Part shown: positions 1 through 64,000 of the stretch, piece after piece
Numbering within the stretch: position 1 is the first letter of the stretch
Layout of the letters: each line of letters starts with the position of its first letter
NCBI RefSeq assembly: GCF_902804485.1
Contig: NZ_CADCST010000047.1
Coordinates: 1-64,000 of the forward strand
From: Flavobacterium collinsii
GTDB lineage: Bacteria; Bacteroidota; Bacteroidia; Flavobacteriales; Flavobacteriaceae
Direction: 5' to 3'
Length of the DNA: 64,000 nt
Program-made: the position numbers and the translations under genes
Notes under the pieces: model-generated
Seen by the model: the letters and a program-made list of their open reading frames with translations, nothing else
Told to the model about the DNA's origin: nothing
Database searches by the model: none

Positions 1-3000
1 ACCTTTAAAGTCTGACTTTCCTTTGATTGCAATACTGGTATTGTCCATATTCCACTAGTTGGATTATATTTTCCCGCAGAAGCTTCCGAAGCTACATAAG
101 CATATCCCGAAGGAAGTGCTTCGCTAATCGTTATATCCTTAGCTTGGTTAGTTCCAAAATTCTCTGCTGTAATCGTAAAGACAACCTCTTTTCCGATAAA
201 CGGATTAGCATTATCTACTACCTTTTTCAAACCAATATCCGAACAGGAATTAATCGTTACAGGGAAATCTACAGATACCAAAGGATCGAATTTCGACACA
301 TCAATATAGTCCACTTTTACAATCGCTTTCCCTACACTATTCCATAGAACAGTTATGTAATCGTCTGTTAGCTGTCCTCCCGCAACGATAGTACCTTCTT
401 TAGAAACAAACCAATTATAATTTGACATTCCACTAAGTACCTTGTAAGTTGTTTCATCAAAAGCACAACCGTTACCATTCCAGTTTGGCGCAGGCTCCGG
501 TGTACAACTTTTTACAATCACTTTTACCTCCAGACGTATCGGACTCTCACAAGCGCCTTCTTTTAATGAACCATAATAGTCCTTATTGTGTTCCAAAAGT
601 GTAGACGGATCTACTTTGTTGCCTCCTGTCGCAGCATCGTACCAAGTCACTCCTGATTCATTGGTGATTAAATCTCCTGCTGTTTTATTATCCGTTTTAC
701 AAAATTCCTGTATGGTATTGGCAGTTGTTGGTGTTTTTGGATCGCTCAAAGTAACTGTCACCGCCAATCTTGTCGGGCTTTCGCAAGTTCCTACTTTTAG
801 AGAACCGTAATACACTTTATTGTTTTCTAAAGCGGTTGTTGAAGCGATAACATTTCCTGCTGTTGCAGCATCGTACCAAGTCACTCCTGATTCAGTGGTA
901 GCCAAATCAGAAACTTTTTTATTATCCACTTTACAGAATTCCTGTGTCGTTTGATTTGTCGTTGGCGTTTGCGGATCACTCAAAGTAACCGTTACAGCCA
1001 ATCTTGTTGGGCTCTCGCAAGTACCTACTTTTAATGAACCGTAATACACTTTATTGTTTTCTAAAGCGGTTGTCGAAGCGATAACATTTCCTGCTGTTAC
1101 AGCATCGTACCACGTCACTCCTGGTTCAGTGGTAGCCAAATCAGAAACTTTTTTATTATCCACTTTACAGAATTCCTGTGTGGTATTGGCAGTTGTTGGT
1201 GTTTGAGGATCACTCAAAGTAACCGTTACCGCCAATCTCGTTGGACTCTCGCAAGTACCAACTTTTAGAGAACCGTAATAAACCATTCCGTTGGTTAATG
1301 TTGTCGTTGATGGTACAACATTTCCTGCTGTTGCCGCATCGTACCAAGTCACTCCTGATTCAGTCGTAGCCAAATCAGAAACTTTTTTGTTATCCACTTT
1401 ACAGAATTCCTGTGTGGTATTGGCAGTTGTTGGCGTTTGAGGATCACTCAAAGTAACCGTTACAGCCAATCTTGTTGGGCTTTCGCAAGTTCCTACTTTT
1501 AGAGAACCATAATACACTTTATTATTTTCTAAAACTGCTGTCGAAGCGATAACATTTCCTGCTGTGGCAGCATCATACCATGTTACACCACTTTCTGTCG
1601 TAGCCAAATCAGAAACTTTCTTATTGTCTATTTTACAGAATTCCTGTGTGGTATTGGCAGTTGTTGGCGTATGAGGATCACTCAAAGTAACCGTTACAGC
1701 CAATCTTGTTGGGCTTTCGCATGTTCCTACTTTTAATGAACCGTAATAAACCGTTCCGTTGGTTAATATTGTCGTTGATGGTACAATATTTCCTGCCGTT
1801 ACAGCATCATACCACGTCACTCCTGATTCAGTGGTAGCCAAATCAGCAACTTTTTTATTGTCTATTTTACAGAATTCCTGTGTGGTATTGGCTGTCGTTG
1901 GCGTTTGAGGATCACTTAAAGTAACCGTTACAGCCAATCTCGTTGGACTCTCGCAAGTGCCAACTTTTAGCGAACCGTAATAAACCGTTCCATTGGTTAA
2001 TGTTGTCGTTGATGGTACAACATTTCCTGCTGTGGCAGCATCGTACCAAGTCACTCCTGATTCAGTCGTAGCCAAATCAGATACCTTCTTATTGTCTATT
2101 TTACAGAATTCCTGTGCAGTATTGGCAGTTGTTGGCGTTTGAGGATCGCTCAAAGTAACCGTTACCGCCAATCTTGTTGGGCTTTCGCATGTTCCTACTT
2201 TTAATGAACCGTAATAAACCGTTCCGTTGGTTAATGTTGTCGTTGATGGTACAATATTTCCTGCTGTTGCAGCATCGTACCAAGTCACTCCTGATTCAGT
2301 CGTAGCCAAATCAGAAACTTTCATATTATCCACTTTACAGAATTCCTGTGTCGTTTGATTTGTCGTTGGCGTTTGAGGATCGCTCAAAGTAACTGTTACC
2401 GCCAATCTTGTTGGACTTTCGCACGTTCCAACTTTTAGAGAACCGTAATAGATTTTATTATTTTCTAAAACAGTTGTTGAAGCGATTGCAGTTCCTGCTG
2501 TGGCAGCGTCATACCAAGTCACTCCTGATTCTGTCGTAGCCAAATCAGCAACTTTCTTATTATCCACTTTACAGAATTCCTGTGTGGTTTTGCTGGTCGT
2601 TGGTGTTTGAGGATCGCTCAAAGTAACTGTTACAGCCAATCTTGTTGGGCTTTCGCAGGTTCCTACTTTTAGAGAACCGTAATAGATTGTTCCATCGATT
2701 AGTGCCTGAGTTGATGGTACAACATTTCCTGCTGTTACAGCATCGTACCACGTCACTCCTGATTCTGTTGTAGCCAAATCAGCAACTCTTTTGTTGTCTA
2801 TTTTACAGAATTCCTGTGTGGTATTGGCTGTCGTTGGTGTTTTTGGATCGCTCAAAGTAACCGTTACAGCCAATCTTGTCGGGCTTTCGCAAGTACCAAC
2901 TTTTAATGAACCGTAATAAACCGTTCCATTGGTTAATATTGTCGTTGATGGTACAATATTTCCTACTGTTGCCGCATCGTACCAAGTCACTCCAGATTCT

Positions 3001-6000
3001 GTTGTAGCCAAATCAGCAACTTTTTTATTATCCACTTTACAGAATTCCTGTGTAGTATTGGCAGTTGTTGGCGTTTTTGGATCGCTCAAAGTAACTGTTA
3101 CCGCCAATCTTGTTGGGCTTTCACAAGTTCCAACTTTTAGAGAACCGTAATAGATTTTGTTATTTTCTAAAACTGCTGTCGAAGCGATTGCATTTCCTGC
3201 TGTGGCAGCATCGTACCAAGTCACTCCCGATTCAGTCGTAGCCAAATCAGCAACTTTTTTATTATCCACTTTACAGAATTCCTGTGTGGTATTGGCAGTC
3301 GTTGGCGTTTGAGGATCACTCAAAGTAACTGTTACAGCCAATCTTGTCGGGCTCTCGCAAGTACCAACTTTTAGCGAACCGTAATAGATTTTGTTATTTT
3401 CTAAGACTGCTGTCGAAGCGATTGCAGTTCCTGCTGTTGCCGCATCGTACCAAGTCACTCCTGATTCAGTCGTAGCCAAATCAGAAACTTTCATATTATC
3501 CACTTTACAGAATTCCTGTGTAGTATTGGCTGTCGTTGGCGTTTGAGGATCACTCAAAGTAACTGTTACAGCCAATCTTGTTGGACTCTCGCAAGTGCCA
3601 ACTTTTAGAGAACCATAATAGATTTTGTTATTTTCTAAAACTGCTGTTGAAGCGATAATATTTCCTGCTGTGGCAGCATCGTACCAAGTCACTCCTGATT
3701 CAGTCGTAGCCAAATCAGAAACTTTCTTATTATCCACTTTGCAGAATTCCTGTGTGGTATTGACAGTCGTTGGTGTTTGAGGATCACTCAAAGTAACTGT
3801 TACCGCCAATCTCGTCGGGCTCTCGCAAGTGCCAACTTTTAATGAACCATAATAAACCGTTCCATCGGTTAGTGCCTGAGTTGATGGTACAATATTTCCT
3901 GCTGTGGCAGCATCATACCATGTTACACCACTTTCTGTCGTAGCCAAATCAGATACCTTCTTATTGTCTATTTTACAGAATTCCTGAGTAGTTTGATTTG
4001 TCGTTGGCGTTTGCGGATCACTCAAAGTAACCGTTACAGCCAATCTTGTTGGGCTCTCGCAAGTACCAACTTTTAGAGAACCATAATAAACCGTTCCGTT
4101 GGTTAATATTGCCGTTGATAGTACAATATTTCCTGCTGTGGCAGCGTCATACCAAGTCACTCCTGATTCGGTGGTAGCCAAATCAGACACTTTCTTATTG
4201 TCTATTTTACAGAATTCCTGAGTAGTTTGATTTGTAGTTGGCGTTTTTGGATCACTTAAGGTAACTGTCACCGCCAATCTTGTTGGGCTTTCGCAAGTGC
4301 CAACTTTTAATGAACCATAATAAACCGTTCCATTGGTTAATGTTGTCGTTGATGGTACAATATTTCCTGCTGTGGCAGCGTCATACCAAGTCACTCCTGA
4401 TTCTGTTGTAGCCAAATCAGACACTTTTTTATTATCTATTCTACAGAATTCCTGAGTAGTTTGATTTGTAGTTGGCGTTTGAGGATCACTCAAAGTAACC
4501 GTTACAGCCAATCTCGTCGGACTCTCGCAGGTTCCTGCTTTTAGAGAACCGTAATAGATTGTTCCATCGGTTAGTGCCTGAGTTGATGGTACAACATTTC
4601 CTGCTGTTGCCGCATCATACCATGTCACTCCTGATTCAGTCGTAACCAAATCAGAAACTTTCTTATTATCCACTTTACAGAATTCCTGAGTAGTTTGATT
4701 TGTCGTTGGCGTTTGAGGATCACTCAAAGTAACCGTTACCGCCAATCTTGTTGGGCTTTCGCAAGTACCAACTTTTAGAGAACCATAATAAACCGTTCCG
4801 TTGGTTAATATTGCCGTTGATGGTACAACATTTCCTGCTGTGGCAGCATCATACCATGTTACACCACTTTCTGTCGTAGCCAAATCAGAAACTTTTTTAT
4901 TATCCACTTTACAGAATTCCTGTGTGGTATTGGCTGTCGTTGGTGTTTGAGGATCACTCAAAGTAACTGTCACCGCCAATCTTGTTGGGCTTTCGCACGT
5001 TCCTACTTTTAGCGAACCGTAATACACTTTATTGTTTTCTAAAGCGGTTGTTGAAGCGATAACATTTCCTGCTGTTGCCGCATCGTACCAAGTCACTCCT
5101 GATTCTGTTGTAGCCAAATCAGAAACTTTCTTATTGTCTATTTTACAGAATTCCTGTGTGGTTTGATTTGTAGTTGGTGTTTTTGGATCACTCAAAGTAA
5201 CCGTTACGGCCAATCTCGTTGGACTCTCGCAAGTACCAACTTTTAGAGAACCATAATAGATTTTGTTATTTTCTAAAACTGCTGTTGAAGCGATTGCATT
5301 TCCTGCTGTTGCAGCATCGTACCAAGTCACTCCTGATTCAGTCGTAGCCAAATCAGAAACTTTCTTATTATCCACTTTACAGAATTCCTGTGTAGTATTG
5401 GCTGTCGTTGGCGTTTTTGGATCACTCAAAGTAACTGTTACCGCCAATCTTGTTGGGCTCTCGCAAGTACCCACTTTTAGAGAACCATAATAGATTTTGT
5501 TATTTTCTAAAACAGTTGTTGAGGCAATAACATTTCCTGCTGTTGCTGCATCGTACCAAGTCACTCCTGATTCGGTTGTAACCAAATCAGAAACTTTCTT
5601 ATTATCCACTTTACAGAATTCCTGAGTAGTTTGATTTGTAGTTGGCGTTTTTGGATCGCTCAAAGTAACTGTTACCGCCAATCTTGTTGGGCTTTCGCAA
5701 GTTCCTACTTTTAGAGAACCGTAATAAATTGTCCCATCAGTTAGTGCCTGAGTTGATGGTACAACATTTCCTGCTGTTGCCGCATCGTACCAAGTCACTC
5801 CTGATTCAGTGGTAGCCAAATCAGAAACTTTCTTATTGTCTATTTTACAGAATTCCTGTGTGGTTTGATTTGTCGTTGGCGTTTTTGGATCCCTTAAGGT
5901 AACCGTTACCGCCAATCTTGTTGGGCTTTCGCACGTATCTAATTTTGAAGATCCGTAATAAATTTTATTGTTTTCTAAAATAGTTGTCGGCACCACTACA

Positions 6001-9000
6001 TTTCCTCCTGTCGCGGCGTCATACCATGTTACATTTGATTCTGTTGTTACTAAATCAGCAACAGTTGAATTATTTACTTTACAAAATTCTTGTATTGTAT
6101 TTGCCGTTGTTGGCGTTTTTGGATCACTCAAAGTAACCGTTACCGCCAATCTTGTTGGACTTTCACAAATACCTGCTTTTAGAGATCCGTAATACACTTT
6201 ATTATTTTCTAAAGCCGTTGTCGAACTGATTACATTGCCTCCAGTTCCAGCATCAAACCATGTTACATTTGATTCTGTAGTCAATAAATCAGCAACTGTA
6301 GCATTACGTACCTTACAAAATTCCTGAATTGAAGTTCCTGTCGGTGTTTTAGGATCGCTCAAAGTAACCGTTACAGCCAATCTCGTTGGACTTTCACAAG
6401 TACCTACTTTTAGAGAACCGTAATAAATTTTATTGTTTTCTAAAATAGTTGTCGGCGACACTACATTTCCTCCTGTAGCGGCGTCATACCATGTTACATT
6501 TGATTCTGTTGTTACTAAATCAGCAACTTTTTTATTGTCAACTTTACAGAATTCCTGACTTGAAGTTCCTGTTGGTGTTTTAGGATCACTTAAAGTAACT
6601 GTCACAGCCAATCGCGTTGGACTTTCACAATTTCTCTCTTTCAGCGAACCATAATAGATCTTATTGTTTTCTAAAGCCGTTGTCGAACTGATTACATTGC
6701 CTGCTGTAGCGGCATCGTACCAAATTACATTTGATTCTGTGGTCGACAAATTGGCAACAGTTGCATTGTTTACTGTACAAAATTCCTGATTTGAAGCTCC
6801 TGTTGGTGTTTGTGGATCATTAACTGTAATGTTTACAGATTCGGTAAAATAACATCCGCCTAAGGTATTTAACTCGACTTTATACAAACCGCTTTGAGCT
6901 GTCGTTAAATTATCCAATGCCAATTCGGTTGTGTTCAAAGTACTGCCATCCGGCAATGTCCATTTAATAGAAGCAATAGGCCCCATTGGATTTAGACCAA
7001 GTTTTAAACTTTCGCCTTTACAATAATAAGACGAGTTACCGGCTATTAATAGAGAAGAGGGTACCCTTAAAATTAGGGGCTGCTCAACATCATAACAATT
7101 CGTTCTTGCTCTTACCACATAATTACCTGCCGTGAGTCCTCTAAATACCAAATCAGTCTGCCCCGTTGCGGGAAAATTAGTGTCAGTATCCTTCTTTAAA
7201 AAATAAGTAGCAGTAGCGTCTACGTTATTTACTTTGGTATAAAGATCACCGGTTGTATTTCCGCTACAAATTATACCTCCGGATTGAGATAAATCAAAAA
7301 CCGGAAAATTGGTTTTGATTTCTATCGTCTTTGTTGTCGTGCCTTCCCATAAATTGGCGGTAGTTAAAAAACCACCTGGAAGAAGATTTCTCGAAAGGCC
7401 TATTTCGTAAGTACCATAGGTTTGATCAGGATAAACAAACTCGTAAGTTCCCTCTCTTAAAAGGTCGTTAAGAGAACCTGAGGACCCTGCAGAACCAGTT
7501 CCGGATACCGGGCCGGAAACTGTGCGTACGTATATAACGTGACGTGAAAAAGGGTCAGAAATAGATGAAAAAGAATCTGCCGTACCAACCATAGAAACCC
7601 TAACCCCTACCCTTTTTACATATCGGTCGCAGGCTGTCGCAGAGAGCGTTGACGAGATGGATGTAATTTCGATTTGAGAAAAGTAACAATTCAGCACCAC
7701 ATCAAATACCTCATCAAAACAGCCCGAATCCTGTACCCTGATTTTGTAATTCCCCTGATTTAAATTTTCACCTAAAATAGAGTGTCCCGTTCTGGCAGTC
7801 ACTGTTAATGGCGAAGGGCCGTTTACCAGGCTCACAGTAACTATTCCCTGTAAACCAGGGGTGTACACTGCTAAGGCCGACTTACCAAAATTAGTACCAC
7901 TGGGTCTGCGATAAAAACGTATCTGACTTTTTTGATCGATTGGTGCCGGAGTAAAATAAACAGGATCTATAAAGACATTATTAGGACCTGTTACAGCAGG
8001 CAGCGGCTTGTTTGGATTTGATGTAACATTAAGAAAGCGATAGTCTGGCGCTTCTGCTCCGCTCCTGTCCGTCAGTTTAAAAGTATAAGTTTGGCCAATA
8101 TCTACCAAAAAATCAACAGTAGTATTAGTTCCAGTACTAGTATAACTTTGAGTCGTATTAGTAGCCGTATCGGTCACCTGCACTGTATAAGGCGCACATC
8201 CTCCACTACCATAAGCAGTTATGAAAACTTTTCCGGTCGTACCACAATTTGTATTTGCCGGATCATCCGCAATTCTAAAACTTGAAAGTTTAAGAGCTTC
8301 TACTTTACCCTGACTGGAGGCTCCATAATCCATTGTCACTGTTTTTGAAACTCCGCAATAGCTAGCTGTCAAACGAACGAGTCCCCATTTAGATCGATCG
8401 GTGGGTAGTGAAAAACGTCCAATAACCTGTGTATAAGTTAAATTATCATATACATCCCAATCAGCTCCATTTTGTATTTCCAATTTATATGAAAAAGAAT
8501 CTCGAGTAACGGCACTAAAGAGCGCGGGCGAGATAGACTGAGTGTAAGCAAACCCGCCCCTATAAGAAGCGCTTGCAATACCGGAACAAACATCTCCGGG
8601 AGTATTGTAAATTATCTCTAAACTACCAGAACTCATCGTTATGTTATCAGAAGTAAACTTTACATTGGCAGCAAGTGTAACAGTATTGATACTAGCGGTC
8701 TTTACTCCGCAATTGTCCGTTAATTCTACTCTATAGGTTCCGGGAAGCACATTTTTAAAATCATAAGAGGAAGTAGCGGCTGTTGTTATTTTTTGGACTT
8801 CACTGTTATCCGAGGCTCTGAAAAGGCTTATCGTATAAGGCGGATTTACTCCTGCCATACCAACTCTAATAGTACCTAAAGGATCCGGATCGGTACCGCA
8901 ATACGTGTAATTAAACCCGGCAAAATATGTGATCGTAGGGGAAACTGTGGTATAAGCCCCTCCTACACTTATTGGGTTCGTTGCTCTAACAAAGGTAGTC

Positions 9001-9272
9001 CCATTATAATAACCGTAGTAGTAGTCACCCCTCGCCAAATGCGTAATTAATGGATCAATTGACCTGATCACAGTAGCTTCATCAAATGGCAATTTTGCCA
9101 CAGCATAAATGATAGGTCCTGTAGCATTAGTAACATTTATGCTAATTGTTCCATCTCCTACACAAACCGCATCAGTCGCGGTAGCCGTGATAGTTACCTG
9201 AGAATACCCCGCAAAAGGTATTAAGTATAACAAAATAAGTAATACTTTAAATAATCTAATGTTAATTGCCAT
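1..9272 (-). CDS. Giant secreted Ig-like repeat adhesin (3' end outside window)
   Basis: An open frame runs from an ATG at 9272 to the left window edge, about 3090 codons, with the C-terminus missing. The N-terminus is a signal peptide (MAINIRLFKVLLILL, then a hydrophobic stretch to about residue 25). Residues about 25-820 resemble the N-terminal half of the paralogue at 11083-16152. From about residue 825 to 2930 there are 27 units of 77-78 residues, each with a QEFCK motif, ESGVTWYDAAT, YYGSLK and CESPTRLAVTVTLSDP. These resemble the Ig-like, CHU_C-associated domains of Bacteroidota. After the array come a linker (EPAPNWNGNG) and the start of a DUF11-like domain (DIGLKKVVDNANPFIGKEV). By analogy with the paralogue, the missing end should be a gliding-motility/T9SS type B sorting domain, so the product is probably a surface or secreted adhesin. 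The family assignment is firm; the ligand is unknown. Confidence 0.9.
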   Translation of the reverse strand, partial: MAINIRLFKVLLILLYLIPFAGYSQVTITATATDAVCVGDGTISINVTNATGPIIYAVAKLPFDEATVIRSIDPLITHLARGDYYYGYYNGTTFVRATNPISVGGAYTTVSPTITYFAGFNYTYCGTDPDPLGTIRVGMAGVNPPYTISLFRASDNSEVQKITTAATSSYDFKNVLPGTYRVELTDNCGVKTASINTVTLAANVKFTSDNITMSSGSLEIIYNTPGDVCSGIASASYRGGFAYTQSISPALFSAVTRDSFSYKLEIQNGADWDVYDNLTYTQVIGRFSLPTDRSKWGLVRLTASYCGVSKTVTMDYGASSQGKVEALKLSSFRIADDPANTNCGTTGKVFITAYGSGGCAPYTVQVTDTATNTTQSYTSTGTNTTVDFLVDIGQTYTFKLTDRSGAEAPDYRFLNVTSNPNKPLPAVTGPNNVFIDPVYFTPAPIDQKSQIRFYRRPSGTNFGKSALAVYTPGLQGIVTVSLVNGPSPLTVTARTGHSILGENLNQGNYKIRVQDSGCFDEVFDVVLNCYFSQIEITSISSTLSATACDRYVKRVGVRVSMVGTADSFSSISDPFSRHVIYVRTVSGPVSGTGSAGSSGSLNDLLREGTYEFVYPDQTYGTYEIGLSRNLLPGGFLTTANLWEGTTTKTIEIKTNFPVFDLSQSGGIICSGNTTGDLYTKVNNVDATATYFLKKDTDTNFPATGQTDLVFRGLTAGNYVVRARTNCYDVEQPLILRVPSSLLIAGNSSYYCKGESLKLGLNPMGPIASIKWTLPDGSTLNTTELALDNLTTAQSGLYKVELNTLGGCYFTESVNITVNDPQTPTGASNQEFCTVNNATVANLSTTESNVIWYDAATAGNVISSTTALENNKIYYGSLKERNCESPTRLAVTVTLSDPKTPTGTSSQEFCKVDNKKVADLVTTESNVTWYDAATGGNVVSPTTILENNKIYYGSLKVGTCESPTRLAVTVTLSDPKTPTGTSIQEFCKVRNATVADLLTTESNVTWFDAGTGGNVISSTTALENNKVYYGSLKAGICESPTRLAVTVTLSDPKTPTTANTIQEFCKVNNSTVADLVTTESNVTWYDAATGGNVVVPTTILENNKIYYGSSKLDTCESPTRLAVTVTLRDPKTPTTNQTTQEFCKIDNKKVSDLATTESGVTWYDAATAGNVVPSTQALTDGTIYYGSLKVGTCESPTRLAVTVTLSDPKTPTTNQTTQEFCKVDNKKVSDLVTTESGVTWYDAATAGNVIASTTVLENNKIYYGSLKVGTCESPTRLAVTVTLSDPKTPTTANTTQEFCKVDNKKVSDLATTESGVTWYDAATAGNAIASTAVLENNKIYYGSLKVGTCESPTRLAVTVTLSDPKTPTTNQTTQEFCKIDNKKVSDLATTESGVTWYDAATAGNVIASTTALENNKVYYGSLKVGTCESPTRLAVTVTLSDPQTPTTANTTQEFCKVDNKKVSDLATTESGVTWYDAATAGNVVPSTAILTNGTVYYGSLKVGTCESPTRLAVTVTLSDPQTPTTNQTTQEFCKVDNKKVSDLVTTESGVTWYDAATAGNVVPSTQALTDGTIYYGSLKAGTCESPTRLAVTVTLSDPQTPTTNQTTQEFCRIDNKKVSDLATTESGVTWYDAATAGNIVPSTTTLTNGTVYYGSLKVGTCESPTRLAVTVTLSDPKTPTTNQTTQEFCKIDNKKVSDLATTESGVTWYDAATAGNIVLSTAILTNGTVYYGSLKVGTCESPTRLAVTVTLSDPQTPTTNQTTQEFCKIDNKKVSDLATTESGVTWYDAATAGNIVPSTQALTDGTVYYGSLKVGTCESPTRLAVTVTLSDPQTPTTVNTTQEFCKVDNKKVSDLATTESGVTWYDAATAGNIIASTAVLENNKIYYGSLKVGTCESPTRLAVTVTLSDPQTPTTANTTQEFCKVDNMKVSDLATTESGVTWYDAATAGTAIASTAVLENNKIYYGSLKVGTCESPTRLAVTVTLSDPQTPTTANTTQEFCKVDNKKVADLATTESGVTWYDAATAGNAIASTAVLENNKIYYGSLKVGTCESPTRLAVTVTLSDPKTPTTANTTQEFCKVDNKKVADLATTESGVTWYDAATVGNIVPSTTILTNGTVYYGSLKVGTCESPTRLAVTVTLSDPKTPTTANTTQEFCKIDNKRVADLATTESGVTWYDAVTAGNVVPSTQALIDGTIYYGSLKVGTCESPTRLAVTVTLSDPQTPTTSKTTQEFCKVDNKKVADLATTESGVTWYDAATAGTAIASTTVLENNKIYYGSLKVGTCESPTRLAVTVTLSDPQTPTTNQTTQEFCKVDNMKVSDLATTESGVTWYDAATAGNIVPSTTTLTNGTVYYGSLKVGTCESPTRLAVTVTLSDPQTPTTANTAQEFCKIDNKKVSDLATTESGVTWYDAATAGNVVPSTTTLTNGTVYYGSLKVGTCESPTRLAVTVTLSDPQTPTTANTTQEFCKIDNKKVADLATTESGVTWYDAVTAGNIVPSTTILTNGTVYYGSLKVGTCESPTRLAVTVTLSDPHTPTTANTTQEFCKIDNKKVSDLATTESGVTWYDAATAGNVIASTAVLENNKVYYGSLKVGTCESPTRLAVTVTLSDPQTPTTANTTQEFCKVDNKKVSDLATTESGVTWYDAATAGNVVPSTTTLTNGMVYYGSLKVGTCESPTRLAVTVTLSDPQTPTTANTTQEFCKVDNKKVSDLATTEPGVTWYDAVTAGNVIASTTALENNKVYYGSLKVGTCESPTRLAVTVTLSDPQTPTTNQTTQEFCKVDNKKVSDLATTESGVTWYDAATAGNVIASTTALENNKVYYGSLKVGTCESPTRLAVTVTLSDPKTPTTANTIQEFCKTDNKTAGDLITNESGVTWYDAATGGNKVDPSTLLEHNKDYYGSLKEGACESPIRLEVKVIVKSCTPEPAPNWNGNGCAFDETTYKVLSGMSNYNWFVSKEGTIVAGGQLTDDYITVLWNSVGKAIVKVDYIDVSKFDPLVSVDFPVTINSCSDIGLKKVVDNANPFIGKEVVFTITAENFGTNQAKDITISEALPSGYAYVASEASAGKYNPTSGIWTIPVLQSKESQTLK
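505..6815 (-). repeat. 27-unit intragenic tandem repeat (231-234 bp units)
   Basis: The QEFCK codons recur at exact 234-bp intervals from 699 to 6315 (699, 933, 1167 and so on), then at 231-bp intervals to 6546 and 6777, giving 27 in-frame units. Units differ mainly in one loop before YYGSLK, which takes three exchangeable forms: ENNKV/I, TNGTV and I/TDGTI. The units nearest the N-terminus (5940-6815) are the most diverged. The centre is close to identical at DNA level, which suggests expansion and homogenisation by recombination. Confidence 0.95.
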
Positions 9273-9328
9273 TCTTATTGGGTTTTATACAGTTAAATCC
9301 GTGCACTGTGGCACGTTGAAATTTTGCA

Positions 9329-9421
9329 CAAAACTACCCTACCACTAGTGTATCCATAATCCATTTGTTACAAAAGGCAGATTGATGTAATAATTGGTCG
9401 AACTACGTAATAAGTGGTAAT
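9329..9421 (-). promoter_or_regulatory. Promoter region and tandem upstream motif of the giant adhesin
   Basis: Read on the minus strand, TAGTTTTG (9329-9336) fits the Bacteroidota TAnnTTTG -7 box. Exactly 49 nt further upstream begin two direct repeats on the plus strand, ATGTAATAATTGGT (9385-9398) and ACGTAATAAGTGGTAAT (9405-9421), 20 bp apart. The same arrangement, with the same 49-nt offset, lies upstream of the paralogue at 16152, so I read it as a shared activator site. The regulator is unknown. Confidence 0.5.
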
Positions 9422-9500
9422 TAACAACTTCTTTTTATACTATTAAATACCCCAAAAAGGTCTCGATAAAACCTTCCGAATACTCATTTTTTAAAATATA

Positions 9501-9531
9501 AACCCGACGGATTTTAAAAAACTGCCGGGTT
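9501..9531. other. Hairpin resembling a terminator remnant
   Basis: The sequence aacccgacgg...ctgccgggtt forms an imperfect stem with an A/T-rich loop. It is related in sequence to the CCGACAGG-type terminators elsewhere in this window. It sits upstream of the adhesin promoter and just before the 192-bp array, so its present function is unclear. Confidence 0.35.
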
Positions 9532-9544
9532 AGAAACAGAAAAA

Positions 9545-11010
9545 TAGAGATCTTATACTACCTAATAATCAAAATATAACCTGCGGTTTCAACCGCAGGA
9601 ACACAATACAAAACACCCTAACTAATGCATCCCGCAGTTGAAACTGCGGGCTATGTTGAAATATGTGAAGATTCAAAAGATCGTTTTCAATTTATCTAAT
9701 CATCCTGATTCTCAAAACCAATTTGACACATAGAAATAGAGATCTTATACAATCAAATAATCCGAAGATAACCTGCAGTTTTAACCGCAGGAACGCAATG
9801 CAAAATACCCTAACTAATGCATCCCGCAGTTGAAACTGCGGGCTATGCTGAAATATGAGAAGATTCAAAAGATCATTTTCAATTTATCTAAGCATCCTGA
9901 TTCTCAAAACCAATTTGACACATAGAAATAGAGATCTTATACGATCAAATAATCCGAAGATAACCTCTAGTTTAACCGCAGGAACACAATACAAAACACC
10001 CTAACTAATGCATCCCGCAGTTGAAACTGCGGGCTATGTTGAAATATGAGAAGATTCAAAAGATCGTTTTCAATTTATCTAAGCATCCTGATTCTCAAAA
10101 CCAATTTGACACATAGAAATAGAGATCTTATACTACCTAATAATCAAAATATAACCTGCGGTTTCAACCGCAGGAACACAATGCAAAATACCTAACTAAT
10201 GCATCCCGCAGTTGAAACTGCGGGCTATGTTGAAATATGAGAAGATGCAAAAGATCATTTTCAATTTATCTAATCATCCTGATTCTCAAAACCAATTTGA
10301 CACATAGAAATAGAGATCTTATACGATCAAATAATCCGAAGATAACCTGTAGTTTCAACCGCAGGAACACAATACAAAACACCCTAACTAATCCACCCCG
10401 CAGTTGAAACTGCGGGCTATGTTGAAATATGAGAAGATTCAAAAGATTATTTTCAATTTATCTAATCATCCTGATTGTCAAAACCAATTTGACACATAGA
10501 AATAGAGATCTTATTCGATCAAATAATCCGGATATAACCTGCGGTTTTAACCGCAGGAACGCAATGCAAAATACCCTAACTAATGCATCCCGCAGTTGAA
10601 ACTGCGGGCTATGTTGAAATATGAGAAGATTCAAAAGGTTATTTTCAATTTATCTAATCATCCTGATTCTCAAAACTAATTTGACACATAGAAATAGAGA
10701 TCTTATACTACCTAATAATCAAAATATAACCTGTGGTTTTAACCGCAGGAACGCAATGCAAAATACCTAACTAATGCATCCCGCAGTTGAAACTGCTGGC
10801 TATGTTGAAATATGAGAAGATTCAAAAGATTATTTTCAATTTATCTAAGCATCCTGATTCTCAAAACCAATTTGACACATAGAAATAGAGATCTTATACT
10901 ACCTAATAATCAAAATATAACCTGCGGTTTTAACCGCAGGAACGCAATGCAAAATACCTAACTAATGCACCCCGCAGTTGAAACTGCTGGCTATGTTGAA
11001 ATATGAGAAG
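9545..11010. repeat. Tandem array of about eight 191-192-bp hairpin repeats
   Basis: The landmark GAGATCTTAT recurs at 9547, 9739, 9931, 10122, 10313, 10505, 10697 and 10888, a period of 191-192 bp. Each unit carries two hairpins, CCTGCGGTTTCAACCGCAGG and CCCGCAGTTGAAACTGCGGG, separated by about 30 bp, followed by a spacer with GACACATAGAAATAGAG. No frame is open across it. It fills most of the 1.8-kb gap between the two adhesin genes. Diverged copies occur beyond the second adhesin (16534-16855). Confidence 0.95.
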
Positions 11011-11022
11011 ATACAAAAGGTT

Positions 11023-11057
11023 AAAAAAAAAACCGACAGGTCTTAAGACCTGTCGGA
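11023..11057 (-). terminator. Rho-independent terminator of the second adhesin gene
   Basis: A perfect 12-bp palindromic stem lies at 11033-11056 (CCGACAGGTCTT and its complement). On the minus strand a run of ten or more T follows it. It lies 26 bp beyond the stop codon of the gene ending at 11083. Confidence 0.85.
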
Positions 11058-11082
11058 TTTAGAAGAAAAGATGACTTCTCTC

Positions 11083-14000
11083 TTAATTTTTAACATAGAG
11101 ATACCCGCTTTTTTCGTTCATTGTACCATGTGCTTCATATCGAAGAACATAGAAGTAAGTTCCCGTTGGTACTCCGCGTTGTTTATCGATTGTAACTCTC
11201 CCTTCTGAAATTCCTCGAAAAACATTGGCATTACTTCCATAATTACTAGTCTTGAAGATCTGAACGCCACCTCTATTAAAAATTTCTACTGTATTATTGG
11301 GGTACTTATCCAATCCGTCAATTTTAAAATAATCGTTCAAACCATCTCCATCAGGCGAAATCGCATTGTAAACAATCACACCCTGAGCGGTAACCGAAGC
11401 TTCTGCTCTATTATTTGCTTCATTGTTATCTACGGGATTTGAAGCTTTTAAATAGGCTATATTCAGATAATCGCCCGATCCTTTCACTTTTGCTATGATC
11501 GTAAGAGTTTGATCTTCGTGTATCTGTAATATGGGCAATGTCCAAATACCGTTGCCAGCATTATAATTTCCCGAAGAAACTTTTGATGTAACATACTCAT
11601 ATCCTGAGGGAAGTTTTTCGCTAATGATTATGTCTTTAACCTCATTTGTTCTTAGATTCTCTGCTGTAATCGTAAAAACTACCTGTTGTCCCACATCTGG
11701 TGTGGCATTATCTACTGTCTTTTTTAAACCAATATCCGACGAAACAGTATCCGAAAAAAGATTAACTGTCACAGAAAAATTCACAGACACCAAAGGATTA
11801 CATTTCGAAAAATCCATATAGTCGGCTTGTATCGTTGCTTTCCCGGCACTATTCCATTCAACAGTTATATAATTGTCTGTTGGCTGACCACCAGCAACTA
11901 TAGTACCCTCTTTAGAAACTAACCAATTATAGGAAGACATTCCATCTAATAAGCTATAGGTTATTTTGTCAGAAATATAAGCTACAGAGTTCCAATTGGG
12001 AGCCGGTTCTGTCAAATCACTTTTTAAAATTACTTTTACCGCAAATCGTATTGCACTTTCACAATTTCCTGCTTTTAAAGAACCGTAGTAAATCTTATTA
12101 TTTTCCAAAGCACTTGTTGAAGCGATTATATTTCCTCCAGTTACAGCATCATACCAAGTCACTCCCGATTCAGTAGTCGCTAAATCAGCAACGGTATTAT
12201 TATTTACTTTACAAAATTCTTGTTTTGCAGGTCCCGTTGGAGTTTGCGGATCGCTCAAAGTAACCGTTACAGCCAATCTTGTTGGACTTTCACACGTTCC
12301 AGCTTTTAGAGAACCGTAATACACTTTATTATTTTCTAATGCTGTTGTTGAGGCGATTGCAGTTCCTGCTGTCGCAGCATCATACCATGTCACTCCTGAT
12401 TCTGTTGTAACTAAATCAGCAACAGTTGCATTGCTTGCTTTACAAAACTTCTGCGTTGCAATTCCTATAGGAGTTTGAGGATCACTCAAAGTAACCGTTA
12501 CAGCTAAACGTGTTGGACTTTCACACGTTCCGGCTTTTAGAGAACCATAATAAACCTTATTATTTTCTAATGCTGTTGTTGACGCGATTATATTTCCTGC
12601 TGTCGCAGCATCATACCATGTCACTCCTGATTCTGTTGTAACTAAATCAGAAACAGTTGCATTGCTTGCTTTACAAAACTTCTGCGTTGCAATTCCTATA
12701 GGAGTTTGAGGATCACTCAAAGTAACCGTTACAGCCAATCTTGTTGGACTTTCACACGTTCCTGTTTTTAGAGAACCATAATAAACCTTATTATTTTCTA
12801 GTGCTGTCGTTGAAGCGATTGCAGTTCCTGCTGTCGCAGCATCATACCAAGTCACTCCTGATTCTGTTGTAACTAAATCAGAAACTTTTTTATTATCAAT
12901 TTTACAAAACTCCTGCGTTGCAATTCCTGTTGGAGTTTGAGGATCGCTCAAAGTAACTGTTACAGCTAAACGTGTTGGGCTCTCGCAAACGCCCGCTTTT
13001 AGCGAACCGTAATACACTTTATTATTTTCTAAAACTGTTGTTGAAGCGATTGCAGTTCCTGCTGTCGCAGCATCATACCATATCACTCCTGATTCTGTTG
13101 TAACTAAATCAGAAACTTTTTTATTATCAATTTTACAAAACTCCTGCGTTGCAATTCCTGTTGGAGTCTGAGGATCGCTCAAAGTAACTGTTACAGCTAA
13201 ACGTGTTGGACTCTCGCAAGTTCCTATTTTCAGAGATCCATAATAAACCTTATTATTTTCTAAAACAGTTGTCGAAGCGATTATATTCCCTCCAGTTGCG
13301 GCATCGTACCAGATTACGCCTGTTTCGTTGGTTGTCAAACTAGCCACGGTAACATTATTTGCTTTACAAAATTCCTGGTTTGCAGCTCCAGTCGGTTCCT
13401 GCACTTGGTTCATCGTAACAGTAACAAACTCAAAAAAATTACAGCCTCCTTGCGTGTTTGCTTCAACCTTATATACACCAGCATCTGTTGTTGTTAAATT
13501 ATCAAGTTTTAAGTCTCTAGTGTTGTAAACCTTTCCATTTGGTGCTGTCCAGTTTACATTGCTAAGAGGTACTGTAGGAGCCAAAGTAAGTGACAGACTC
13601 CCTCCCTCGCAAAAACTTGGAGTACCCGAAACGAGATTGTTTAATGGTGGTCTTAGAGTTAGAGGTTGTTCTACTTCATAACAACCTATTTTTACTTTTA
13701 CCACATAGTTACCAGCCGTTAAGCCGGTAAATATCGAAGATTGCTGGCCAGTGGCGGGAAAAACTGCATCTGTATCTTTCTTAATAAAATAAGTTTCGGT
13801 ACCATCTACATTATCTACTTTCACATATAGATCACCAGTAGTATTTCCGGTACAGACAATTCCTCCTGAGGCTTTTAAATCAAAAACGGGGAAATTCGAT
13901 TTTACTTCCAGCGAAGCCGTAATGGGTTTTGCAACTCCTTCAAATGCAGTATACAATCCTATTACATAATTCCCGGCTACTTCCGGGGCATAAACCATAT

Positions 14001-16152
14001 TACTAATTCCTCCTCTGATTGCATTTTTTCGGTAATCATACATTGGGTAAGCTTCATCATTTGCACTGCTTATTACGGGCCCCGTTACAGTACGAACATA
14101 AAATAAATAATCAGTTGTGTAAAACTCCATCAATTCTTTGTCTGCCATTGCATTGCCCACATAGGAAACGTTAACTTTCGCAGATTTAACGTAACGATCA
14201 CAATCTGTAATAGAAGGTACAGAAGACACGGTGGTAAATTCAACATTGGTAAAATAACTGTCTAATACCACATCATATAGTTCGTTAAAACAGTCAGAAT
14301 CCTGTACTCTTATTTTGTAGGTTCCGGGTGCCAAATTATTTCCTAACCCAAATCTCCCGTATTGATCTTTGTTTATGTCCAGAGTCGAAGGACCACTCTC
14401 CAGAGTTATCGTTGCGGTCCCTTCTAATCCAGAGCTTGCCGGAAATGCTGGGTCTCTGTAGATAATTTTAGCCATTAATGCTGATTTTCCAAAATATTTC
14501 CCACTAGGTCCCTTGTAAAATAGAACAGAACCTCTACGATCCTTAGTCGCAGGAGTAAAGTAAGCCGGATCTATCAATATATTTTTAGCATTGTTTAAGA
14601 TTGGCTGTTTAACTGCCGATGTGGTATTATTTTGATAAATATAAATTGGCGGTTCGACACCTTTAGCATCAGTGATTTTAAAGTTATATATTTTCCCGAC
14701 AGATAATAAGGCATCAAAAGTACTACCACTACTATAAGTCGTTATAGTACCGGAATCCATCTCTGTTACTTCAAGGGTATAAGGGCCACATCCTCCACCT
14801 GGCCTCACATCCAATCTAACTTTTCCGGTACTCGCACAATCTTTATATGCAGGATCGTTTAAAAAATAGAAACTAGCCGTGTCAAAAGGAAAATCTTTTC
14901 CAAATGAAGAACTGCCGTAAAACAGTGTCAATGTCTTGGATACACCGCACGCACTTGCAGTTAATCGCACCAATCCCCATTTAGAACGATCCGCAGGCAA
15001 ATCAAAGTCGGTAGATAAATCCGGATTAGACCAGGATAAATTATCGTATACTTCCCAATTAGATCCGTTTTGAATTTCAAGCTTGTAGACAAATTTAGGT
15101 GTAAAACCGGGCGCAAAAGATGGTGTCATGCTCCCAAAATAAGCACCACTATCTCTGTAGGTATTTGTAACCAAATCGGTGAGTTTAATCGTGGCTTTGC
15201 TAATACCCGAACAAGGATTAGCGGGGTCGTTGTAAACTATGGTTCCCTTAGGAAAACCTGCCGTAAAGTTTATTACACTGTTAGCTGGCACTGGTACATT
15301 TGCAGGAAGATTAACTGCTACGGGATAAAAAACAACCGTACCACATCTGTCAACAGCTTTTAAATTATAATCACCCGGAAGTACATTTTTAAAGCTAAAA
15401 CTACAACCATTGCACCCCACGACAGAGCTCACTTCGCTATTATCTGATACCTTTGTTAAAGTTACCGTATAAATGCTATTCCCGCCTCCCACAATTCCGG
15501 TAATTTCACCAAATGAAGGCAAATCTCCAGGGCAATACGTATAATTTCTTGCTGCGACATTCCTAATGGTGGGTGAAGAGGTGGAATAAGATGCGACAAT
15601 ACTAATAGTTGCCGGGCTCTTAATAAAGGTTGTACCATCATAATACCCAAAAACATAATTCCCAACATCTAAATTGGCAAAAACAGGGCTACTGCTTGTT
15701 ATAACATTAGCTTCCAAATAAGGCATTTTTGCAATAGCATAAGTAATAGTGCCTGGCAAATTAGTAATCGAAACGGTGATTTTCCCGCTACCCGGGCAAC
15801 TTGCGTCCTCACTAACAGCCGTAATACCAACTCCGGTACATGGACTACTACCTACGGTAATTTCTTCAATGGATTCGTCGTACTCCGTAAAATCGTTCTT
15901 GAAAAAACCATAGAAATAATTCCCTGGATTTACATTTGAAATTACATTGCTACTGCTTTCTAAATAGTCAACATCATTATAAATATAATACGTTATATCC
16001 CCACTGACATTATCAGCCGTAATAGTGATTGAACCGCCAAAGCAGGAGGCAGCTGTTGCTGTTGCCCTTAAATTATACTGAGCCTGCACTGCAATAGGCA
16101 ATACACACAATAAAATAAATAATAACCGAAATAATCTAATATTTGTAATCAT
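11083..16152 (-). CDS. Large T9SS type B secreted adhesin with six Ig-like repeats
   Basis: The protein has 1689 residues and is complete. Residues 1-25 are a signal peptide ending near VQAQ. Residues about 25-900 are a non-repetitive region shared with the giant neighbour. Six 77-residue Ig-like units follow (the QEFCK/QKFCK cysteines run from about 929 to 1314). Then come a PAPNWNSVAY linker, a DUF11-type domain (about 1472-1590, DIGLKKTVDNATPDVGQQ) and a C-terminal gliding-motility domain (about 1594-1689, YNAISPDGDGLNDYF, ending SGYLYVKN). That last domain is the known type B sorting signal of the type IX secretion system. The start ATG matches the paralogue's signal peptide. Export to the cell surface or medium is strongly supported; an adhesive role is inferred. 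Confidence 0.92.
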   Translation of the reverse strand: MITNIRLFRLLFILLCVLPIAVQAQYNLRATATAASCFGGSITITADNVSGDITYYIYNDVDYLESSSNVISNVNPGNYFYGFFKNDFTEYDESIEEITVGSSPCTGVGITAVSEDASCPGSGKITVSITNLPGTITYAIAKMPYLEANVITSSSPVFANLDVGNYVFGYYDGTTFIKSPATISIVASYSTSSPTIRNVAARNYTYCPGDLPSFGEITGIVGGGNSIYTVTLTKVSDNSEVSSVVGCNGCSFSFKNVLPGDYNLKAVDRCGTVVFYPVAVNLPANVPVPANSVINFTAGFPKGTIVYNDPANPCSGISKATIKLTDLVTNTYRDSGAYFGSMTPSFAPGFTPKFVYKLEIQNGSNWEVYDNLSWSNPDLSTDFDLPADRSKWGLVRLTASACGVSKTLTLFYGSSSFGKDFPFDTASFYFLNDPAYKDCASTGKVRLDVRPGGGCGPYTLEVTEMDSGTITTYSSGSTFDALLSVGKIYNFKITDAKGVEPPIYIYQNNTTSAVKQPILNNAKNILIDPAYFTPATKDRRGSVLFYKGPSGKYFGKSALMAKIIYRDPAFPASSGLEGTATITLESGPSTLDINKDQYGRFGLGNNLAPGTYKIRVQDSDCFNELYDVVLDSYFTNVEFTTVSSVPSITDCDRYVKSAKVNVSYVGNAMADKELMEFYTTDYLFYVRTVTGPVISSANDEAYPMYDYRKNAIRGGISNMVYAPEVAGNYVIGLYTAFEGVAKPITASLEVKSNFPVFDLKASGGIVCTGNTTGDLYVKVDNVDGTETYFIKKDTDAVFPATGQQSSIFTGLTAGNYVVKVKIGCYEVEQPLTLRPPLNNLVSGTPSFCEGGSLSLTLAPTVPLSNVNWTAPNGKVYNTRDLKLDNLTTTDAGVYKVEANTQGGCNFFEFVTVTMNQVQEPTGAANQEFCKANNVTVASLTTNETGVIWYDAATGGNIIASTTVLENNKVYYGSLKIGTCESPTRLAVTVTLSDPQTPTGIATQEFCKIDNKKVSDLVTTESGVIWYDAATAGTAIASTTVLENNKVYYGSLKAGVCESPTRLAVTVTLSDPQTPTGIATQEFCKIDNKKVSDLVTTESGVTWYDAATAGTAIASTTALENNKVYYGSLKTGTCESPTRLAVTVTLSDPQTPIGIATQKFCKASNATVSDLVTTESGVTWYDAATAGNIIASTTALENNKVYYGSLKAGTCESPTRLAVTVTLSDPQTPIGIATQKFCKASNATVADLVTTESGVTWYDAATAGTAIASTTALENNKVYYGSLKAGTCESPTRLAVTVTLSDPQTPTGPAKQEFCKVNNNTVADLATTESGVTWYDAVTGGNIIASTSALENNKIYYGSLKAGNCESAIRFAVKVILKSDLTEPAPNWNSVAYISDKITYSLLDGMSSYNWLVSKEGTIVAGGQPTDNYITVEWNSAGKATIQADYMDFSKCNPLVSVNFSVTVNLFSDTVSSDIGLKKTVDNATPDVGQQVVFTITAENLRTNEVKDIIISEKLPSGYEYVTSKVSSGNYNAGNGIWTLPILQIHEDQTLTIIAKVKGSGDYLNIAYLKASNPVDNNEANNRAEASVTAQGVIVYNAISPDGDGLNDYFKIDGLDKYPNNTVEIFNRGGVQIFKTSNYGSNANVFRGISEGRVTIDKQRGVPTGTYFYVLRYEAHGTMNEKSGYLYVKN

Positions 16153-16211
16153 TCTTAGTGGATTTTATATAGATTAAAATTTGCGTGCTGTTGCACCTTG
16201 GAAATTTTATA

Positions 16212-16305
16212 CAAAGTTAGCCTTACAGCTGTGGGTTCACACCCTACTTGTTACAAGAGGTAGATTGACGTAATAAGTGGTGCCATCTACGTAATAAATG
16301 GTAAT
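16212..16305 (-). promoter_or_regulatory. Promoter region and tandem upstream motif of the second adhesin
   Basis: On the minus strand TAACTTTG (16212-16219) matches the TAnnTTTG -7 box. The repeats ACGTAATAAGTGGT (16268-16281) and ACGTAATAAATGGTAAT (16289-16305) start 49 nt upstream of it and are 21 bp apart, about two helical turns. Sequence and spacing are conserved with the region before 9272, while the DNA between is diverged. Confidence 0.5.
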
Positions 16306-16533
16306 CATAAGCTTATTCTTGTACTATAAGCCACACAAAAATACTGTTTATAAAATCTTAAAAGTGTTAATTTTTTCTAAAAAAACAAGCCCAAAGGGTC
16401 AAAATAACCGGTCGGGGTTTGAAATAATATCATTCTATAAAACACTTTTTTTTAATTATCAAGTCATTTCATTGGAGCAATTACTTTAAATATTATAAAA
16501 ACTTGTTTTTTTATTATGAAGTATCCAAACATT

Positions 16534-16855
16534 GTCTGCGGTTTCAACCGCAGGAACACAATGTAAAACATCTTACTAATGTATCCCGCAGTTGAAACTG
16601 CGGGCTATGCTGAAATATGAGAAGAAGTAAACGCTACAGGTTTAGAATATTGCCAATATAAAAGCACTGTCTTCAAACTAACTAATCATCTTGTTTGTTA
16701 CCACCAATTTAATACATAAAACTAAAGATCTTATACGATCCAATAATCCGAATATAACCTGCAGTTTCAACTGCAGGAACGCAATACAAAACATCTTACT
16801 AATGTACCCCGCAATTAAAACTGCGGGCTATGCTGAAATATGAGAAGCTCTAAAA
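16534..16855. repeat. Two diverged copies of the 192-bp hairpin repeat
   Basis: The first copy has the stem-loops CTGCGGTTTCAACCGCAG (about 16535-16553) and CCCGCAGTTGAAACTGCGGG (16585-16604). The second copy has CCTGCAGTTTCAACTGCAGG and a decayed CCCCGCAATTAAAACTGCGGG, preceded by AAAGATCTTATACGATC. Together with the array at 9545-11010, repeats of this family therefore bracket the second adhesin gene. The rest of 16306-16924 is A/T-rich and I see no gene in it. Confidence 0.85.
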
Positions 16856-16872
16856 GGTTTAAAACGAAGAAA

Positions 16873-16901
16873 CCCGACAGGATTCAAAAAAATCTGTCGG
16901 G
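16873..16901 (-). terminator. Terminator of the NRPS-like gene
   Basis: CCCGACAGGATT pairs with AATCTGTCGGG with one bulge, and on the minus strand GTTT and further T-rich DNA follow. It lies 24 bp past the stop at 16925 and belongs to the same CCGACAGG terminator family as the one at 11033. Confidence 0.75.
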
Positions 16902-16924
16902 CTTATCAACATTCTAATAGCTGT

Positions 16925-19900
16925 CTACAACACTCCCATAAATTTTAAGTAGGGAGTCATTAATTTTTTATCAAAAACCGGTGGTTTTAAATTCGCGTCC
17001 GATAAAAAATGTCTCGTATTACTTCTGTCATAATAATAGGTATTTTCATAGGCTTCAACCAGTGATTTTCCTTCATGTACGTCTTCGGTAAACAAACTCA
17101 ATAAAGGATAAATTGGCAAACTACTGTCATGTTTCCATTGGTTTAGCCACTTATGATACTCCATTCCTTCTAAATCTGTAGTATAATATTCGTTCATTTT
17201 AGCACAAAAATCGGTGAGAGATACATCATTTTCAGCCAAAGGAGACAGATGGAAATTTAAACCAACTGCTTCTTTCTTTTTACTAATATGTGTGATGGCT
17301 TTACACATATAGTCTACTGTTGTGAGTTCATCTTTTAACCCCATTACCAGCGGAAAAGATTTGAGTTTAACACAGCTTCTGATTAATGCCCCCCACCACT
17401 GATTTAGTACTGTCGCTCCCGAGGTACTGTGACATACAGCGAAACCAAGTCTGAAATTGATAATTGGCAGCCCTTTTGCCCGTGCTTTTTCGGCAATACT
17501 TTCCATCACCCATTTGCTTTTAATATATCCCAAATCGCGGGAGACAGCGGCCATATTCTGGTCGATCGTATCATCTTCATACATCCATGTTTTTTGGGTA
17601 AAAGACCTTCCCCAGCTAAAAACACCCATTGAAGATAAAAGTATCAGATATTTTACCTTTTCTTTTACGGCAAGCTCAATTATAGTATGCAAACCGTCGA
17701 TGTTTGATTTTTTTATTAAAGAATACGGCTGTACATAACTCACAGAACTTCCGGAATGATAAATAAGGTCGATTTGTTGTGCAATAAAAGAATAGTCATT
17801 CACCGTCATTCCAAACTGAGGCAATGACAAATCCCCTGTCATAGCCACTACCCGATCGTTATATCCTGGAAGCCATGTCAATTTAAATTTATCAAATGTC
17901 GTTTTAATTCTTTCCAATCCGCTTTCGGGAGACAAAGCCCGTACCAGACAATATATTTCAGCAGCGGTATTATGCAAAAGTTCTTCTAACAAATGCGATC
18001 CAACAAAGCCGGTAACGCCTGTTAAAAAAATACGTTTCGGATTAGCCAGCACCGCAGCATCCGGTATTTCCTTTATATCAAAATCAATATGCAATTCTGA
18101 GTCGCCAATTAATTCATCAACCATCAGCCCGGCTCTCTTCTGTTGAGAAATTTCGGTTTCCTGCATTCTTTTTTCAACTTCTTGTACAAAGGTCGAAACG
18201 GTCTTAAAAATGTAAAGCTCCGGAAGACTGATGCAATTTTTAACGGGTTCAGGAAGCAGTACATGAAGTTGTGTCAGAAGTAAAGAATGTCCGCCTAACT
18301 CAAAAAAGTCGTCGTCGTCGTCAATCTCATCTATAGCAAGTAAACTTTTCCAGATGTCTTTTACCATTTCGGGAAGATTGCCTGTCTTGCGTTTCGCAAC
18401 TGCTTTGTTGTGAGGATGATTTTCGGGAATTTCCAATAATAATTTATCAATTTTTCCGGCATGTGTCAGCGGCATTTTATCGATCACAATAATTTTATCG
18501 GGCAACATATATACCGGCATAACCTGTTGCAGTTTTGCTCTTATGTGTTGCAGTGATTGTATTTCGTCATCGTGTGCGGTCATCAATTGTATAAAAGCAA
18601 TCAGAGCGGGAAGACCATTCTCTTTGCGATGGACTTTTATCGCTGCCTTAGAGATCTGTGGAAGCTTTGCCATATGATGTTCGATTTCACCCAATTCAAT
18701 TCGGTAGCCTCTAATTTTGACCTGATCGTCTTTTCGTCCATAGAACTCTAAGTTTCCATCAGACCTTTTCAGAACTAAATCTCCCGTTTTGTAGATTATT
18801 TGTCTTTCCTCTAAATCATTTGTAAGCCATTCAGGAGCCTTTACAAAAGCTTTTTTAGTATCCTCCGGACGGTTCAGGTAACCTAAAGCCAATTGCGGTC
18901 CGCCAATATAAAGTTCTCCAACCGAACCTTCTTTCACCGGTTTTAAATCTCCGTCCAGAATAAATAAATGAGCAAGTGGCATCGCAGCTCCAATAATTCT
19001 GGGATTGGTTTCTTCTCTAAATTCATAATTTGTAACAGCAACGGTAGCTTCCGTGGGACCATAACTATTGATAAGCCGAATCTTTTTGTACCAGAATTTA
19101 ATAGTAGCCTCACTACAAGCCTCACCTCCTATAGCAATCGTTTTTAGGTTTCCAATAGGCCTGTTCACTGGCAGTGAAGCCAGTACCATAGGTGGTAGTA
19201 ATGGAATAGTATCTATATTTTGCCTGACTATAAAATCTAAAAGAGGTTCGCCAACAATTTTGTTATTGGGATACAAATACATCGTTGCGCCTTTAATCAA
19301 AGGTGTCCAGATGTCGATAACCGCGGCATCAAAACTTGGAGAAGCAAATTGCAGTGTTGTACTTGCTGTAGACAATCGCAAGACAGCTGATTGATATTCA
19401 ACAAAATTGTAAAAAGACTCATGGCCAATAATAACTCCTTTGGGTAATCCCGTACTTCCCGAAGTATAAATAATATAAGCAGGGCTTTCGGGTGCAATAG
19501 AAATTTCAAAATCGGCTTTGGAGCTCTTTTTGTAATCCTCATTTTGAAACAAAAAATCCAGGGCAATACTTTCGTTGGTATTGTTGTAAACTTTATTCAA
19601 ATACTGTTCGACCGTTAACATCACATCTATTTCCGAGTCTTCGATCATCATTTGTATGCGGGACTCCGGCAATTCTCCGTCAATAGGAAGATAAGCCGCA
19701 CCTGTTTTTAAAATTGCCAAAAAAGCAATAATCCGATCAACCGATTGCGGAATACAAACCCCAACCACTCCATTTTGTGTAATCCCTCTTTCTCTCAAAT
19801 AATGAGCCAATTGATTCGTTTGTTCATTAAGTTCTTTGTAGGTGATTTTTTCAATGTCGTCAATAATTGCTATTTTTTCGGGATACTTTTTAAAAATTTC

Positions 19901-19999
19901 TTCCATCTTCCTGACAATATTAAGGGAAGATTCTTCTAAATTATTGTTCAAAAAAAGACCTTGATTCTCATTCACAGTTGCATTCATTTCTTCGTTCAT
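16925..19999 (-). CDS. NRPS-like adenylation-carrier-thioester reductase enzyme
   Basis: The protein has 1024 residues. The adenylation domain (about 20-530) shows YTSGSTGLPKG near 180, NSYGPTEATV, YKTGDLV, a GRKDDQVKIRGYRIELGEIE motif and a PLTHAGKIDK end. A phosphopantetheine carrier (about 540-610) has FELGGHSLLLTQL near 567. A Rossmann reductase (about 655-1024) has LTGVTGFVGSHLL and YIKSKWVMES. This A-T-R layout, without a condensation domain, resembles alpha-aminoadipate/carboxylate reductases and saframycin/myxochelin-type chain releasers. It should activate an acid, load it on its own carrier and release an aldehyde or alcohol using NAD(P)H. The Asp of FDAAV at the usual binding-pocket position suggests an alpha-amino acid, but the substrate is not identifiable. 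No other NRPS genes or phosphopantetheinyl transferase are nearby. A second ATG four codons in (MNATVN) is also possible. Confidence 0.88.
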   Translation of the reverse strand: MNEEMNATVNENQGLFLNNNLEESSLNIVRKMEEIFKKYPEKIAIIDDIEKITYKELNEQTNQLAHYLRERGITQNGVVGVCIPQSVDRIIAFLAILKTGAAYLPIDGELPESRIQMMIEDSEIDVMLTVEQYLNKVYNNTNESIALDFLFQNEDYKKSSKADFEISIAPESPAYIIYTSGSTGLPKGVIIGHESFYNFVEYQSAVLRLSTASTTLQFASPSFDAAVIDIWTPLIKGATMYLYPNNKIVGEPLLDFIVRQNIDTIPLLPPMVLASLPVNRPIGNLKTIAIGGEACSEATIKFWYKKIRLINSYGPTEATVAVTNYEFREETNPRIIGAAMPLAHLFILDGDLKPVKEGSVGELYIGGPQLALGYLNRPEDTKKAFVKAPEWLTNDLEERQIIYKTGDLVLKRSDGNLEFYGRKDDQVKIRGYRIELGEIEHHMAKLPQISKAAIKVHRKENGLPALIAFIQLMTAHDDEIQSLQHIRAKLQQVMPVYMLPDKIIVIDKMPLTHAGKIDKLLLEIPENHPHNKAVAKRKTGNLPEMVKDIWKSLLAIDEIDDDDDFFELGGHSLLLTQLHVLLPEPVKNCISLPELYIFKTVSTFVQEVEKRMQETEISQQKRAGLMVDELIGDSELHIDFDIKEIPDAAVLANPKRIFLTGVTGFVGSHLLEELLHNTAAEIYCLVRALSPESGLERIKTTFDKFKLTWLPGYNDRVVAMTGDLSLPQFGMTVNDYSFIAQQIDLIYHSGSSVSYVQPYSLIKKSNIDGLHTIIELAVKEKVKYLILLSSMGVFSWGRSFTQKTWMYEDDTIDQNMAAVSRDLGYIKSKWVMESIAEKARAKGLPIINFRLGFAVCHSTSGATVLNQWWGALIRSCVKLKSFPLVMGLKDELTTVDYMCKAITHISKKKEAVGLNFHLSPLAENDVSLTDFCAKMNEYYTTDLEGMEYHKWLNQWKHDSSLPIYPLLSLFTEDVHEGKSLVEAYENTYYYDRSNTRHFLSDANLKPPVFDKKLMTPYLKFMGVL

Positions 20000-20386
20000 G
20001 GTGATTTCAATTTAGGGTTAAACATTAATTACTTATAAAAATCTAAATAACAAACAGTTACGTATTTTTAATATTTAAAAACGGACAATAAATTTAATTC
20101 AAAAAAGTCTTACCTTTTACAATGAGATTATTAAATCGGTGTTAATAAAAAACACCTTAAACAACTCATATTCACAACATTAAATCACTACCAATCGTTA
20201 ATCAAGTTATCTAAAAACATGATAATTAGGAGTATGTTTGCCTCCTTCCCGGAAATAAAATCCAACAAGTTTTAAAAACCTTTACGGTTTATTGGATAGT
20301 TGCTGATTTTATTGACCTATATCAAACTTTTGCGTTTGAAACAAGGCTAGCTTTGCTGCTCTTTAATTCAAAAAACTCACATAAAA
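20000..20386. other. Divergent intergenic region
   Basis: This A/T-rich region separates the NRPS-like gene from ribB. I looked for an FMN-type riboswitch in the ribB leader and did not recognise one. No convincing operator or ORF is visible. Confidence 0.5.
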
Positions 20387-21049
20387 ATGATCACTACATT
20401 ACCTTATCCTTTAGAAAAATTTGGTTTAACCAGCATTGAACGTGTCGAAAATGCCCTACAGCAACTGCGAAACGGAAAAGGAATTTTACTAACCGACGAC
20501 GAAAACCGGGAAAACGAAGGCGATTTAATTTTTTCGGCACAACATATCAACGTACAAAACATGGCCATGATGATACGCGAATGCAGCGGAATCGTTTGCC
20601 TGTGCCTGACCAATGAAAAAGCAGATCAGCTTGAATTACCTTATATGGTAAAAGAAAATACCAGTAGTTTCCAGACTCCTTTTACGATCACGATCGAAGC
20701 AAAAGAAGGAGTAACCACCGGAGTTTCGGCAGCAGATCGAATTACTACCATTAAAACAGCATGTGCACCAAATGCTAAGGCTTCGGATTTGGCAAGACCC
20801 GGACATATTTTCCCATTACGAGCCAAAAACAATGGAGTTCTTGAACGAAACGGACACACTGAAGGCAGTGTCGATTTAATGAAACTGGCGGGTTTACAGC
20901 CCGAAGCCGTTTTATGCGAACTAATGAACGAAGACGGAACCATGGCCAAACTGGACAAAATCATTAGCTTTGCAGTACAACACGATTTGGTAGTATTATC
21001 GATAGAAGATATCATTTACTACCGAAAATTTGTAAAAGACTATTTTTAA
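20387..21049 (+). CDS. ribB: 3,4-dihydroxy-2-butanone-4-phosphate synthase
   Basis: The protein has 220 residues, close to the usual length of about 217 for the stand-alone enzyme. It converts ribulose 5-phosphate to 3,4-dihydroxy-2-butanone 4-phosphate plus formate, the four-carbon input for riboflavin. Diagnostic motifs are the acidic loop [13 protein letters not shown] (about 37-49), [32 protein letters not shown] and [13 protein letters not shown]. No GTP cyclohydrolase II domain is fused, unlike the bifunctional RibBA common in this phylum, so a second ribB or ribBA copy may exist elsewhere. It is followed by two Crp/Fnr-type genes, but the spacer with short ATTATCTA repeats argues against tight operon coupling. 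Confidence 0.95.
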
Positions 21050-21117
21050 TTGTTGATGGTTAATGGTTGATTACCCAATAACTAATTTTCTAATTACCTA
21101 ATTATCTAATTATCTAA

Positions 21118-21696
21118 ATGCCGTACGAACAACTTGGTGCTTATATAAAAAATCGTATTGCTGTTTCTGAGGAAAATCTCGATACTATTTTATCTTATTT
21201 TAAACCTTTAAAACAAGGCAAAAATGAATTGTTGCTTTCGGCGGGACAGACCAGTCAGCATACTTATTTTGTGAGTAAAGGCTGTTTGAGAATCTACTTT
21301 ATCAATGAAGAAGGAAAAGATGTTACCCGTTATATTGCATTCGAAAACCAAATTGCTACGGCTTTGGTCAGTTTTATCACCAAAATGCCTTCAACAGAAT
21401 ACATTCAGGTTATTGAGAAGTCGGAATTATTATACATCAGTCATGACGATTTTAATCATTTGATGATCATTATTCCGCAATGGCGGGAATTTTATTGTTC
21501 CTATTTAGAAAAAGCCTATGTAAATAATACCAACAGACTGATGTCCTTTACCACTATGGATGCCTTAGAAAGATACAGTCAGTTGCTTAAAATTAATCCG
21601 GCAATTGTAAAACGACTTCCCAATAAAATTGTAGCTTCGTACATTAATATTTCGCAGGAAACACTAAGCAGGCTAAAATCTAAGGTTTCGATTTAG
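21118..21696 (+). CDS. Crp/Fnr-family transcriptional regulator
   Basis: The protein has 192 residues. The N-terminal cyclic-nucleotide-binding-like beta barrel (about 20-110) includes LLSAGQTSQHTYFVSKGCLRIYF and NEEGKDVTRYIAF. A helical dimer region follows, then a short C-terminal helix-turn-helix with IVASYINISQETLSRLKSK. It lacks an N-terminal Cys cluster, so it is not an Fnr oxygen sensor. Regulators of this type in Bacteroidota often sit beside efflux genes. The next two genes are a related regulator and an SMR pump, but its target is not known. Confidence 0.85.
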   Translation: MPYEQLGAYIKNRIAVSEENLDTILSYFKPLKQGKNELLLSAGQTSQHTYFVSKGCLRIYFINEEGKDVTRYIAFENQIATALVSFITKMPSTEYIQVIEKSELLYISHDDFNHLMIIIPQWREFYCSYLEKAYVNNTNRLMSFTTMDALERYSQLLKINPAIVKRLPNKIVASYINISQETLSRLKSKVSI

Positions 21697-21747
21697 TTTA
21701 CATTTTACATTTCACATCTCACATTTTACATTTTACATCTCACAACA

Positions 21748-22311
21748 ATGGACATCGATACAATTCTTGACGACATATTTCAGCTTCCGGAGGAGTCCAA
21801 AAATGCATTAAAACTAGGCATTAATGAGATAAAATATCCCAAAGGACATATTCTGTTAAATGCGGGAAAAGTTGAGTCCACGCTCTATTTTATAAAAAAA
21901 GGAATCGTACGGGCCTATGTTGATGAGAATGATAGTGAAATTACTTTTTGGTTCGGAAAAGAAGGACAAACTGCTCTTTCGATGAAAAGTTATGTCGAAG
22001 AGCAAAAAGGTTATGAAACGATAGAGCTTCTGGAAGACTGTGAGCTCTACGAATTAAAGAAAGAACACCTTCAGCAGTTGTTTGAAACCGATATCAATAT
22101 TGCTAACTGGGGCAGAAAATTTGCCGAACAGGAACTTATTAAAACCGAAGAACGCTTAATTTCAAGACAATTCAGAAACGCAACTGACCGTTATCTGGAA
22201 CTGATGAAATACCATCCCGAACTGATTCAAAGAATTCAATTAGGACATATCGCTTCCTATCTTGGCATTACACAAGTAAGCCTAAGCAGAATAAGAGCCG
22301 AGTTAAAATAA
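21748..22311 (+). CDS. Crp/Fnr-family transcriptional regulator (second copy)
   Basis: The protein has 187 residues with the same architecture as its neighbour but distant sequence: a cNMP-binding barrel (ILLNAGKVESTLYFIKKG, then EITFWFGKEGQTALS) and a C-terminal HTH (HIASYLGITQVSLSRIRAEL). The 51-bp gap to the previous gene is built from short TTTACATTTCACATC-like repeats. The SMR efflux gene starts 74 bp downstream on the same strand and is a plausible target. Confidence 0.85.
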   Translation: MDIDTILDDIFQLPEESKNALKLGINEIKYPKGHILLNAGKVESTLYFIKKGIVRAYVDENDSEITFWFGKEGQTALSMKSYVEEQKGYETIELLEDCELYELKKEHLQQLFETDINIANWGRKFAEQELIKTEERLISRQFRNATDRYLELMKYHPELIQRIQLGHIASYLGITQVSLSRIRAELK

Positions 22312-22385
22312 ATTCATTTTTTATCATATGTTAAATTTTTATTGCTGGAGTTAAAGGAACTTTGCCCTATAAAATTTTAACAATT

Positions 22386-22712
22386 ATGAACTGGATTATT
22401 CTAATTATTGCGGGACTTTTTGAAGTCGCTTTTGCAACCTGTCTCGGAAAAGCCAAAGAGGCAACTGGTACCGATGTTTACTTATGGTACACAGGCTTTT
22501 TTGTATCACTAACTGTAAGCATGCTGCTTTTGATTAAAGCTACCGAAACCCTTCCTATTGGAACAGCTTATGCGGTCTGGACCGGAATTGGCGCTGTTGG
22601 AACAGTGCTGATGGGAATTTTTGTTTTTAAAGAACCTGCTGCCTTCTGGAGATTGTTTTTTCTTTTTACCCTGGTAAGTTCTATTATCGGACTTAAAGCG
22701 GTATCACACTAA
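22386..22712 (+). CDS. Small multidrug resistance (SMR) efflux protein, SugE/Gdx-like
   Basis: The protein has 108 residues with four predicted transmembrane helices, the standard SMR size. The conserved membrane glutamate lies in IAGLFEVAFATCLGKA, and the C-terminal part (TAYAVWTGIGAVGTVLMGI) is typical of the family. The start chosen is the ATG at 22386 (MNWIILIIAG), which matches SMR N-termini; an upstream TTG would add eight unlikely residues. It is a proton-coupled exporter, and SugE-like members export guanidinium or quaternary amines. I see no guanidine riboswitch upstream. Confidence 0.9.
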   Translation: MNWIILIIAGLFEVAFATCLGKAKEATGTDVYLWYTGFFVSLTVSMLLLIKATETLPIGTAYAVWTGIGAVGTVLMGIFVFKEPAAFWRLFFLFTLVSSIIGLKAVSH

Positions 22713-22879
22713 TCAGACTATACCATTTACAATAGTTACTTCAAATTCATTTGTCAATTCAAGGGACGGGAAATCACAAACAATAGTAATGTGGTTACTC
22801 GTTCCCTGAGCTGATACAAAAAATCAGACTCATTCTTTATTTCAGATTTATCTTTCTAATTTTTTCTTTATTTTTTTAA

Positions 22880-22919
22880 TGAAACAATGTTGCATTTACA
22901 AATAAGAATTCTATATTTG
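22880..22919 (+). promoter_or_regulatory. Promoter with Fur-superfamily-like box, first metal operon
   Basis: TGAAACA-A-TGTTGCA (22880-22894) is a 7-1-7 inverted repeat with 6 of 7 arm positions paired. TATATTTG (22912-22919) is a full -7 box, and the TTG at 22890-22892 is a suitable -33 element, so the box overlaps the -33 region. A matching box lies at 58599-58613 before the paralogous operon. Zinc (Zur) repression is my inference from context. Confidence 0.6.
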
Positions 22920-22954
22920 TATTCCATTGTCCTATAAGTTATGGATTCATTAGA

Positions 22955-23302
22955 ATGAAAAAGGAATTTAAATTTATAAATCTTTTGATGCCGTTGGTGG
23001 TAGTATTTGCAATACTATTTCCGGCGATACATTCATATGAACACATTCAAAGTCACAATTCAGCTTCTAAAACAGCCGTACATTATCAGACAGATAAAAG
23101 CGAATTTAAAGTACACGATCACTCCAATGAAGAGTGTGCCATTTGTCATTTTAAATTTAGTCCTGTTGGTACTTTCAACTTTGTAACTTTTCAGTTTTAT
23201 AAAAATAGTACGCTAATTCCTTATGTACATTTTTATTCTCAATCCAATACTCCTTTTTTCAAAGGTTCTTTATTTGCCCTTAGAGCACCACCTATTTTCT
23301 AA
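22955..23302 (+). CDS. Small exported His/CxxCH protein heading a metal-type operon
   Basis: The protein has 115 residues and I assign it to no named family. The N-terminus is a signal or membrane helix (LINLL-type, residues about 8-27). HSYEH follows, then a His/acid-rich stretch with HDHSNEECAICHFKFS, and a conserved tail FFKGSLFALRAPP. It is a clear paralogue of the protein at 58665, sharing HSYEH, CxICHF and the tail. CxxCH could bind haem c, but the clustered His and Cys fit a periplasmic metal binder at least as well. It precedes a TonB receptor operon and has a Fur-family-like box in its promoter, so a role in metal sensing or delivery is likely but unproven. Confidence 0.75.
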   Translation: MKKEFKFINLLMPLVVVFAILFPAIHSYEHIQSHNSASKTAVHYQTDKSEFKVHDHSNEECAICHFKFSPVGTFNFVTFQFYKNSTLIPYVHFYSQSNTPFFKGSLFALRAPPIF

Positions 23303-23735
23303 AACGATAAAAAGTAAATCATTTCAATTCTGAAATGGTGTGTCTCTATACGTTTTAGATATTTCAAATACCGAAAAAGTATCACTTTTTCAGGACAGCT
23401 GTTATTTTATATCTTTTCTATACCCTACCGGCTTTAGAAAAACCTATTTGACTGATACCGACTGCGGATTCATTTCTTTACGGATGAGATCTTTTGTTTG
23501 AAAATATCAATTCAAAGCCCACACTGCTGTTAATTGATTATCCACTACTACGCAATTCAATAGCTGTAATCAGGTATTGTCTGAGCCTGGCTTCACACCT
23601 TTTTACTTTTTAGTTTATCGAACTCCATACCGATAAAAGTAATGCTTTTTGCGACATAATGCCGTGTCGTAAAACCGCTATTCTTTTGCTATTTCCTATG
23701 CGAAATAAGGCTTCCGTAACCCACATTTTTTACAT
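23303..23735 (+). other. Long hairpin-rich spacer inside the first metal operon
   Basis: These 433 bp carry no ORF I can support. They do contain several short perfect hairpins: GAAAAAGT-atc-ACTTTTTC (23373-23391), TTTATCG...CGATAAA near 23624-23646, and CGACA...TGTCG near 23652-23668. It could be a structured leader or a processing/attenuation site between the small protein and the lipoprotein gene. Confidence 0.45.
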
Positions 23736-24239
23736 ATGAATACCGTTAAACTCAAATTAAACCGAATGAAAACGCCTAAAATTCTTCTGGCCTTTTTGGC
23801 GATTGGCTTTATTTTCACAGCCTGTAACAGTGACAAAGACGAAATTGACACGGAATATCCCGTAATTGATATTTCGGCAGCAAATGCATTTCCGATACAA
23901 TGTAGTACAGTTTCCCGTGGTCAAAAAATTACTTTTAGAGCAAAATTCACAGACAACGCTCAGTTAGGTTCTTACAGTCTGGACATTCACCACAATTTTG
24001 ACCATCACACGCACAGCACTGAAGTAATGAACTGTACCGCCGATCCTATCAAAAAACCGGTAAATCCAATGCTTTACATCAATTCGGTTACGATTCCTTC
24101 CGGACAAAAAAGTTATGAGGCTCTTCAGGAAATCAGCATTCCTGCAGACATTGACCCGGGAGATTATCATTTCATGATTCGTTTAACGGATAAGGAAGGC
24201 TGGCAGACGATTAAAGGCTTAAGCATTAAAATTTTATAA
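23736..24239 (+). CDS. His-rich lipoprotein, DUF4625-like
   Basis: The protein has 167 residues. The signal peptide is lipoprotein type, with the lipobox IFTAC; the Cys is residue 30 from this start or 20 from the ATG at 23766 (MKTPKILLAF), which may be the true start. The mature part is one beta-sandwich-like domain with the motif DIHHNFDHHTHSTE (four of its residues His, plus acids), a likely metal site. Its end (SIPADIDPGDYHFMIRLTDKEG) is mirrored in the lipoprotein at 26690, so I place both in the DUF4625 group. It lies 10 bp upstream of a TonB receptor gene. I infer a surface or periplasmic metal-binding accessory. Confidence 0.75.
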   Translation: MNTVKLKLNRMKTPKILLAFLAIGFIFTACNSDKDEIDTEYPVIDISAANAFPIQCSTVSRGQKITFRAKFTDNAQLGSYSLDIHHNFDHHTHSTEVMNCTADPIKKPVNPMLYINSVTIPSGQKSYEALQEISIPADIDPGDYHFMIRLTDKEGWQTIKGLSIKIL

Positions 24240-24249
24240 GTTGATTTTA

Positions 24250-26682
24250 ATGAACAATTATAATTCCAGTCCCTTGCGAACGTATTGTCTGCTGCTCTTT
24301 TGTTTTGCTTTGGTTGTGGTTACAAAAGCTGCAGCGCAATCTGTTCGTGTTTCCGGCAGTGTATTTTCTAAAGAGCGAAAGCCTTTAGAAAGTGCTGTCG
24401 TTACTCTTTATCCGGCTCATATAAGCACTGTTACCAACAAAAAAGGGCAATTCTTTTTGAATCAGGTTCCTAAAAATACAAAACGGTTAACGATTACTTA
24501 TTCCGGGTATTCTTTTTATGAAATGCCTCTTTCTATAGACCAAAACACTATTGCGCTTCCTGACATTTTTTTAAAACCGGAAGTAAATGAATTACTGGAA
24601 GTTGTGATTAGTGAAGGTTACGAAACAAAACGCAAAAAACAGGAGTCACTGAATCTTGAAATTGTAAACAGCAGTTTTATCCAACGGAATCTTGGAGGAA
24701 GTCTGATGCAGTCTTTACAAAGACTTCCGGGAATTAAAACCATTTCTATAGGTTCAGGAGGTTCAAAACCACTAATTCGCGGACTCAGTTTCAATCAGGT
24801 TATTGTGGTCGAAAACGGCATCAAACATGAAGGCCAGCAATGGGGCGCCGATCATGGTTTAGAAATCGATCAGTATGCGGTAAACCGTCTGGCAATTATC
24901 AAAGGTCCTTCATCGTTTATGTACGGTTCTGATGCAATTGGAGGTGCCATAAACATACAGCCAGTTCCCTTTCCTGCCCAGCATGTTCTAGGCGGAAGTG
25001 CTAATTTTACAGGCAAAAGCAATAATGCGCAATTTGGAGGATCGATGAACCTCTACGGACGGAATGAAAACTGGTTCTTTGACACCCGAATTACCGCTAT
25101 GGAATACGGAGATTATCGCGTTCCGACCGATACGGTGCATGTTTATAATTATGCCGTTCCATTATACAAAAATCACTTACGCAATACGGCAGGGCGCGAA
25201 CTCGATGTGCACGCCAGTACCGGATATGTCTCTGATAAGTTCAAATCGGTTTTATATTTCAGTAACATTTATACCAAAAGTGGCTTTTTTGCCAACGCAC
25301 ACGGACTCGAACCCCGAAATGTAGATACCCAACTTCATGATCGCTCGAGCAGAGATATCCTCATGCCTTTTCAGGAAGTTACTCATACGAAAATCAGTAA
25401 TACAACTTCCTTTACCCTGGGTTCACATCGTCTGGAAACGCAATTGGGATTTCAAAAAAATTTCCGTCGTGAACGGAGTCATTATGTCAATCATGGATAT
25501 ATGCCACCACTATATCCTGTTGATATGTATGCTCCGAAAGATTTAGAAAGACAATACGATAAAGAAGTGTTTTCTGCTGCTCTAAAAGATGAATTTACCA
25601 TTCAAAATCATCAATTCACCGCAGGAATTAATGCCGAACAACAACAAAATAGTATTAACGGCTGGAGTTTTTTAATTCCCGCTTTCAAACAATTCAATGC
25701 AGGAGCGTTTGTGTATGATAAAATTCAACTTAGCGAATTATGGCTGCTTCATGCTGCCATACGACTGGACTACGGCAGAATCAAAATGAAACAATACACC
25801 GACTGGTTTCTAAGTGAAGTCACTGAAAATGGACAAACTACTTCCGAATATTTAAAGCGCTCGCAAGAGCTGACCCGAACTTTTCAGAGTTTCAACTGGT
25901 CTGCGGGTGTTAATTATACTCCGGGGCAATGGTCTTTAAAAGCCAATCTGGGAACGAGTTTCAGAATGCCAATTGCAAAAGAACTGGCTTCAAATGGTGT
26001 TAATTATCATTATTTCAGATTTGAAAAAGGCAATGCCAATTTATCTCCCGAACGTTCTTATCAGTTAGATCTTGGTATGGAATGGCAGGAAAACAAATGG
26101 TCCGTGCAGTTGAGTCCATTCTTAAATTATTTCTCTAATTACATTTATCTCAATCCAACTTCGCAACATGACATTTATTATGGAGCAGGCAATCAGGTTT
26201 TTGAATATGAGCAAAGTAAAGTCCTGCGTTATGGTGGTGAATTACAAGTGCGGTACCAGTTTCTAAAAAATTTAAGTGGTGAAATCCTGGCGGAATACCT
26301 TTATAGCGAGCAAATGTCGGGGGATAAAAAAGGATATACATTGCCTTTCTCTCCTCCCCCTTCTGTTTTGTTTGGTGTTACGTACAATCCGGAAATAAAA
26401 AACTTAAAAGGAACCTATTTCTCCCTTGATTATCGTTTTACCGCCGAACAGAACCAAATTGTTCCGCCGGAAAGGAAAACAGCAAGCAGCAACGTCTTTA
26501 ATCTTGCCATGGGAACCCAACTAAAAGCCGGACAGCAAGATTTTATTCTAAGTCTTCAGGTTCAAAACCTATTCAATACAAAATATCTTAATCATACCAG
26601 CTTTTACAGGTTAATAGAACTTCCTGAGGCTGGCAGAAATATTATTCTATCGCTGAAAATTCCATTTCTAATACACAAATAA
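24250..26682 (+). CDS. TonB-dependent outer-membrane receptor, probable metal uptake
   Basis: The protein has about 810 residues. The signal peptide ends near TKAAAQ. A carboxypeptidase-like regulatory domain (about 30-115, SGSVFSKERKPLESAVVTL) is followed by a plug (LQRLPGIKTISIGSGGSKPLIRG, then IKGPSSFMYGSDAIGGAINI) and a 22-strand-type barrel to the C-terminus. The ATG at 24250 is preferred to a TTG nine bases earlier. Extracellular loops include several His (HGLEPR, RERSHYVNHGYMP), which fits metal rather than sugar substrates. There is no SusD gene. It is flanked by His-containing lipoproteins 10 and 7 bp away, so the genes are co-transcribed. Its layout recalls zinc receptors of the ZnuD type; this is inference. 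Confidence 0.9.
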   Translation: MNNYNSSPLRTYCLLLFCFALVVVTKAAAQSVRVSGSVFSKERKPLESAVVTLYPAHISTVTNKKGQFFLNQVPKNTKRLTITYSGYSFYEMPLSIDQNTIALPDIFLKPEVNELLEVVISEGYETKRKKQESLNLEIVNSSFIQRNLGGSLMQSLQRLPGIKTISIGSGGSKPLIRGLSFNQVIVVENGIKHEGQQWGADHGLEIDQYAVNRLAIIKGPSSFMYGSDAIGGAINIQPVPFPAQHVLGGSANFTGKSNNAQFGGSMNLYGRNENWFFDTRITAMEYGDYRVPTDTVHVYNYAVPLYKNHLRNTAGRELDVHASTGYVSDKFKSVLYFSNIYTKSGFFANAHGLEPRNVDTQLHDRSSRDILMPFQEVTHTKISNTTSFTLGSHRLETQLGFQKNFRRERSHYVNHGYMPPLYPVDMYAPKDLERQYDKEVFSAALKDEFTIQNHQFTAGINAEQQQNSINGWSFLIPAFKQFNAGAFVYDKIQLSELWLLHAAIRLDYGRIKMKQYTDWFLSEVTENGQTTSEYLKRSQELTRTFQSFNWSAGVNYTPGQWSLKANLGTSFRMPIAKELASNGVNYHYFRFEKGNANLSPERSYQLDLGMEWQENKWSVQLSPFLNYFSNYIYLNPTSQHDIYYGAGNQVFEYEQSKVLRYGGELQVRYQFLKNLSGEILAEYLYSEQMSGDKKGYTLPFSPPPSVLFGVTYNPEIKNLKGTYFSLDYRFTAEQNQIVPPERKTASSNVFNLAMGTQLKAGQQDFILSLQVQNLFNTKYLNHTSFYRLIELPEAGRNIILSLKIPFLIHK

Positions 26683-26689
26683 ATACAAC

Positions 26690-27622
26690 ATGAATTCAAT
26701 TAATCAATCCAATTTCCTTATGAAAAAACTAAAATTAATACTACTCTTTGTAGCCGTAAGTACAGCTTTTACAGCCTGTAATAACGACGACGACAAAGAA
26801 GCTACAAAACCCAAAGCCGAAAATATTGAAATTGGAACTGCCAATAATAAAAAAGCCCTGATTGGCCGCGATTTTCACTTTAATGCCGATGTACTTGCCG
26901 GAGATAAAATTGCCGATGTACAGTTAAAAATACTTCCAATAAAAGGGGAAGTCTATACCAAAGACTGGAAGTTCGAATTGTCCTGGGCAGAATATAAAGG
27001 CACAAAAAATACCAATGTACACAAGCACTTCAATATTCCCGCCGATGCTCCGGAAGGCAAGTTTGATTTCCTTTTTATTGTTCTGGATGAAAACGGATCG
27101 AAACTAGAAATTAAAGAGGTAGTAACCATTACCGATCCTGCAAATATGCCTGTCGATCCTTTAATTGGCCGCGATAATCTATCCCGAAACGATAATCTGA
27201 TTTACTATATGAATACCTGGGTTGAACCGGAACTTATTTTCAAAAAAAATGATCTCCTGACTGCGCATGCGCAGGTAAGTCAAATTATGGGGGATGGAAT
27301 TTTATATTCTGTTTTGATTAAAAAAAATGCCAATTACTATCCTGAAAGTATCGACAAGCTCGATTTCAAAAAAGTAATCGTCATTTCAAAAGTCGAACAT
27401 AAAGGTCTGGGGGCTGCTTCAAAAATTACTACACTTCAAAAAATAAATGGTGTTTTTGGTGGTCAAAGCATCACTATTGGTGCAGATACAGATTTCGTAG
27501 GAACTCCAATAACCGCAGACAAAGCGTGGCAATCCGGAACATACAATTGGGTTGTCCTTTATAAAAACACAACTTACAATATGAGTGTCTACAAGTCGAT
27601 GCCTATTACAATTAATTTTTAA
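26690..27622 (+). CDS. Lipoprotein with DUF4625-like domain
   Basis: The protein has 310 residues. A lipoprotein signal ends at AFTAC, followed by the acidic NNDDDK tether typical of surface-exposed Bacteroidota lipoproteins. An ATG at 26720 (MKKLKLILLF) is an alternative start. The first domain (about 45-150) includes VHKHFNIPADAPEGKFDF, parallel to the end of the lipoprotein at 23736. The second part (about 165-310) contains WVEPELIFKKNDLLTAHAQV and a strand-rich tail of unknown fold. The 7-bp spacing to the receptor gene and 25 bp to the next gene mark one operon. It is probably an accessory substrate-binding lipoprotein. Confidence 0.75.
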   Translation: MNSINQSNFLMKKLKLILLFVAVSTAFTACNNDDDKEATKPKAENIEIGTANNKKALIGRDFHFNADVLAGDKIADVQLKILPIKGEVYTKDWKFELSWAEYKGTKNTNVHKHFNIPADAPEGKFDFLFIVLDENGSKLEIKEVVTITDPANMPVDPLIGRDNLSRNDNLIYYMNTWVEPELIFKKNDLLTAHAQVSQIMGDGILYSVLIKKNANYYPESIDKLDFKKVIVISKVEHKGLGAASKITTLQKINGVFGGQSITIGADTDFVGTPITADKAWQSGTYNWVVLYKNTTYNMSVYKSMPITINF

Positions 27623-27647
27623 ATATCAACTTTAATATACCATTACA

Positions 27648-28862
27648 ATGAAAAACAACTATTACAAACTAATTTTCCTATTCGCCTTATCTACCGCTGT
27701 ACTTTCCTGCAGCAACGACGACGACAATACTCCTGAAACACCTAAAGAGGCCTTAACAGAATATAAATTCTTAAGAATTTTACTTTCTGATGAGAAAACA
27801 ACCGAGATTACGCTGGTTAATCCGGTCGATGCTACTGCAAACTCTTTTAATGCCAAATTTGCAAAATCTACGCTTTATACCACAGAATCTAAACGATACG
27901 CAGGAATTATTCACAGAGCCAGCAATACAGTTGAAACTTTCGATAGCGGTTTTGAAGGTCATGGCGATCATGTTGATGTAGACGGAATTCCGAAATTTGG
28001 TACTTTAATTGGTCAGGCTCCTATGCCTACACATTTTAAAAGCAAAAGCGGAGAACTGATGACTTTTAACGATGGAGACGGAACACTGGCTGTAGCCAAA
28101 GAATCTGAAGTCAATACTGCGGGATCTAAATTTAAAATTATAAATGCAGGATTATTAGCCCATCACGGTGCCATGGCTACTTTTTCTAACGGTAGTTATG
28201 CCATTACCGAAAAAGACAATTCGGTAGCAGGAACTCTTCCTGAGAAAGTAAAAATCATCGATAATTCGGGTAAAACTCTTTTTCCTGCTACTGTTATAAC
28301 CAAAGGAATTCACGGAAATGCTTCAGACGGAACCTATGCCGTTTTTGGATCGGCAAGCGGTGTTCTTGTAGTTGAAAGTACCGGAAAACAAAAACTTATC
28401 GCACTTCCTGCCGATTTTGGAACTGCCTGGTTTGGAACTATTTTAGAAACCAAAGCCAAAGGGAAATTTGTAGGCTATACTGCTGCTAAAGGAGCTTTCC
28501 TTATTGATGTGGCGAGTGAAACGATTAAACCTATTTTACAAAATACTACTATCATGCAATGTAAAGTGAGTTTCAATGCCACTAAACTTGGGATTCTGTT
28601 GCATAACGGTGAATTCAAACTATACAACCTTACCAGCCTGCAACTTGAAAAAGAAGGTAAAGTTATTGCCGAAACTGCTACAGACGCAGCTTTAAAACCA
28701 CAAGTTCAATTAACAGAAAACTTTGCTTACCTTACTTCTCCAACTACAGGAGAATTACTGCAACTGAATTTGTCTACTATGACAATTGCAAAGAAAATAA
28801 AGGTTTCGAATACACCTTATATGATCACAATTCTTGGTTTTGAAAACAGTAAAGGTCACTAA
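27648..28862 (+). CDS. Propeller-like lipoprotein, possibly AztD-type zinc chaperone
   Basis: The protein has 404 residues. The lipobox is AVLSC (Cys about 21), followed by SNDDDN. The mature part has regularly spaced strand-turn repeats (DGDGTLAVAKES, FGSASGVLVVESTGK, LETKAKGKFVGYT, LLHNGEFKLYNLTS), as in a seven- or eight-bladed beta propeller. Potential metal ligands are GFEGHGDHVDVDG, LLAHHGAMATF and KGIHGNASDG. From memory these resemble the His motifs of the periplasmic zinc metallochaperone AztD, so I suggest that family without being certain. It is the last gene of the operon and is followed by a strong terminator. It would hand metal taken up by the receptor to an inner-membrane importer encoded elsewhere. 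Confidence 0.6.
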   Translation: MKNNYYKLIFLFALSTAVLSCSNDDDNTPETPKEALTEYKFLRILLSDEKTTEITLVNPVDATANSFNAKFAKSTLYTTESKRYAGIIHRASNTVETFDSGFEGHGDHVDVDGIPKFGTLIGQAPMPTHFKSKSGELMTFNDGDGTLAVAKESEVNTAGSKFKIINAGLLAHHGAMATFSNGSYAITEKDNSVAGTLPEKVKIIDNSGKTLFPATVITKGIHGNASDGTYAVFGSASGVLVVESTGKQKLIALPADFGTAWFGTILETKAKGKFVGYTAAKGAFLIDVASETIKPILQNTTIMQCKVSFNATKLGILLHNGEFKLYNLTSLQLEKEGKVIAETATDAALKPQVQLTENFAYLTSPTTGELLQLNLSTMTIAKKIKVSNTPYMITILGFENSKGH

Positions 28863-28892
28863 ATGTTAATTTTATCATTTATTTTATCAAGA

Positions 28893-28919
28893 AGGCTGGA
28901 TCATTTATCCGGCCTTTTT
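28893..28919 (+). terminator. Terminator of the first metal operon
   Basis: AGGCTGGAT (28893-28901) pairs with ATCCGGCCT (28907-28915) over nine base pairs including one G-T, and TTTTT follows. It lies about 30 bp after the last gene. Confidence 0.85.
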
Positions 28920-28964
28920 AAATATACTTCAATCTGAAATTGTAAATCCGGAGAAGGAATAAAT

Positions 28965-29650
28965 CTCGCAAAGTCACAGAGTCACAAAGCTTTTATATTT
29001 TTTGGCGTTATGACAACTATTACTATTTGGATCAAAGATTAAAATTCATTCCTAGAATATCTTCCCGGGAGGCATAAATCTCGCAAAGTCGCGGAGTCGC
29101 AAAGATTTTATATTCTTTGGTGTTATGACTAGTATGACTATTTGGATCAAAGATTAAAATTCATTCCTAGAATATCTTGTCGATCAAGACGCTCGCAAAA
29201 ACAGTTCCCTAGGAACGCTCTATTTTATAGCAACGGATTTTAATCCGTTGAAAAAAAACACAAAACGGGAAAGTTCCGTAGGAACGATGCATATAAATTA
29301 TGATTGCGCGGAGTTTTTGCCACAGATTAAAAGGATTATGTAGATTGTATATCTGCTAAATCTGCCAGATCTGCGGGAGGCATAGATCTCGCAAAGTCGC
29401 GGAGTCGCAAAGGTTTTATATTCTTTGGTGTTATGACTAGTATGACTATTTGGATCAAAGATTAAAATTCATTCCTAGAATATCTTGTCGATCAAGACGC
29501 TCACAATAGTAGTTCCGTAGGAACGTTGTATTTTATAGCAACGGATTTTAATCCGTTGAAAATAAAACACAAAACGGAAAAGTTCCGTAGGAACGACATA
29601 TTATATCTGCGGGAGAAATAAATCTCGCGAAGTCGTGGACTCGCAAAGGT
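28965..29650. repeat. Cluster of intergenic repeats (three long copies and a partial)
   Basis: Copies beginning CTCGCAAAGTC start near 28965, 29080, 29388 and 29623 (partial). The longer ones share about 200 bp, including TTTGGATCAAAGATTAAAAT, the palindrome CAACGGATTTTAATCCGTTG (29231-29250 and 29539-29558) and the small palindrome AGTTCCGTAGGAACG. No coding frame is present. These are typical dispersed non-coding repeats; some may be REP-like or MITE-derived. Confidence 0.8.
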
Positions 29651-29707
29651 TTTATATACGATGGATTTTAATTCGCTACGACCAAAATTCCCTTATAAAA
29701 ACAGAAA

Positions 29708-29733
29708 AGCCGGATGATACATCCGGCCTTTTT
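29708..29733. terminator. Terminator between the repeat cluster and nrdA
   Basis: GCCGGATG-atac-CATCCGGC is a perfect 8-bp stem. On the minus strand it is followed by TTTTC after the nrdA stop at 29736; on the plus strand by TTTTTG. It can work in both directions. Confidence 0.8.
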
Positions 29734-29735
29734 GT

Positions 29736-31433
29736 TTATGATTCGCAGCTGCTGCAGCTTACCAAACTTGTCACAAGTTCTTTAGATACACTTTGACTGC
29801 GTTGGTAATACAAACTCTTGATTCCAAGTTGCCAGGCTTCTATAAGCAGTCGGTTTACTTCTTTAATAGGTAAATCAGCAGGGATATTCAAATTGATACT
29901 TTGTCCCTGATCTACAAACTTCTGACGTATTGCGGCCTGCTGTACAATTTCTAACTGACTGATTTCTTTAAAGGTTTTAAAAACATCTTTTTCTTCTTTT
30001 GTCAGTTGGGTCATGTGCTGTACGCTTCCGCCATTTAGCATAATCTCTCTCCATACCTCTTCATTATCCAATCCTTTTTTCTCCAGTAAAATTTTAAGGT
30101 ATTTGTTTTTACGCATAAAATTTCCTTTGCTCAAACCTGCTTTGTAATAATTGCTGCTGAAAGGTTCAATTCCAGGTGAAGTCTGTCCTAAAATAGCCGA
30201 AGATGAGGTTGTTGGAGCAATAGCCATAGTGGTCGTATTACGTTTTCCGTATCCTTTTAGCAATTCTGGTTCACCATAAATTCTGGCCAGATCCTGAGTA
30301 GCTTTATCGGCCTTATCACTAATATGTTTAAAAATTTCTGTGGTTTTCATCTTAGCTTCCATTCCTTCAAACGGAATCATGTTTTTTTGCAGATACGAAT
30401 GCCATCCCAAAACGCCAAGTCCAAGCGCACGGTGTCTTTTGGCAAATCGATTGGCTGCTGAAAGGTAATAATTGCCCTCTGTTTTTTCTATAAATTCCTG
30501 CAATACAGCGTCCAGGAAAAAGATTGCCAGTTTTACTGCTTCTGTATCTTTCCATTCTTCATAAAGCTCCAGATTCATTGACGAAAGACAGCAAATAAAC
30601 GATTCATCAATGCTTGAAGGCAGCATGATTTCGCTGCACAAATTACTGGCATTAATACGCAGATTCTTGTCTTTATAAACTTGTGGTTTGTTTTTATTTA
30701 CGTTGTCACTGAAAAAGATATAAGGCAATCCCTTTTGCTGACGGCTTTCTAACACCTTAGCCCAGATTTGTCTTTTATCAGAATCTCCATCAATCATTTC
30801 CTGCATCCAGTAATCCGGTACACAGATTCCGGTAAACAAGTTCTGAATTGGATTTCCAATACTCTTAATCTTCAAAAATTCCTCAATATCCGGATGATCC
30901 ACGTCTAAATAAGCTGCAAATGCTCCGCGACGGACTCCTCCCTGAGAAATAGTGTCCATCGTCGTATCAAAAAGCTTCATAAAACTTACGGCTCCACTAC
31001 TCTTACCATTGTCTGTAACAGCACTTCCTCTTTCTCGTAGCTCCCCAAAATATCCCGATGTTCCTCCGCCAATTTTGGTTTGCATGATCACTTCACCCAG
31101 TTTATGTGTAATTCCTTCTATTTCATCCGGAACGTGTACATTAAAACATGAAATTGGTAAACCACGTTCGGTTCCCATATTGGCCCAAACGGGAGAACTA
31201 ATACTCATCCAGCCTCGTTCGATCATTTCTACAAAAGATTCCTTTAATTCGGGTTTGTATAATCTTCTGGCTGCAGCCGTGCAAATTCTGTCAATTGCAC
31301 CTTCTACAGTTTCTCCTTTTAAAAGATAACCACGATTTAAAATTTGCTCACTTTCAGAGTTTTTCCACCACATTTTATTATCGGCCTCACTTAACGGAAG
31401 GCTGTTTGCTGAAGTTGTATCTATTGTATTCAT
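29736..31433 (-). CDS. nrdA: Class I ribonucleotide reductase large subunit, short form
   Basis: The protein has 565 residues from the ATG at 31433 (MNTIDTTSAN). This start leaves 16 bp after nrdB; the longer frame would overlap nrdB. It reduces ribonucleoside diphosphates to deoxy forms. Visible landmarks are PISCFNVHVPD, the active-site loop NLCSEIMLPSS with the radical Cys and Glu, the Tyr pair SLYYQRSQS near the end, and a C-terminal redox Cys pair CSSCES. It is much shorter than the E. coli protein (761 residues), and I see no N-terminal ATP-cone. Since NrdB also lacks one, the usual dATP activity switch appears absent. It forms an operon with nrdB. Confidence 0.93.
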   Translation of the reverse strand: MNTIDTTSANSLPLSEADNKMWWKNSESEQILNRGYLLKGETVEGAIDRICTAAARRLYKPELKESFVEMIERGWMSISSPVWANMGTERGLPISCFNVHVPDEIEGITHKLGEVIMQTKIGGGTSGYFGELRERGSAVTDNGKSSGAVSFMKLFDTTMDTISQGGVRRGAFAAYLDVDHPDIEEFLKIKSIGNPIQNLFTGICVPDYWMQEMIDGDSDKRQIWAKVLESRQQKGLPYIFFSDNVNKNKPQVYKDKNLRINASNLCSEIMLPSSIDESFICCLSSMNLELYEEWKDTEAVKLAIFFLDAVLQEFIEKTEGNYYLSAANRFAKRHRALGLGVLGWHSYLQKNMIPFEGMEAKMKTTEIFKHISDKADKATQDLARIYGEPELLKGYGKRNTTTMAIAPTTSSSAILGQTSPGIEPFSSNYYKAGLSKGNFMRKNKYLKILLEKKGLDNEEVWREIMLNGGSVQHMTQLTKEEKDVFKTFKEISQLEIVQQAAIRQKFVDQGQSINLNIPADLPIKEVNRLLIEAWQLGIKSLYYQRSQSVSKELVTSLVSCSSCES

Positions 31434-31449
31434 AATTGTAATTTGCTTT

Positions 31450-32424
31450 TTAGAACAGGTCGTTTGCGGTAATGCTTTTGTCATGTTTGGTATATTCTAC
31501 CGGTCTTTTTGCAAAGAAATCATCAAGGCTGTTCGCAAAAACTTCTTCTTCAAACCATGCCATTGCTTTATAATCGTGTGCTGCAACATTAAAAATTGTT
31601 GGAATGTTAATTTGAATAAGGCTTTCGTCTATTCGAAACTTCATAAAATTAACTAAATCTGTTTTATTAATGGTTTCGATTTCTCCCTCTTCAAAAATCC
31701 AGTCTAAAATATCGGCCTCTACTTCAATCGAATTTTTAACCGTTTCACGAACAAGGTTTAACGTCTCTTCATCAAAATAATCCGGAAATTCTTCACGGAT
31801 TTTGTTTACGATATAAATTCCGCCATTGGCATGAATTTGCTCGTCGATAGAAGTCCATGCGATAATATTGCTCACATTTTTCATGTATCCTTTAAATCTT
31901 GTAAAAGACAATAAAATCGCAAACTGACTGAAAAGCGATACGTTTTCGATCAAAATACTAAACAGAATCAGAGAAATAACATATTTTTTGTTGTCCTGGG
32001 ATTTGGTATCCTTAAGTACATCTGACAGGTAATCGACACGTTTGCGGATTACAGGGATATCCATGAGTTTTTCGAATTCATCGTTGTATCCTAAAACTTC
32101 CAGAAGACGTGAATAGGCCTCAGAGTGTCTGAATTCACATTCGGCAAAAGTACTCCCCAGTCCGTTGAATTCCGGCTTTGGAAAATGTTCGTAGATATTT
32201 CCCCAAAAACTTTTTACAGCTACTTCTATCTGAGCAATTGCCAGTAAACTATTCTTAATTGCCGTTTTCTCTGCGGAATTTAAATGCGAATGAAAATCCT
32301 GTGTATCAGCTGTAAAATCAACCTCTGTATGGACCCAATACGCTTTATTTATGGCTTCTGTAAACTGCAAAACCTCCGGGTACTCGAAAGGTTTATAATT
32401 GATTCTTTTATCAAATATAGACAT
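31450..32424 (-). CDS. nrdB: Class I ribonucleotide reductase small (radical) subunit
   Basis: The protein has 324 residues and is a ferritin-like diiron protein that generates the radical for NrdA. The ligands are recognisable: QIEVAVKSFW (first acidic ligand), ECEFRHSEAY (Glu, His and the radical Tyr four residues after the His), IENVSLFSQF (Glu) and SIDEQIHANGG (ExxH). The Tyr is present, so it looks like a tyrosyl-radical enzyme rather than a Mn/Fe or Tyr-less type. There is no N-terminal ATP-cone of the kind reported in some flavobacterial NrdB proteins. It is first in the nrdBA operon; the DNA upstream carries four DnaA-box-like 9-mers. Confidence 0.95.
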   Translation of the reverse strand: MSIFDKRINYKPFEYPEVLQFTEAINKAYWVHTEVDFTADTQDFHSHLNSAEKTAIKNSLLAIAQIEVAVKSFWGNIYEHFPKPEFNGLGSTFAECEFRHSEAYSRLLEVLGYNDEFEKLMDIPVIRKRVDYLSDVLKDTKSQDNKKYVISLILFSILIENVSLFSQFAILLSFTRFKGYMKNVSNIIAWTSIDEQIHANGGIYIVNKIREEFPDYFDEETLNLVRETVKNSIEVEADILDWIFEEGEIETINKTDLVNFMKFRIDESLIQINIPTIFNVAAHDYKAMAWFEEEVFANSLDDFFAKRPVEYTKHDKSITANDLF

Positions 32425-32573
32425 ATATGTAAGTATTAAATGTTTGACTGAGTTCGAATAAAAATGCTTCGTTCTTGGGGAGGTTTTGACGACATTTCTA
32501 TAATTACAAATTTAACCCGGAGATCTTCTTTCACCCCTTTTTTGATGTTAAAAAACAACGCAATTATCAACAG

Positions 32574-32731
32574 GTTGATCCTATGAAATACTCCACCCAT
32601 TTTACGTTTTATCAACAGCCGGAAAATAAACTGTAAGAGACGATATGTCAGTTATTTATACTAAATCTAAATAGAGTTATCAACAGGAAAGTAGGCAAAA
32701 AACCAGCTCTACTTGTAAACAGTTATCAACA
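32574..32731 (+). promoter_or_regulatory. Four DnaA-box-like TTATCAACA motifs upstream of nrdBA
   Basis: Identical 9-mers TTATCAACA occur at 32574-32582, 32619-32627, 32677-32685 and 32723-32731, all in one orientation and 45-58 bp apart. They differ at one position from the classic TTATCCACA DnaA box. The rest of 32425-33026 is A/T-rich with no ORF. DnaA control of nrd genes is known in E. coli, so cell-cycle or replication-linked control is plausible here. Confidence 0.55.
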
Positions 32732-33026
32732 ATTACTTTCAAAATTTTAGTCTTTATACTACAATAATACCCATTTTCATAAAAAAGTAAAACGCCGACT
32801 GTTACACTTTTTTAAATATTAGAGTTTGGATAAACATGCGAAAAAGCACACTCAGAAACACATGTAAACACTTAAAAACAAAACACTTAACATTTACAAG
32901 TCACGTATCACATCGTTGATTATTCTCTTAAAAATTAAGAAAAAAACAATTATTCAGCAAAAAATTTAAGCAAAAATGATTGATCTGTGAAAGTTGGCGT
33001 AATTTTGCAGACTAAACGCATTTATC

Positions 33027-33581
33027 ATGATTATCAGAAAAGCAACTATTGAAGATTCAGAAAATATTGCAGCACTTTTATTGCTGGCAATGGAGGACAT
33101 TATCTATAAATTTATTGGTGAAAAGAATCCTAAAACAGCCTATTATTTCTTGCTTCATTTTGTTGAAACCGAAAATAACCAGTACTCCTATCAAAACTGT
33201 TTTGTAGCAGAGGAGGAAAACGAAATCATAGGAGCAGTTTCTGTTTACGATGGAGCTCAATTGCATCCGTTACGAAAACCAATTGTCGATTATGTCCGCC
33301 TGAATTTCAATTCTGATTTTAATCCGGAAGACGAAACACAAAGCGGTGAATTTTATATTGATTCGGTTGGGGTAAGTCCAAATCATCAGGGAAAAGGAAT
33401 TGGCTCAAAACTCCTGCAATTTTTAATTGATGAATATGTAACGCAAAACCACCGGACTTTAGGTTTATTGGTAGAAGAGGCCAATCCTAATGCCAAGAAA
33501 CTGTACTTAAAACTAGGCTTTAAGATCGTTGGCACCAAAACTTTGGTGGGAAAAACGATGGAGCATTTACAGATTTCGTAG
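33027..33581 (+). CDS. GNAT-family N-acetyltransferase
   Basis: The protein has 184 residues with the GNAT fold. The acetyl-CoA motif A is SVGVSPNHQGKGIGSKLLQF (about 112-131), and the C-terminal motif B region reads NPNAKKLYLKLGFKIVG. A start at ATG 33027 gives the usual MIIRKATIEDSENIAALL beginning. It transfers an acetyl group from acetyl-CoA to an amine; the substrate cannot be read from sequence. It is monocistronic and followed by repeats. Confidence 0.88.
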   Translation: MIIRKATIEDSENIAALLLLAMEDIIYKFIGEKNPKTAYYFLLHFVETENNQYSYQNCFVAEEENEIIGAVSVYDGAQLHPLRKPIVDYVRLNFNSDFNPEDETQSGEFYIDSVGVSPNHQGKGIGSKLLQFLIDEYVTQNHRTLGLLVEEANPNAKKLYLKLGFKIVGTKTLVGKTMEHLQIS

Positions 33582-33595
33582 GTTTTTGTTTCTGA

Positions 33596-33740
33596 TTTCA
33601 GGTTTCAGGTTTCAGGTTTCAGGTTTCAGGTTTCAGGTTTCAGGTTTGAAATGTGGGTAGAATTACGATATGATTTAACCGCAAAGTCCGCAAAGATTTT
33701 CGCATGGCTTGCAAAGTTTACATAGAGCTTTGCGGTTAAA
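33596..33740. repeat. Heptamer microsatellite and 13-bp inverted repeat
   Basis: TTTCAGG is repeated about 7.5 times at 33596-33648. Downstream, TTTAACCGCAAAG (33674-33686) is the exact complement of CTTTGCGGTTAAA (33728-33740), enclosing CGCAAAG-type sequence. The inverted repeat lies between two convergent genes and may act as a bidirectional terminator or be a REP-like element. Confidence 0.8.
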
Positions 33741-33758
33741 TTTTAATTTGTAAATCAA

Positions 33759-34826
33759 CTATCTCAGTATAAAACCATTTTTCATAGGATCTTTTGGATC
33801 TATCAAAAACGTATTTACTCCTGTTACAAAAGCCGTTCCTTCAACTTGCGGAATTACAGCCTTGAAAGGTCCAAATTTTTCTTCTCTGACAAGAGATCCT
33901 GTAAAAGTACTTCCTGTTATACTTTCTATCGTAATAAATTCGCTCTTATTTATGGCGTTTCTGGCCTTTTCAATAGCAATTCTTCCCGAAACACCAGAAC
34001 CTGTTGGAGAACGATCGACTTCTCCATCGGCAAAAACACAAACATTTCGACTGTGATTAGCAGTATCCAACGGCTCATCGATGAAAATAGTTCCGTATAG
34101 AAAACTCAAATCCTTCTCAAACGGATGCTGAATTTCGCTATCATGATTCATTACTGCATGTTTTATAGCTACACCATTTTGAATAATGGCACGGTAATTT
34201 TCCTCGGTTAATCCAAAATTCAAATGCGGATTTTTTCTCAAATCAACATAAGCATAAAAAGCGCCACCATAAGCCAGATCATAAACAACATCACCAATGC
34301 CCTCAACATTTACAATACGATCTAAACCTACAGCAAAACTTGGTACACAATGAAACCTTACTCCTGTTACTTCGCCATTTAATACAGTGACAAACGAAAA
34401 AATTCGACCACATGGAGCATCAATTTTCAATTCATTCTCCCCTTCTTTTACCGTTATCCAATTCATTTTTGCCGCCAGGGTGCTTATGGCAATAATAGCA
34501 TGACCACACATACTGCTGTATCCTTCATTATGCATGAAAAGAATACCAAAATCTGCATCTTCATCATTTGGCGGAAGCAAAATACAACCGTACATATCAG
34601 CGTGACCACGAGGTTCAAACATCAATGCCGTTCTTAAATAATCATAGTTTTCTTTTATATCTCTTCGGTATTCCAGAACAGTACTCCCTTTAAGTTTTGG
34701 AAAACCGGAAACAATTACACGCAAGGGCTCACCGCCTGTATGCATATCAATTGTTTTGATCTGCAATACAGAAGCGTCTGCTTTATAATCCTTATTATTA
34801 CAAATGTTTTGGTATGTATTAGGCAT
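33759..34826 (-). CDS. trans-3-hydroxy-L-proline dehydratase (proline racemase family)
   Basis: The protein has 355 residues of the proline racemase superfamily. The N-terminal motif is IDMHTGGEPLRVIV. The first catalytic residue is the Cys in SSMCGHAII (about 108). At the second catalytic position the racemase Cys is replaced by Thr in DRSPTGSGVSGR (about 268-279). A Cys/Thr pair is the known signature of trans-3-hydroxy-L-proline dehydratase, which eliminates water to give Delta1-pyrroline-2-carboxylate. Its start overlaps the end of the upstream reductase gene by 8 bp, so the two are translationally coupled and form a two-step catabolic unit. Confidence 0.88.
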   Translation of the reverse strand: MPNTYQNICNNKDYKADASVLQIKTIDMHTGGEPLRVIVSGFPKLKGSTVLEYRRDIKENYDYLRTALMFEPRGHADMYGCILLPPNDEDADFGILFMHNEGYSSMCGHAIIAISTLAAKMNWITVKEGENELKIDAPCGRIFSFVTVLNGEVTGVRFHCVPSFAVGLDRIVNVEGIGDVVYDLAYGGAFYAYVDLRKNPHLNFGLTEENYRAIIQNGVAIKHAVMNHDSEIQHPFEKDLSFLYGTIFIDEPLDTANHSRNVCVFADGEVDRSPTGSGVSGRIAIEKARNAINKSEFITIESITGSTFTGSLVREEKFGPFKAVIPQVEGTAFVTGVNTFLIDPKDPMKNGFILR

Positions 34827-35793
34827 TTTTTTGTGTTTTTAAATTATATTCTTCATAAAAATATCCCGCTGCAACAAGATCTTCTAAAGCATGTCCAACG
34901 GATTTAAAATAGGTAATTTCAGTATCAGACGTTCTGCCTGTTTTTGTATTACTGCACAATTCAAACAAATCTGCTTTGATTGTTTCTTTCGTGATAATTC
35001 CATTCGTCAGCGGAATCAAAATATCTCCGCTTTCCTTTAGTCCGCCTTGATACGTATCCAGAAATAGACTTGATTTTAAAACCGCTTCATCATCTGCCTC
35101 GCGCATGTCTTTTTTGTAAGCCCCAACAAGATCTAAATGCTGACCTGGTTTCAGCCATTTCCCAAAAACAAGCGGAACCGGTGATAAAGTTGCTGCCGAA
35201 ATAATATCAACCTGAGAAATAACTTCTTCTATAGTTGAAATGGGTTTACAGGTAAACGGAGCGTTTTTGAGCGCATCGCAAACCAATTGTGCTTTTTCAA
35301 TCGTTCTTCCCCAAACATAAACCTCTTTGATAGGTCTTACACTAGCATGCGCCTTAATGAGATTGATGGCTAATGCTCCAGTACCAATCATCAGCATAGA
35401 CGAGGCATTTTTTCGCGAAAGATAGCTGCTTGCTAAAGCTGATGTTGCCGCAGTACGTTTGCCTGTTAGTGATTTAGCATCAAGAATTGCCTTTATATTT
35501 CCTTTGTGCCCATCGAGATAAATATAAGTTCCCTGAATCGAAGGTAAATCGTATTTACCATTATTAGGACTTACCGTAACTATTTTTACTCCTAAATCTT
35601 TACCTGCCTCAAACGCCGGCATTAGCAGCAGTGTTGAGTCTTTACCTTCTTCGGGATTAGGATAATCGTGATGGTGGCGCATAGGCACCTCAATTGCCAA
35701 AGTCGAAAACCCGGCTCGAAGTCTTTCTATGAGTTCTTTAAAATTACATTTTTCTTCAATAAAATGATCTGAAATAAGTTGTATTGGTTCCAT
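34819..35793 (-). CDS. Ornithine cyclodeaminase-family reductase, likely Delta1-pyrroline-2-carboxylate reductase
   Basis: The protein has 324 residues of the ornithine cyclodeaminase/mu-crystallin family. It shows the substrate-side motif VPMRHHHDYPNPEEGKDST, a Rossmann turn MIGTGALAINLIKAH (about 131-145), VWGRTIEKAQLVCDAL, and LVGAYKKDMREADDEAV near the nicotinamide. Because it is coupled to a hydroxyproline dehydratase, I read it as the NAD(P)H reductase that converts Delta1-pyrroline-2-carboxylate to L-proline, not as ornithine cyclodeaminase. Together the genes convert trans-3-hydroxy-L-proline, abundant in collagen, to proline. Confidence 0.82.
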   Translation of the reverse strand: MEPIQLISDHFIEEKCNFKELIERLRAGFSTLAIEVPMRHHHDYPNPEEGKDSTLLLMPAFEAGKDLGVKIVTVSPNNGKYDLPSIQGTYIYLDGHKGNIKAILDAKSLTGKRTAATSALASSYLSRKNASSMLMIGTGALAINLIKAHASVRPIKEVYVWGRTIEKAQLVCDALKNAPFTCKPISTIEEVISQVDIISAATLSPVPLVFGKWLKPGQHLDLVGAYKKDMREADDEAVLKSSLFLDTYQGGLKESGDILIPLTNGIITKETIKADLFELCSNTKTGRTSDTEITYFKSVGHALEDLVAAGYFYEEYNLKTQKNA

Positions 35794-36297
35794 GTATTGT
35801 GTTGAAATTTCATTAAAAATAGAAGTTTATTCCATCATAATACTATTTCATCTATAAGCAGATAACATACGTCAATTCAGGGTTAATATAATACCAATTC
35901 ATTAAGTTCTAAGATCCTTTTTGACCAATTTGAAAAGTAATGAAAAATTAAAAAACACATTTTACTAATGTCTGTTTTCTTAACATTCTGCACCAGTTTT
36001 ACTCAAACTGAAAGAATTGTTTCCTAATGCTCCTATCATTTGAATTGCACTTTACTTTCAACACCAAATTTGAAATGTCAGGATACAGCAAAAGTATTCT
36101 AAAGCTTTATAAAAATAGAAAAGACGACCAATTGGCCGTCTCTCCGCTATTCAAATTACACATTCTTTTTCAGCTATTTACATTGAAATTTTGTAAAAAA
36201 AACTAATCTAAAACATTATCGCAGTACTGCTCATCTTTGAATTATTCATGGTTAATATTTACTCTATTTCATTATGTTAGAAATAAAAAATCTTATA
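35794..36297. other. Intergenic region with minus-strand terminator
   Basis: This is A/T-rich sequence upstream of the hydroxyproline operon with no supportable ORF. A strong stem AGACGACC-aatt-GGCCGTCT (36122-36141, one mismatch), followed by TTTTC on the minus strand, is a likely terminator for transcription arriving from the immunity/receptor genes to the right. Confidence 0.6.
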
Positions 36298-36328
36298 TCA
36301 CTAACTCTGAAACACTACCGGATTACAT
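36298..36328. repeat. 31-bp direct repeat, distal copy, at the end of the immunity gene
   Basis: This copy is identical over 31 bases to 37629-37659. It begins TCACTAACTC and ends CCGGATTACAT. On the minus strand it supplies the final ATG codon and TAA stop of the gene at 36323-37108. Confidence 0.95.
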
Positions 36329-37108
36329 TGTTGGAATATACCAAGCAATTTTTTCTATTTTCAAATCTATTAATTTATCACGTAATTCTTTTGTTACAAA
36401 AATCTTTTTTCCAGCAGATGCTCCACTACCAAAATATTCATAACTCTTAAAAATAGGCGCAATGATATCTTTATGCATTGGGTAAAAACCTTGTGGCATT
36501 GCTTGATATTTAGTTCTCTTACACACATTGCAGTTTTCAGTTGGATATCCTTCTAAATTTAATTTTTCTTTAGTTTCTTCTAAAATTAATTGCACTGTAT
36601 TTTCAAAAGGAGTGTCTTTTTTATACTTTAAAACCTCTCTAGATTTAATCCCTAATGGTTTAAATATTTCTTCATATACTGTTTTTTCGACAAACAATTC
36701 ATCAAAAATCCAACCCAAACTAAATATTTGTTTTTTACCAACAGGCGGGACATTTTTAAGTCTAAAAGCATCTTTTTGTTTAAAGCCTATACCGCAATTT
36801 GGGCAGTAATCACTTAAATCATAAGTTAGTTCTCTATATCCAAAATTGATATCAGGCATTGGGTAGCCGTGCTCATTACCACCATTTTTTTCAGATAATA
36901 ATGATTTTTTTAATTCTTCTTTTGTAAATTCAGGATATCGTATACCACCACTACCACACCATTTGTAAATATAATCTTTGACCTTAAAATAGGTTTCTTC
37001 ATCTATTTGAACTGCTGTGTGTCCTTTGACAGGATAAACACCAAACTTACTCATAATCTCAATTTGAGCATCATTCCAATCAAGTGCTACGTGATACTTT
37101 ATTATCAT
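36323..37108 (-). CDS. Double-CxxC immunity-like protein (SitI6/CXXCG type)
   Basis: The protein has 261 residues. Two zinc-ribbon-like cysteine pairs are visible, YCPNCGIGFKQ (about 100-110) and ENCNVCKRTKYQ (about 191-202), with the surrounding pattern YPEFTKEEL and KIAWYIPTM at the end. This matches the double-CXXCG family described in Myxococcus as immunity protein (SitI6) to AHH nuclease toxins. Its ATG overlaps the stop of an AHH toxin remnant by 4 bp (ATGA), the classic toxin-immunity arrangement. With only a toxin fragment left, it is probably an orphan immunity gene protecting against kin or rival effectors. Its stop lies inside a 31-bp repeat shared with the neighbouring receptor gene. 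Confidence 0.8.
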   Translation of the reverse strand: MIIKYHVALDWNDAQIEIMSKFGVYPVKGHTAVQIDEETYFKVKDYIYKWCGSGGIRYPEFTKEELKKSLLSEKNGGNEHGYPMPDINFGYRELTYDLSDYCPNCGIGFKQKDAFRLKNVPPVGKKQIFSLGWIFDELFVEKTVYEEIFKPLGIKSREVLKYKKDTPFENTVQLILEETKEKLNLEGYPTENCNVCKRTKYQAMPQGFYPMHKDIIAPIFKSYEYFGSGASAGKKIFVTKELRDKLIDLKIEKIAWYIPTM

Positions 37109-37374
37109 AGTCCTAAAGCTTTTAATATTTGTGGATAATCTTTATATACTTTTTTTGCTGCAGATTGAATTTGATCTTTCGTTGCATTAGTTGTTCTTAT
37201 CAATGCTTTATCACTTTTATAACCTATTTCAGCTCTCCAGGCATTGGTAAATATTTGATGTTCTTCTGCGGTTACTGCAATAGCCTCCATACTCTCTGGA
37301 CTAACTCCTAAAGTGGAAGCAAATCGTTGTTCGATTAAGTGATGCGCTTGTAACCCAGCTCTGCAAAGTATTCT
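37105..37374 (-). pseudogene. C-terminal fragment of an AHH-type nuclease toxin
   Basis: The frame is open from 37374 to the TGA at 37105, but an in-frame stop (37375-37377) closes it upstream and no start is present before the internal ATG at 37290. Translation gives RAGLQAHHLIEQRFASTLG, then SMEAIAVTAEEHQIFTNAW, the hallmark of AHH/SitA6-like toxin C-termini, and a helical end QSAAKKVYKDYPQILKALGL. The catalytic AHH is retained, but the delivery or N-terminal region is gone. It could be transcribed with the immunity gene, but a functional toxin is unlikely without an N-terminal fusion. Confidence 0.75.
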
Positions 37375-37386
37375 TTAATTAAATGT

Positions 37387-37588
37387 GCTGCGCAAATGTC
37401 TCTGACTTTGTGCTGCAACTAACAAATATATTTAAAAACATAGTCCCTCAAAAGTCTCCGACTTTAAAATAATTTAAAAATAAGCTAAATTTAATCCCAT
37501 CAATAAGTCTATTAAAAAAGTCAGAGACTTTTGAAACGTTTATGATTATAAGTAAAAAAAAGCGCAAAGTCAGAGACTTTTGCGCAGC
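37387..37588. repeat. MITE-like element with nested inverted repeats
   Basis: The outer arms, 37387-37413 (GCTGCGCAAATGTCTCTGAC...) and 37562-37588, are complementary with two mismatches. The inner arms are 37448-37465 (TCAAAAGTCTCCGACTTT) and 37517-37534, complementary with one mismatch. All four arms share a core, CAAAAGTCTCTGACTTT. No coding frame is present. It lies inside the segment bounded by the 31-bp repeats. Confidence 0.85.
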
Positions 37589-37628
37589 TTTTCAATTGAA
37601 ATTTGAACACTTCGGAAAGCAGGTATCG

Positions 37629-37659
37629 TCACTAACTCTGAAACACTACCGGATTACAT
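37629..37659. repeat. 31-bp direct repeat, proximal copy, at the 3' end of the TonB gene
   Basis: This copy is identical to 36298-36328. On the minus strand it encodes the last Met codon and TAA stop of the receptor gene at 37654. The two copies enclose about 1.3 kb that holds the toxin remnant, the immunity gene and the nested inverted-repeat element. Confidence 0.95.
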
Positions 37660-40005
37660 GGAGTCCGGTAGTCTGTCGGCCTCATTCTTTTTGCGGTTGA
37701 AACGATAAATCACGGTCAGTCTGACGTATCTTCCTTGCGCTCTAAATTCTGATTCTAAATAATAAAGCGGTGCACTGACTACCTGTTTTGTTATTTGTGA
37801 ATTAAAAAGGTTGTTTACGTTTAATGTTACCGACATTTTATCGTTAAAAAAGTCCCTATTCAAACCAATATTGGCGGTGTACTGTGCCTCTGTAAGCGAC
37901 TGCACTCCCTGATTTTTTCCACGGTATTTAAAACTAAATTCACCCGAAATAATTTTAGGAAACTTAACAACCGAACGAAAATTAGACAACCAGGTCTGAT
38001 CTTCCACATCATACACTACCGTCTCATAAGTGCCCTGCTGTTTAAATTTGTAATAGTTAAAATCCAAAGACAGTCGTAGCCAGTTTGCCGGGCTGTAGGT
38101 AGACGACACCTCAACTCCGTAACGATCTTCAGTGTCAAGATTTACCGGTGTTGTCACAAAATAATTCTCAGCCGTACGTTGCAGAATATATTCAAAGAAA
38201 TTGGTGGTATGCTGATAATATACCGACGGATTAATACTGAATTTTCCGCGCTTGGCCAATAGCGTCAGTTCAAAGGAATTGGTAAACATTGGATTTAAAT
38301 CGGGGTTTCCGACTGTGAGGTTACGCAAATCTGAAAGTCCCGAAAATGGATTCAACTGCCAGAATCTAGGACGGTTAATACGTTTACTGTAGCTGAGCTG
38401 CAAATCTGTTTTTTCGGTTAAATTGTACACCAAATGTAGGGTTGGAAATAAGTTAATGTAGTTTTTGGTGTTGCTGAATGTGTTTTTGGTGTCGGCAATT
38501 TTTATATCCGATAGCTCTGTTCGTAGGCCCACCAGATAATTGAACTTTTTAATTTTACTTCCAAACTGAAAATAAGCACTGTACAGATTTTCATCATACT
38601 TTAACTTATTGGTAAACTGATCCTGCAGCACCTCATCAAGAATCGTATAATAATCACTTCTTAATGCCCGCAAATCACTTCTGATTCCCATCTCAATTTT
38701 AGAATTTTCACCTATCGGGTTTACAAAGTCCGATTTTATAAAAATATCATTACTGCTTTCAATATCTCTTGTGTATAAATTAGAAACCTCCGGTTCATAA
38801 GGCAATGTTTTCTGCTGATCTATGTATTGATTTTCATCATCATTCCAAAAATCATACTGCAGACTGGTTGTCCATTTTTTATCCTTTTTATCGAATGTTT
38901 TTACATAGTTTAATTCCAGAGCATTGTAATTTTTAGGTTCCTTATAATTTTCAAATCTGTTAATGATACTGTCTGTTGTCTGCGCTGCATTGGAATAACG
39001 ATACGTATAAGTCGTTTTGTAATTGTTGTTGTTTCTATCGTGGTAATAACTTCCCGTCAGTGTATTTTTAGCATTAATATAATAATCACCGCCTATATAA
39101 ATATTGTAAATGCTGTTATTGCGCTTGTTATCGTCGTATTGATGCAGCGTGGTTACCACATTGTTGTTTGTATTCTGCTGAAATTGTCTGTTTGAAGCAT
39201 AAACATCAATATAGCGGTATCCAATATTCGAAAACAGATTTACCTTTTCCGTTTTGTAGCTCACATTAGCATTCAGATTATGATTCGCCGGATTGCCTAC
39301 CCCGACCTGTAGCGAGCCGTTAAAACCCTGCATACTGTTTTTCTTCAGTACAATGTTGATGATCCCCGCGCTCCCCTGAGCTTCATAAGCTGCTGACGGA
39401 TTTGTGATGACTTCGACCTTTTCAATATTTGCGGCCGAAATTTGAGACAATCCATTATTTGCCGTTAGCATAGAGGGTTTTCCATTAATCAAAACCGTAA
39501 CACCATTATTGCCTCTAAGACTTACGACACCAGCAATATCAACATTTACAGAAGGAACATTATTCAGGATATCATTAGCCGATCCGCCTTTTGAAAGAAT
39601 GTCTTTTCCAACATTGAATACTTTTTTATCCAGTTTTAATTCTACAGCCGATTTTTCAGCAACCACATTCACCTCGTTAAGTTGATTGATCTCCTCTTCC
39701 AGCAAAACGTCTTTTAATACAAGATCTTTCTGAAGTGAAAATGTATTTACTACTGATGGTTTGTAAGACATGAATTCAATTCGTAACTGATAATTTCCCG
39801 GAGGAATTTTAAAAACATACATCCCATTCTTGTCAGAAGAGACGGTTCTCTTATCCTGATTAGACGATTGCAGTATTACGGTAACGTAAGGCAGGGATTG
39901 TTTGGTTTTTGAATCCACTACTTTTCCTTTAAGCGTAAATTCATTGGTCTGTGTCATTCCTTCAAAGCCTAGAAAGAGGATGATGAGTAAGAAGAGCTGT
40001 TTCAT
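37654..40005 (-). CDS. TonB-dependent receptor-like outer-membrane beta-barrel protein
   Basis: The protein has 783 residues. The signal peptide is MKQLFLLIILFLGFEGMTQ. A carboxypeptidase-like regulatory domain (about 22-110, LKGKVVDSKTKQSLPYVTV) is followed by a plug (LNNVPSVNVDIAGVVSLRG, then INGKPSMLTANNG and EVITNPSAAYEAQGSAGIINI) and a barrel of the Bacteroidota OMP_b-brl_3 type ending in VIYRFNRKK. It ends NEADRLPDSM, with the last codon and stop inside the 31-bp repeat. It is transcribed divergently from a LytS/LytTR pair, a common arrangement for receptors of this class. The ligand is unknown; there is no SusD partner. Confidence 0.88.
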   Translation of the reverse strand: MKQLFLLIILFLGFEGMTQTNEFTLKGKVVDSKTKQSLPYVTVILQSSNQDKRTVSSDKNGMYVFKIPPGNYQLRIEFMSYKPSVVNTFSLQKDLVLKDVLLEEEINQLNEVNVVAEKSAVELKLDKKVFNVGKDILSKGGSANDILNNVPSVNVDIAGVVSLRGNNGVTVLINGKPSMLTANNGLSQISAANIEKVEVITNPSAAYEAQGSAGIINIVLKKNSMQGFNGSLQVGVGNPANHNLNANVSYKTEKVNLFSNIGYRYIDVYASNRQFQQNTNNNVVTTLHQYDDNKRNNSIYNIYIGGDYYINAKNTLTGSYYHDRNNNNYKTTYTYRYSNAAQTTDSIINRFENYKEPKNYNALELNYVKTFDKKDKKWTTSLQYDFWNDDENQYIDQQKTLPYEPEVSNLYTRDIESSNDIFIKSDFVNPIGENSKIEMGIRSDLRALRSDYYTILDEVLQDQFTNKLKYDENLYSAYFQFGSKIKKFNYLVGLRTELSDIKIADTKNTFSNTKNYINLFPTLHLVYNLTEKTDLQLSYSKRINRPRFWQLNPFSGLSDLRNLTVGNPDLNPMFTNSFELTLLAKRGKFSINPSVYYQHTTNFFEYILQRTAENYFVTTPVNLDTEDRYGVEVSSTYSPANWLRLSLDFNYYKFKQQGTYETVVYDVEDQTWLSNFRSVVKFPKIISGEFSFKYRGKNQGVQSLTEAQYTANIGLNRDFFNDKMSVTLNVNNLFNSQITKQVVSAPLYYLESEFRAQGRYVRLTVIYRFNRKKNEADRLPDSM

Positions 40006-40215
40006 TTTTGGTTGCGTTTATAATTTTCACCAAAACTCCTCATTAATCACTTGCAAAAATGATACGCATGATATACAGTTCTTTCAGACCTACAAACAAT
40101 TTAACTGACACTACAGACTTTGTTGATCGCCGTTTTTTGCCCGTTAATGTCTTTTTTGGGCCTATTTGTCGACAGGCAATTTCTCTTTCCAAATAAATAC
40201 TAACTTTGATCTACT

Positions 40216-41301
40216 ATGTCAACATTCGAGAAACTCATCAACTATACTTCAGCCCATCGGGTCACAGCTCATGTCCTTTTCTGGACTTGTTTATATATTA
40301 TGTTTCTTGGCAAGAATAATTTTGATGATCCTACTTTTAATTTTCGAAATGATATGCTGGCAATCGCATTCGACCTGTTCTTTGCGCTTCTCATCGCTTA
40401 TTTTATTTCTTATCGCATTCTGCCACGCTTAATGACAGCCAAAAAACAAACTATAGTGTGGATTGAGTTTATTGTCTGCAGTTATTTTATCGCGGCCATT
40501 AACCGGACAATGGTAATTTATGTCCTGGAGCCTATTGTTCGTACTCCTCCTTTTGATCAGGAGCCACTTTTTGAAATTTTCACTGATCTTTCGAAACTGT
40601 TTCGATCGTATTTTATCCAATCCATTTTTCTCTCTTTGTTTTTTGTCTTTGTAAAACTGATAAAAGATCAGTATGTCGTTCAGAAAAAAGCGTTACTGCT
40701 GGAAAAGCAAAAAGCCGAAACGGAGTTAAAGATTCTGAAAGCCCAGTTAAATCCTCATTTTTTATTTAATACACTAAACAATATTTATTCGCTTTCGCTG
40801 AGTAATTCTCCTATTACCTCGCAATCTATTGCTGTTTTATCCGAGATATTGGATTGCATTTTGTATCGCTGCAGTAGTACGTACGTACCCATTTCACAAG
40901 AGGTCACGCTGCTTAACAATTATATTGCACTTGAAAAATTGAGATATGATGAAAGGCTTAGTGTGATTTTTACCACCGATATAGACCATAATGGTGTTAT
41001 AGCCCCTCTAATTTTACTTTCGTTAGTCGAAAATGCCTTTAAACATGGTGCTGGCGAAGACACTGGAAACTCACCAATCATCGCTATAGACCTAAAAGTG
41101 GTCAACAATCGTTTTATCTTTACGGTGAAAAACACAATTGGGAAAAGTGAAACTGAATCTGAAAACGACAAGATTGGTCTGAACAATATCGTTCAGCAAC
41201 TGGACAAAATTTATCCGGAAAATTATACTTTTAAGGTAACAAAGAGTGATACCCATTTTACGGCTCATTTAGAAGTCAACCTGCAAAACGATCAACACTA
41301 A
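40216..41301 (+). CDS. LytS-type sensor histidine kinase
   Basis: The protein has 361 residues. Four N-terminal transmembrane helices (about 15-150) have no extracellular sensor domain. A coiled linker (KALLLEKQKAETELKILKAQ) leads to the His_kinase domain with the phospho-acceptor motif QLNPHFLFNTLNNIYSLS (about 176-193). An ATPase lid region (LILLSLVENAFKHGAGED) lacks some canonical G boxes, as usual in this family. It is followed after 10 bp by its LytTR response regulator. The pair is divergent from the receptor gene at 37654, a likely target. Confidence 0.93.
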   Translation: MSTFEKLINYTSAHRVTAHVLFWTCLYIMFLGKNNFDDPTFNFRNDMLAIAFDLFFALLIAYFISYRILPRLMTAKKQTIVWIEFIVCSYFIAAINRTMVIYVLEPIVRTPPFDQEPLFEIFTDLSKLFRSYFIQSIFLSLFFVFVKLIKDQYVVQKKALLLEKQKAETELKILKAQLNPHFLFNTLNNIYSLSLSNSPITSQSIAVLSEILDCILYRCSSTYVPISQEVTLLNNYIALEKLRYDERLSVIFTTDIDHNGVIAPLILLSLVENAFKHGAGEDTGNSPIIAIDLKVVNNRFIFTVKNTIGKSETESENDKIGLNNIVQQLDKIYPENYTFKVTKSDTHFTAHLEVNLQNDQH

Positions 41302-41311
41302 GCGAAGAAAG

Positions 41312-42016
41312 ATGAAGATACGATGTTTATTAGTCGATGATGAGCCTTTGGCCATAAACCTGCTGCAAAACCACATCAGTAAGCTGGATTATTTTGAGAT
41401 TGTAGGCACATGTCCAAACGCTTTAAAAGCCGCTGAAGTATTAAGAACAACGACTGTTGATCTTATGTTTTTAGACATTAAAATGCCCCAGATAACGGGA
41501 ATTGATTTTTTAAAAACACTAAAAAATCCACCTTCCATTATTTTTACAACGGCCTATCGCGAATATGCGCTGGAGAGTTACGAACTTGATATTATAGATT
41601 ATTTACTCAAACCCATTACTTTTGACCGCTTTTTTAAAGCCACCGATCGTTATTTACGCATCAGTGGCCCTACTAACAATAAGATTATAACTCCGCCTCT
41701 GGAGAATTTTATTTACATCCGAAACGGATCTAAGTTTCATAAAATAAATACTGATAGTGTTTTATTTATAGAAAGCGTGAAAGATTACATTGTGGTTCAT
41801 CAAAAAGAAGGGGTAAAACTTACCGCAAAATACAAGATCGGCGATATCGAAATGGAACTTCAAGGAAAAGATTTCCTTCGGGTACACCGCTCTTATATTA
41901 TTAATTTAAAAAACATTACTGCATTTACCGCCTATGATGTTGAAATTGGGACTATCGAAATCCCAATTGGAGCAAGCTATAAAGAATATGTTTTTAAAAT
42001 ATTGAAAAACTCTTAG
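41312..42016 (+). CDS. LytTR-family response regulator
   Basis: The protein has 234 residues. The receiver domain (1-120) has the acidic pocket DDEP, the phosphorylated Asp in LMFLDIKMP (about 54), the Thr/Ala of TTAYREYAL and the Lys in YLLKPITFDRF. The C-terminal LytTR DNA-binding domain (about 130-234) has IYIRNGSKFHKIN, IESVKDYIVVH and LRVHRSYIINLKNI. It pairs with the kinase just upstream. Confidence 0.95.
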   Translation: MKIRCLLVDDEPLAINLLQNHISKLDYFEIVGTCPNALKAAEVLRTTTVDLMFLDIKMPQITGIDFLKTLKNPPSIIFTTAYREYALESYELDIIDYLLKPITFDRFFKATDRYLRISGPTNNKIITPPLENFIYIRNGSKFHKINTDSVLFIESVKDYIVVHQKEGVKLTAKYKIGDIEMELQGKDFLRVHRSYIINLKNITAFTAYDVEIGTIEIPIGASYKEYVFKILKNS

Positions 42017-42037
42017 TGGCTTACTCTGTTTTTAGCT

Positions 42038-43051
42038 TTAAAATTTGATCGCAATCTTACCAATAGTTTTCCCTGACTCTAAAAGCTCATGTGCTTTTTT
42101 AAAGTTCCCGGCCGTTAAACCATTAAGCGTTAGATTGAGCGTCGATTTTAGAATGCCTTCGTCTAAAAGATCAGCCAATTGATTAAGAATAACGTGTTGT
42201 TCCTGCATATCATCGGTTTCAAACATTGATCGTGTGTACATCAGTTCCCAAGAGAAAGAAGCGCTTTTATTTTTGAGTTTGTTCAACGCAACCGGATCAC
42301 TGCTCCCGGTAATAGAAGCAATGTGCCCTTGGGGTTTAATTAATTCTGCCATAATATCCCAATAGGAATTAGTATCGACAAAATCCAAAATAAAATCTAC
42401 CTGTTGAAACCCTGCTTCCCGAACCGAAGCAATCAGGTTTTTGTGATCGACTACGAAATCTGCGCCCTGCTCTTTACACCAAGCGATAGTTTCGGGACGC
42501 GATGCTGTTGCAATAACAGTTAAACCTGCAATTTTCCTGGCCAGTTGAATAGCAATAGAACCTACTCCTCCTGCACCTCCAATAATCAAAATTGATTTTC
42601 CTTTGTCTTTTTTAGGATTGATTCGAATGCGGTCAAAAAGAATTTCCCAAGCCGTTAAACCAGTCAGCGGTATCACGGCCGATTCTTCAAGGCTTAAGGA
42701 CTTTGGTTTTCTGCCTACAATTCGTTCGTCAATACTTTGGTATTCGGCATTGCTGCCTGGTTTGGTAATATCTCCGGCATAAAACACTTCATCGCCTACC
42801 TTAAACAAAGTCACTTTCTCTCCTATCGCCTCGACAATACCTACAGCATCCCAGCCTATAATTTTTGGTGTTTCTAAAACCGTATCTTTCGCACTGCCCT
42901 GACGAATTTTAAAATCAACCGGATTAACGGATACTGCACTAATTTTCACTACTAAATCACGTTCTCCGGGAACTGGCTTTGGAGTTTCAAATGCTATAAA
43001 ACTCTCTTCTTCAGTAATTGGCAACGATGTTTTAAATCCTATGGCTTTCAT
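42038..43051 (-). CDS. Zinc-type alcohol dehydrogenase/quinone oxidoreductase family protein
   Basis: The protein has 337 residues of the medium-chain dehydrogenase superfamily. The N-terminal GroES-like domain has VVKISAVSVNPVDFKIRQGS and WDAVGIVEAIGEKVTLFKVGDEV. The cofactor motif IIGGAGGVGSIAIQLARK (about 153-170) is typical of NADPH-dependent quinone/enone reductases. The catalytic zinc ligand set (Cys and His at the usual positions) is not evident, so it is probably zinc-free. It lies in a block with an NmrA-type reductase, an HxlR regulator and a DoxX protein, which suggests a role in quinone or electrophile stress. Confidence 0.85.
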   Translation of the reverse strand: MKAIGFKTSLPITEEESFIAFETPKPVPGERDLVVKISAVSVNPVDFKIRQGSAKDTVLETPKIIGWDAVGIVEAIGEKVTLFKVGDEVFYAGDITKPGSNAEYQSIDERIVGRKPKSLSLEESAVIPLTGLTAWEILFDRIRINPKKDKGKSILIIGGAGGVGSIAIQLARKIAGLTVIATASRPETIAWCKEQGADFVVDHKNLIASVREAGFQQVDFILDFVDTNSYWDIMAELIKPQGHIASITGSSDPVALNKLKNKSASFSWELMYTRSMFETDDMQEQHVILNQLADLLDEGILKSTLNLTLNGLTAGNFKKAHELLESGKTIGKIAIKF

Positions 43052-43181
43052 CTTTATAATTTTTAAGTTCTATTATTATTACAAAGATAAATACAGTCCG
43101 AATCTTACAAACGGTATAATTTTATACTAAACCAGTATATTCTTATCAAAAGTCAATATCACTTTAGAATTCGCAAATACT

Positions 43182-43208
43182 AAAAAAAGCTGATCCTAAA
43201 ACCAGCTT
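43182..43208 (-). terminator. Terminator after the NmrA-type reductase gene
   Basis: AAGCTG (43187-43192) pairs with CAGCTT (43203-43208); on the minus strand a run of seven T follows. It lies 15 bp beyond the stop at 43223 and separates this gene from the next minus-strand gene. Confidence 0.75.
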
Positions 43209-43222
43209 CTTACTTTTACTAT

Positions 43223-44101
43223 TTAAAACTTAGCTGCAAATTCTTTTGCAAAATCTTCCAGTTTAGTTCGTCCGTCAACAGAACTATAATCGCTTAAAAA
43301 ATGTGCTGCGATTTTACCGCTTCTTAAACCTGATCCCATCTCGGTATACAGTTCGGCAATTTCTTCCGGCAGTCCCGCTTGTTTCATTCCGTCAAGAGAT
43401 TGCACATCGGTAAACTCTACCCATGGTAAATCAGGTTTTCCAATGGCTAAGCCTAAAGTTTTGGCTACTTCATTTGGAGTTCGCACATCACTTACAATAT
43501 AACGAATGTTCTTTCCCGCTATGTTTTTTAGTAATTCTTCAGAAACTGCCGCTGCAATATCTTCAGGATGTACAAAAGGAATCGTAGTGTTAGAAGGATA
43601 ATTTGCTCCAATAATTCCCGCTCCTTTAATCATTGGAACATCATGGTACAAATTCGTGTAGAAAAAGCCCGCACGAAGATACGTAACCGATACGTTCTCT
43701 AATGATTCATACAGTTTCTCGATATTATGAAGTCCGGCAATTGGACCATTTCCTCCCGGTAAATCTGCACCTATACTGCTCAGCATTACAACACGTTTTA
43801 CTCCGGCAGCTGCTATGGCTTTTGCAAATGCTTTACCGGCATCCGTAGTATTGGCAATGATATTAACTCCTCCCATATTAGGCGGAGTCATTGCAAATAC
43901 AGCATCAGCTCCTTCAAATGCGCTTTGCAAAAAAGCGGCATCACTTACAGAACCAATCACTGCTTTGGCTCCTGCTGCTTCAATCTCTTTTACCCGGTCT
44001 GCACTGCTGCTGATTACTGTTACCTCATGTCCTGAGGTAATAAGTTTTTGTGTCAATGGTTTCCCTATGTTTCCTAATGATCCTGAAATTGTAATTTTCA
44101 T
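43223..44101 (-). CDS. NmrA/QorB-like NAD(P)H-binding oxidoreductase
   Basis: The protein has 292 residues of the atypical short-chain dehydrogenase group. It begins KITISGSLGNIGKPLTQKL, a Rossmann GxxGxxG, and has AVIGSVSDAAFLQSAFEGAD and VVMLSSIGADLPGGNGP. A canonical YxxxK is not clear. It is closest in layout to NmrA-like sensors and the E. coli QorB quinone reductase. It is divergent from an HxlR regulator with a shared promoter region, which implies direct regulation. Confidence 0.8.
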   Translation of the reverse strand: MKITISGSLGNIGKPLTQKLITSGHEVTVISSSADRVKEIEAAGAKAVIGSVSDAAFLQSAFEGADAVFAMTPPNMGGVNIIANTTDAGKAFAKAIAAAGVKRVVMLSSIGADLPGGNGPIAGLHNIEKLYESLENVSVTYLRAGFFYTNLYHDVPMIKGAGIIGANYPSNTTIPFVHPEDIAAAVSEELLKNIAGKNIRYIVSDVRTPNEVAKTLGLAIGKPDLPWVEFTDVQSLDGMKQAGLPEEIAELYTEMGSGLRSGKIAAHFLSDYSSVDGRTKLEDFAKEFAAKF

Positions 44102-44128
44102 CTCTGTTTATTTTTTTATGTTGTGCAA

Positions 44129-44167
44129 CAAAGGTATATTTGTACTTACTTTTATACAAGTACTTAC
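44129..44167. promoter_or_regulatory. Overlapping divergent promoters and probable HxlR operator
   Basis: TATATTTG (44135-44142, plus) and TACCTTTG (44129-44136, minus) are full -7 boxes that overlap back to back. The 8-mer GTACTTAC occurs at 44142-44149 and 44160-44167, an 18-bp period. The pair lies over the hxlR transcription start and between the -7 box and the probable -33 TTG (minus strand, 44156-44158) of the reductase gene. A bound regulator would therefore block both genes. Confidence 0.6.
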
Positions 44168-44182
44168 CCTAAAGTATGCACT

Positions 44183-44551
44183 ATGACCGCAATCAAAGAA
44201 TCGTCGACTATTCAGGAAAACAAGCAATACGCTTTAGACAAATGTCCCGTAACCTATGTTATGGAAAAAATTGGAGGCTATTGGAAACCCATTATCATTT
44301 ACCATCTTTCAGGCGGAAGCAAACGTTACAGCGAACTAAAAAGGGCCATCCCTGCAGTTACCGAAAAGATGCTGATACAACATTTAAAACAGCTCGAAGC
44401 CGACCATCTTGTCATTAGAGAAGCCAAACCAGTTGTACCTCCTTTTGTAACGTATAGCTTAAGTGCTTCTGGAAAAGGTTTAATGCCAGTTATTGAAGCT
44501 ATGGCGACATGGGCCTTCAAGGATAAGGAAGATGGATTTAAGAATTCTTAA
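44183..44551 (+). CDS. HxlR-family winged-helix transcriptional regulator
   Basis: The protein has 122 residues from the ATG at 44183 (MTAIKESSTI); an upstream TTG would add 20 residues reading through the promoter and is rejected. The winged helix has MEKIGGYWKPIIIYHLSGG, RYSELKRAIPAVTEKMLIQH and VPPFVTYSLSASGKGL. A Cys just before it (ALDKCPVTYV) is at the position used as a redox or electrophile sensor by relatives such as YodB and QorR. It probably represses itself and the divergent reductase. Confidence 0.9.
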   Translation: MTAIKESSTIQENKQYALDKCPVTYVMEKIGGYWKPIIIYHLSGGSKRYSELKRAIPAVTEKMLIQHLKQLEADHLVIREAKPVVPPFVTYSLSASGKGLMPVIEAMATWAFKDKEDGFKNS

Positions 44552-44622
44552 AATAATACCGTCTCAAAAATAATCATCCAAATTAGCCCAACATCTTGTT
44601 ATCTTTACATAAAAAGATCTCA

Positions 44623-45060
44623 ATGAAAAAAATAGGTACAGCACAGGCAGGTTTCGTTTTAAGAATTGTTTTGGGAATTACGATGCTCTCTGCCGTTGCC
44701 GACCGTTTTGGTCTTTGGGGTGTACCCGGCGCTCCCGGAGTAGCGTGGGGAAACTGGGACAATTTTATTCTTTACACCCAAACCTTAAACTCCTTTGCCA
44801 GTAAACCCTTAGCAGAAGTATTGGGAGCTTTGGCTACTTTTTTCGAAATTATCTTTGGCTTATTTTTAATCCCAGGATTTAAAACCCGTCAGGTTGCTTT
44901 GGGAACTGCTGCTTTAATGCTGCTTTTTGCCCTTTCAATGGCTGTTTCGGTTTCGGTAAAAGCTCCTTTTGATTACTCGGTTCTAACAAGTGCTGCAGCT
45001 GCTTTACTGCTTTCCGCCTTAGACAAAACTTATCTTGCTTTAGACAATCGGTCAAAATAA
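44623..45060 (+). CDS. DoxX-family membrane protein
   Basis: The protein has 145 residues with four transmembrane helices. It begins MKKIGTAQAGFVLRIVLGIT, and the helix around EVLGALATFFEIIFGLFLI is typical of DoxX-like proteins. The ATG at 44623 is preferred to an in-frame codon 27 bases earlier. It lies 71 bp after the HxlR gene on the same strand. The function of this family is loosely linked to quinone or thiol redox chemistry. Confidence 0.8.
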   Translation: MKKIGTAQAGFVLRIVLGITMLSAVADRFGLWGVPGAPGVAWGNWDNFILYTQTLNSFASKPLAEVLGALATFFEIIFGLFLIPGFKTRQVALGTAALMLLFALSMAVSVSVKAPFDYSVLTSAAAALLLSALDKTYLALDNRSK

Positions 45061-45377
45061 GATTTTTAAAATCCTTACACCCTAAAAAATCCGCAGGATC
45101 ATCTACTCCTTTTTTGTATTCTTCAACCTACAAAACACCTAAGTGACAGGTTTTCAAACACCTGACTTCTTAGCGTGCAAATTTTATAATGTGCTTTGAA
45201 AATTTTATAACATTTCTTAAATCTAAATTCCCAATTTGAACGTATGTAAGGGAATACGATACTCTGGAGGAATTAAGCTCAAATGGAAATGGTTTTTGGG
45301 GCATATTGAGCTTAAAATCTTCCGGATTATCGTTTGTTTTAATAATTTTTAAACGAAGGAAGAGATTGGAAAAATTA
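45061..45377. other. Intergenic region
   Basis: This is A/T-rich sequence with an imperfect inverted repeat around AAGTGACAGGTTTTC...CACCTGACTT (about 45142-45170). I see no further gene. Confidence 0.4.
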
Positions 45378-45608
45378 ATGGTTCAGAGATTAAAAAAGAG
45401 TTTAGATTATCTCAAAAGTAAACAACGGGAGTTAAAGAAACTGAATGAGGAGGATACCCGGACTCTAGAATCCATCATCAAATACTTAAAAAAAGACATG
45501 ATCGATCAGTATAAATTAAACGAATACGATTTGTACATCAAGCAAGATGTCAAAAACACAGAGACTTTTATCAGCAGTGTCCAAAAAATAATAGACGATA
45601 ACCTGTAA
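45378..45608 (+). CDS. Small basic helical protein of unknown function
   Basis: The protein has 76 residues from the ATG at 45378 (MVQRLKKSLDYLKSKQREL); a longer frame from a TTG at 45306 adds an unlikely hydrophobic lead. It is almost entirely charged and heptad-like (LKKLNEEDTRTLESIIKYLK), suggesting a coiled coil or helical bundle, with a C-terminal ETFISSVQKIIDDNL. I recognise no family. It stands alone between DoxX and TauE genes. Confidence 0.45.
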   Translation: MVQRLKKSLDYLKSKQRELKKLNEEDTRTLESIIKYLKKDMIDQYKLNEYDLYIKQDVKNTETFISSVQKIIDDNL

Positions 45609-45797
45609 GTTCCTCTTTTTTAGCGTTTCATTCTTAAACTCTGGTTTTTACCCTATAATCAACCAGTTAAGTGCTTTTTTGTGTTTTTTCTCAAGATTTA
45701 AATTTCAGAATTAAACAATTTTAGTTTTTAATTATGAAATAAAACATTTCTTCACCAAATATCAATTCGTAAATTAGCGGTAACAAAATTGATCCGA

Positions 45798-46634
45798 ATG
45801 ACAGTACTTACGTTTACCCTGATTATGATTCTTGGTGCTTTTTTAGCAGGTTTTATTGGTTCATTGTCAGGTTTAGGTGGCGGGATTATCATAATCCCAC
45901 TTTTAACAGTCATTCTTGGTGTTGACATTCATTATGCAATTGGTGCGGCTCTGGTTTCGGTAATTGCTACTTCCTCCGGTTCTGCTGCCGCTTATGTCAG
46001 GGAGGGAATCACTAACATGCGACTGGGTATCTTTCTTGAGATTGCTACTACAATTGGTGCTGTTTGCGGGGCCTTACTTTCAACCATCGCTCCTACTTCC
46101 TTTATTGCCGTTTTATTCGGACTTACTTTGATCTTCTCGGCTATCAATTCTCTTCGAAAAAAAGAAGAACATATTGTTTTAGAATCTAGTCCTTTGGCTA
46201 AAAAACTGAGGTTAGAAGGTACTTATCCCTCGCATCACGGTGAAATAATTCGTTACGGAACCAAAAACGTCGTGGGCGGTTTTGGTATGATGGGAATTGC
46301 CGGAATGATGTCAGGTTTATTAGGAATTGGTTCCGGTGCTTTTAAAGTCATTGCAATGGACAATATTATGAGAATTCCGTTTAAAGTTTCTACCACAACC
46401 AGTAATTTTATGATGGGCGTTACGGCAATGGCGAGTTCTGTAATCTATATTCAAAAAGGATACATCGAACCCGGAATCTGTATGCCAGTAGTCATCGGCG
46501 TACTGTTTGGTGCTATGGCGGGAGCCAAAGTTTTAGTTAAAACAAATCCTAAAAAACTACGTATATTCTTTGCCTGTCTGATATTTGTACTTGCGGTAAA
46601 TATGATCTATAACGGAATTAATGGAAAAATCTAA
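45798..46634 (+). CDS. TauE/SafE-family (TSUP) anion transporter
   Basis: The protein has 278 residues with about eight transmembrane helices. It has the family repeat motif FLAGFIGSLSGLGGGIIIIP at the N-terminus and GIAGMMSGLLGIGSGAFKV in the second half. Members export or import sulfite, thiosulfate, sulfoacetate and similar anions. The ATG at 45798 is preferred to a TTG nine bases upstream. The following DUF1634 membrane gene touches its end, a pairing commonly seen for this family. Confidence 0.9.
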   Translation: MTVLTFTLIMILGAFLAGFIGSLSGLGGGIIIIPLLTVILGVDIHYAIGAALVSVIATSSGSAAAYVREGITNMRLGIFLEIATTIGAVCGALLSTIAPTSFIAVLFGLTLIFSAINSLRKKEEHIVLESSPLAKKLRLEGTYPSHHGEIIRYGTKNVVGGFGMMGIAGMMSGLLGIGSGAFKVIAMDNIMRIPFKVSTTTSNFMMGVTAMASSVIYIQKGYIEPGICMPVVIGVLFGAMAGAKVLVKTNPKKLRIFFACLIFVLAVNMIYNGINGKI

Positions 46635-46638
46635 GATT

Positions 46639-47028
46639 ATGCAACACGAAAAATTTGGAGAAAAAGATTTTCAAACCATTATTGGGAATTTATTGCGTTA
46701 TGGCGTTTGGATTTCCCTATCGGTCGCTTTTATTGGCGGAATTGTTTATCTAATGGCGCACAGCACAGATATTGAAGATTACTCGGTCTTCCATGAAAAT
46801 GACCGCAATATTTTTGAAGTAATTTCGGCAATATATCAGGGTGTAATTCAGGGAAATGGCGAATCGTTGATCTTTTTTGGGATCATCCTGCTTTTCTTAA
46901 CCCCAGTTTTACGTGTTTTACTATCGCTATTTTCGTTTTTATTGGAAAAGGATTATCTGTATGTAGGGATCACCTTAATTGTTATTGTGATTATTCTAAT
47001 TAGCGTTTCCTTTGGCTTTTCACATTAA
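46639..47028 (+). CDS. DUF1634-type integral membrane protein
   Basis: The protein has 129 residues from the ATG at 46639 (MQHEKFGEKDF); an ATG at 46621 would overlap the TauE gene by 14 bp and is also possible. Three transmembrane helices are visible (YGVWISLSVAFIGGIVYL, ESLIFFGIILLFLTPVLRVL, YVGITLIVIVIILI). It matches the DUF1634 family, usually next to TauE/SafE transporters, and is probably a partner subunit. Confidence 0.8.
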   Translation: MQHEKFGEKDFQTIIGNLLRYGVWISLSVAFIGGIVYLMAHSTDIEDYSVFHENDRNIFEVISAIYQGVIQGNGESLIFFGIILLFLTPVLRVLLSLFSFLLEKDYLYVGITLIVIVIILISVSFGFSH

Positions 47029-47034
47029 TTATGC

Positions 47035-47385
47035 GGTTTAGGCTTTAGGCACTAAGCTTTAGGCTTTAAGCTATAGGCTTTAAGCTATAGGCTATAGGCA
47101 CTAAGCTTTAGGCTCTGGGCTTTTTGAAAAAACATATTGCTTAAAGCCTATGTCTAAAAAAATAACTGCAACAAGCATTGGACTTTAGGCTTTACGGAAA
47201 GCGTACAGCCTAAAGCTTAAAGTTAAAAGCCTAAAGCTAAAAAAAACAAACCGCGATAAGAATGGCTGCAGGCTTTAAAGGAAAGCGTACAGCTTAAAGC
47301 CTAAAGCTAAAAAAAACAAACCGCGATAAGCATTGGGCTGCAGGCTTTAAAGGAAAGCCTAAAGCTTAAAGCCTAAAGCAAAAAA
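47035..47385. repeat. Low-complexity repeats built from AAGCTTTAGGCTTTA
   Basis: Direct and inverted variants of TAGGCTTTAAGCTATAGGC on the left pair with AAGCCTAAAGCTTAAAGCC on the right. In the right half, a segment containing AAAAAACAAACCGCGATAAG is repeated at about 47235-47262 and 47305-47332. No gene is present. The repeats end two bases before the next start codon, so they form the 5' leader of the monooxygenase gene. Confidence 0.8.
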
Positions 47386-47387
47386 AA

Positions 47388-48410
47388 ATGGAAATAGGAA
47401 TTGACAGTTTCGCTTCGGCGATGTACGGAAACCACAATACGCTAAACAGTGTTGATGCAATGGAACAATTACTCCAAAGAATCGAGCTGGCAGATCAGGC
47501 CGGGCTTGACGTTTTTGGAATTGGTGAACATCATAAAAAAGAGTTTTTAGATTCGGCTACCGCAGTAATTTTAAGTGCTGCCGCGGCGCGAACAAAACGC
47601 ATTCGATTGTCAAGTGCTGTTTCGGTTTTAAGTGCTGCCGATCCGGTAAGAGTCTATCAAAGTTTTGCAACCCTTGACTTAATTTCAAAAGGAAGAGCCG
47701 AAATTGTAGTAGGCCGCGGATCTTCAATCGAAGCTTACCCTCTTTTCGGATTTAATCTGAATGACTATGATGAGCTTTTTAAAGAAAAATTAGAGCTCTT
47801 ACTTCAAATCAGAGACAATGAATTTGTAACCTGGTCGGGGAAATTTCGTCCCGCTTTGAATAATCTTCCGGTTTATCCGAGGGCTTTACAGGAAAAACTA
47901 CCGGTTTGGTTGGGCGTTGGCGGAACTCCTGAATCTTTTATAAGAGCAGGATCCTTAGGTTTGCCTTTAATGGTAGCCGTCATTGGAGGTCAGACACATC
48001 GTTTCCGTCCGTTAGTAGATTTGTATCGTGAAGCAGGAAAAGCAGCCGGTTACCAGCCCGAAGAACTTCAGGTAGGCCTACATTCACCTGGGTTTGCAGC
48101 AAGCACTACCGCAAAAGCCATCGAAGAATATTATCCGGGTTATGCTGAACTTTGGACAAAATTAGGCTTAGAACGCGGCTGGCCACCAGTTACCAGAGCC
48201 AAATTTAACGGTTTAATTGACGATCTGGGTGTTCTGGTTGTAGGTGATCCTGAACGCATTGCCGATAAAATCTTACGACACAGTGAATCTCTTGGCGGAA
48301 TTTCAAGATTTACATTTCAAATGGACAATGCAGGCCTGACCCATACACAGCTAATGAATGCAATAGAACTTATTGGCACAAAAGTGATTCCACTCGTTCA
48401 AAAAGGGTAA
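47388..48410 (+). CDS. Luciferase-like (LLM class) flavin-dependent monooxygenase
   Basis: The protein has 340 residues. The bacterial-luciferase TIM-barrel motifs are clear: MEIGIDSFASAMYG, ELADQAGLDVFGIGEHHKKE, RIRLSSAVSVLSAADPVRV and GRAEIVVGRGSSIEAYPLFG. It belongs to the group that often carries an Atu2307/SP_0267-like annotation. It uses reduced FMN supplied by a separate reductase and O2 to oxidise an unknown substrate. It is monocistronic. Confidence 0.9.
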   Translation: MEIGIDSFASAMYGNHNTLNSVDAMEQLLQRIELADQAGLDVFGIGEHHKKEFLDSATAVILSAAAARTKRIRLSSAVSVLSAADPVRVYQSFATLDLISKGRAEIVVGRGSSIEAYPLFGFNLNDYDELFKEKLELLLQIRDNEFVTWSGKFRPALNNLPVYPRALQEKLPVWLGVGGTPESFIRAGSLGLPLMVAVIGGQTHRFRPLVDLYREAGKAAGYQPEELQVGLHSPGFAASTTAKAIEEYYPGYAELWTKLGLERGWPPVTRAKFNGLIDDLGVLVVGDPERIADKILRHSESLGGISRFTFQMDNAGLTHTQLMNAIELIGTKVIPLVQKG

Positions 48411-48592
48411 TTATTTGGTACAAAAGAGATTCAGCTCGTTCAAAAAAGGGGATTCACACAAAATGTTGTGGGGTTGATAGAAGTTATTCCTTTTATTAAC
48501 AATTTCAGCTCTTCATTTAAGAGATCATTTTATTACAGCTGATTTTACAATTAGTGTTCTCTTTCGGTATAAATATTTGAAATGTTTAAAAA

Positions 48593-48856
48593 GGGCTGAA
48601 AGCCCAGAAGCATAAAAATAGTGCAACGCACTATAACTTAAGATAATGAATCATATTGCCCTGAAGGGACTTAAGCAGTTATAAATAAAGCATAAGATCT
48701 TGGCTAAAAGTTGCTAACTTTAGGAAATGTCATAAAATAAGATATGTGCTTTTTGGGTTATGCTTTCGCCCTTACAGGGCTTAAAGAAGTGCTCACCAGT
48801 ATTCATGGCACTTTGTGCCATGTTACTGCTAAGGCTCTTTCAGAGCAACAGATTCC
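48593..48856. repeat. Multi-hairpin REP-like element
   Basis: At least six very short stem-loops occur in about 260 bp: GGGCTGAAAGCCC, AGTGCAACGCACT, GCCCTGAAGGGAC, GCCCTTACAGGGC, GGCACTTTGTGCC and GCTCTTTCAGAGC. No frame fits a protein. The pattern resembles repeated extragenic palindromes. The rest of 48411-49015 shows only the terminator listed next. Confidence 0.75.
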
Positions 48857-48923
48857 AAATACTTGTCTCTTACGGAGTAAGCTGTAAATTATTATTGCAA
48901 TTAAGAAATTTTAGGAAAATGTT

Positions 48924-48958
48924 AAAAAACCCGACAGGTTAAAAACCTGTCGGGTTAC
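48924..48958. terminator. Bidirectional terminator between convergent genes
   Basis: AACCCGACAGGTT (48928-48940) pairs perfectly over 13 bp with AACCTGTCGGGTT (48944-48956), loop AAA. An A run lies on one side and T-rich sequence on the other. Confidence 0.85.
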
Positions 48959-49015
48959 TTTTAAACACCCAGCCCCTTAGCATCTCAGAACCTAAGCGCC
49001 TTAGTACCTAAAAAA

Positions 49016-51406
49016 TCAGAACTTATACGTTACCCCCACTCTAAAGTTTCTTGGTGCTTCTGTTTGCCAATAGTAAGCAGAAAGCCATTCATAGTAAGAT
49101 CCACTGTACAGGTATTTGTCCAGAATATTAAACACATTTGCTGTAACCTTAAACTTCCCGGTTTCATAAGATAAACCTCCATCCAGTTTAAAATAGTTGG
49201 GTAAGCTTATACCTCCTACACTCCAACTGTCCGTTTGACGGCCTGCAAGATAAGTCCCTCCTATAGAAGCCCCCAGTCCTTTTAACTTTCCGCTTTGAAT
49301 GCTGTAGTTCAACCACGCATTTGCACTATGTTTAGCAAATCCCGGTACAACTGAACCCACCGTTATTTTTGGAATAACCGAACTTGTTACTATAGATTCT
49401 GTAAAAGCATAATTAGCAACAAGATTAAGTCCGTCTAATAACCTTCCTCTAATGTCAAATTCAATACCCTCCGCTCTTTTTTCTCCTAAAACAATTTTAT
49501 AAATATCATTTGGTCCGTTCGTTGGATCGGCAGCAAGTTCATTCTGTTTTACGATTCTATAAGCTGCTAATGTAGTACTCCACGATCCGTCAAACCAATC
49601 TTTCTTAATTCCAAATTCCACATTATTTCCAGTTATCGGTTTTACCTGATCACCATTTTTAATAATTCCGGACTGCGGTATAAATGCCTGATCGTACAAA
49701 CCATAAAGAGCTAAATTATCGGTCACAGAATAACTAAATCCTACACGTGGTGTAATATGACTATCAGATTCAATTGTTCCCCAACTGTTTTGGCTAATCC
49801 AAGTATATCGTGCTGCAAGAGTCAATCTCAATTTATTCTCAAAGAAACCAAGTTCATCCTGAATATAACCTGCTGCGTATTCTTGTGTTAATTTACCACC
49901 AGCTCTGACTGAAAGCGGTGTTGTACGATTGAAAACGGGAAAACCGTTAGAAGGCGTCCCGTAATTTGGACTGTAAACATTAAATGGATTTGCAGCTGTA
50001 TCAAGATCATGAGACTGTCCCCAATCTGCCATATAATCTTTACTTCCTAAATCTACACCGCCTAATAGTTTATGCGTAACTTTTCCGGTCGTAAACTTTC
50101 CGTTTACGAATATCTGCCCCAAATACATATTACTTTCTGCGTCCCAAATACCCACATTTCTGATAATGTTGCCTTTACCAAGAGTATTTTCACTTGAACC
50201 AATTTTGCTTGGCCATGAACTGTATCCTTGCTGAATGTACTTGAAGTAAGAAGTTTGTGCTGTCAGTTTCCAATTATCATCAAACTTATGCTCAAACATA
50301 AAGTAGCCGTTATGGTCTTGAATATTAGTATCCGGAATACCAGGCTGTGTCAAAGTAAATCCAACCGGTAAAGTGGCATATCCATCAGATTTAGGTCCAA
50401 ACACATAATAAGAACCTACTTCAGTCATGTTGGCATATTGAAAATTATACTCCGCCGTAATTTTCGTTTTATCATCAATCTGATACGTAAGCACGGGGGC
50501 AATTACATAACGGTTGTTGCGTTCAAATGCACGATGCGCACCTCTGTTTTGGGCAGCAGCATTAAAACGATACAATAGCTTTCCTTTTTTATCCAGTTTC
50601 CCATCAAGATCGATACTCGCTCTGTAAAAATCATAGCTTCCCGCCATTACACTGGCTTCTCCTTTTGTAATTCCGGTTGGTTTTTTAGTCACTACGTTAT
50701 ACAAACCACTTGGATCACCAACGGAAAGCATAAATCCTGCAGGTCCTTTCACAAACTCAATATGATCTACAAAACTCATGTCTTCAGTAAGCGGTCCCCA
50801 GGAAGAAGAAACTACGTTGAAACCATTACGGAACGCCTGAACCTGTGAACCACGCATTTTTATATTGGTATACAAATCTCCCCAGTGCTCAGAACGTATT
50901 GCCCCACTCACATTTCGAATTACTCCGTCACTCATACTTACAATCTGTTGATCTTTTAATGTCTGACCACTCACAATCTGAATATTTTGTGGAATTTCCA
51001 ATACAGGTGTTTGAAGACGTAAGGATAAAGAAGGCTTGTCTTGCTTGTATTTGTTTTTAGTAATTACAACTTCGTCCAAATCTTCCTGGCTCTCCGAAAG
51101 CATGAAGTTTTTAGTTGTCGTTTGCTTTGATGTCACTGTAATTCTGTCTTCAACCGGACGAATTCCAACTGCACTAATGCTGATAGTATAACTGGCAGGT
51201 TTAATATTTTTAATTTCGTACTGTCCGTGTTCGTTCGTAATAGCACTGTACCTTGTTCCTCTAAGAGCAACAAAAACATTTTCTGCCGGCACATTTCCGG
51301 TTAAGGAAACTCTTCCGATTACTTTTCCGTGTTCCTGCCCCATCATCACTAATGAGTTTAGGAAAATCAGAAAAAATAAAACTTTTTTTATTCTCATGGT
51401 ATTCAT
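49016..51406 (-). CDS. TonB-dependent siderophore receptor
   Basis: The protein has 796 residues. After a signal peptide (MRIKKVLFFLIFLNSLVMM) comes a regulatory domain (about 28-115, VIGRVSLTGNVPAENVFVAL) and a siderophore-type plug. The plug has PVLEIPQNIQIVSGQTLKDQ, MRGSQVQAFRNGFN and VDHIEFVKGPAGFMLSVGDP. The barrel ends NFRVGVTYKF with terminal Phe. It fits the FhuA/FoxA-like siderophore receptor family and takes up ferric siderophores across the outer membrane. A possible Fur box lies at 51472-51490. It is monocistronic; inner-membrane partners are not nearby. Confidence 0.9.
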   Translation of the reverse strand: MNTMRIKKVLFFLIFLNSLVMMGQEHGKVIGRVSLTGNVPAENVFVALRGTRYSAITNEHGQYEIKNIKPASYTISISAVGIRPVEDRITVTSKQTTTKNFMLSESQEDLDEVVITKNKYKQDKPSLSLRLQTPVLEIPQNIQIVSGQTLKDQQIVSMSDGVIRNVSGAIRSEHWGDLYTNIKMRGSQVQAFRNGFNVVSSSWGPLTEDMSFVDHIEFVKGPAGFMLSVGDPSGLYNVVTKKPTGITKGEASVMAGSYDFYRASIDLDGKLDKKGKLLYRFNAAAQNRGAHRAFERNNRYVIAPVLTYQIDDKTKITAEYNFQYANMTEVGSYYVFGPKSDGYATLPVGFTLTQPGIPDTNIQDHNGYFMFEHKFDDNWKLTAQTSYFKYIQQGYSSWPSKIGSSENTLGKGNIIRNVGIWDAESNMYLGQIFVNGKFTTGKVTHKLLGGVDLGSKDYMADWGQSHDLDTAANPFNVYSPNYGTPSNGFPVFNRTTPLSVRAGGKLTQEYAAGYIQDELGFFENKLRLTLAARYTWISQNSWGTIESDSHITPRVGFSYSVTDNLALYGLYDQAFIPQSGIIKNGDQVKPITGNNVEFGIKKDWFDGSWSTTLAAYRIVKQNELAADPTNGPNDIYKIVLGEKRAEGIEFDIRGRLLDGLNLVANYAFTESIVTSSVIPKITVGSVVPGFAKHSANAWLNYSIQSGKLKGLGASIGGTYLAGRQTDSWSVGGISLPNYFKLDGGLSYETGKFKVTANVFNILDKYLYSGSYYEWLSAYYWQTEAPRNFRVGVTYKF

Positions 51407-51471
51407 TATTATTTTTTATTGGTTTTTATTTCGCTGGCAAAAGTAATTGCTAAAACATTTTTTTGCAAATT

Positions 51472-51490
51472 ATTTTTAATTATTCTAAAT
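51472..51490. promoter_or_regulatory. Possible Fur box before the siderophore receptor gene
   Basis: ATTTTTAATTATTCTAAAT is a 19-bp imperfect palindrome with five paired mismatched positions, resembling the ATTTAGAAT-type iron boxes of Bacteroidota. It lies 66 bp upstream of the receptor ATG and also 119 bp before the divergent thiolase gene. Confidence 0.4.
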
Positions 51491-51608
51491 AAATATAATT
51501 CAAAATGAAATCACTGAATAAAATGCCAAGACTTATTATTTTGAATTATAAATCCGTCATTAGTAAATAACTCTGCTTATCTTTAAGGACAAAAACACCA
51601 TCTTCATT

Positions 51609-52889
51609 ATGAATCACACAAACACACTCAAAAAAGTAGCTATTGTGGGATACAACCGTATTCCGTTTGCAAGAGCTAATACCGCCTACACCGAAGTTGG
51701 AAATCAACAAATGATGACCGCCGCTCTCGATGGTCTTGTGACCCAATACAATCTGAAAGGAAAATTAATTGGTGAAGTTGCCGGAGGGGCCGTAATCAAA
51801 CATACTTACGACAATAATCTAATGAGGGAATGTGTCCTGCAAACAACACTCGATCCCGCTACTCCTGCCTGCGATTTGCAACAGGCTTGTGATACCGGAA
51901 TCGAAAGTGCTATTTATATCGCCAACAAAATTGCATTGGGACAAATTGAATGCGGAATTGCCGGAGGTGTTGATTCTATAAGTGATATTCCGATGGCGGT
52001 GAGCGACAAACTTCGAAGAATTCTACTCCATGTCAGAAATGCAAAATCAATTACTGAAAAAATAAAGTTCTTTTTAAAAATTCGACCTGGAGATTTGGCT
52101 CCGCTGGTTCCTAAGAATGAAGAAGTTCAAACCGGACTTTCAATGGGAGGTCACACCGAAATCACTGCCAAACATTACAAAATCTCTCGTGAAGATCAGG
52201 ACAACTTTGCACTTAAAAGTCATCTCAATATGGCGAAAGCCTATGATGACGGCTTTTTTGACGATATGATTACTCCCTTCAACGGACTTGACCGGGACAA
52301 TAATTTAAGAAAAGACAGCACGCTGGAAAAATTGGCCAGGCTAAAACCAGCCTTCGACAAAATCAATGGAACCTTAACCGCAGGAAATTCAACTCCACTA
52401 ACGGATGGCGCTTCCTGCGTTCTTTTAGCCAGTGAAGAATGGGCCAAAGAACAGGGACTTCCAATTTTAGCCTACATCACTTTTGCAGAAATTGCTGCTA
52501 TTGAATATGTCAAAAATCAGCAAAACCTTTTGCTCGCTCCTTTGTTTGCGGTCAGCAATATGCTCGACAAAGCAGGTTTAACTTTACAGGACTTTGATTA
52601 TTATGAAATTCACGAAGCTTTTGCCGCGCAGGTTTTAGCCACTTTGAAGATCTGGGAGAGTCCGGAACTGAGTACTCAAATAGGACTGTCTAAAACCCTC
52701 GGTGCTATTGACCGCGAAAAACTAAACGTGAAAGGAAGCAGTCTCGCAGCCGCACACCCCTTTGCTGCCACAGGAGGCCGTATCATTGGCGTGATGGCCA
52801 AATTATTAAATGAAAAAGGATCAGGACGCGGACTAATTTCTATTTGTGCCGCCGGAGGACAAGGCGTTACCATGATTATCGAAAAATAA
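51609..52889 (+). CDS. Acetyl-CoA acyltransferase (thiolase), FadI-like
   Basis: The protein has 426 residues of the thiolase family. The nucleophile is in the region DLQQACDTGIESAIYIANKI. The two other catalytic regions are YYEIHEAFAAQVLATL (His of the H/NEAF motif) and AAHPFAATGGRI with CAAGGQGVTMII at the end. The HEAF form is the one used by the FadI/trifunctional-beta branch. It cleaves 3-ketoacyl-CoA or condenses acetyl-CoA. No hydratase/dehydrogenase partner is adjacent, so its pathway cannot be set. Confidence 0.88.
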   Translation: MNHTNTLKKVAIVGYNRIPFARANTAYTEVGNQQMMTAALDGLVTQYNLKGKLIGEVAGGAVIKHTYDNNLMRECVLQTTLDPATPACDLQQACDTGIESAIYIANKIALGQIECGIAGGVDSISDIPMAVSDKLRRILLHVRNAKSITEKIKFFLKIRPGDLAPLVPKNEEVQTGLSMGGHTEITAKHYKISREDQDNFALKSHLNMAKAYDDGFFDDMITPFNGLDRDNNLRKDSTLEKLARLKPAFDKINGTLTAGNSTPLTDGASCVLLASEEWAKEQGLPILAYITFAEIAAIEYVKNQQNLLLAPLFAVSNMLDKAGLTLQDFDYYEIHEAFAAQVLATLKIWESPELSTQIGLSKTLGAIDREKLNVKGSSLAAAHPFAATGGRIIGVMAKLLNEKGSGRGLISICAAGGQGVTMIIEK

Positions 52890-53000
52890 AAAAGACAAAC
52901 CAATTGAAATAGAAATAAAAGAATTAAAACTGTAACATTAGCAAAAAAAAAGTCTCTATAGTATAAAAAGCCGTTAACAAATTAACCCAAACATTTTTAT

Positions 53001-54101
53001 ATGAGAACCTTAAAACTTGTTACCTTACTTATTTTCATTCTTTTTTCGTTTTCGAAAATAAACGCGCAGTCCATTCAAAATGACAGTATAAAACTGGATT
53101 ATACCAAAATCTATTCTCTTGCTTTGGATGGAAATCCAAAATTGGCATTGCCTCTACTAGACACCGATCCAACCAAAAAAATAGCAGAAAAGGATTTAAA
53201 ATTCAAAACCAACTTTGAAAACCGCTTTAAGTTTGAAGAGGACAAAAGTGATTTTCTGGAAACCAGAAAATCAAAAATAGATCAACTGTTAAAAATTTAC
53301 AGAGATTACTGGCGCTTCTCTTTCTCGAACAAGGAAAAGAAAACAGATTCACTGATCCTAAAAAACGTTTCTAATTTTCTTAAAACGAATTTTCCTGCTG
53401 CCAAAAACTTACCGCTAAATGAAGACAGCATTAATGTTTACCAAAAAAAGTATATCGCCAGTCTAGGCTATCATACTACAGGATTTGGAAAAACCGGAGG
53501 CTTGTATGATTTATTGGTTTGGAAAACAGAGAAAGACACCATTTATAAAGTCAATTATGACGGAAAAGAAACACCAATCAAAATCTTTTTTATGGATGAT
53601 TTCGTAACGTTGGGCTGGAGCGAATACGCCACTTTAGGGCGTTACTATCCTGCAGGTTGGGCAACTAAAGAAGCTTTGTTTTGTGTAAAAAAGGCTTATG
53701 ACTTAAAATCGGAAAATTTCAGAGTGAGCTACATTGGTCACGAAGGCAGACACTTTGCCGATTACAAATTGTTTCCGAAATTAAAAGGAGTTGGTTCTGC
53801 CGATTTGGAATACAGAGGTAAATTAACCGAGTTGTCCCTTTACTCTGAAGAAGGCCTGATGAAACGAGTACAGTTTTTTATTAATACCGGAAACTATGAT
53901 AGCGATAACGGCCATTCCATAGCAGCCTATTGTGTGATAAGAGATTTATCCCGAGTTTTATTCCAAAACGACTTCGAAAAAGATATCAATAAATGGAAAG
54001 CAATTCCGGTAGGTAAAATAAATGAAGCTGCAGCTAAACTTCTTGCTGAAAATACAAAGGCACTGGAGAAAATTCTAAATGTTGAAAAATTCATCAAATA
54101 A
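53001..54101 (+). CDS. Secreted or periplasmic HExxH protein, putative metallopeptidase
   Basis: The protein has 366 residues. The signal peptide ends near KINAQS. I do not recognise a named family. The middle of the protein contains SYIGHEGRHFADYKLF (about 249-264), an HExxH zinc motif, followed by DLEYRGKLTELSLYSEE with a candidate third ligand Glu. The N-terminal half is Lys-rich and helical (LETRKSKIDQLLKIYRDYW). A zincin-type peptidase is plausible, but structural similarity is unproven. It stands alone between the thiolase and the sdh region. Confidence 0.6.
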   Translation: MRTLKLVTLLIFILFSFSKINAQSIQNDSIKLDYTKIYSLALDGNPKLALPLLDTDPTKKIAEKDLKFKTNFENRFKFEEDKSDFLETRKSKIDQLLKIYRDYWRFSFSNKEKKTDSLILKNVSNFLKTNFPAAKNLPLNEDSINVYQKKYIASLGYHTTGFGKTGGLYDLLVWKTEKDTIYKVNYDGKETPIKIFFMDDFVTLGWSEYATLGRYYPAGWATKEALFCVKKAYDLKSENFRVSYIGHEGRHFADYKLFPKLKGVGSADLEYRGKLTELSLYSEEGLMKRVQFFINTGNYDSDNGHSIAAYCVIRDLSRVLFQNDFEKDINKWKAIPVGKINEAAAKLLAENTKALEKILNVEKFIK

Positions 54102-54604
54102 GACTTAGCTGAAAAAACTTATGCTTTCCTAAATCATAATTTTAGAGCCGCGTTCTGCTCTTTCTAATCTCGCCAAGGTGCAAAATCGCAAAGTTTTTTT
54201 TAATGAAAAATCAATTAAAAAAATCTGCAGCCCGAGCGATAACGAATTGACAAAGCAAATCAACTTGAAAAACATTTAACACATAGAAACAAAGATCTTA
54301 AACGCAATAAAAAGTGTCGAAAAGAAATACATTTCTTTCGCATAGCGGTATGCGGTTTATTTTAAGTGAAATGCCTTTTACAAGCATTTTGAGCTATGTT
54401 TCTATGTGTTAAAATACAATTGCAGCTAACGGATCAATCTAACATCCGTTCTCAAGTATTAATTCTTATTTTGAATTACAATAAACAGTTCAAATAATAG
54501 CGTTTTCTTTACAAAAAACCATTTTTTTATAGTAAATTAGGCCTTCTAAAAATTTAAGTCACTTATAGAATTGGTGTATAAATTCATTTTAAACTAAAAT
54601 AAAA
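54102..54604. other. Intergenic region before sdhA
   Basis: Contents are a partial CTCGCCAAGGTGCAAAATCG-type repeat near 54170, the MITE-like element listed next, and an A/T-rich sdhA leader. No ORF is visible, and in particular no cytochrome b (sdhC) gene. Confidence 0.55.
54275..54413. repeat. MITE-like element, first copy
   Basis: The terminal arms TTTAACACATAGAAAC (54275-54290) and GTTTCTATGTGTTAAA (54398-54413) are perfectly complementary over 16 bp. The interior contains GAAAAGAAATACATTTC. A related element in the opposite orientation lies at 57307-57431, on the far side of sdhAB. Confidence 0.85.
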
Positions 54605-56515
54605 ATGATTGACTCAAAAATACCCGAAGGCCCACTAGCCGATAAATGGAACAATTACAAAGCAAAAGCGAAACTCGTAAATCCCGCCAACAGAAAAAAA
54701 CTAAACGTTATTGTGGTCGGAACCGGTCTTGCGGGTGCTTCCTGCGCAGCATCTCTGGCTGAACAAGGTTATAATATCCAATCCTTTTGCTTTCAGGATT
54801 CTGCCAGACGTGCCCATTCTGTTGCAGCACAAGGAGGTGTTAATGCTGCCAAAAACTACAAAAACGATGGTGACAGTACCTTCAGAATGTTCTATGATAC
54901 CATCAAAGGCGGTGATTTCAGATCCCGTGAAGCCAATGTCTACCGCTTGGCCGAATGTTCTGCACATTTAATAGATCATGCCGTAGCACAAGGCGTTCCT
55001 TTTGCCAGAGAATATGCGGGTTACCTAAACAACCGCTCTTTTGGTGGCGTTCAGGTTTCAAGAACCTTTTATGCACGCGGACAAACCGGGCAGCAGCTTT
55101 TACTAGGTGCTTATCAGGGATTATTACGTCAGGTTTCCTTAGGAAAAGTAACGATGCATACCCGTCACGAGATGCTGGAATTAGTTGTTATTGATGGAAA
55201 AGCAAAAGGCATTATCGCCCGAAATCTGGAAACAGGAGCTTTGGAGCGTCATGTTGCCGATGCTGTTGTACTGGCTTCGGGAGGCTACGGAAAAGTATAT
55301 TATCTTTCTACACTGGCAATGGGCTGTAATAGTTCGGCCATTTGGAGAGCTCATAAAAAAGGTGCTTATATGGCGGGAGTAAGCTGGATTCAGTTTCATC
55401 CTACTTCACTTCCTCAACACGGAGCCAATCAGTCCAAACTCACTTTAATGTCAGAATCTTTGCGGAACGACGGACGAATCTGGGTTCCGAAAAAGGCCGA
55501 AGACCAGCGAAATGCCAATACAATTCCCGAAGAAGAACGAGATTATTATCTGGAACGCCGATATCCCTCTTTTGGAAATCTTGCGCCCCGTGATATTTCC
55601 TCACGGGCTGCCAAAGAGCGAATTGATGCCGGACATGGTGTAGGCCCCATGAAAAATGCCATTTATTTGGATTTCTCAGATGCTATAAAAGCACAGGGAA
55701 AAGATAAAATTGAAGCCAAATACAGCAATCTATTTGCCATGTATGAAAAAATTACCGGAATCAATGCTTACAAAGAACCCATGTTAATCTCCCCTGCTGC
55801 TCACTTTACGATGGGTGGACTTTGGGTAGATTATGAACTAATGACCAGTATTCCCGGATTATTTGCTTTGGGAGAAGCCAATTTTGCCGATCACGGTGCA
55901 AACAGACTGGGGGCTAATTCCTTGCTTCAGGCTTGTGTAGACGGTTATTTTATAGCTCCCTATACGATTCCTAATTATTTGGCTGGAGAATTAAATGCAC
56001 CCAAAGCTACGATCAGCCATCCTGCTTTTGATGAAGCCGAAAAAGCAGTTCGAACTCAGCTGGATCATTTCTTAAACAGTAAAGGCACACTTTCTACCGA
56101 TCACTTTCATAAAAAAATTGGAAGATTACTTTACGAAAAATGCGGTCTTTCCAGAAGCAAGGAAAAACTCGAAGAGGCTCTTGAGGATATCAAAGCCTTA
56201 AAAACTTCTTTTGAAAAGGATTTACTGATTACCGGAGATGATACTTTAAATAGTGAACTCGAAAAAGCCGGCCGAATTGCCGATTACATCGAGTTGGCCG
56301 AACTAATGTGTTACGATGCTTTACAAAGAGAAGAATCCTGTGGTGCCCACTTTCGGGAAGAATTTCAAACTGCCGATGGTGAAGCAGTTCGAAATGATAC
56401 CGATTTCTGTTATGTCTCGGCCTGGGAATGGAAAGGTCCAGCGAAACAGCCCGAATTACATAAGGAACCTCTTGTATTTGAGTCGGTTGAACTTGCTGTA
56501 AGAAGTTATAAATAA
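54605..56515 (+). CDS. sdhA: Succinate dehydrogenase/fumarate reductase flavoprotein subunit
   Basis: The protein has 636 residues. The FAD-binding start is [20 protein letters not shown] (about 36-55). The His for covalent FAD is in [18 protein letters not shown]. Catalytic regions include [21 protein letters not shown], a likely catalytic Arg in [11 protein letters not shown], and FTMGGLWVD with [20 protein letters not shown]. It oxidises succinate to fumarate (or the reverse) together with the iron-sulfur subunit 17 bp downstream. It fits the Bacteroidota-type SdhA/FrdA length. No membrane anchor gene precedes it, unlike the usual sdhCAB order. Confidence 0.93.
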
Positions 56516-56532
56516 TCAAAAGTTAAAGCAAT

Positions 56533-57279
56533 ATGAAACTATATCTTAAAATATGGCGACAGTCTGATACTTCTTCTAAAGGAAAAATGATAGATTATGA
56601 AATCGATGAAGTTTCAGAACATATGTCATTTCTGGAAATGCTTGATCTTTTAAATGAATCTTTAATTCAGAAAAAAGAACGTGTTATTGAGTTTGATCAC
56701 GATTGCCGCGAAGGAATTTGCGGACAATGTGGTGTTATGATTGACGGAAGAGCACACGGCCCCTTAAAAAACACCACTACCTGTCAGCTTCATATGAGAA
56801 GTTTTAAAGATGGGGATACCATTTATATTGAACCTTTTCGGGCAAAAGCCTTTCCTGTACTGAGAGATTTAAAAATTGACCGCTCCGCTTTTGATGCCAT
56901 TATTGAATCTGGTGGTTTTATTGGAGTCTCCACGGGTCAGGCGCCTGAAGCCAATACGATTCCGATATCTTACGAGACTGCCGAAGCGTCTTTTGATGCC
57001 GCAGCCTGCATTGGTTGTGGGGCCTGCGTAGCAACTTGCAAAAACGCCAGCGCTGCCTTGTTTACAGGTGCCAAAATCACACATCTGGCTTTATTACCAC
57101 AAGGACAAGTCGAGGCTTCAAAAAGAGTGCTAACTATGGTAAACCAGATGGATGCAGAAGGTTTTGGAAACTGCTCCGATACCAGAGCCTGTGAAATTGA
57201 GTGCCCACAAGGTATTTCGATTCTTTCGATCGCAAAAATGAATGCCGAATATACTAAAGCTTTAATTTTTAAAAAATAA
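56533..57279 (+). CDS. sdhB: Succinate dehydrogenase/fumarate reductase iron-sulfur subunit
   Basis: The protein has 248 residues. The 2Fe-2S ligands lie in DCREGICGQCGVMIDG with TTCQLHM. The 4Fe-4S motif is CIGCGACVATCKN, and the last cluster motif is CSDTRACEIECPQG. It moves electrons from the FAD of SdhA toward quinone. The membrane anchor needed for quinone reaction is not visible upstream or downstream in this window. Confidence 0.93.
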   Translation: MKLYLKIWRQSDTSSKGKMIDYEIDEVSEHMSFLEMLDLLNESLIQKKERVIEFDHDCREGICGQCGVMIDGRAHGPLKNTTTCQLHMRSFKDGDTIYIEPFRAKAFPVLRDLKIDRSAFDAIIESGGFIGVSTGQAPEANTIPISYETAEASFDAAACIGCGACVATCKNASAALFTGAKITHLALLPQGQVEASKRVLTMVNQMDAEGFGNCSDTRACEIECPQGISILSIAKMNAEYTKALIFKK

Positions 57280-57306
57280 TAAAACACAACCTTAGTTAAT
57301 TTATTA

Positions 57307-57431
57307 AACACATAGAAACATAGATTTTCAAACTCAGGAATATCATTTCATAAGTTTACAAACTATGCCGAGGAAATGTATTTCTTTTTCGAAGCCTTTT
57401 TGCCCCTACAATGTCTGTGTTTCTATGTGTT
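57307..57431. repeat. MITE-like element, second copy (inverted)
   Basis: AACACATAGAAACA (57307-57320) and TGTTTCTATGTGTT (57418-57431) are perfectly complementary. The interior GAGGAAATGTATTTCTTTTTCG is the reverse complement, with few changes, of the interior of the copy at 54275. It lies in the gap after sdhB. Confidence 0.85.
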
Positions 57432-57445
57432 ATTAAAAAATAAAA

Positions 57446-57475
57446 CCGACAAGTTTCGAAAACCTGTCGGATTTG
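57446..57475. terminator. Terminator between sdhB and the convergent dapB-like gene
   Basis: CCGACAAGTTT pairs with AAACCTGTCGG (one mismatch) around loop CGA, flanked by AAAA and ATTT. It belongs to the CCGACAGG terminator family seen at 11033, 16873 and 48928. Confidence 0.75.
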
Positions 57476-57485
57476 CTATAAAGTA

Positions 57486-58235
57486 TCATACCGCAAAATA
57501 AGGCGTTAAAATATCTTCAAAATTATACAGCCCTTTGGGTTTGTTTTCTAAATTTTCGGCAACAAAAACAACTCCGTTTCCAAACGCTTCCCTCGAAATT
57601 GATTCATGTATTAAACGAACCGTCTGAAAAGGGAATCCAAATATAACTTCATGTTTACCAACTATTCCTCCTGCCCTGACTGAATTGATATTGCTTTTAT
57701 CAATATCCAGAGCTTCTGCAATTTTTACCGCAGTTCCCGAAGTTCCTACTTTCTTTTTAAAATGTTCTTCGTTCACCTCGATATCAACCCAAGGCGCAAT
57801 CTTTTTTAAAAATTTAGCAGCAAAAAGCAGATAATTCACCCCAAGCGTAATATTTGGCGACCAGAATACCGTCGTTTTATGTGCCAGTTTCTTTAATAAT
57901 TGCAATTCCTTTTCTTTGTAATGAGAAATTGCCGAGATAATCTTGACCTTTCGCTTTGCAGCAATTTCTCCATACGTATAAATACCTTCATTGGAAGAAA
58001 AATCAATAATTACATCAACCGGATGCTTGTCCAGTAATTCTTCCATTGTCGTTTTAGAACCCGAGTAAATTAAACCCGGTTCTTTTGAAGGAATGCCAAG
58101 AAATTCTGAAACCGATCTGTGTTCTAAAACGGTACTTTGTCTTAAAACCCACTCCAGACAAAATTTATTGTTTTCCAGCAGTACAGAAGCTACCGATTTT
58201 CCTGTTTTTCCGAATCCTATTAAACCTATTTTCAT
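57486..58235 (-). CDS. dapB: Dihydrodipicolinate reductase-like protein
   Basis: The protein has 249 residues. The N-terminal Rossmann start is KIGLIGFGKTGKSVASVLLE. DVIIDFSSNEGIYTYGEIAA and WSPNITLGVNYLLFAAKFLKK follow the DapB pattern. The substrate loop KKKVGTSGTAVKIAEAL replaces the usual KxDAPSGTA, and the His/Lys region EVNEEHFKKK is present. It is probably 4-hydroxy-tetrahydrodipicolinate reductase of lysine/diaminopimelate synthesis or a close paralogue. The changed loop leaves some doubt about substrate. Confidence 0.75.
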   Translation of the reverse strand: MKIGLIGFGKTGKSVASVLLENNKFCLEWVLRQSTVLEHRSVSEFLGIPSKEPGLIYSGSKTTMEELLDKHPVDVIIDFSSNEGIYTYGEIAAKRKVKIISAISHYKEKELQLLKKLAHKTTVFWSPNITLGVNYLLFAAKFLKKIAPWVDIEVNEEHFKKKVGTSGTAVKIAEALDIDKSNINSVRAGGIVGKHEVIFGFPFQTVRLIHESISREAFGNGVVFVAENLENKPKGLYNFEDILTPYFAV

Positions 58236-58592
58236 AATTTACCTTTTTATGAGCAGATTGCCCGTTTATAAAATTGACACTTTTGAAACTTCATGCCAAA
58301 TCAAAAATTCAATTATTATCTAAGCAGATAATTATCCACTTCTAGTAAAAATAAAGATTATATGACGAGATCACTAATAACAACTTATATAACTAACAAT
58401 AAACAAACACGTTAACAGGAATACTACTGTGAAAATATTTTATAAGAAGCTGTAAAGATGTTTTTAAAACGATTGCCTGAAGAATATTACTTTAGCTGTG
58501 TTTTTAAACATAATTAGACTTTACAAAAAATAGAGAATTTGTTCTCCAAATAAAATAATAGACGATTCTTGCGCATTTTTAAATAAGATATC

Positions 58593-58613
58593 TATATTTG
58601 CAACAACGTTGCG
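58593..58613 (+). promoter_or_regulatory. Promoter with Fur-superfamily-like box, second metal operon
   Basis: TATATTTG (58593-58600) is a full -7 box, with TTG at 58569-58571 as a suitable -33 element. TGCAACA-A-CGTTGCG (58599-58613) is a 7-1-7 inverted repeat (5 of 7 arm positions) abutting the start of transcription. It aligns at 14 of 19 positions with the box at 22880. Confidence 0.6.
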
Positions 58614-58664
58614 TTAGTTTAAAAGCTAGAAAGTCCGCCAGAAACAGGACTTTCTCCATCAAGA

Positions 58665-59015
58665 ATGAAAAAGAAAATTGTGTTAATTAATCTTTTTATG
58701 TCTGTTACTGTATTGTTTGCAATGCTGTTTCAGACGCTGCATTCTTACGAACATGTTTACAAGCAGCTTACAAGCAAACATTGCGACCATACTTATATTG
58801 ACGGACAAAAGCAAATTACGCACAGCCATACTGCTGATACCAATTGCCAGATTTGTCATTTTACATTTAGTACTTTTATTCCGGAAACCTTTCAGTCTTA
58901 CTCCTTTCTTAAAGTAAGTATTGAAACTTGCTGCGCGTTCTTTTATGTAAAAACCGCTGCTGTCTTTTTCAAAGGCAGTCTTTTTGCTCTTAGGGCACCA
59001 CCTTCAATTTATTAG
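58665..59015 (+). CDS. Small exported His/CxxCH protein heading the second metal operon
   Basis: The protein has 116 residues and is a paralogue of the one at 22955. The N-terminal membrane or signal helix (LINLFMSVTVLFAMLF) is followed by HSYEHVYKQL, KHCDHTY, THSHTADTNCQICHFTFS and the conserved tail FFKGSLFALRAPP. The extra KHCDH pair strengthens the case for metal binding over a cytochrome. The variable parts are the linker lengths and the region around residue 85-100. I infer a periplasmic or membrane-anchored metal-binding factor; no known name. Confidence 0.75.
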   Translation: MKKKIVLINLFMSVTVLFAMLFQTLHSYEHVYKQLTSKHCDHTYIDGQKQITHSHTADTNCQICHFTFSTFIPETFQSYSFLKVSIETCCAFFYVKTAAVFFKGSLFALRAPPSIY

Positions 59016-59321
59016 TTTACTGCGTTTTTATCCAAAAAACTAAGAACATCACTTGCTTGTCTTTTTAAAAGTCAGGCAAAACCCATTTGTAGTTTTATCT
59101 GCTGCCTTTTTCAAAAAAAATGCTGACCAATAAAACCTGAAAGGCCATTCTCGCTTATCCAATACAACTGTTTTTTTTTTTGGGGGGTTCAATCGTTGTA
59201 AACACCATTTCCCTTACTTCCTTCATTGCAAAGATGCCTTAGCTGTAAACCAGTAGGTTGGACTTTGGCTATGATTGGCAGTAAAGACTCCTGTTAAAAA
59301 TCATCCAAATACATAATAACT
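59016..59321 (+). other. Leader/spacer in the second metal operon with T11G6 tract
   Basis: These 306 bp carry no ORF. A homopolymer run of eleven T followed by six G occupies 59171-59187. A spacer of similar character (433 bp, hairpin-rich) follows the paralogous small gene at 23303. Confidence 0.55.
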
Positions 59322-60017
59322 ATGCTTATAGCTGAAAATCTGACAAAGAAATATGGCGATCATATTGCTTTAAACAAACTGAATTTAACAATTAACGAAG
59401 GCGAAATCTTTGCCTTACTGGGACAGAACGGTGCCGGAAAAACAACCACCATCAATTTGTTTCTAGGTTTTATCGCTCCAACAGACGGAGAACTGAAAAT
59501 CAACGATATCTCGGTTATCGAAAATGCGCAGGAAACAAAAAAGTATGTCGCTTATATTCCGGAAACAGTGATGTTGTACCCAAATCTTACCGGTTTAGAA
59601 AATTTAAAGTTCTTTTCGTCTCTGGCGGGATTCAAATATTCAGAAGGAGAACTCACCTATTTCCTTTCAAAGGCAGGACTGCAACTTAAAGCACACCATC
59701 AAAACTTAGGTGGTTATTCGAAAGGAATGCGTCAAAAAGTTGGAATCGCAATCGCAATCGCCAAGAAAGCCAAGGTTCTCTTATTGGACGAACCTACCAG
59801 TGGTTTAGATCCTAAAGCTTCCAACGAGTTTTCTCAAATATTAAAAGAGCTTTCTGCAGATGGAACGGCCATACTGATGGCTACGCACGACATTTTCAGA
59901 GCCAGAGAAGTTGCCTCTCATATTGGCATTATGAGACAGGGAAATCTCGTTACCGTTATAGAAGCCGATAAAATCTCGGCAAATGAACTGGAAGATTTGT
60001 ATTTACAAACTGTATAA
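59322..60017 (+). CDS. ABC transporter ATP-binding protein
   Basis: The protein has 231 residues and a complete nucleotide-binding domain: Walker A GQNGAGKTTTI (about 34-44), Q-loop area YIPETVMLYPNLTG, signature YSKGMRQKVGIA, Walker B VLLLDEPTSGLD and H-loop MATHD. It is closest to the NosF/CcmA type that powers ABC-2 permeases. It is followed after 36 bp by a TonB receptor, then by two ABC-2 permease genes, its natural partners. Confidence 0.93.
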   Translation: MLIAENLTKKYGDHIALNKLNLTINEGEIFALLGQNGAGKTTTINLFLGFIAPTDGELKINDISVIENAQETKKYVAYIPETVMLYPNLTGLENLKFFSSLAGFKYSEGELTYFLSKAGLQLKAHHQNLGGYSKGMRQKVGIAIAIAKKAKVLLLDEPTSGLDPKASNEFSQILKELSADGTAILMATHDIFRAREVASHIGIMRQGNLVTVIEADKISANELEDLYLQTV

Positions 60018-60053
60018 AAGGAAATTACATTTTTCCAAACCCATCCAAAAAAA

Positions 60054-62339
60054 ATGAAACATTTTATTCTCTCACTGTTTTTAATAATTATTAGTCAGTT
60101 TGCACAATCGCAAACCGTTAATAAAAAAGCATCCGATACCATATCTAACAAAACAGAACGCACCGAATTGCAAACGGTCGAAATTATAGGCCGTTCGACC
60201 AAAAAATATAATAGTGATTATTCTTTTGCAGCAACAAAAACAGCCGCCCTCAACAAAGATATTCCACAATCTATAGCAACGATCACCAAAGAACTAATTG
60301 CAGATAAAGGCGCCATTTACCTGGCCGATGCTGTCAAGATGGCCAGTGGTGTTATTCCCGCAAGTTATTACAATCAGTATACGATTCGCGGAATCAGTCA
60401 AAACGAAGAAGGCCAGATCATAAACGGCATGCGAACACATCAACATTACTTCTTGCAACCTTTAACGACCAATATTGAACGAGTTGAAGTGATTAAAGGA
60501 CCTTCGAGTGCTACATTCTCTTCTGTCGATCCGGGTGGAAGCATTAATATGGTTACTAAAAAACCACTGGCTGTTGATCGAAAAGAGATAAGTCTGAGTG
60601 CAGGAAGCTTTAGCACTTTGCGCGGAACTTTAGATTTCACTGGCCCATTGAACGAATCAAAAACCCTTTTATACCGTGTAAATGGTGCCTATCAGGAAGC
60701 CAAATCGTTTCGGGATCTGGTTCGCAATAAATCGTTTTTGATTTCGCCATCCTTCAGCTACATTCCGAATGAAAAAACAGCCATCAATACCGAATTAATT
60801 TTGAGCAACATGACCGGAGTTCTGGATCGCGGACAGCCAATTTTTGGTGCCGTTGCGGGAGTTACAAGTCTAAATAAAACTCCAATTAGCTTAAATTTAG
60901 GTGCCCCAAGTGATTTCTATAAATCAAAAGAAATGATTTTGACGACCAATTTCGTTCATAAGTTCAACTCTAAAATAGGTTTTAATGCATCGTACATGAA
61001 ACAAACCTGGACAGAAGATCTTCAGGAACACAGAACTACAAATGCTTTTGCAGTCGACATGAACAATAAACCTGTCAGTAGTCTGGCCATGATGCAATTT
61101 GTACAGCGTCAGCAATATTGGGACGTTGATAACCTGAGTGCTTATTTCAACTTTGATGTAAATACAGGAAAAGTAAAACATAAATTATTGGCAGGTTACG
61201 ATTTAAACAGCTGGAACAAAACCAAAGGCGGTGGACAAAATGCTGCCAGAGGTTATTTATTGAAAGACGGAACGGTAGCCAGTTCATTTGTTGCTGCCAA
61301 TGCTGCCAATTATCAAACCATAACAGTCGATGGGGTGGTTTTACCAAAACCAAATGTAAATTATTTTAATCTGAACAATCCCAATTATACCTTAACAAGT
61401 CCTGACGATTATACACTCAATGTTCGTACTGCCTTGCCATCTGCATTAACCAGTACCAACGCAATTTATATCCAGGATCAGGTACAATGGGAAAGATTTA
61501 CCGTTTTACTGGGCTTGCGTCAAGAATGGTTTAAAGACATCACAAACTACAAATCCAACAATGAACTGACTGTTAAAAAGTCGGCTTTACTGCCGCGTAT
61601 TGGAGTGACTTATGCCGTAAACAATCAAATAAACGTTTACACAACTTATCTTGAAGGTTATCAGCCACAATCGAATACGGTATCTTTGATGCCTCAAACA
61701 GGAAGTTTACCAGCCGGAAGTTTGTTTGATCCACTGAAAAGCAACTTGAAAGAAGTTGGACTGAAAGCTACTTTTTTCAACAATTCCGTAAGTTTCAACG
61801 CCGCTCTTTATGAAATCAACCAGCGTAATATCCTAATGAATGCCAACGACCCGGCAAATCCTGATTTGCTGGTAACAAGAGGTGCTGAAAGAAGTCGTGG
61901 TTTCGAATGTGACGTAGCAGGTTTTATTACGGCCGACTGGCAAATAAACGCTTCGTACAGTTATATTGATGCCGAAATTACCAATGATCGCGATCCTTCG
62001 TTAATTGGAGCCCGAAAACAAAATACACCAAAAAACAGCGCCAATTTGTGGACACGCTACAATTTCAACTCTGATTCGGCTCTAAAAGATTTGGGTATTG
62101 GTTTCGGAATGCAATATCAAAGCAGCAAAGTGCCTTGGTTTACAAGATCTTTTACACTGCCTGACTTTACTGCTTTTGATGCAGCTTTGTACTACAAACC
62201 AAACAAAAGTAATATGCAGATCGCCCTGAATGCGGGTAATTTATTCAATAAAACGTATTGGTTGGGTGCCCAGAATTATCTAAGACTATTTCCCGGAGCA
62301 CCGCGAAATTTCACTCTTACTGTAACTTACAAATTTTAA
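60054..62339 (+). CDS. TonB-dependent siderophore-type receptor within an ABC operon
   Basis: The protein has 761 residues. The signal peptide ends near FAQSQT, with no regulatory N-domain. The plug includes NKDIPQSIATITKELIADKG, YTIRGISQNEEGQIINGMR and VEVIKGPSSATFSSVDPGGS; the barrel ends NFTLTVTYKF. The family is the siderophore receptor group. Its location between an ABC ATPase gene and its permease gene is unusual: the stop is 8 bp from the permease ATG. This implies that import through this receptor and the ABC transporter act on one substrate. Confidence 0.9.
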   Translation: MKHFILSLFLIIISQFAQSQTVNKKASDTISNKTERTELQTVEIIGRSTKKYNSDYSFAATKTAALNKDIPQSIATITKELIADKGAIYLADAVKMASGVIPASYYNQYTIRGISQNEEGQIINGMRTHQHYFLQPLTTNIERVEVIKGPSSATFSSVDPGGSINMVTKKPLAVDRKEISLSAGSFSTLRGTLDFTGPLNESKTLLYRVNGAYQEAKSFRDLVRNKSFLISPSFSYIPNEKTAINTELILSNMTGVLDRGQPIFGAVAGVTSLNKTPISLNLGAPSDFYKSKEMILTTNFVHKFNSKIGFNASYMKQTWTEDLQEHRTTNAFAVDMNNKPVSSLAMMQFVQRQQYWDVDNLSAYFNFDVNTGKVKHKLLAGYDLNSWNKTKGGGQNAARGYLLKDGTVASSFVAANAANYQTITVDGVVLPKPNVNYFNLNNPNYTLTSPDDYTLNVRTALPSALTSTNAIYIQDQVQWERFTVLLGLRQEWFKDITNYKSNNELTVKKSALLPRIGVTYAVNNQINVYTTYLEGYQPQSNTVSLMPQTGSLPAGSLFDPLKSNLKEVGLKATFFNNSVSFNAALYEINQRNILMNANDPANPDLLVTRGAERSRGFECDVAGFITADWQINASYSYIDAEITNDRDPSLIGARKQNTPKNSANLWTRYNFNSDSALKDLGIGFGMQYQSSKVPWFTRSFTLPDFTAFDAALYYKPNKSNMQIALNAGNLFNKTYWLGAQNYLRLFPGAPRNFTLTVTYKF

Positions 62340-62347
62340 ACTGTATC

Positions 62348-63796
62348 ATGTCATTACACATCGAAATTTTAATTGCCAGACATCTTAAAAATGCTGTTTT
62401 TAAAAATACGGCCGTCTATATCATCACACTCTTTATTGGTATCATACTCCTTTATGCTGCTTTTTCAGGTTGGGAAAATTACAACAACCAAAATCAGACC
62501 AGCGAAAAATACCAGCATGAATCACGCGAAGACTGGCTTAACAATCCAGATAAAAACCCGCACCGAATGGCACATTACGGAAATTTTGCCTTTCGAAAAA
62601 GTACTCCTTTGAGCGTTTTTGAATTTGGAATGGAACCCTTCTTTGGGAATGCTATATTTCTTGAAGCACACAAACAAAATAGTGCCAATTTTTCTGAAGC
62701 GGGATTCTCTAACAGTATGCTCCGTTTTGGAGAAATCAGCATTGCAATGGTTTTACAAATTTTACTGCCTTTACTGATTTTTTTCTTAGGATTTAATGCG
62801 GTCGCAGCCGAAAGAGAAAATGGGACTCTAAAACTACTTTTAAGCCAGGGAATTAGCTGGAAACAGCTCTTAACCGGAAAGATAGTAGGAATTGTAAATG
62901 TAATCCTGCTGCTTTTTGTTCCTACCATACTAGTCCTTGTACTTCTATGGTTGCTGCTTCAGGATTTTACAATTTCAACAGATGAAACCATCAAAATGCT
63001 ACTGTTTATTCTGTTTCATTTTATTTACCTGATCTTCTTTTGCGTGATTGCTGTGCTGATTTCTGCTTCAAGCAAAACCTCCAAAAAAGCCTTGATTTCC
63101 TTAATCGGAATCTGGCTGGTTCTCACCATTATTTTACCCCGAACTACTCAGGCAATCGGAGCATATCTTTACGAAGCACCCTCAAAAATACAATTCAACA
63201 GTGCTATCGAAAAAGACATCCTGAAACAAGGTGACAGTCATAATCCTAACGATTTACATTACAAGGCCATCAAAGATTCCTTGCTGAGCGTTTACAAAGT
63301 CGATTCGGTACAAAAACTGCCTTTTAATTATTCGGGGTTTATCATGACCGAAGGAGAGAAAATCAGTTCGAAGATTTACAACCAACACTTAGAAGAGCTG
63401 CTAAAAGTTTACGACCAGCAAAATAGCTTCTCCAAAGCCGTTTCATTCCTGAATCCGTACATCGCGATCCGAAACCTGTCAATGGGTCTATCCAATACCG
63501 ATTATAGTTCGTATGTCGATTTTCAGAAACAGGCGGAGCGTTATCGCTATACTATGGCACAAAAAATGAATGCTTTGCAGGTTAAATACATCAGTAATAA
63601 AAAGCCGGGACCAAACGACAAGCCTTTATCCATCAGCAAAGAACACTGGGCTGATCTGGAAGAATTTCATTATGAGCCAAAAGAAGTCCCGGCTATTTTA
63701 AAGTCCGAAATACTCTCTGTAGTTTCTATTTTTCTGTGGATTATCCTGCTTTTTGTTCTTATACGAATTGCAGCTAAAAACCTTAAAGCCCTCTAA
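62348..63796 (+). CDS. ABC-2 type permease with large extracytoplasmic loop (DUF3526-like)
   Basis: The protein has 482 residues from the ATG at 62348 (MSLHIEILIARHL); an in-frame start inside the receptor gene is rejected. There are six predicted transmembrane helices. The first helix is followed by a 120-residue external segment, then LRFGEISIAMVLQILLPLLI, FLGFNAVAAERENGTLKLLL and LLTGKIVGIVNVILLLFVPT. A second long external segment (about 300-440) precedes the last helix. It forms the membrane part of the transporter with the ATPase at 59322 and probably the next permease. Confidence 0.85.
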   Translation: MSLHIEILIARHLKNAVFKNTAVYIITLFIGIILLYAAFSGWENYNNQNQTSEKYQHESREDWLNNPDKNPHRMAHYGNFAFRKSTPLSVFEFGMEPFFGNAIFLEAHKQNSANFSEAGFSNSMLRFGEISIAMVLQILLPLLIFFLGFNAVAAERENGTLKLLLSQGISWKQLLTGKIVGIVNVILLLFVPTILVLVLLWLLLQDFTISTDETIKMLLFILFHFIYLIFFCVIAVLISASSKTSKKALISLIGIWLVLTIILPRTTQAIGAYLYEAPSKIQFNSAIEKDILKQGDSHNPNDLHYKAIKDSLLSVYKVDSVQKLPFNYSGFIMTEGEKISSKIYNQHLEELLKVYDQQNSFSKAVSFLNPYIAIRNLSMGLSNTDYSSYVDFQKQAERYRYTMAQKMNALQVKYISNKKPGPNDKPLSISKEHWADLEEFHYEPKEVPAILKSEILSVVSIFLWIILLFVLIRIAAKNLKAL

Positions 63797-63797
63797 T

Positions 63798-64000
63798 ATG
63801 CTAGCATTACTTTTTAAAAATTTCATACGCTCAAAAGGTACCAAAATTGGATTGGTTTTCCTGTTGCTCATCGGATTCATCAGTCTTTTAATTGGAAAGC
63901 AATTTCAACAAAAGCAGCAGAATAATATTGTAGAAGCTGCATTATACCAAAAAGAACATATTGCGCGAAATGCCGCTTTTCACAAAGACGAAATGGGACT
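63798..64000 (+). CDS. Second ABC-2 permease, N-terminal part only
   Basis: The start ATG at 63798 is 1 bp after the preceding stop. The visible 67 residues begin MLALLFKNFIRSKGTKIGL, with a first transmembrane helix (VFLLLIGFISLLIG) and a Gln-rich, helical external stretch. By position and N-terminus it is a second DUF3526-like permease pairing with the first. The gene continues beyond the window. Confidence 0.75.
   Translation, partial: MLALLFKNFIRSKGTKIGLVFLLLIGFISLLIGKQFQQKQQNNIVEAALYQKEHIARNAAFHKDEMG

Follow-up and report, generated by a model that had tools for sequence, protein, structure and literature searches.

The pairing of a TonB receptor with an ABC-2 transporter has been described in Caulobacter crescentus, in which znuK/znuGHI (CC1517-CC1520) is repressed by Zur and zinc and a znuK mutant fails under zinc starvation (available part of PMC4176598). 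This was the only paper to join ABC-2, TonB-dependent, Zur and zinc starvation in a literature search on the DUF3526-TonB link and on Zur in Bacteroidota, the scope of which left subscription journals mostly outside. Zinc uptake is usually described as being under transcription factors such as Zur.

A different kind of metal control is provided by CruR (BP2923, DUF2946) of Bordetella pertussis, a copper-sensing leader with C90 in its CxxC and R139 in its RAPP, whose authors point out, in the portion of the paper available, the lack of any described riboswitch for either copper or zinc (PMC9426467). Bacteroidota make up 40% of the normalised list D of CutF-like proteins (PMC9973294, from the sections at hand). 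RAPP and RGPP, both established as arrest sequences, are depleted from proteomes, and in a bulk survey RAPP/RGPP leaders of TonB genes occurred in Gram-negatives generally, those of copper genes not being reported in Bacteroidota in the part of the article available (PMC12992588). Here, we compare these systems with an operon at the end of a 64,000-nt stretch of Flavobacterium collinsii DNA (contig NZ_CADCST010000047.1; hereafter the window).

A conserved operon combines a TonB receptor and an ABC-2 transporter

The operon (operon 2) starts with a small upstream ORF of 116 aa (58665-59015, + strand), followed on the same strand by an ABC transporter ATPase in a ZnuG-like position (59322-60017; PF00005, 109.1 bits), a TonB-dependent receptor of siderophore/metallophore type of 761 aa (60054-62339), a first ABC-2 permease with a NosY-like fold (62348-63796; DUF3526, 106.3 bits) and a second DUF3526 ABC-2 permease, which occupies 63798-64000 in the window and ends at contig position 65154. 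The receptor scores 282.9 bits against TIGR01783, above the curated cut-off of 223.5 bits, and counts FhuA and the metal-pseudopaline receptor CntO among its solved relatives. The parts listed in the original prediction, i.e. a paralogous small CxxCH protein, an ATPase, a siderophore-type TonB receptor and two ABC-2 permeases, are all present in this single + strand operon. Neither a binding protein nor an obvious chelator biosynthesis gene was found within it, and the window gave no Rfam match and no tRNA.

Our survey of relatives' loci found this gene set well beyond the genus Flavobacterium, and the gene order, proposed earlier as a check across genomes, turned out to be conserved and not accidental. 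Second permeases were recognised in relatives by their similarity to permease 1, and loci were classed as TonB-type by similarity to the receptor of operon 2. Some loci, L111, L115 and L117 among them, have ~750-aa neighbours that were considered as TonB receptors and rejected, Pfam assigning them to DUF5916 with or without CBM9 in the six loci tested; the leader count below places loci of this sort in its 'other' class and not in the TonB-type one. A ZnuK-ZnuGHI-type transporter is also carried by an F. johnsoniae strain (L214), and the betaproteobacterium Eleftheria terrae encodes a protein above the DUF2946 cut-off followed by TonB-ATPase-DUF3526-DUF3526 genes. Twelve plasmid matches were found and seven inspected, ORFs being read instead of annotation in two that were unannotated. 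The Blastomonas plasmid carries ATPase, two DUF3526 and TonB genes with no small gene listed upstream, the Spirosoma plasmid has a 145-aa hypothetical gene well upstream of the operon, and the Methylocystis plasmid has the ATPase and two permeases alone, without receptor or leader.

Permease 1 carries two histidine motifs, NPHxMAHYG and EAHxQN, in a region that we infer to be periplasmic. The first of these motifs is present in 34 of 39 loci found by PF12040; a further set, the best 80 of 546 loci, had been selected with the pattern NPHxAAHYG itself and was not used for this count. The best fold match of permease 1 is NosY (Z 23.9, rmsd 3.1, 247 aligned), the closest solved permease, which we take to be part of a copper-enzyme assembly system. 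The NosY complex is not regarded as a plain exporter, and the ABC-2 fold differs from that of ZnuB-type permeases.

These features bear on two readings of the transport step. The ABC-2 pair could be an inner-membrane zinc importer used in place of ZnuABC, a possibility that we consider rather unlikely. ZnuA (PF01297) was found neither in this 99.9% complete genome nor in the Caulobacter control, and it occurs in 18 of 58 genomes with DUF3526 versus 155 of 337 others (Fisher one-sided p = 0.023, phylogeny ignored). However, this test is weak and confounded by phylogeny, congeners without DUF3526 being also without ZnuA, and both the missing binding protein and the ABC-2 fold speak against an importer of this kind. 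Alternatively, as first proposed for this DNA, the ABC-2 pair would export a metallophore that the TonB receptor returns loaded. The relationship of the receptor to FhuA and CntO, the ABC-2 fold as in exporters and the aminotransferase gene adjoining the plasmid-borne operon in Blastomonas and Comamonas are consistent with such a cycle, but no obvious biosynthetic gene was found in the operon here or in its annotated Eleftheria version, the fold neighbour belongs to a complex other than a plain exporter, and the His motif would suggest that metal is handled in the periplasm. We consider the cycle rather unlikely.

A promoter box shared with a Zur-like gene points to zinc

Upstream of the small ORF lies TATATTTG (58593-58600, + strand), presumably a Bacteroidota-type -7 promoter element, which begins 5 nt ahead of the box in most listed relatives of operon 2. 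The box itself, TTGCAACAACGTTGCGT (58598-58614, + strand), is a putative Zur-type operator, proposed from its recurrence in the genome and in relatives, and operon 1 has its own copy, ATGAAACAATGTTGCAT (22879-22895, + strand). Operon 1 comprises a paralogous leader (22955-23302, + strand), 44% identical to that of operon 2 and with a CxxCH and a RAPP at the same spacing of 49, and a body (23736-28862, + strand) encoding a DUF4625 protein, a ZnuD-like TonB receptor, a second DUF4625 protein and an AztD-like protein, the ZnuD and AztD matches scoring under curated cut-offs.

Within the window alone, the pair of boxes is not significant (2 matches versus 1.68 expected), and a loose genome-wide scan was uninformative (73 matches versus 63 for a control pattern). 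Allowing at most one mismatch, the consensus was found twice in the 5.7-Mb genome, upstream of operon 1 and upstream of a Fur-family gene, bearing in mind that it was derived from these same sites and that the operon 2 box differs from it by 3 mismatches. Among relatives, TTGCAACNNNGTTGC is found at at least 11/12 upstream of 49 of 54 homologous GSLF-type leaders, versus 0 of 21 for the RGPP type, to which the third paralogue belongs. That both operons have the same box, as had been claimed, is clear from the genome and its relatives and not from the window alone.

Of 18 hits for a Zur-like gene, 14 also have the box, again at 11/12 or better. The Zur-like gene of this genome (C54:65835-66233) is a weak match to the FUR domain (26.6 versus a cut-off of 23.1 bits). 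The box-sharing Fur-family gene adjoins COG0523; in three genomes, the Zur-like gene directly neighbours a leader in divergent orientation, and ZnuD-like and AztD-like genes come after that leader; and COG0523 or AztD-like genes adjoin DUF3526 operons in other families. Since the box also lies upstream of a Zur-like gene and is accompanied by COG0523, AztD-like and ZnuD-like genes, zinc is likely the metal of operon 2.

The metal sensed by the leader and handled by the operon might instead be copper (or nickel/cobalt), as for CruR, CutF and HupE-linked leaders, the box then belonging to another Fur-family regulator. NosY, with its presumed copper-related role, would fit this reading; moreover, in the available parts of the reports, CruR and most Cys-motif CutF-like proteins head copper operons, copper is what those CruR and CutF relatives that have been characterised respond to, and the assignments given for CutF-like proteins are copper or nickel/cobalt and not zinc. 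Against it stand the neighbours just described, both next to the Fur-family gene and beside DUF3526 operons of other families, together with the zinc regulation of the TonB and ABC-2 pair reported in the section available on Caulobacter, and we consider copper improbable.

The first cistron has the layout of a metal-sensing leader peptide

The small protein has no Pfam match, is present in 135 of 150 sampled congeners and has a third copy elsewhere in the genome. In the window, its sequence displays a hydrophobic N-terminus, His ligands, CQIC at residues 61-64 (CxxCH at 61-65) and a C-terminus composed of RAPP (residues 110-113), SIY and the stop. The RAPP codons, AGG GCA CCA CCT (58992-59003, + strand), form a putative ribosome arrest site, as suggested by the sequence and by codon diversity in homologues. 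The original prediction had noticed the small gene and missed this RAPP leader-peptide layout.

The distance from C61 to R110 is 49 residues, equal to that from C90 to R139 in CruR. Of 116 distinct small ORFs gathered by motif, 92 have a spacing of 48 or 49, the CxxC-RxPP spacing being retained in leaders that are otherwise dissimilar. CxxC and [RKHQ]xPP at the right spacing occur upstream of 65 of 90 TonB-type DUF3526 loci, a count in which named and unnamed loci overlap partly and were not de-duplicated. The same motif and spacing were found in none of 414 minus-strand and 1,034 downstream control ORFs (0/1,448 in total), and in none of 18 loci of a second DUF3526 subfamily. RPPP or CxC variants account for 10 more of the 90 loci (20 of the 25 left-over loci were inspected), 13 have no recognised leader ahead of the transporter and 2 begin at a contig edge.

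At the motif, 54 leaders between them employ every one of the six Arg codons and the full set of four for each Pro; this set required GSLF.LR[AG]PP, so that the invariance of the residues is partly by construction, and the codon diversity is not. Because the Arg and Pro codons vary, selection acts on the peptide. In a set of 16 divergent leaders, invariance is confined to one His, the CxxC and the RxPP, the last of these by construction as the rows were chosen among ORFs with R[AG]PP. The leader is the first cistron of operon 2 and of most DUF3526 loci that have one; seven family-level loci have a leader-like ORF directly after another small gene, and in L247 an AztD-like gene lies upstream of the leader. 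These exceptions, like the short gaps described below, argue against one mechanism throughout.

No convincing sign that the Bacteroidota leaders are homologous to DUF2946 (PF11162) emerged: the window leader scores 13.8 bits, under the gathering cut-off of 23.7, and comparing its profile with those of betaproteobacterial leaders gave a probability of just 6.5%. Of three betaproteobacterial equivalents, one passes the cut-off (28.9) and two fall short (23.4 and 13.8).

From its layout, the small gene is probably a leader peptide and not a part of the transport machinery. An improbable reading, that it is a periplasmic or membrane zinc/copper-binding chaperone passing metal to the transporter with RAPP as a structural C-terminus, would account for the hydrophobic N-terminus, the His/CxxCH ligands, the co-conservation with the transporter and the short gap to the next gene in some genera, but it sits poorly with the usual first-cistron position, the few invariant residues (RxPP by construction), the spacing kept despite dissimilar sequences and the depletion of RAPP/RGPP, as known arrest sequences, from proteomes (available part of PMC12992588).

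The gap between leader and ATPase is a candidate Rho-dependent termination region

The leader is separated from the ATPase gene by 306 nt (59016-59321, + strand) that are richer in C than in G and not conserved in sequence, a candidate region for Rho-dependent termination in which no terminator-like site was found. Averaged over 17 loci, (C-G)/(C+G) is +0.22 in the late leader, +0.21 in the gap and ~0 in the ATPase and TonB genes. An intrinsic attenuator, with a hairpin at 58959-58979 in the leader coding sequence, was rejected, shuffling giving 1.2 expected sites versus 2 found and synonymous codons varying there in homologues. The gap measures 182-448 nt in 30 Flavobacterium loci and 69-114 nt in five measured loci of other genera, and because it is short there, a CruR-like Rho step outside the genus is doubtful.

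A proposed two-level model of zinc acquisition and its relation to known systems

Building on the gene content and its conservation, the box held in common with a Zur-like gene and the leader layout, we consider it probable that operon 2 serves zinc acquisition in the manner of Caulobacter ZnuK-ZnuGHI, with a Zur-type box and a CruR-like zinc-responsive leader, i.e. under two-level control. The TonB receptor would bring zinc, probably complexed, through the outer membrane, and the two-permease ABC-2 transporter, with its NosFY-like fold and presumably periplasmic His motifs, would act at the inner membrane, either on the metal or on whatever carries it. At the first level of control, a Zur-type repressor would bind the promoter box. 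At the second, the switch would have the following polarity: when zinc is low, the ribosome would stall at RAPP, keeping the mRNA covered, and transcription would proceed through the gap to the transporter genes; once zinc occupied the CxxCH/His site of the nascent chain, positioned just beyond the exit tunnel, the stall would be lifted, the ribosome would leave and Rho would terminate transcription in the C-rich gap.

More tentatively, these leaders may form a large Bacteroidota-wide family of zinc-sensing nascent-chain switches acting in series with Zur on zinc-uptake operons, with a diversified arrest motif (RAPP, RGPP, KGPP, RPPP, RSPP). If so, this would be the first zinc sensor of nascent-chain type as far as the literature was searched for arrest peptides or CruR/CutF in connection with zinc, KGPP would be a new arrest motif without the arginine thought essential, the small protein without a Pfam match would gain a role, and a leader reading zinc during its own synthesis, below the Zur box, would provide a second check for each transporter operon.

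Like the RAPP/RGPP arrest peptides (ApdA, ApdP and those of the bulk survey PMC12992588), the leaders are small ORFs of Gram-negative phyla that carry a C-terminal RAPP or RGPP and precede TonB-class genes; KGPP and RPPP are seen here, whereas the words zinc, KGPP and RPPP are absent from the available part of that survey. The list D CutF-like proteins, as far as the accessible text of PMC9973294 goes, are, like the leader with its hydrophobic N-terminus, small and presumably exported Cys/His proteins with a C-terminal proline motif ahead of metal genes, but are assigned to copper, nickel or cobalt, the word zinc being absent; CutF and CruR act in opposite senses. Relative to NosFY, permease 1 is ~200 residues longer, with two large insertions, and has different partners.

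With CruR, the window leader shares its position as first cistron before a TonB receptor gene, the CxxC, the 45 intervening residues, the C-terminal RAPP, and a long intergenic gap with a C>G region, a likeness of layout and not a statement of descent. The differences are copper there versus probably zinc here, the extra His-rich stretch and CxxCH and a DUF2946 score under the cut-off here, and, in the available part of the CruR paper, no mention of a Zur box or of ABC-2 genes.

A close counterpart of the transporter is znuK/znuGHI. The DUF3526 domain was found in Caulobacter vibrioides alone of 14 control genomes, a genome-level match not assigned to a gene, and the two systems are likened by gene content and not by protein-by-protein homology. 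In the accessible portion of PMC4176598, the Zur box sequence is unlike the one here, no leader cistron is described, and the receptor and ABC genes appear to diverge from one box, judging from the two box sequences of Table 1. What the two have in common is a TonB receptor, an ABC-2 ATPase and two ABC-2 permeases together, with a Zur box and a zinc starvation response on the Caulobacter side, in the part of that report available, and a candidate box common with a Zur-like gene here. The original prediction of a conserved metal operon, with a TonB importer and an export-type ABC-2 transporter under a common operator, stands, whereas its undescribed status does not, the same combination being zinc- and Zur-regulated in Caulobacter according to the available text (PMC4176598). 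New here would be a CruR-like leader placed under a Zur-type box on a probable zinc operon, the TonB and ABC-2 pairing being already described.

Composition and conservation of the transporter operon

The operon at the right end of the window (operon 2) opens with a small protein of 116 aa (58665-59015) that contains CQICH and ends in LRAPPSIY. After a gap of 306 nt follow the genes for an ABC ATPase (59322-60017), a siderophore-class TonB receptor (60054-62339) and two ABC-2 permeases with DUF3526, the first at 62348-63796 and the second running from 63798 to contig position 65154. This is the composition announced by the original prediction, and all its parts were located in the window and its contig. 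The genome measures 5.7 Mb, and the best named permease matches are from Flavobacterium. In the paralogous operon 1 (22955-28862), a related small protein comes first, and then a DUF4625 protein, a ZnuD-like receptor, a second DUF4625 protein and a protein resembling AztD; neither the ZnuD nor the AztD match reaches its curated cut-off. The third paralogue of the small protein (contig C64:70340-70690; L061:4341-4694), which carries CYVCH and RGPP, lies ahead of a different TonB receptor. Downstream of operon 2 (L027:9598-11029, contig 65597-67028), an ArsR-like regulator, a 163-aa protein and a low-molecular-weight phosphatase/arsenate reductase-like protein were recognized by eye. The - strand of the window also encodes two giant proteins (3-9272 and 11083-16152), of which the first contains dozens of almost identical repeats, each ~80-90 residues long, and a 1,024-aa protein (16925-19999) that by eye resembles an adenylation, carrier and reductase-type enzyme.

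DUF3526 is present in 58 of 395 Bacteroidota genomes, as an adjacent pair in most. We fetched 40 DUF3526 places, 17 weaker ones and 80 named loci, the latter being the best 80 of at least 546 relatives (L numbers). The ATPase, the receptor and two permeases occur together in Flavobacterium, Chryseobacterium, Pedobacter, Chitinophaga, Aquimarina, Dyadobacter and others, with variants in order such as leader-TonB-permease-permease-ATPase; betaproteobacterial plasmids carry the same gene set. Eleftheria terrae has a DUF2946 protein (leader spacing 51), a TonB receptor, an ATPase and two DUF3526 proteins; in Comamonas endophytica, a hypothetical small protein (CLWC, RGPP, spacing 48) takes the place of the DUF2946 protein in the same set, and the Variovorax paradoxus leader reads CAWC and RDPP (spacing 49); in Novosphingobium, the receptor gene is divergent. 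The gene order is not accidental, and the set is conserved across Bacteroidota genera and these plasmids.

Six loci (L107, L110, L111, L112, L115, L117) have a DUF5916 protein of ~750 aa, mostly with CBM9, inside the operon by the DUF3526 pair, and four of the six have a RAPP or RPPP leader. A second DUF3526 subfamily (L130, L192-L208) mostly shows genes of ~245 and ~500 aa, then an ATPase and two permeases, and neither leader nor His motif was found in it.

The small protein is laid out as a leader peptide

In Bordetella pertussis CruR, 45 residues separate CXXC (90-93) from RAPP (139-142), a spacing kept within one or two residues in more than 2,000 DUF2946 proteins; mutating RAPP abolishes expression of the genes behind it, mutating CXXC impairs the response to copper, and copper induces Rho-dependent termination inside the gap (PMC9426467, in excerpt). 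The window leaders have exactly the same spacing (C61 to R110; C60 to R109), and by this analogy the small protein likely functions as a CruR-like leader. The window leader missed the curated cut-off for DUF2946.

Profile searches with the three paralogues found the leader protein in 135/150 congeneric genomes and in 20/199 family genomes, the latter sampled at about one genome per genus. The spacing is 48 or 49 in 92 of 116 distinct small ORFs gathered by motif, a set in which two ORFs are evidently unrelated and 8 lack CxxC. R[AG]PP is carried by all 23 fetched family-level loci (L068-L090) and by all 40 genus-level matches fetched (part of those found); these columns belong to the search model, yet L079 and L083 aligned without them. 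At DUF3526 loci, we scored motif and spacing on the sense strand up to 5.5 kb upstream, allowing [RKHQ][AGPSD]PP. Among loci assigned to the TonB type by similarity to the window's receptor, 65 of 90 were positive, 23 had no leader and 2 started at a contig edge, and other DUF3526 loci gave 12/30; controls gave 0/414 minus-strand ORFs, 0/1,034 downstream ORFs and 0/18 second-subfamily loci. Looser inspection of 20 of the 25 left-over loci revealed eight leaders with RPPP, at a spacing of 55 or 56, and two that pair CxC with RAPP; at L247, the leader lies farther upstream, 5' of a second transporter copy. RPPP leaders with a spacing of 53-56 were observed in Zobellia, Aquimarina and relatives (L093, L107, L239, L242, L254, L255, L263, L275, L279, L280).

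Sequence comparison indicates that selection acts on the leader peptide. In 54 GSLF-type leaders, the RxPP motif is written with six codons for arginine and all four for each proline, and among 16 divergent Bacteroidota leaders, aligned from ORFs chosen for R[AG]PP, only one His, CxxC and the R, P and P of RxPP are invariant. In Flavobacterium, the post-leader gaps of 30 loci measure between 182 and 448 nt and have no conserved sequence. At 17 of the loci with leaders, C exceeds G in the late leader (+0.22, positive at 16/17) and in the gap (+0.21, 17/17), against a skew of ~0 in the ATPase and TonB genes, which resembles the Rho region reported for CruR (PMC9426467, in excerpt). Arrest is reported for both RAPP and RGPP in several contexts (PMC12992588, in excerpt), and structures with RAPP are available (PMC10951233, in excerpt).

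A putative Zur-type operator precedes most GSLF-type leaders

Counted inside the 64-kb window alone, the two boxes preceding operons 1 and 2 are not above chance. The consensus ATGCAACANTGTTGCAT occurs with at most one mismatch at two places in the 5.7-Mb genome, 5' of operon 1 and 5' of a Fur-family (Zur-like) gene (C54:65835-66233), but it was built from the same sites it then recovers, and the relatives are therefore the real test. The operon 2 box has three mismatches, a level that many chance sites reach (30 matches per strand vs 15 for a control pattern). In relatives, TTGCAACNNNGTTGC was found at ≥11/12 within 200 nt upstream of 49/54 distinct GSLF-type leaders and upstream of 1/21 other leaders, and shuffled upstream regions gave no match; the window operon 1 box, at 10/12, is one of the five GSLF-type cases under threshold. 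RGPP-paralogue-type leaders gave 0/21, and the third paralogue may therefore answer to its leader alone.

The box lies near the Zur-like gene start at ≥11 in 14 of 18 matches, from 17 of 46 genomes searched, a count made without shuffled control. In F. collinsii, a MerC-COG0523 operon lies on the opposite side of the Zur-like gene's promoter; in three genomes, the Zur-like gene adjoins, divergently, a leader followed by ZnuD-like and AztD-like genes, and one of the three also has a COG0523 gene. Since leaders and the Zur-like gene share the box, and in view of these surroundings, we read it as the putative operator of a Zur-type repressor. In L189, L190 and L191, the Zur-like gene makes up a compact zinc island with a divergently placed series of leader, ZnuD-like receptor, ~199-aa protein, AztD-like gene and another ZnuD-like receptor; the ~199-aa protein had no Pfam match in the two copies tested.

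Some observations fit poorly with one uniform leader mechanism: short gaps, leaders that are not first, KGPP endings and the box-less RGPP type. Five loci from other genera have gaps of just 69 to 114 nt, and at seven loci of the family-level set another small gene directly precedes the leader-like ORF. In these seven (L072, L073, L075, L077, L079, L084, L085), the preceding gene encodes ~100-160 aa starting like MKKLKERW, and some leader-like ORFs have lost the CxxC pair while retaining RAPP or RGPP. Leaders end in KGPP in Pedobacter, Chitinophaga, some Chryseobacterium and relatives (L241, L245, L246, L249, L251, L256, L261, L262, L264, L266, L269, L271, L273, L278, L282, L285, L101, L106; also L272, L274, L276). 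The excerpts of the arrest-peptide texts (PMC12992588, PMC10951233) do not mention KGPP, which has lysine at the key position, and they describe the arginine of the arrest motif as critical in ApdA and ApdP.

Metal and direction of transport

Zinc is the likely metal of the system: the Zur-like gene has the box too, the neighbours are COG0523, AztD-like and ZnuD-like, and Caulobacter znuK/znuGHI are under Zur and zinc repression (PMC4176598, in excerpt). A bulk survey (PMC12992588, in excerpt) points the same way, with copper-gene leaders missing from Bacteroidota and TonB-gene leaders general in Gram-negatives. Against zinc, the tested relatives CruR (PMC9426467, in excerpt) and CutF (PMC9973294, in excerpt) respond to copper, and the CutF survey, in the same excerpt, names copper, nickel and cobalt. 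CxxCH with HxH fits zinc without proving it. PF01297, the family of the ZnuA binding protein, had no match in the whole F. collinsii genome or in the Caulobacter vibrioides control genome.

Permease 1, whose structure was predicted with a mean pLDDT of 86, has NosY as its best relative by sequence profile (7.2e-11), Foldseek (E 1.6e-4) and VIA-align (Z 23.9, rmsd 3.1, 247 aligned), the next VIA-align folds being ABCA, ABCG and PmtD at Z 13.6 to 18.3. By the topology, two insertions (residues 65-131 and roughly 270-400) would lie in the periplasm. Across 21 aligned permeases, His72, His76 and His108 do not vary, and PHxxxH[YF] occurs in 34/39 first permeases found by PF12040, against 0/36 second-subfamily permeases and 0/123 second permeases. 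The closest solved relatives of the receptor are FhuA, with CntO lower in the list. We lean towards a periplasmic handling role or zinc import because no obvious chelator synthesis gene was seen travelling with the operon. Export of a chelator by the ABC-2 transporter is less favoured but may still apply, given the aminotransferase genes adjoining the Blastomonas and Comamonas versions.

Comparison with known systems

The pairing of a TonB receptor with ABC-2 permeases, put forward by the original prediction as a candidate for an undescribed system, has a precedent in Caulobacter znuK/znuGHI, repressed by Zur and zinc (PMC4176598 and the Zur review PMC6103462, both in excerpt). There, a znuK mutant forms no colonies at 850 uM EDTA unless zinc is supplied, and the znuK box, as listed, is the reverse complement of the znuG box (PMC4176598, in excerpt), so that the Caulobacter pair looks divergent, like that of Novosphingobium. 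The new part is the leader 5' of the transporter set, combined with the putative Zur-type box.
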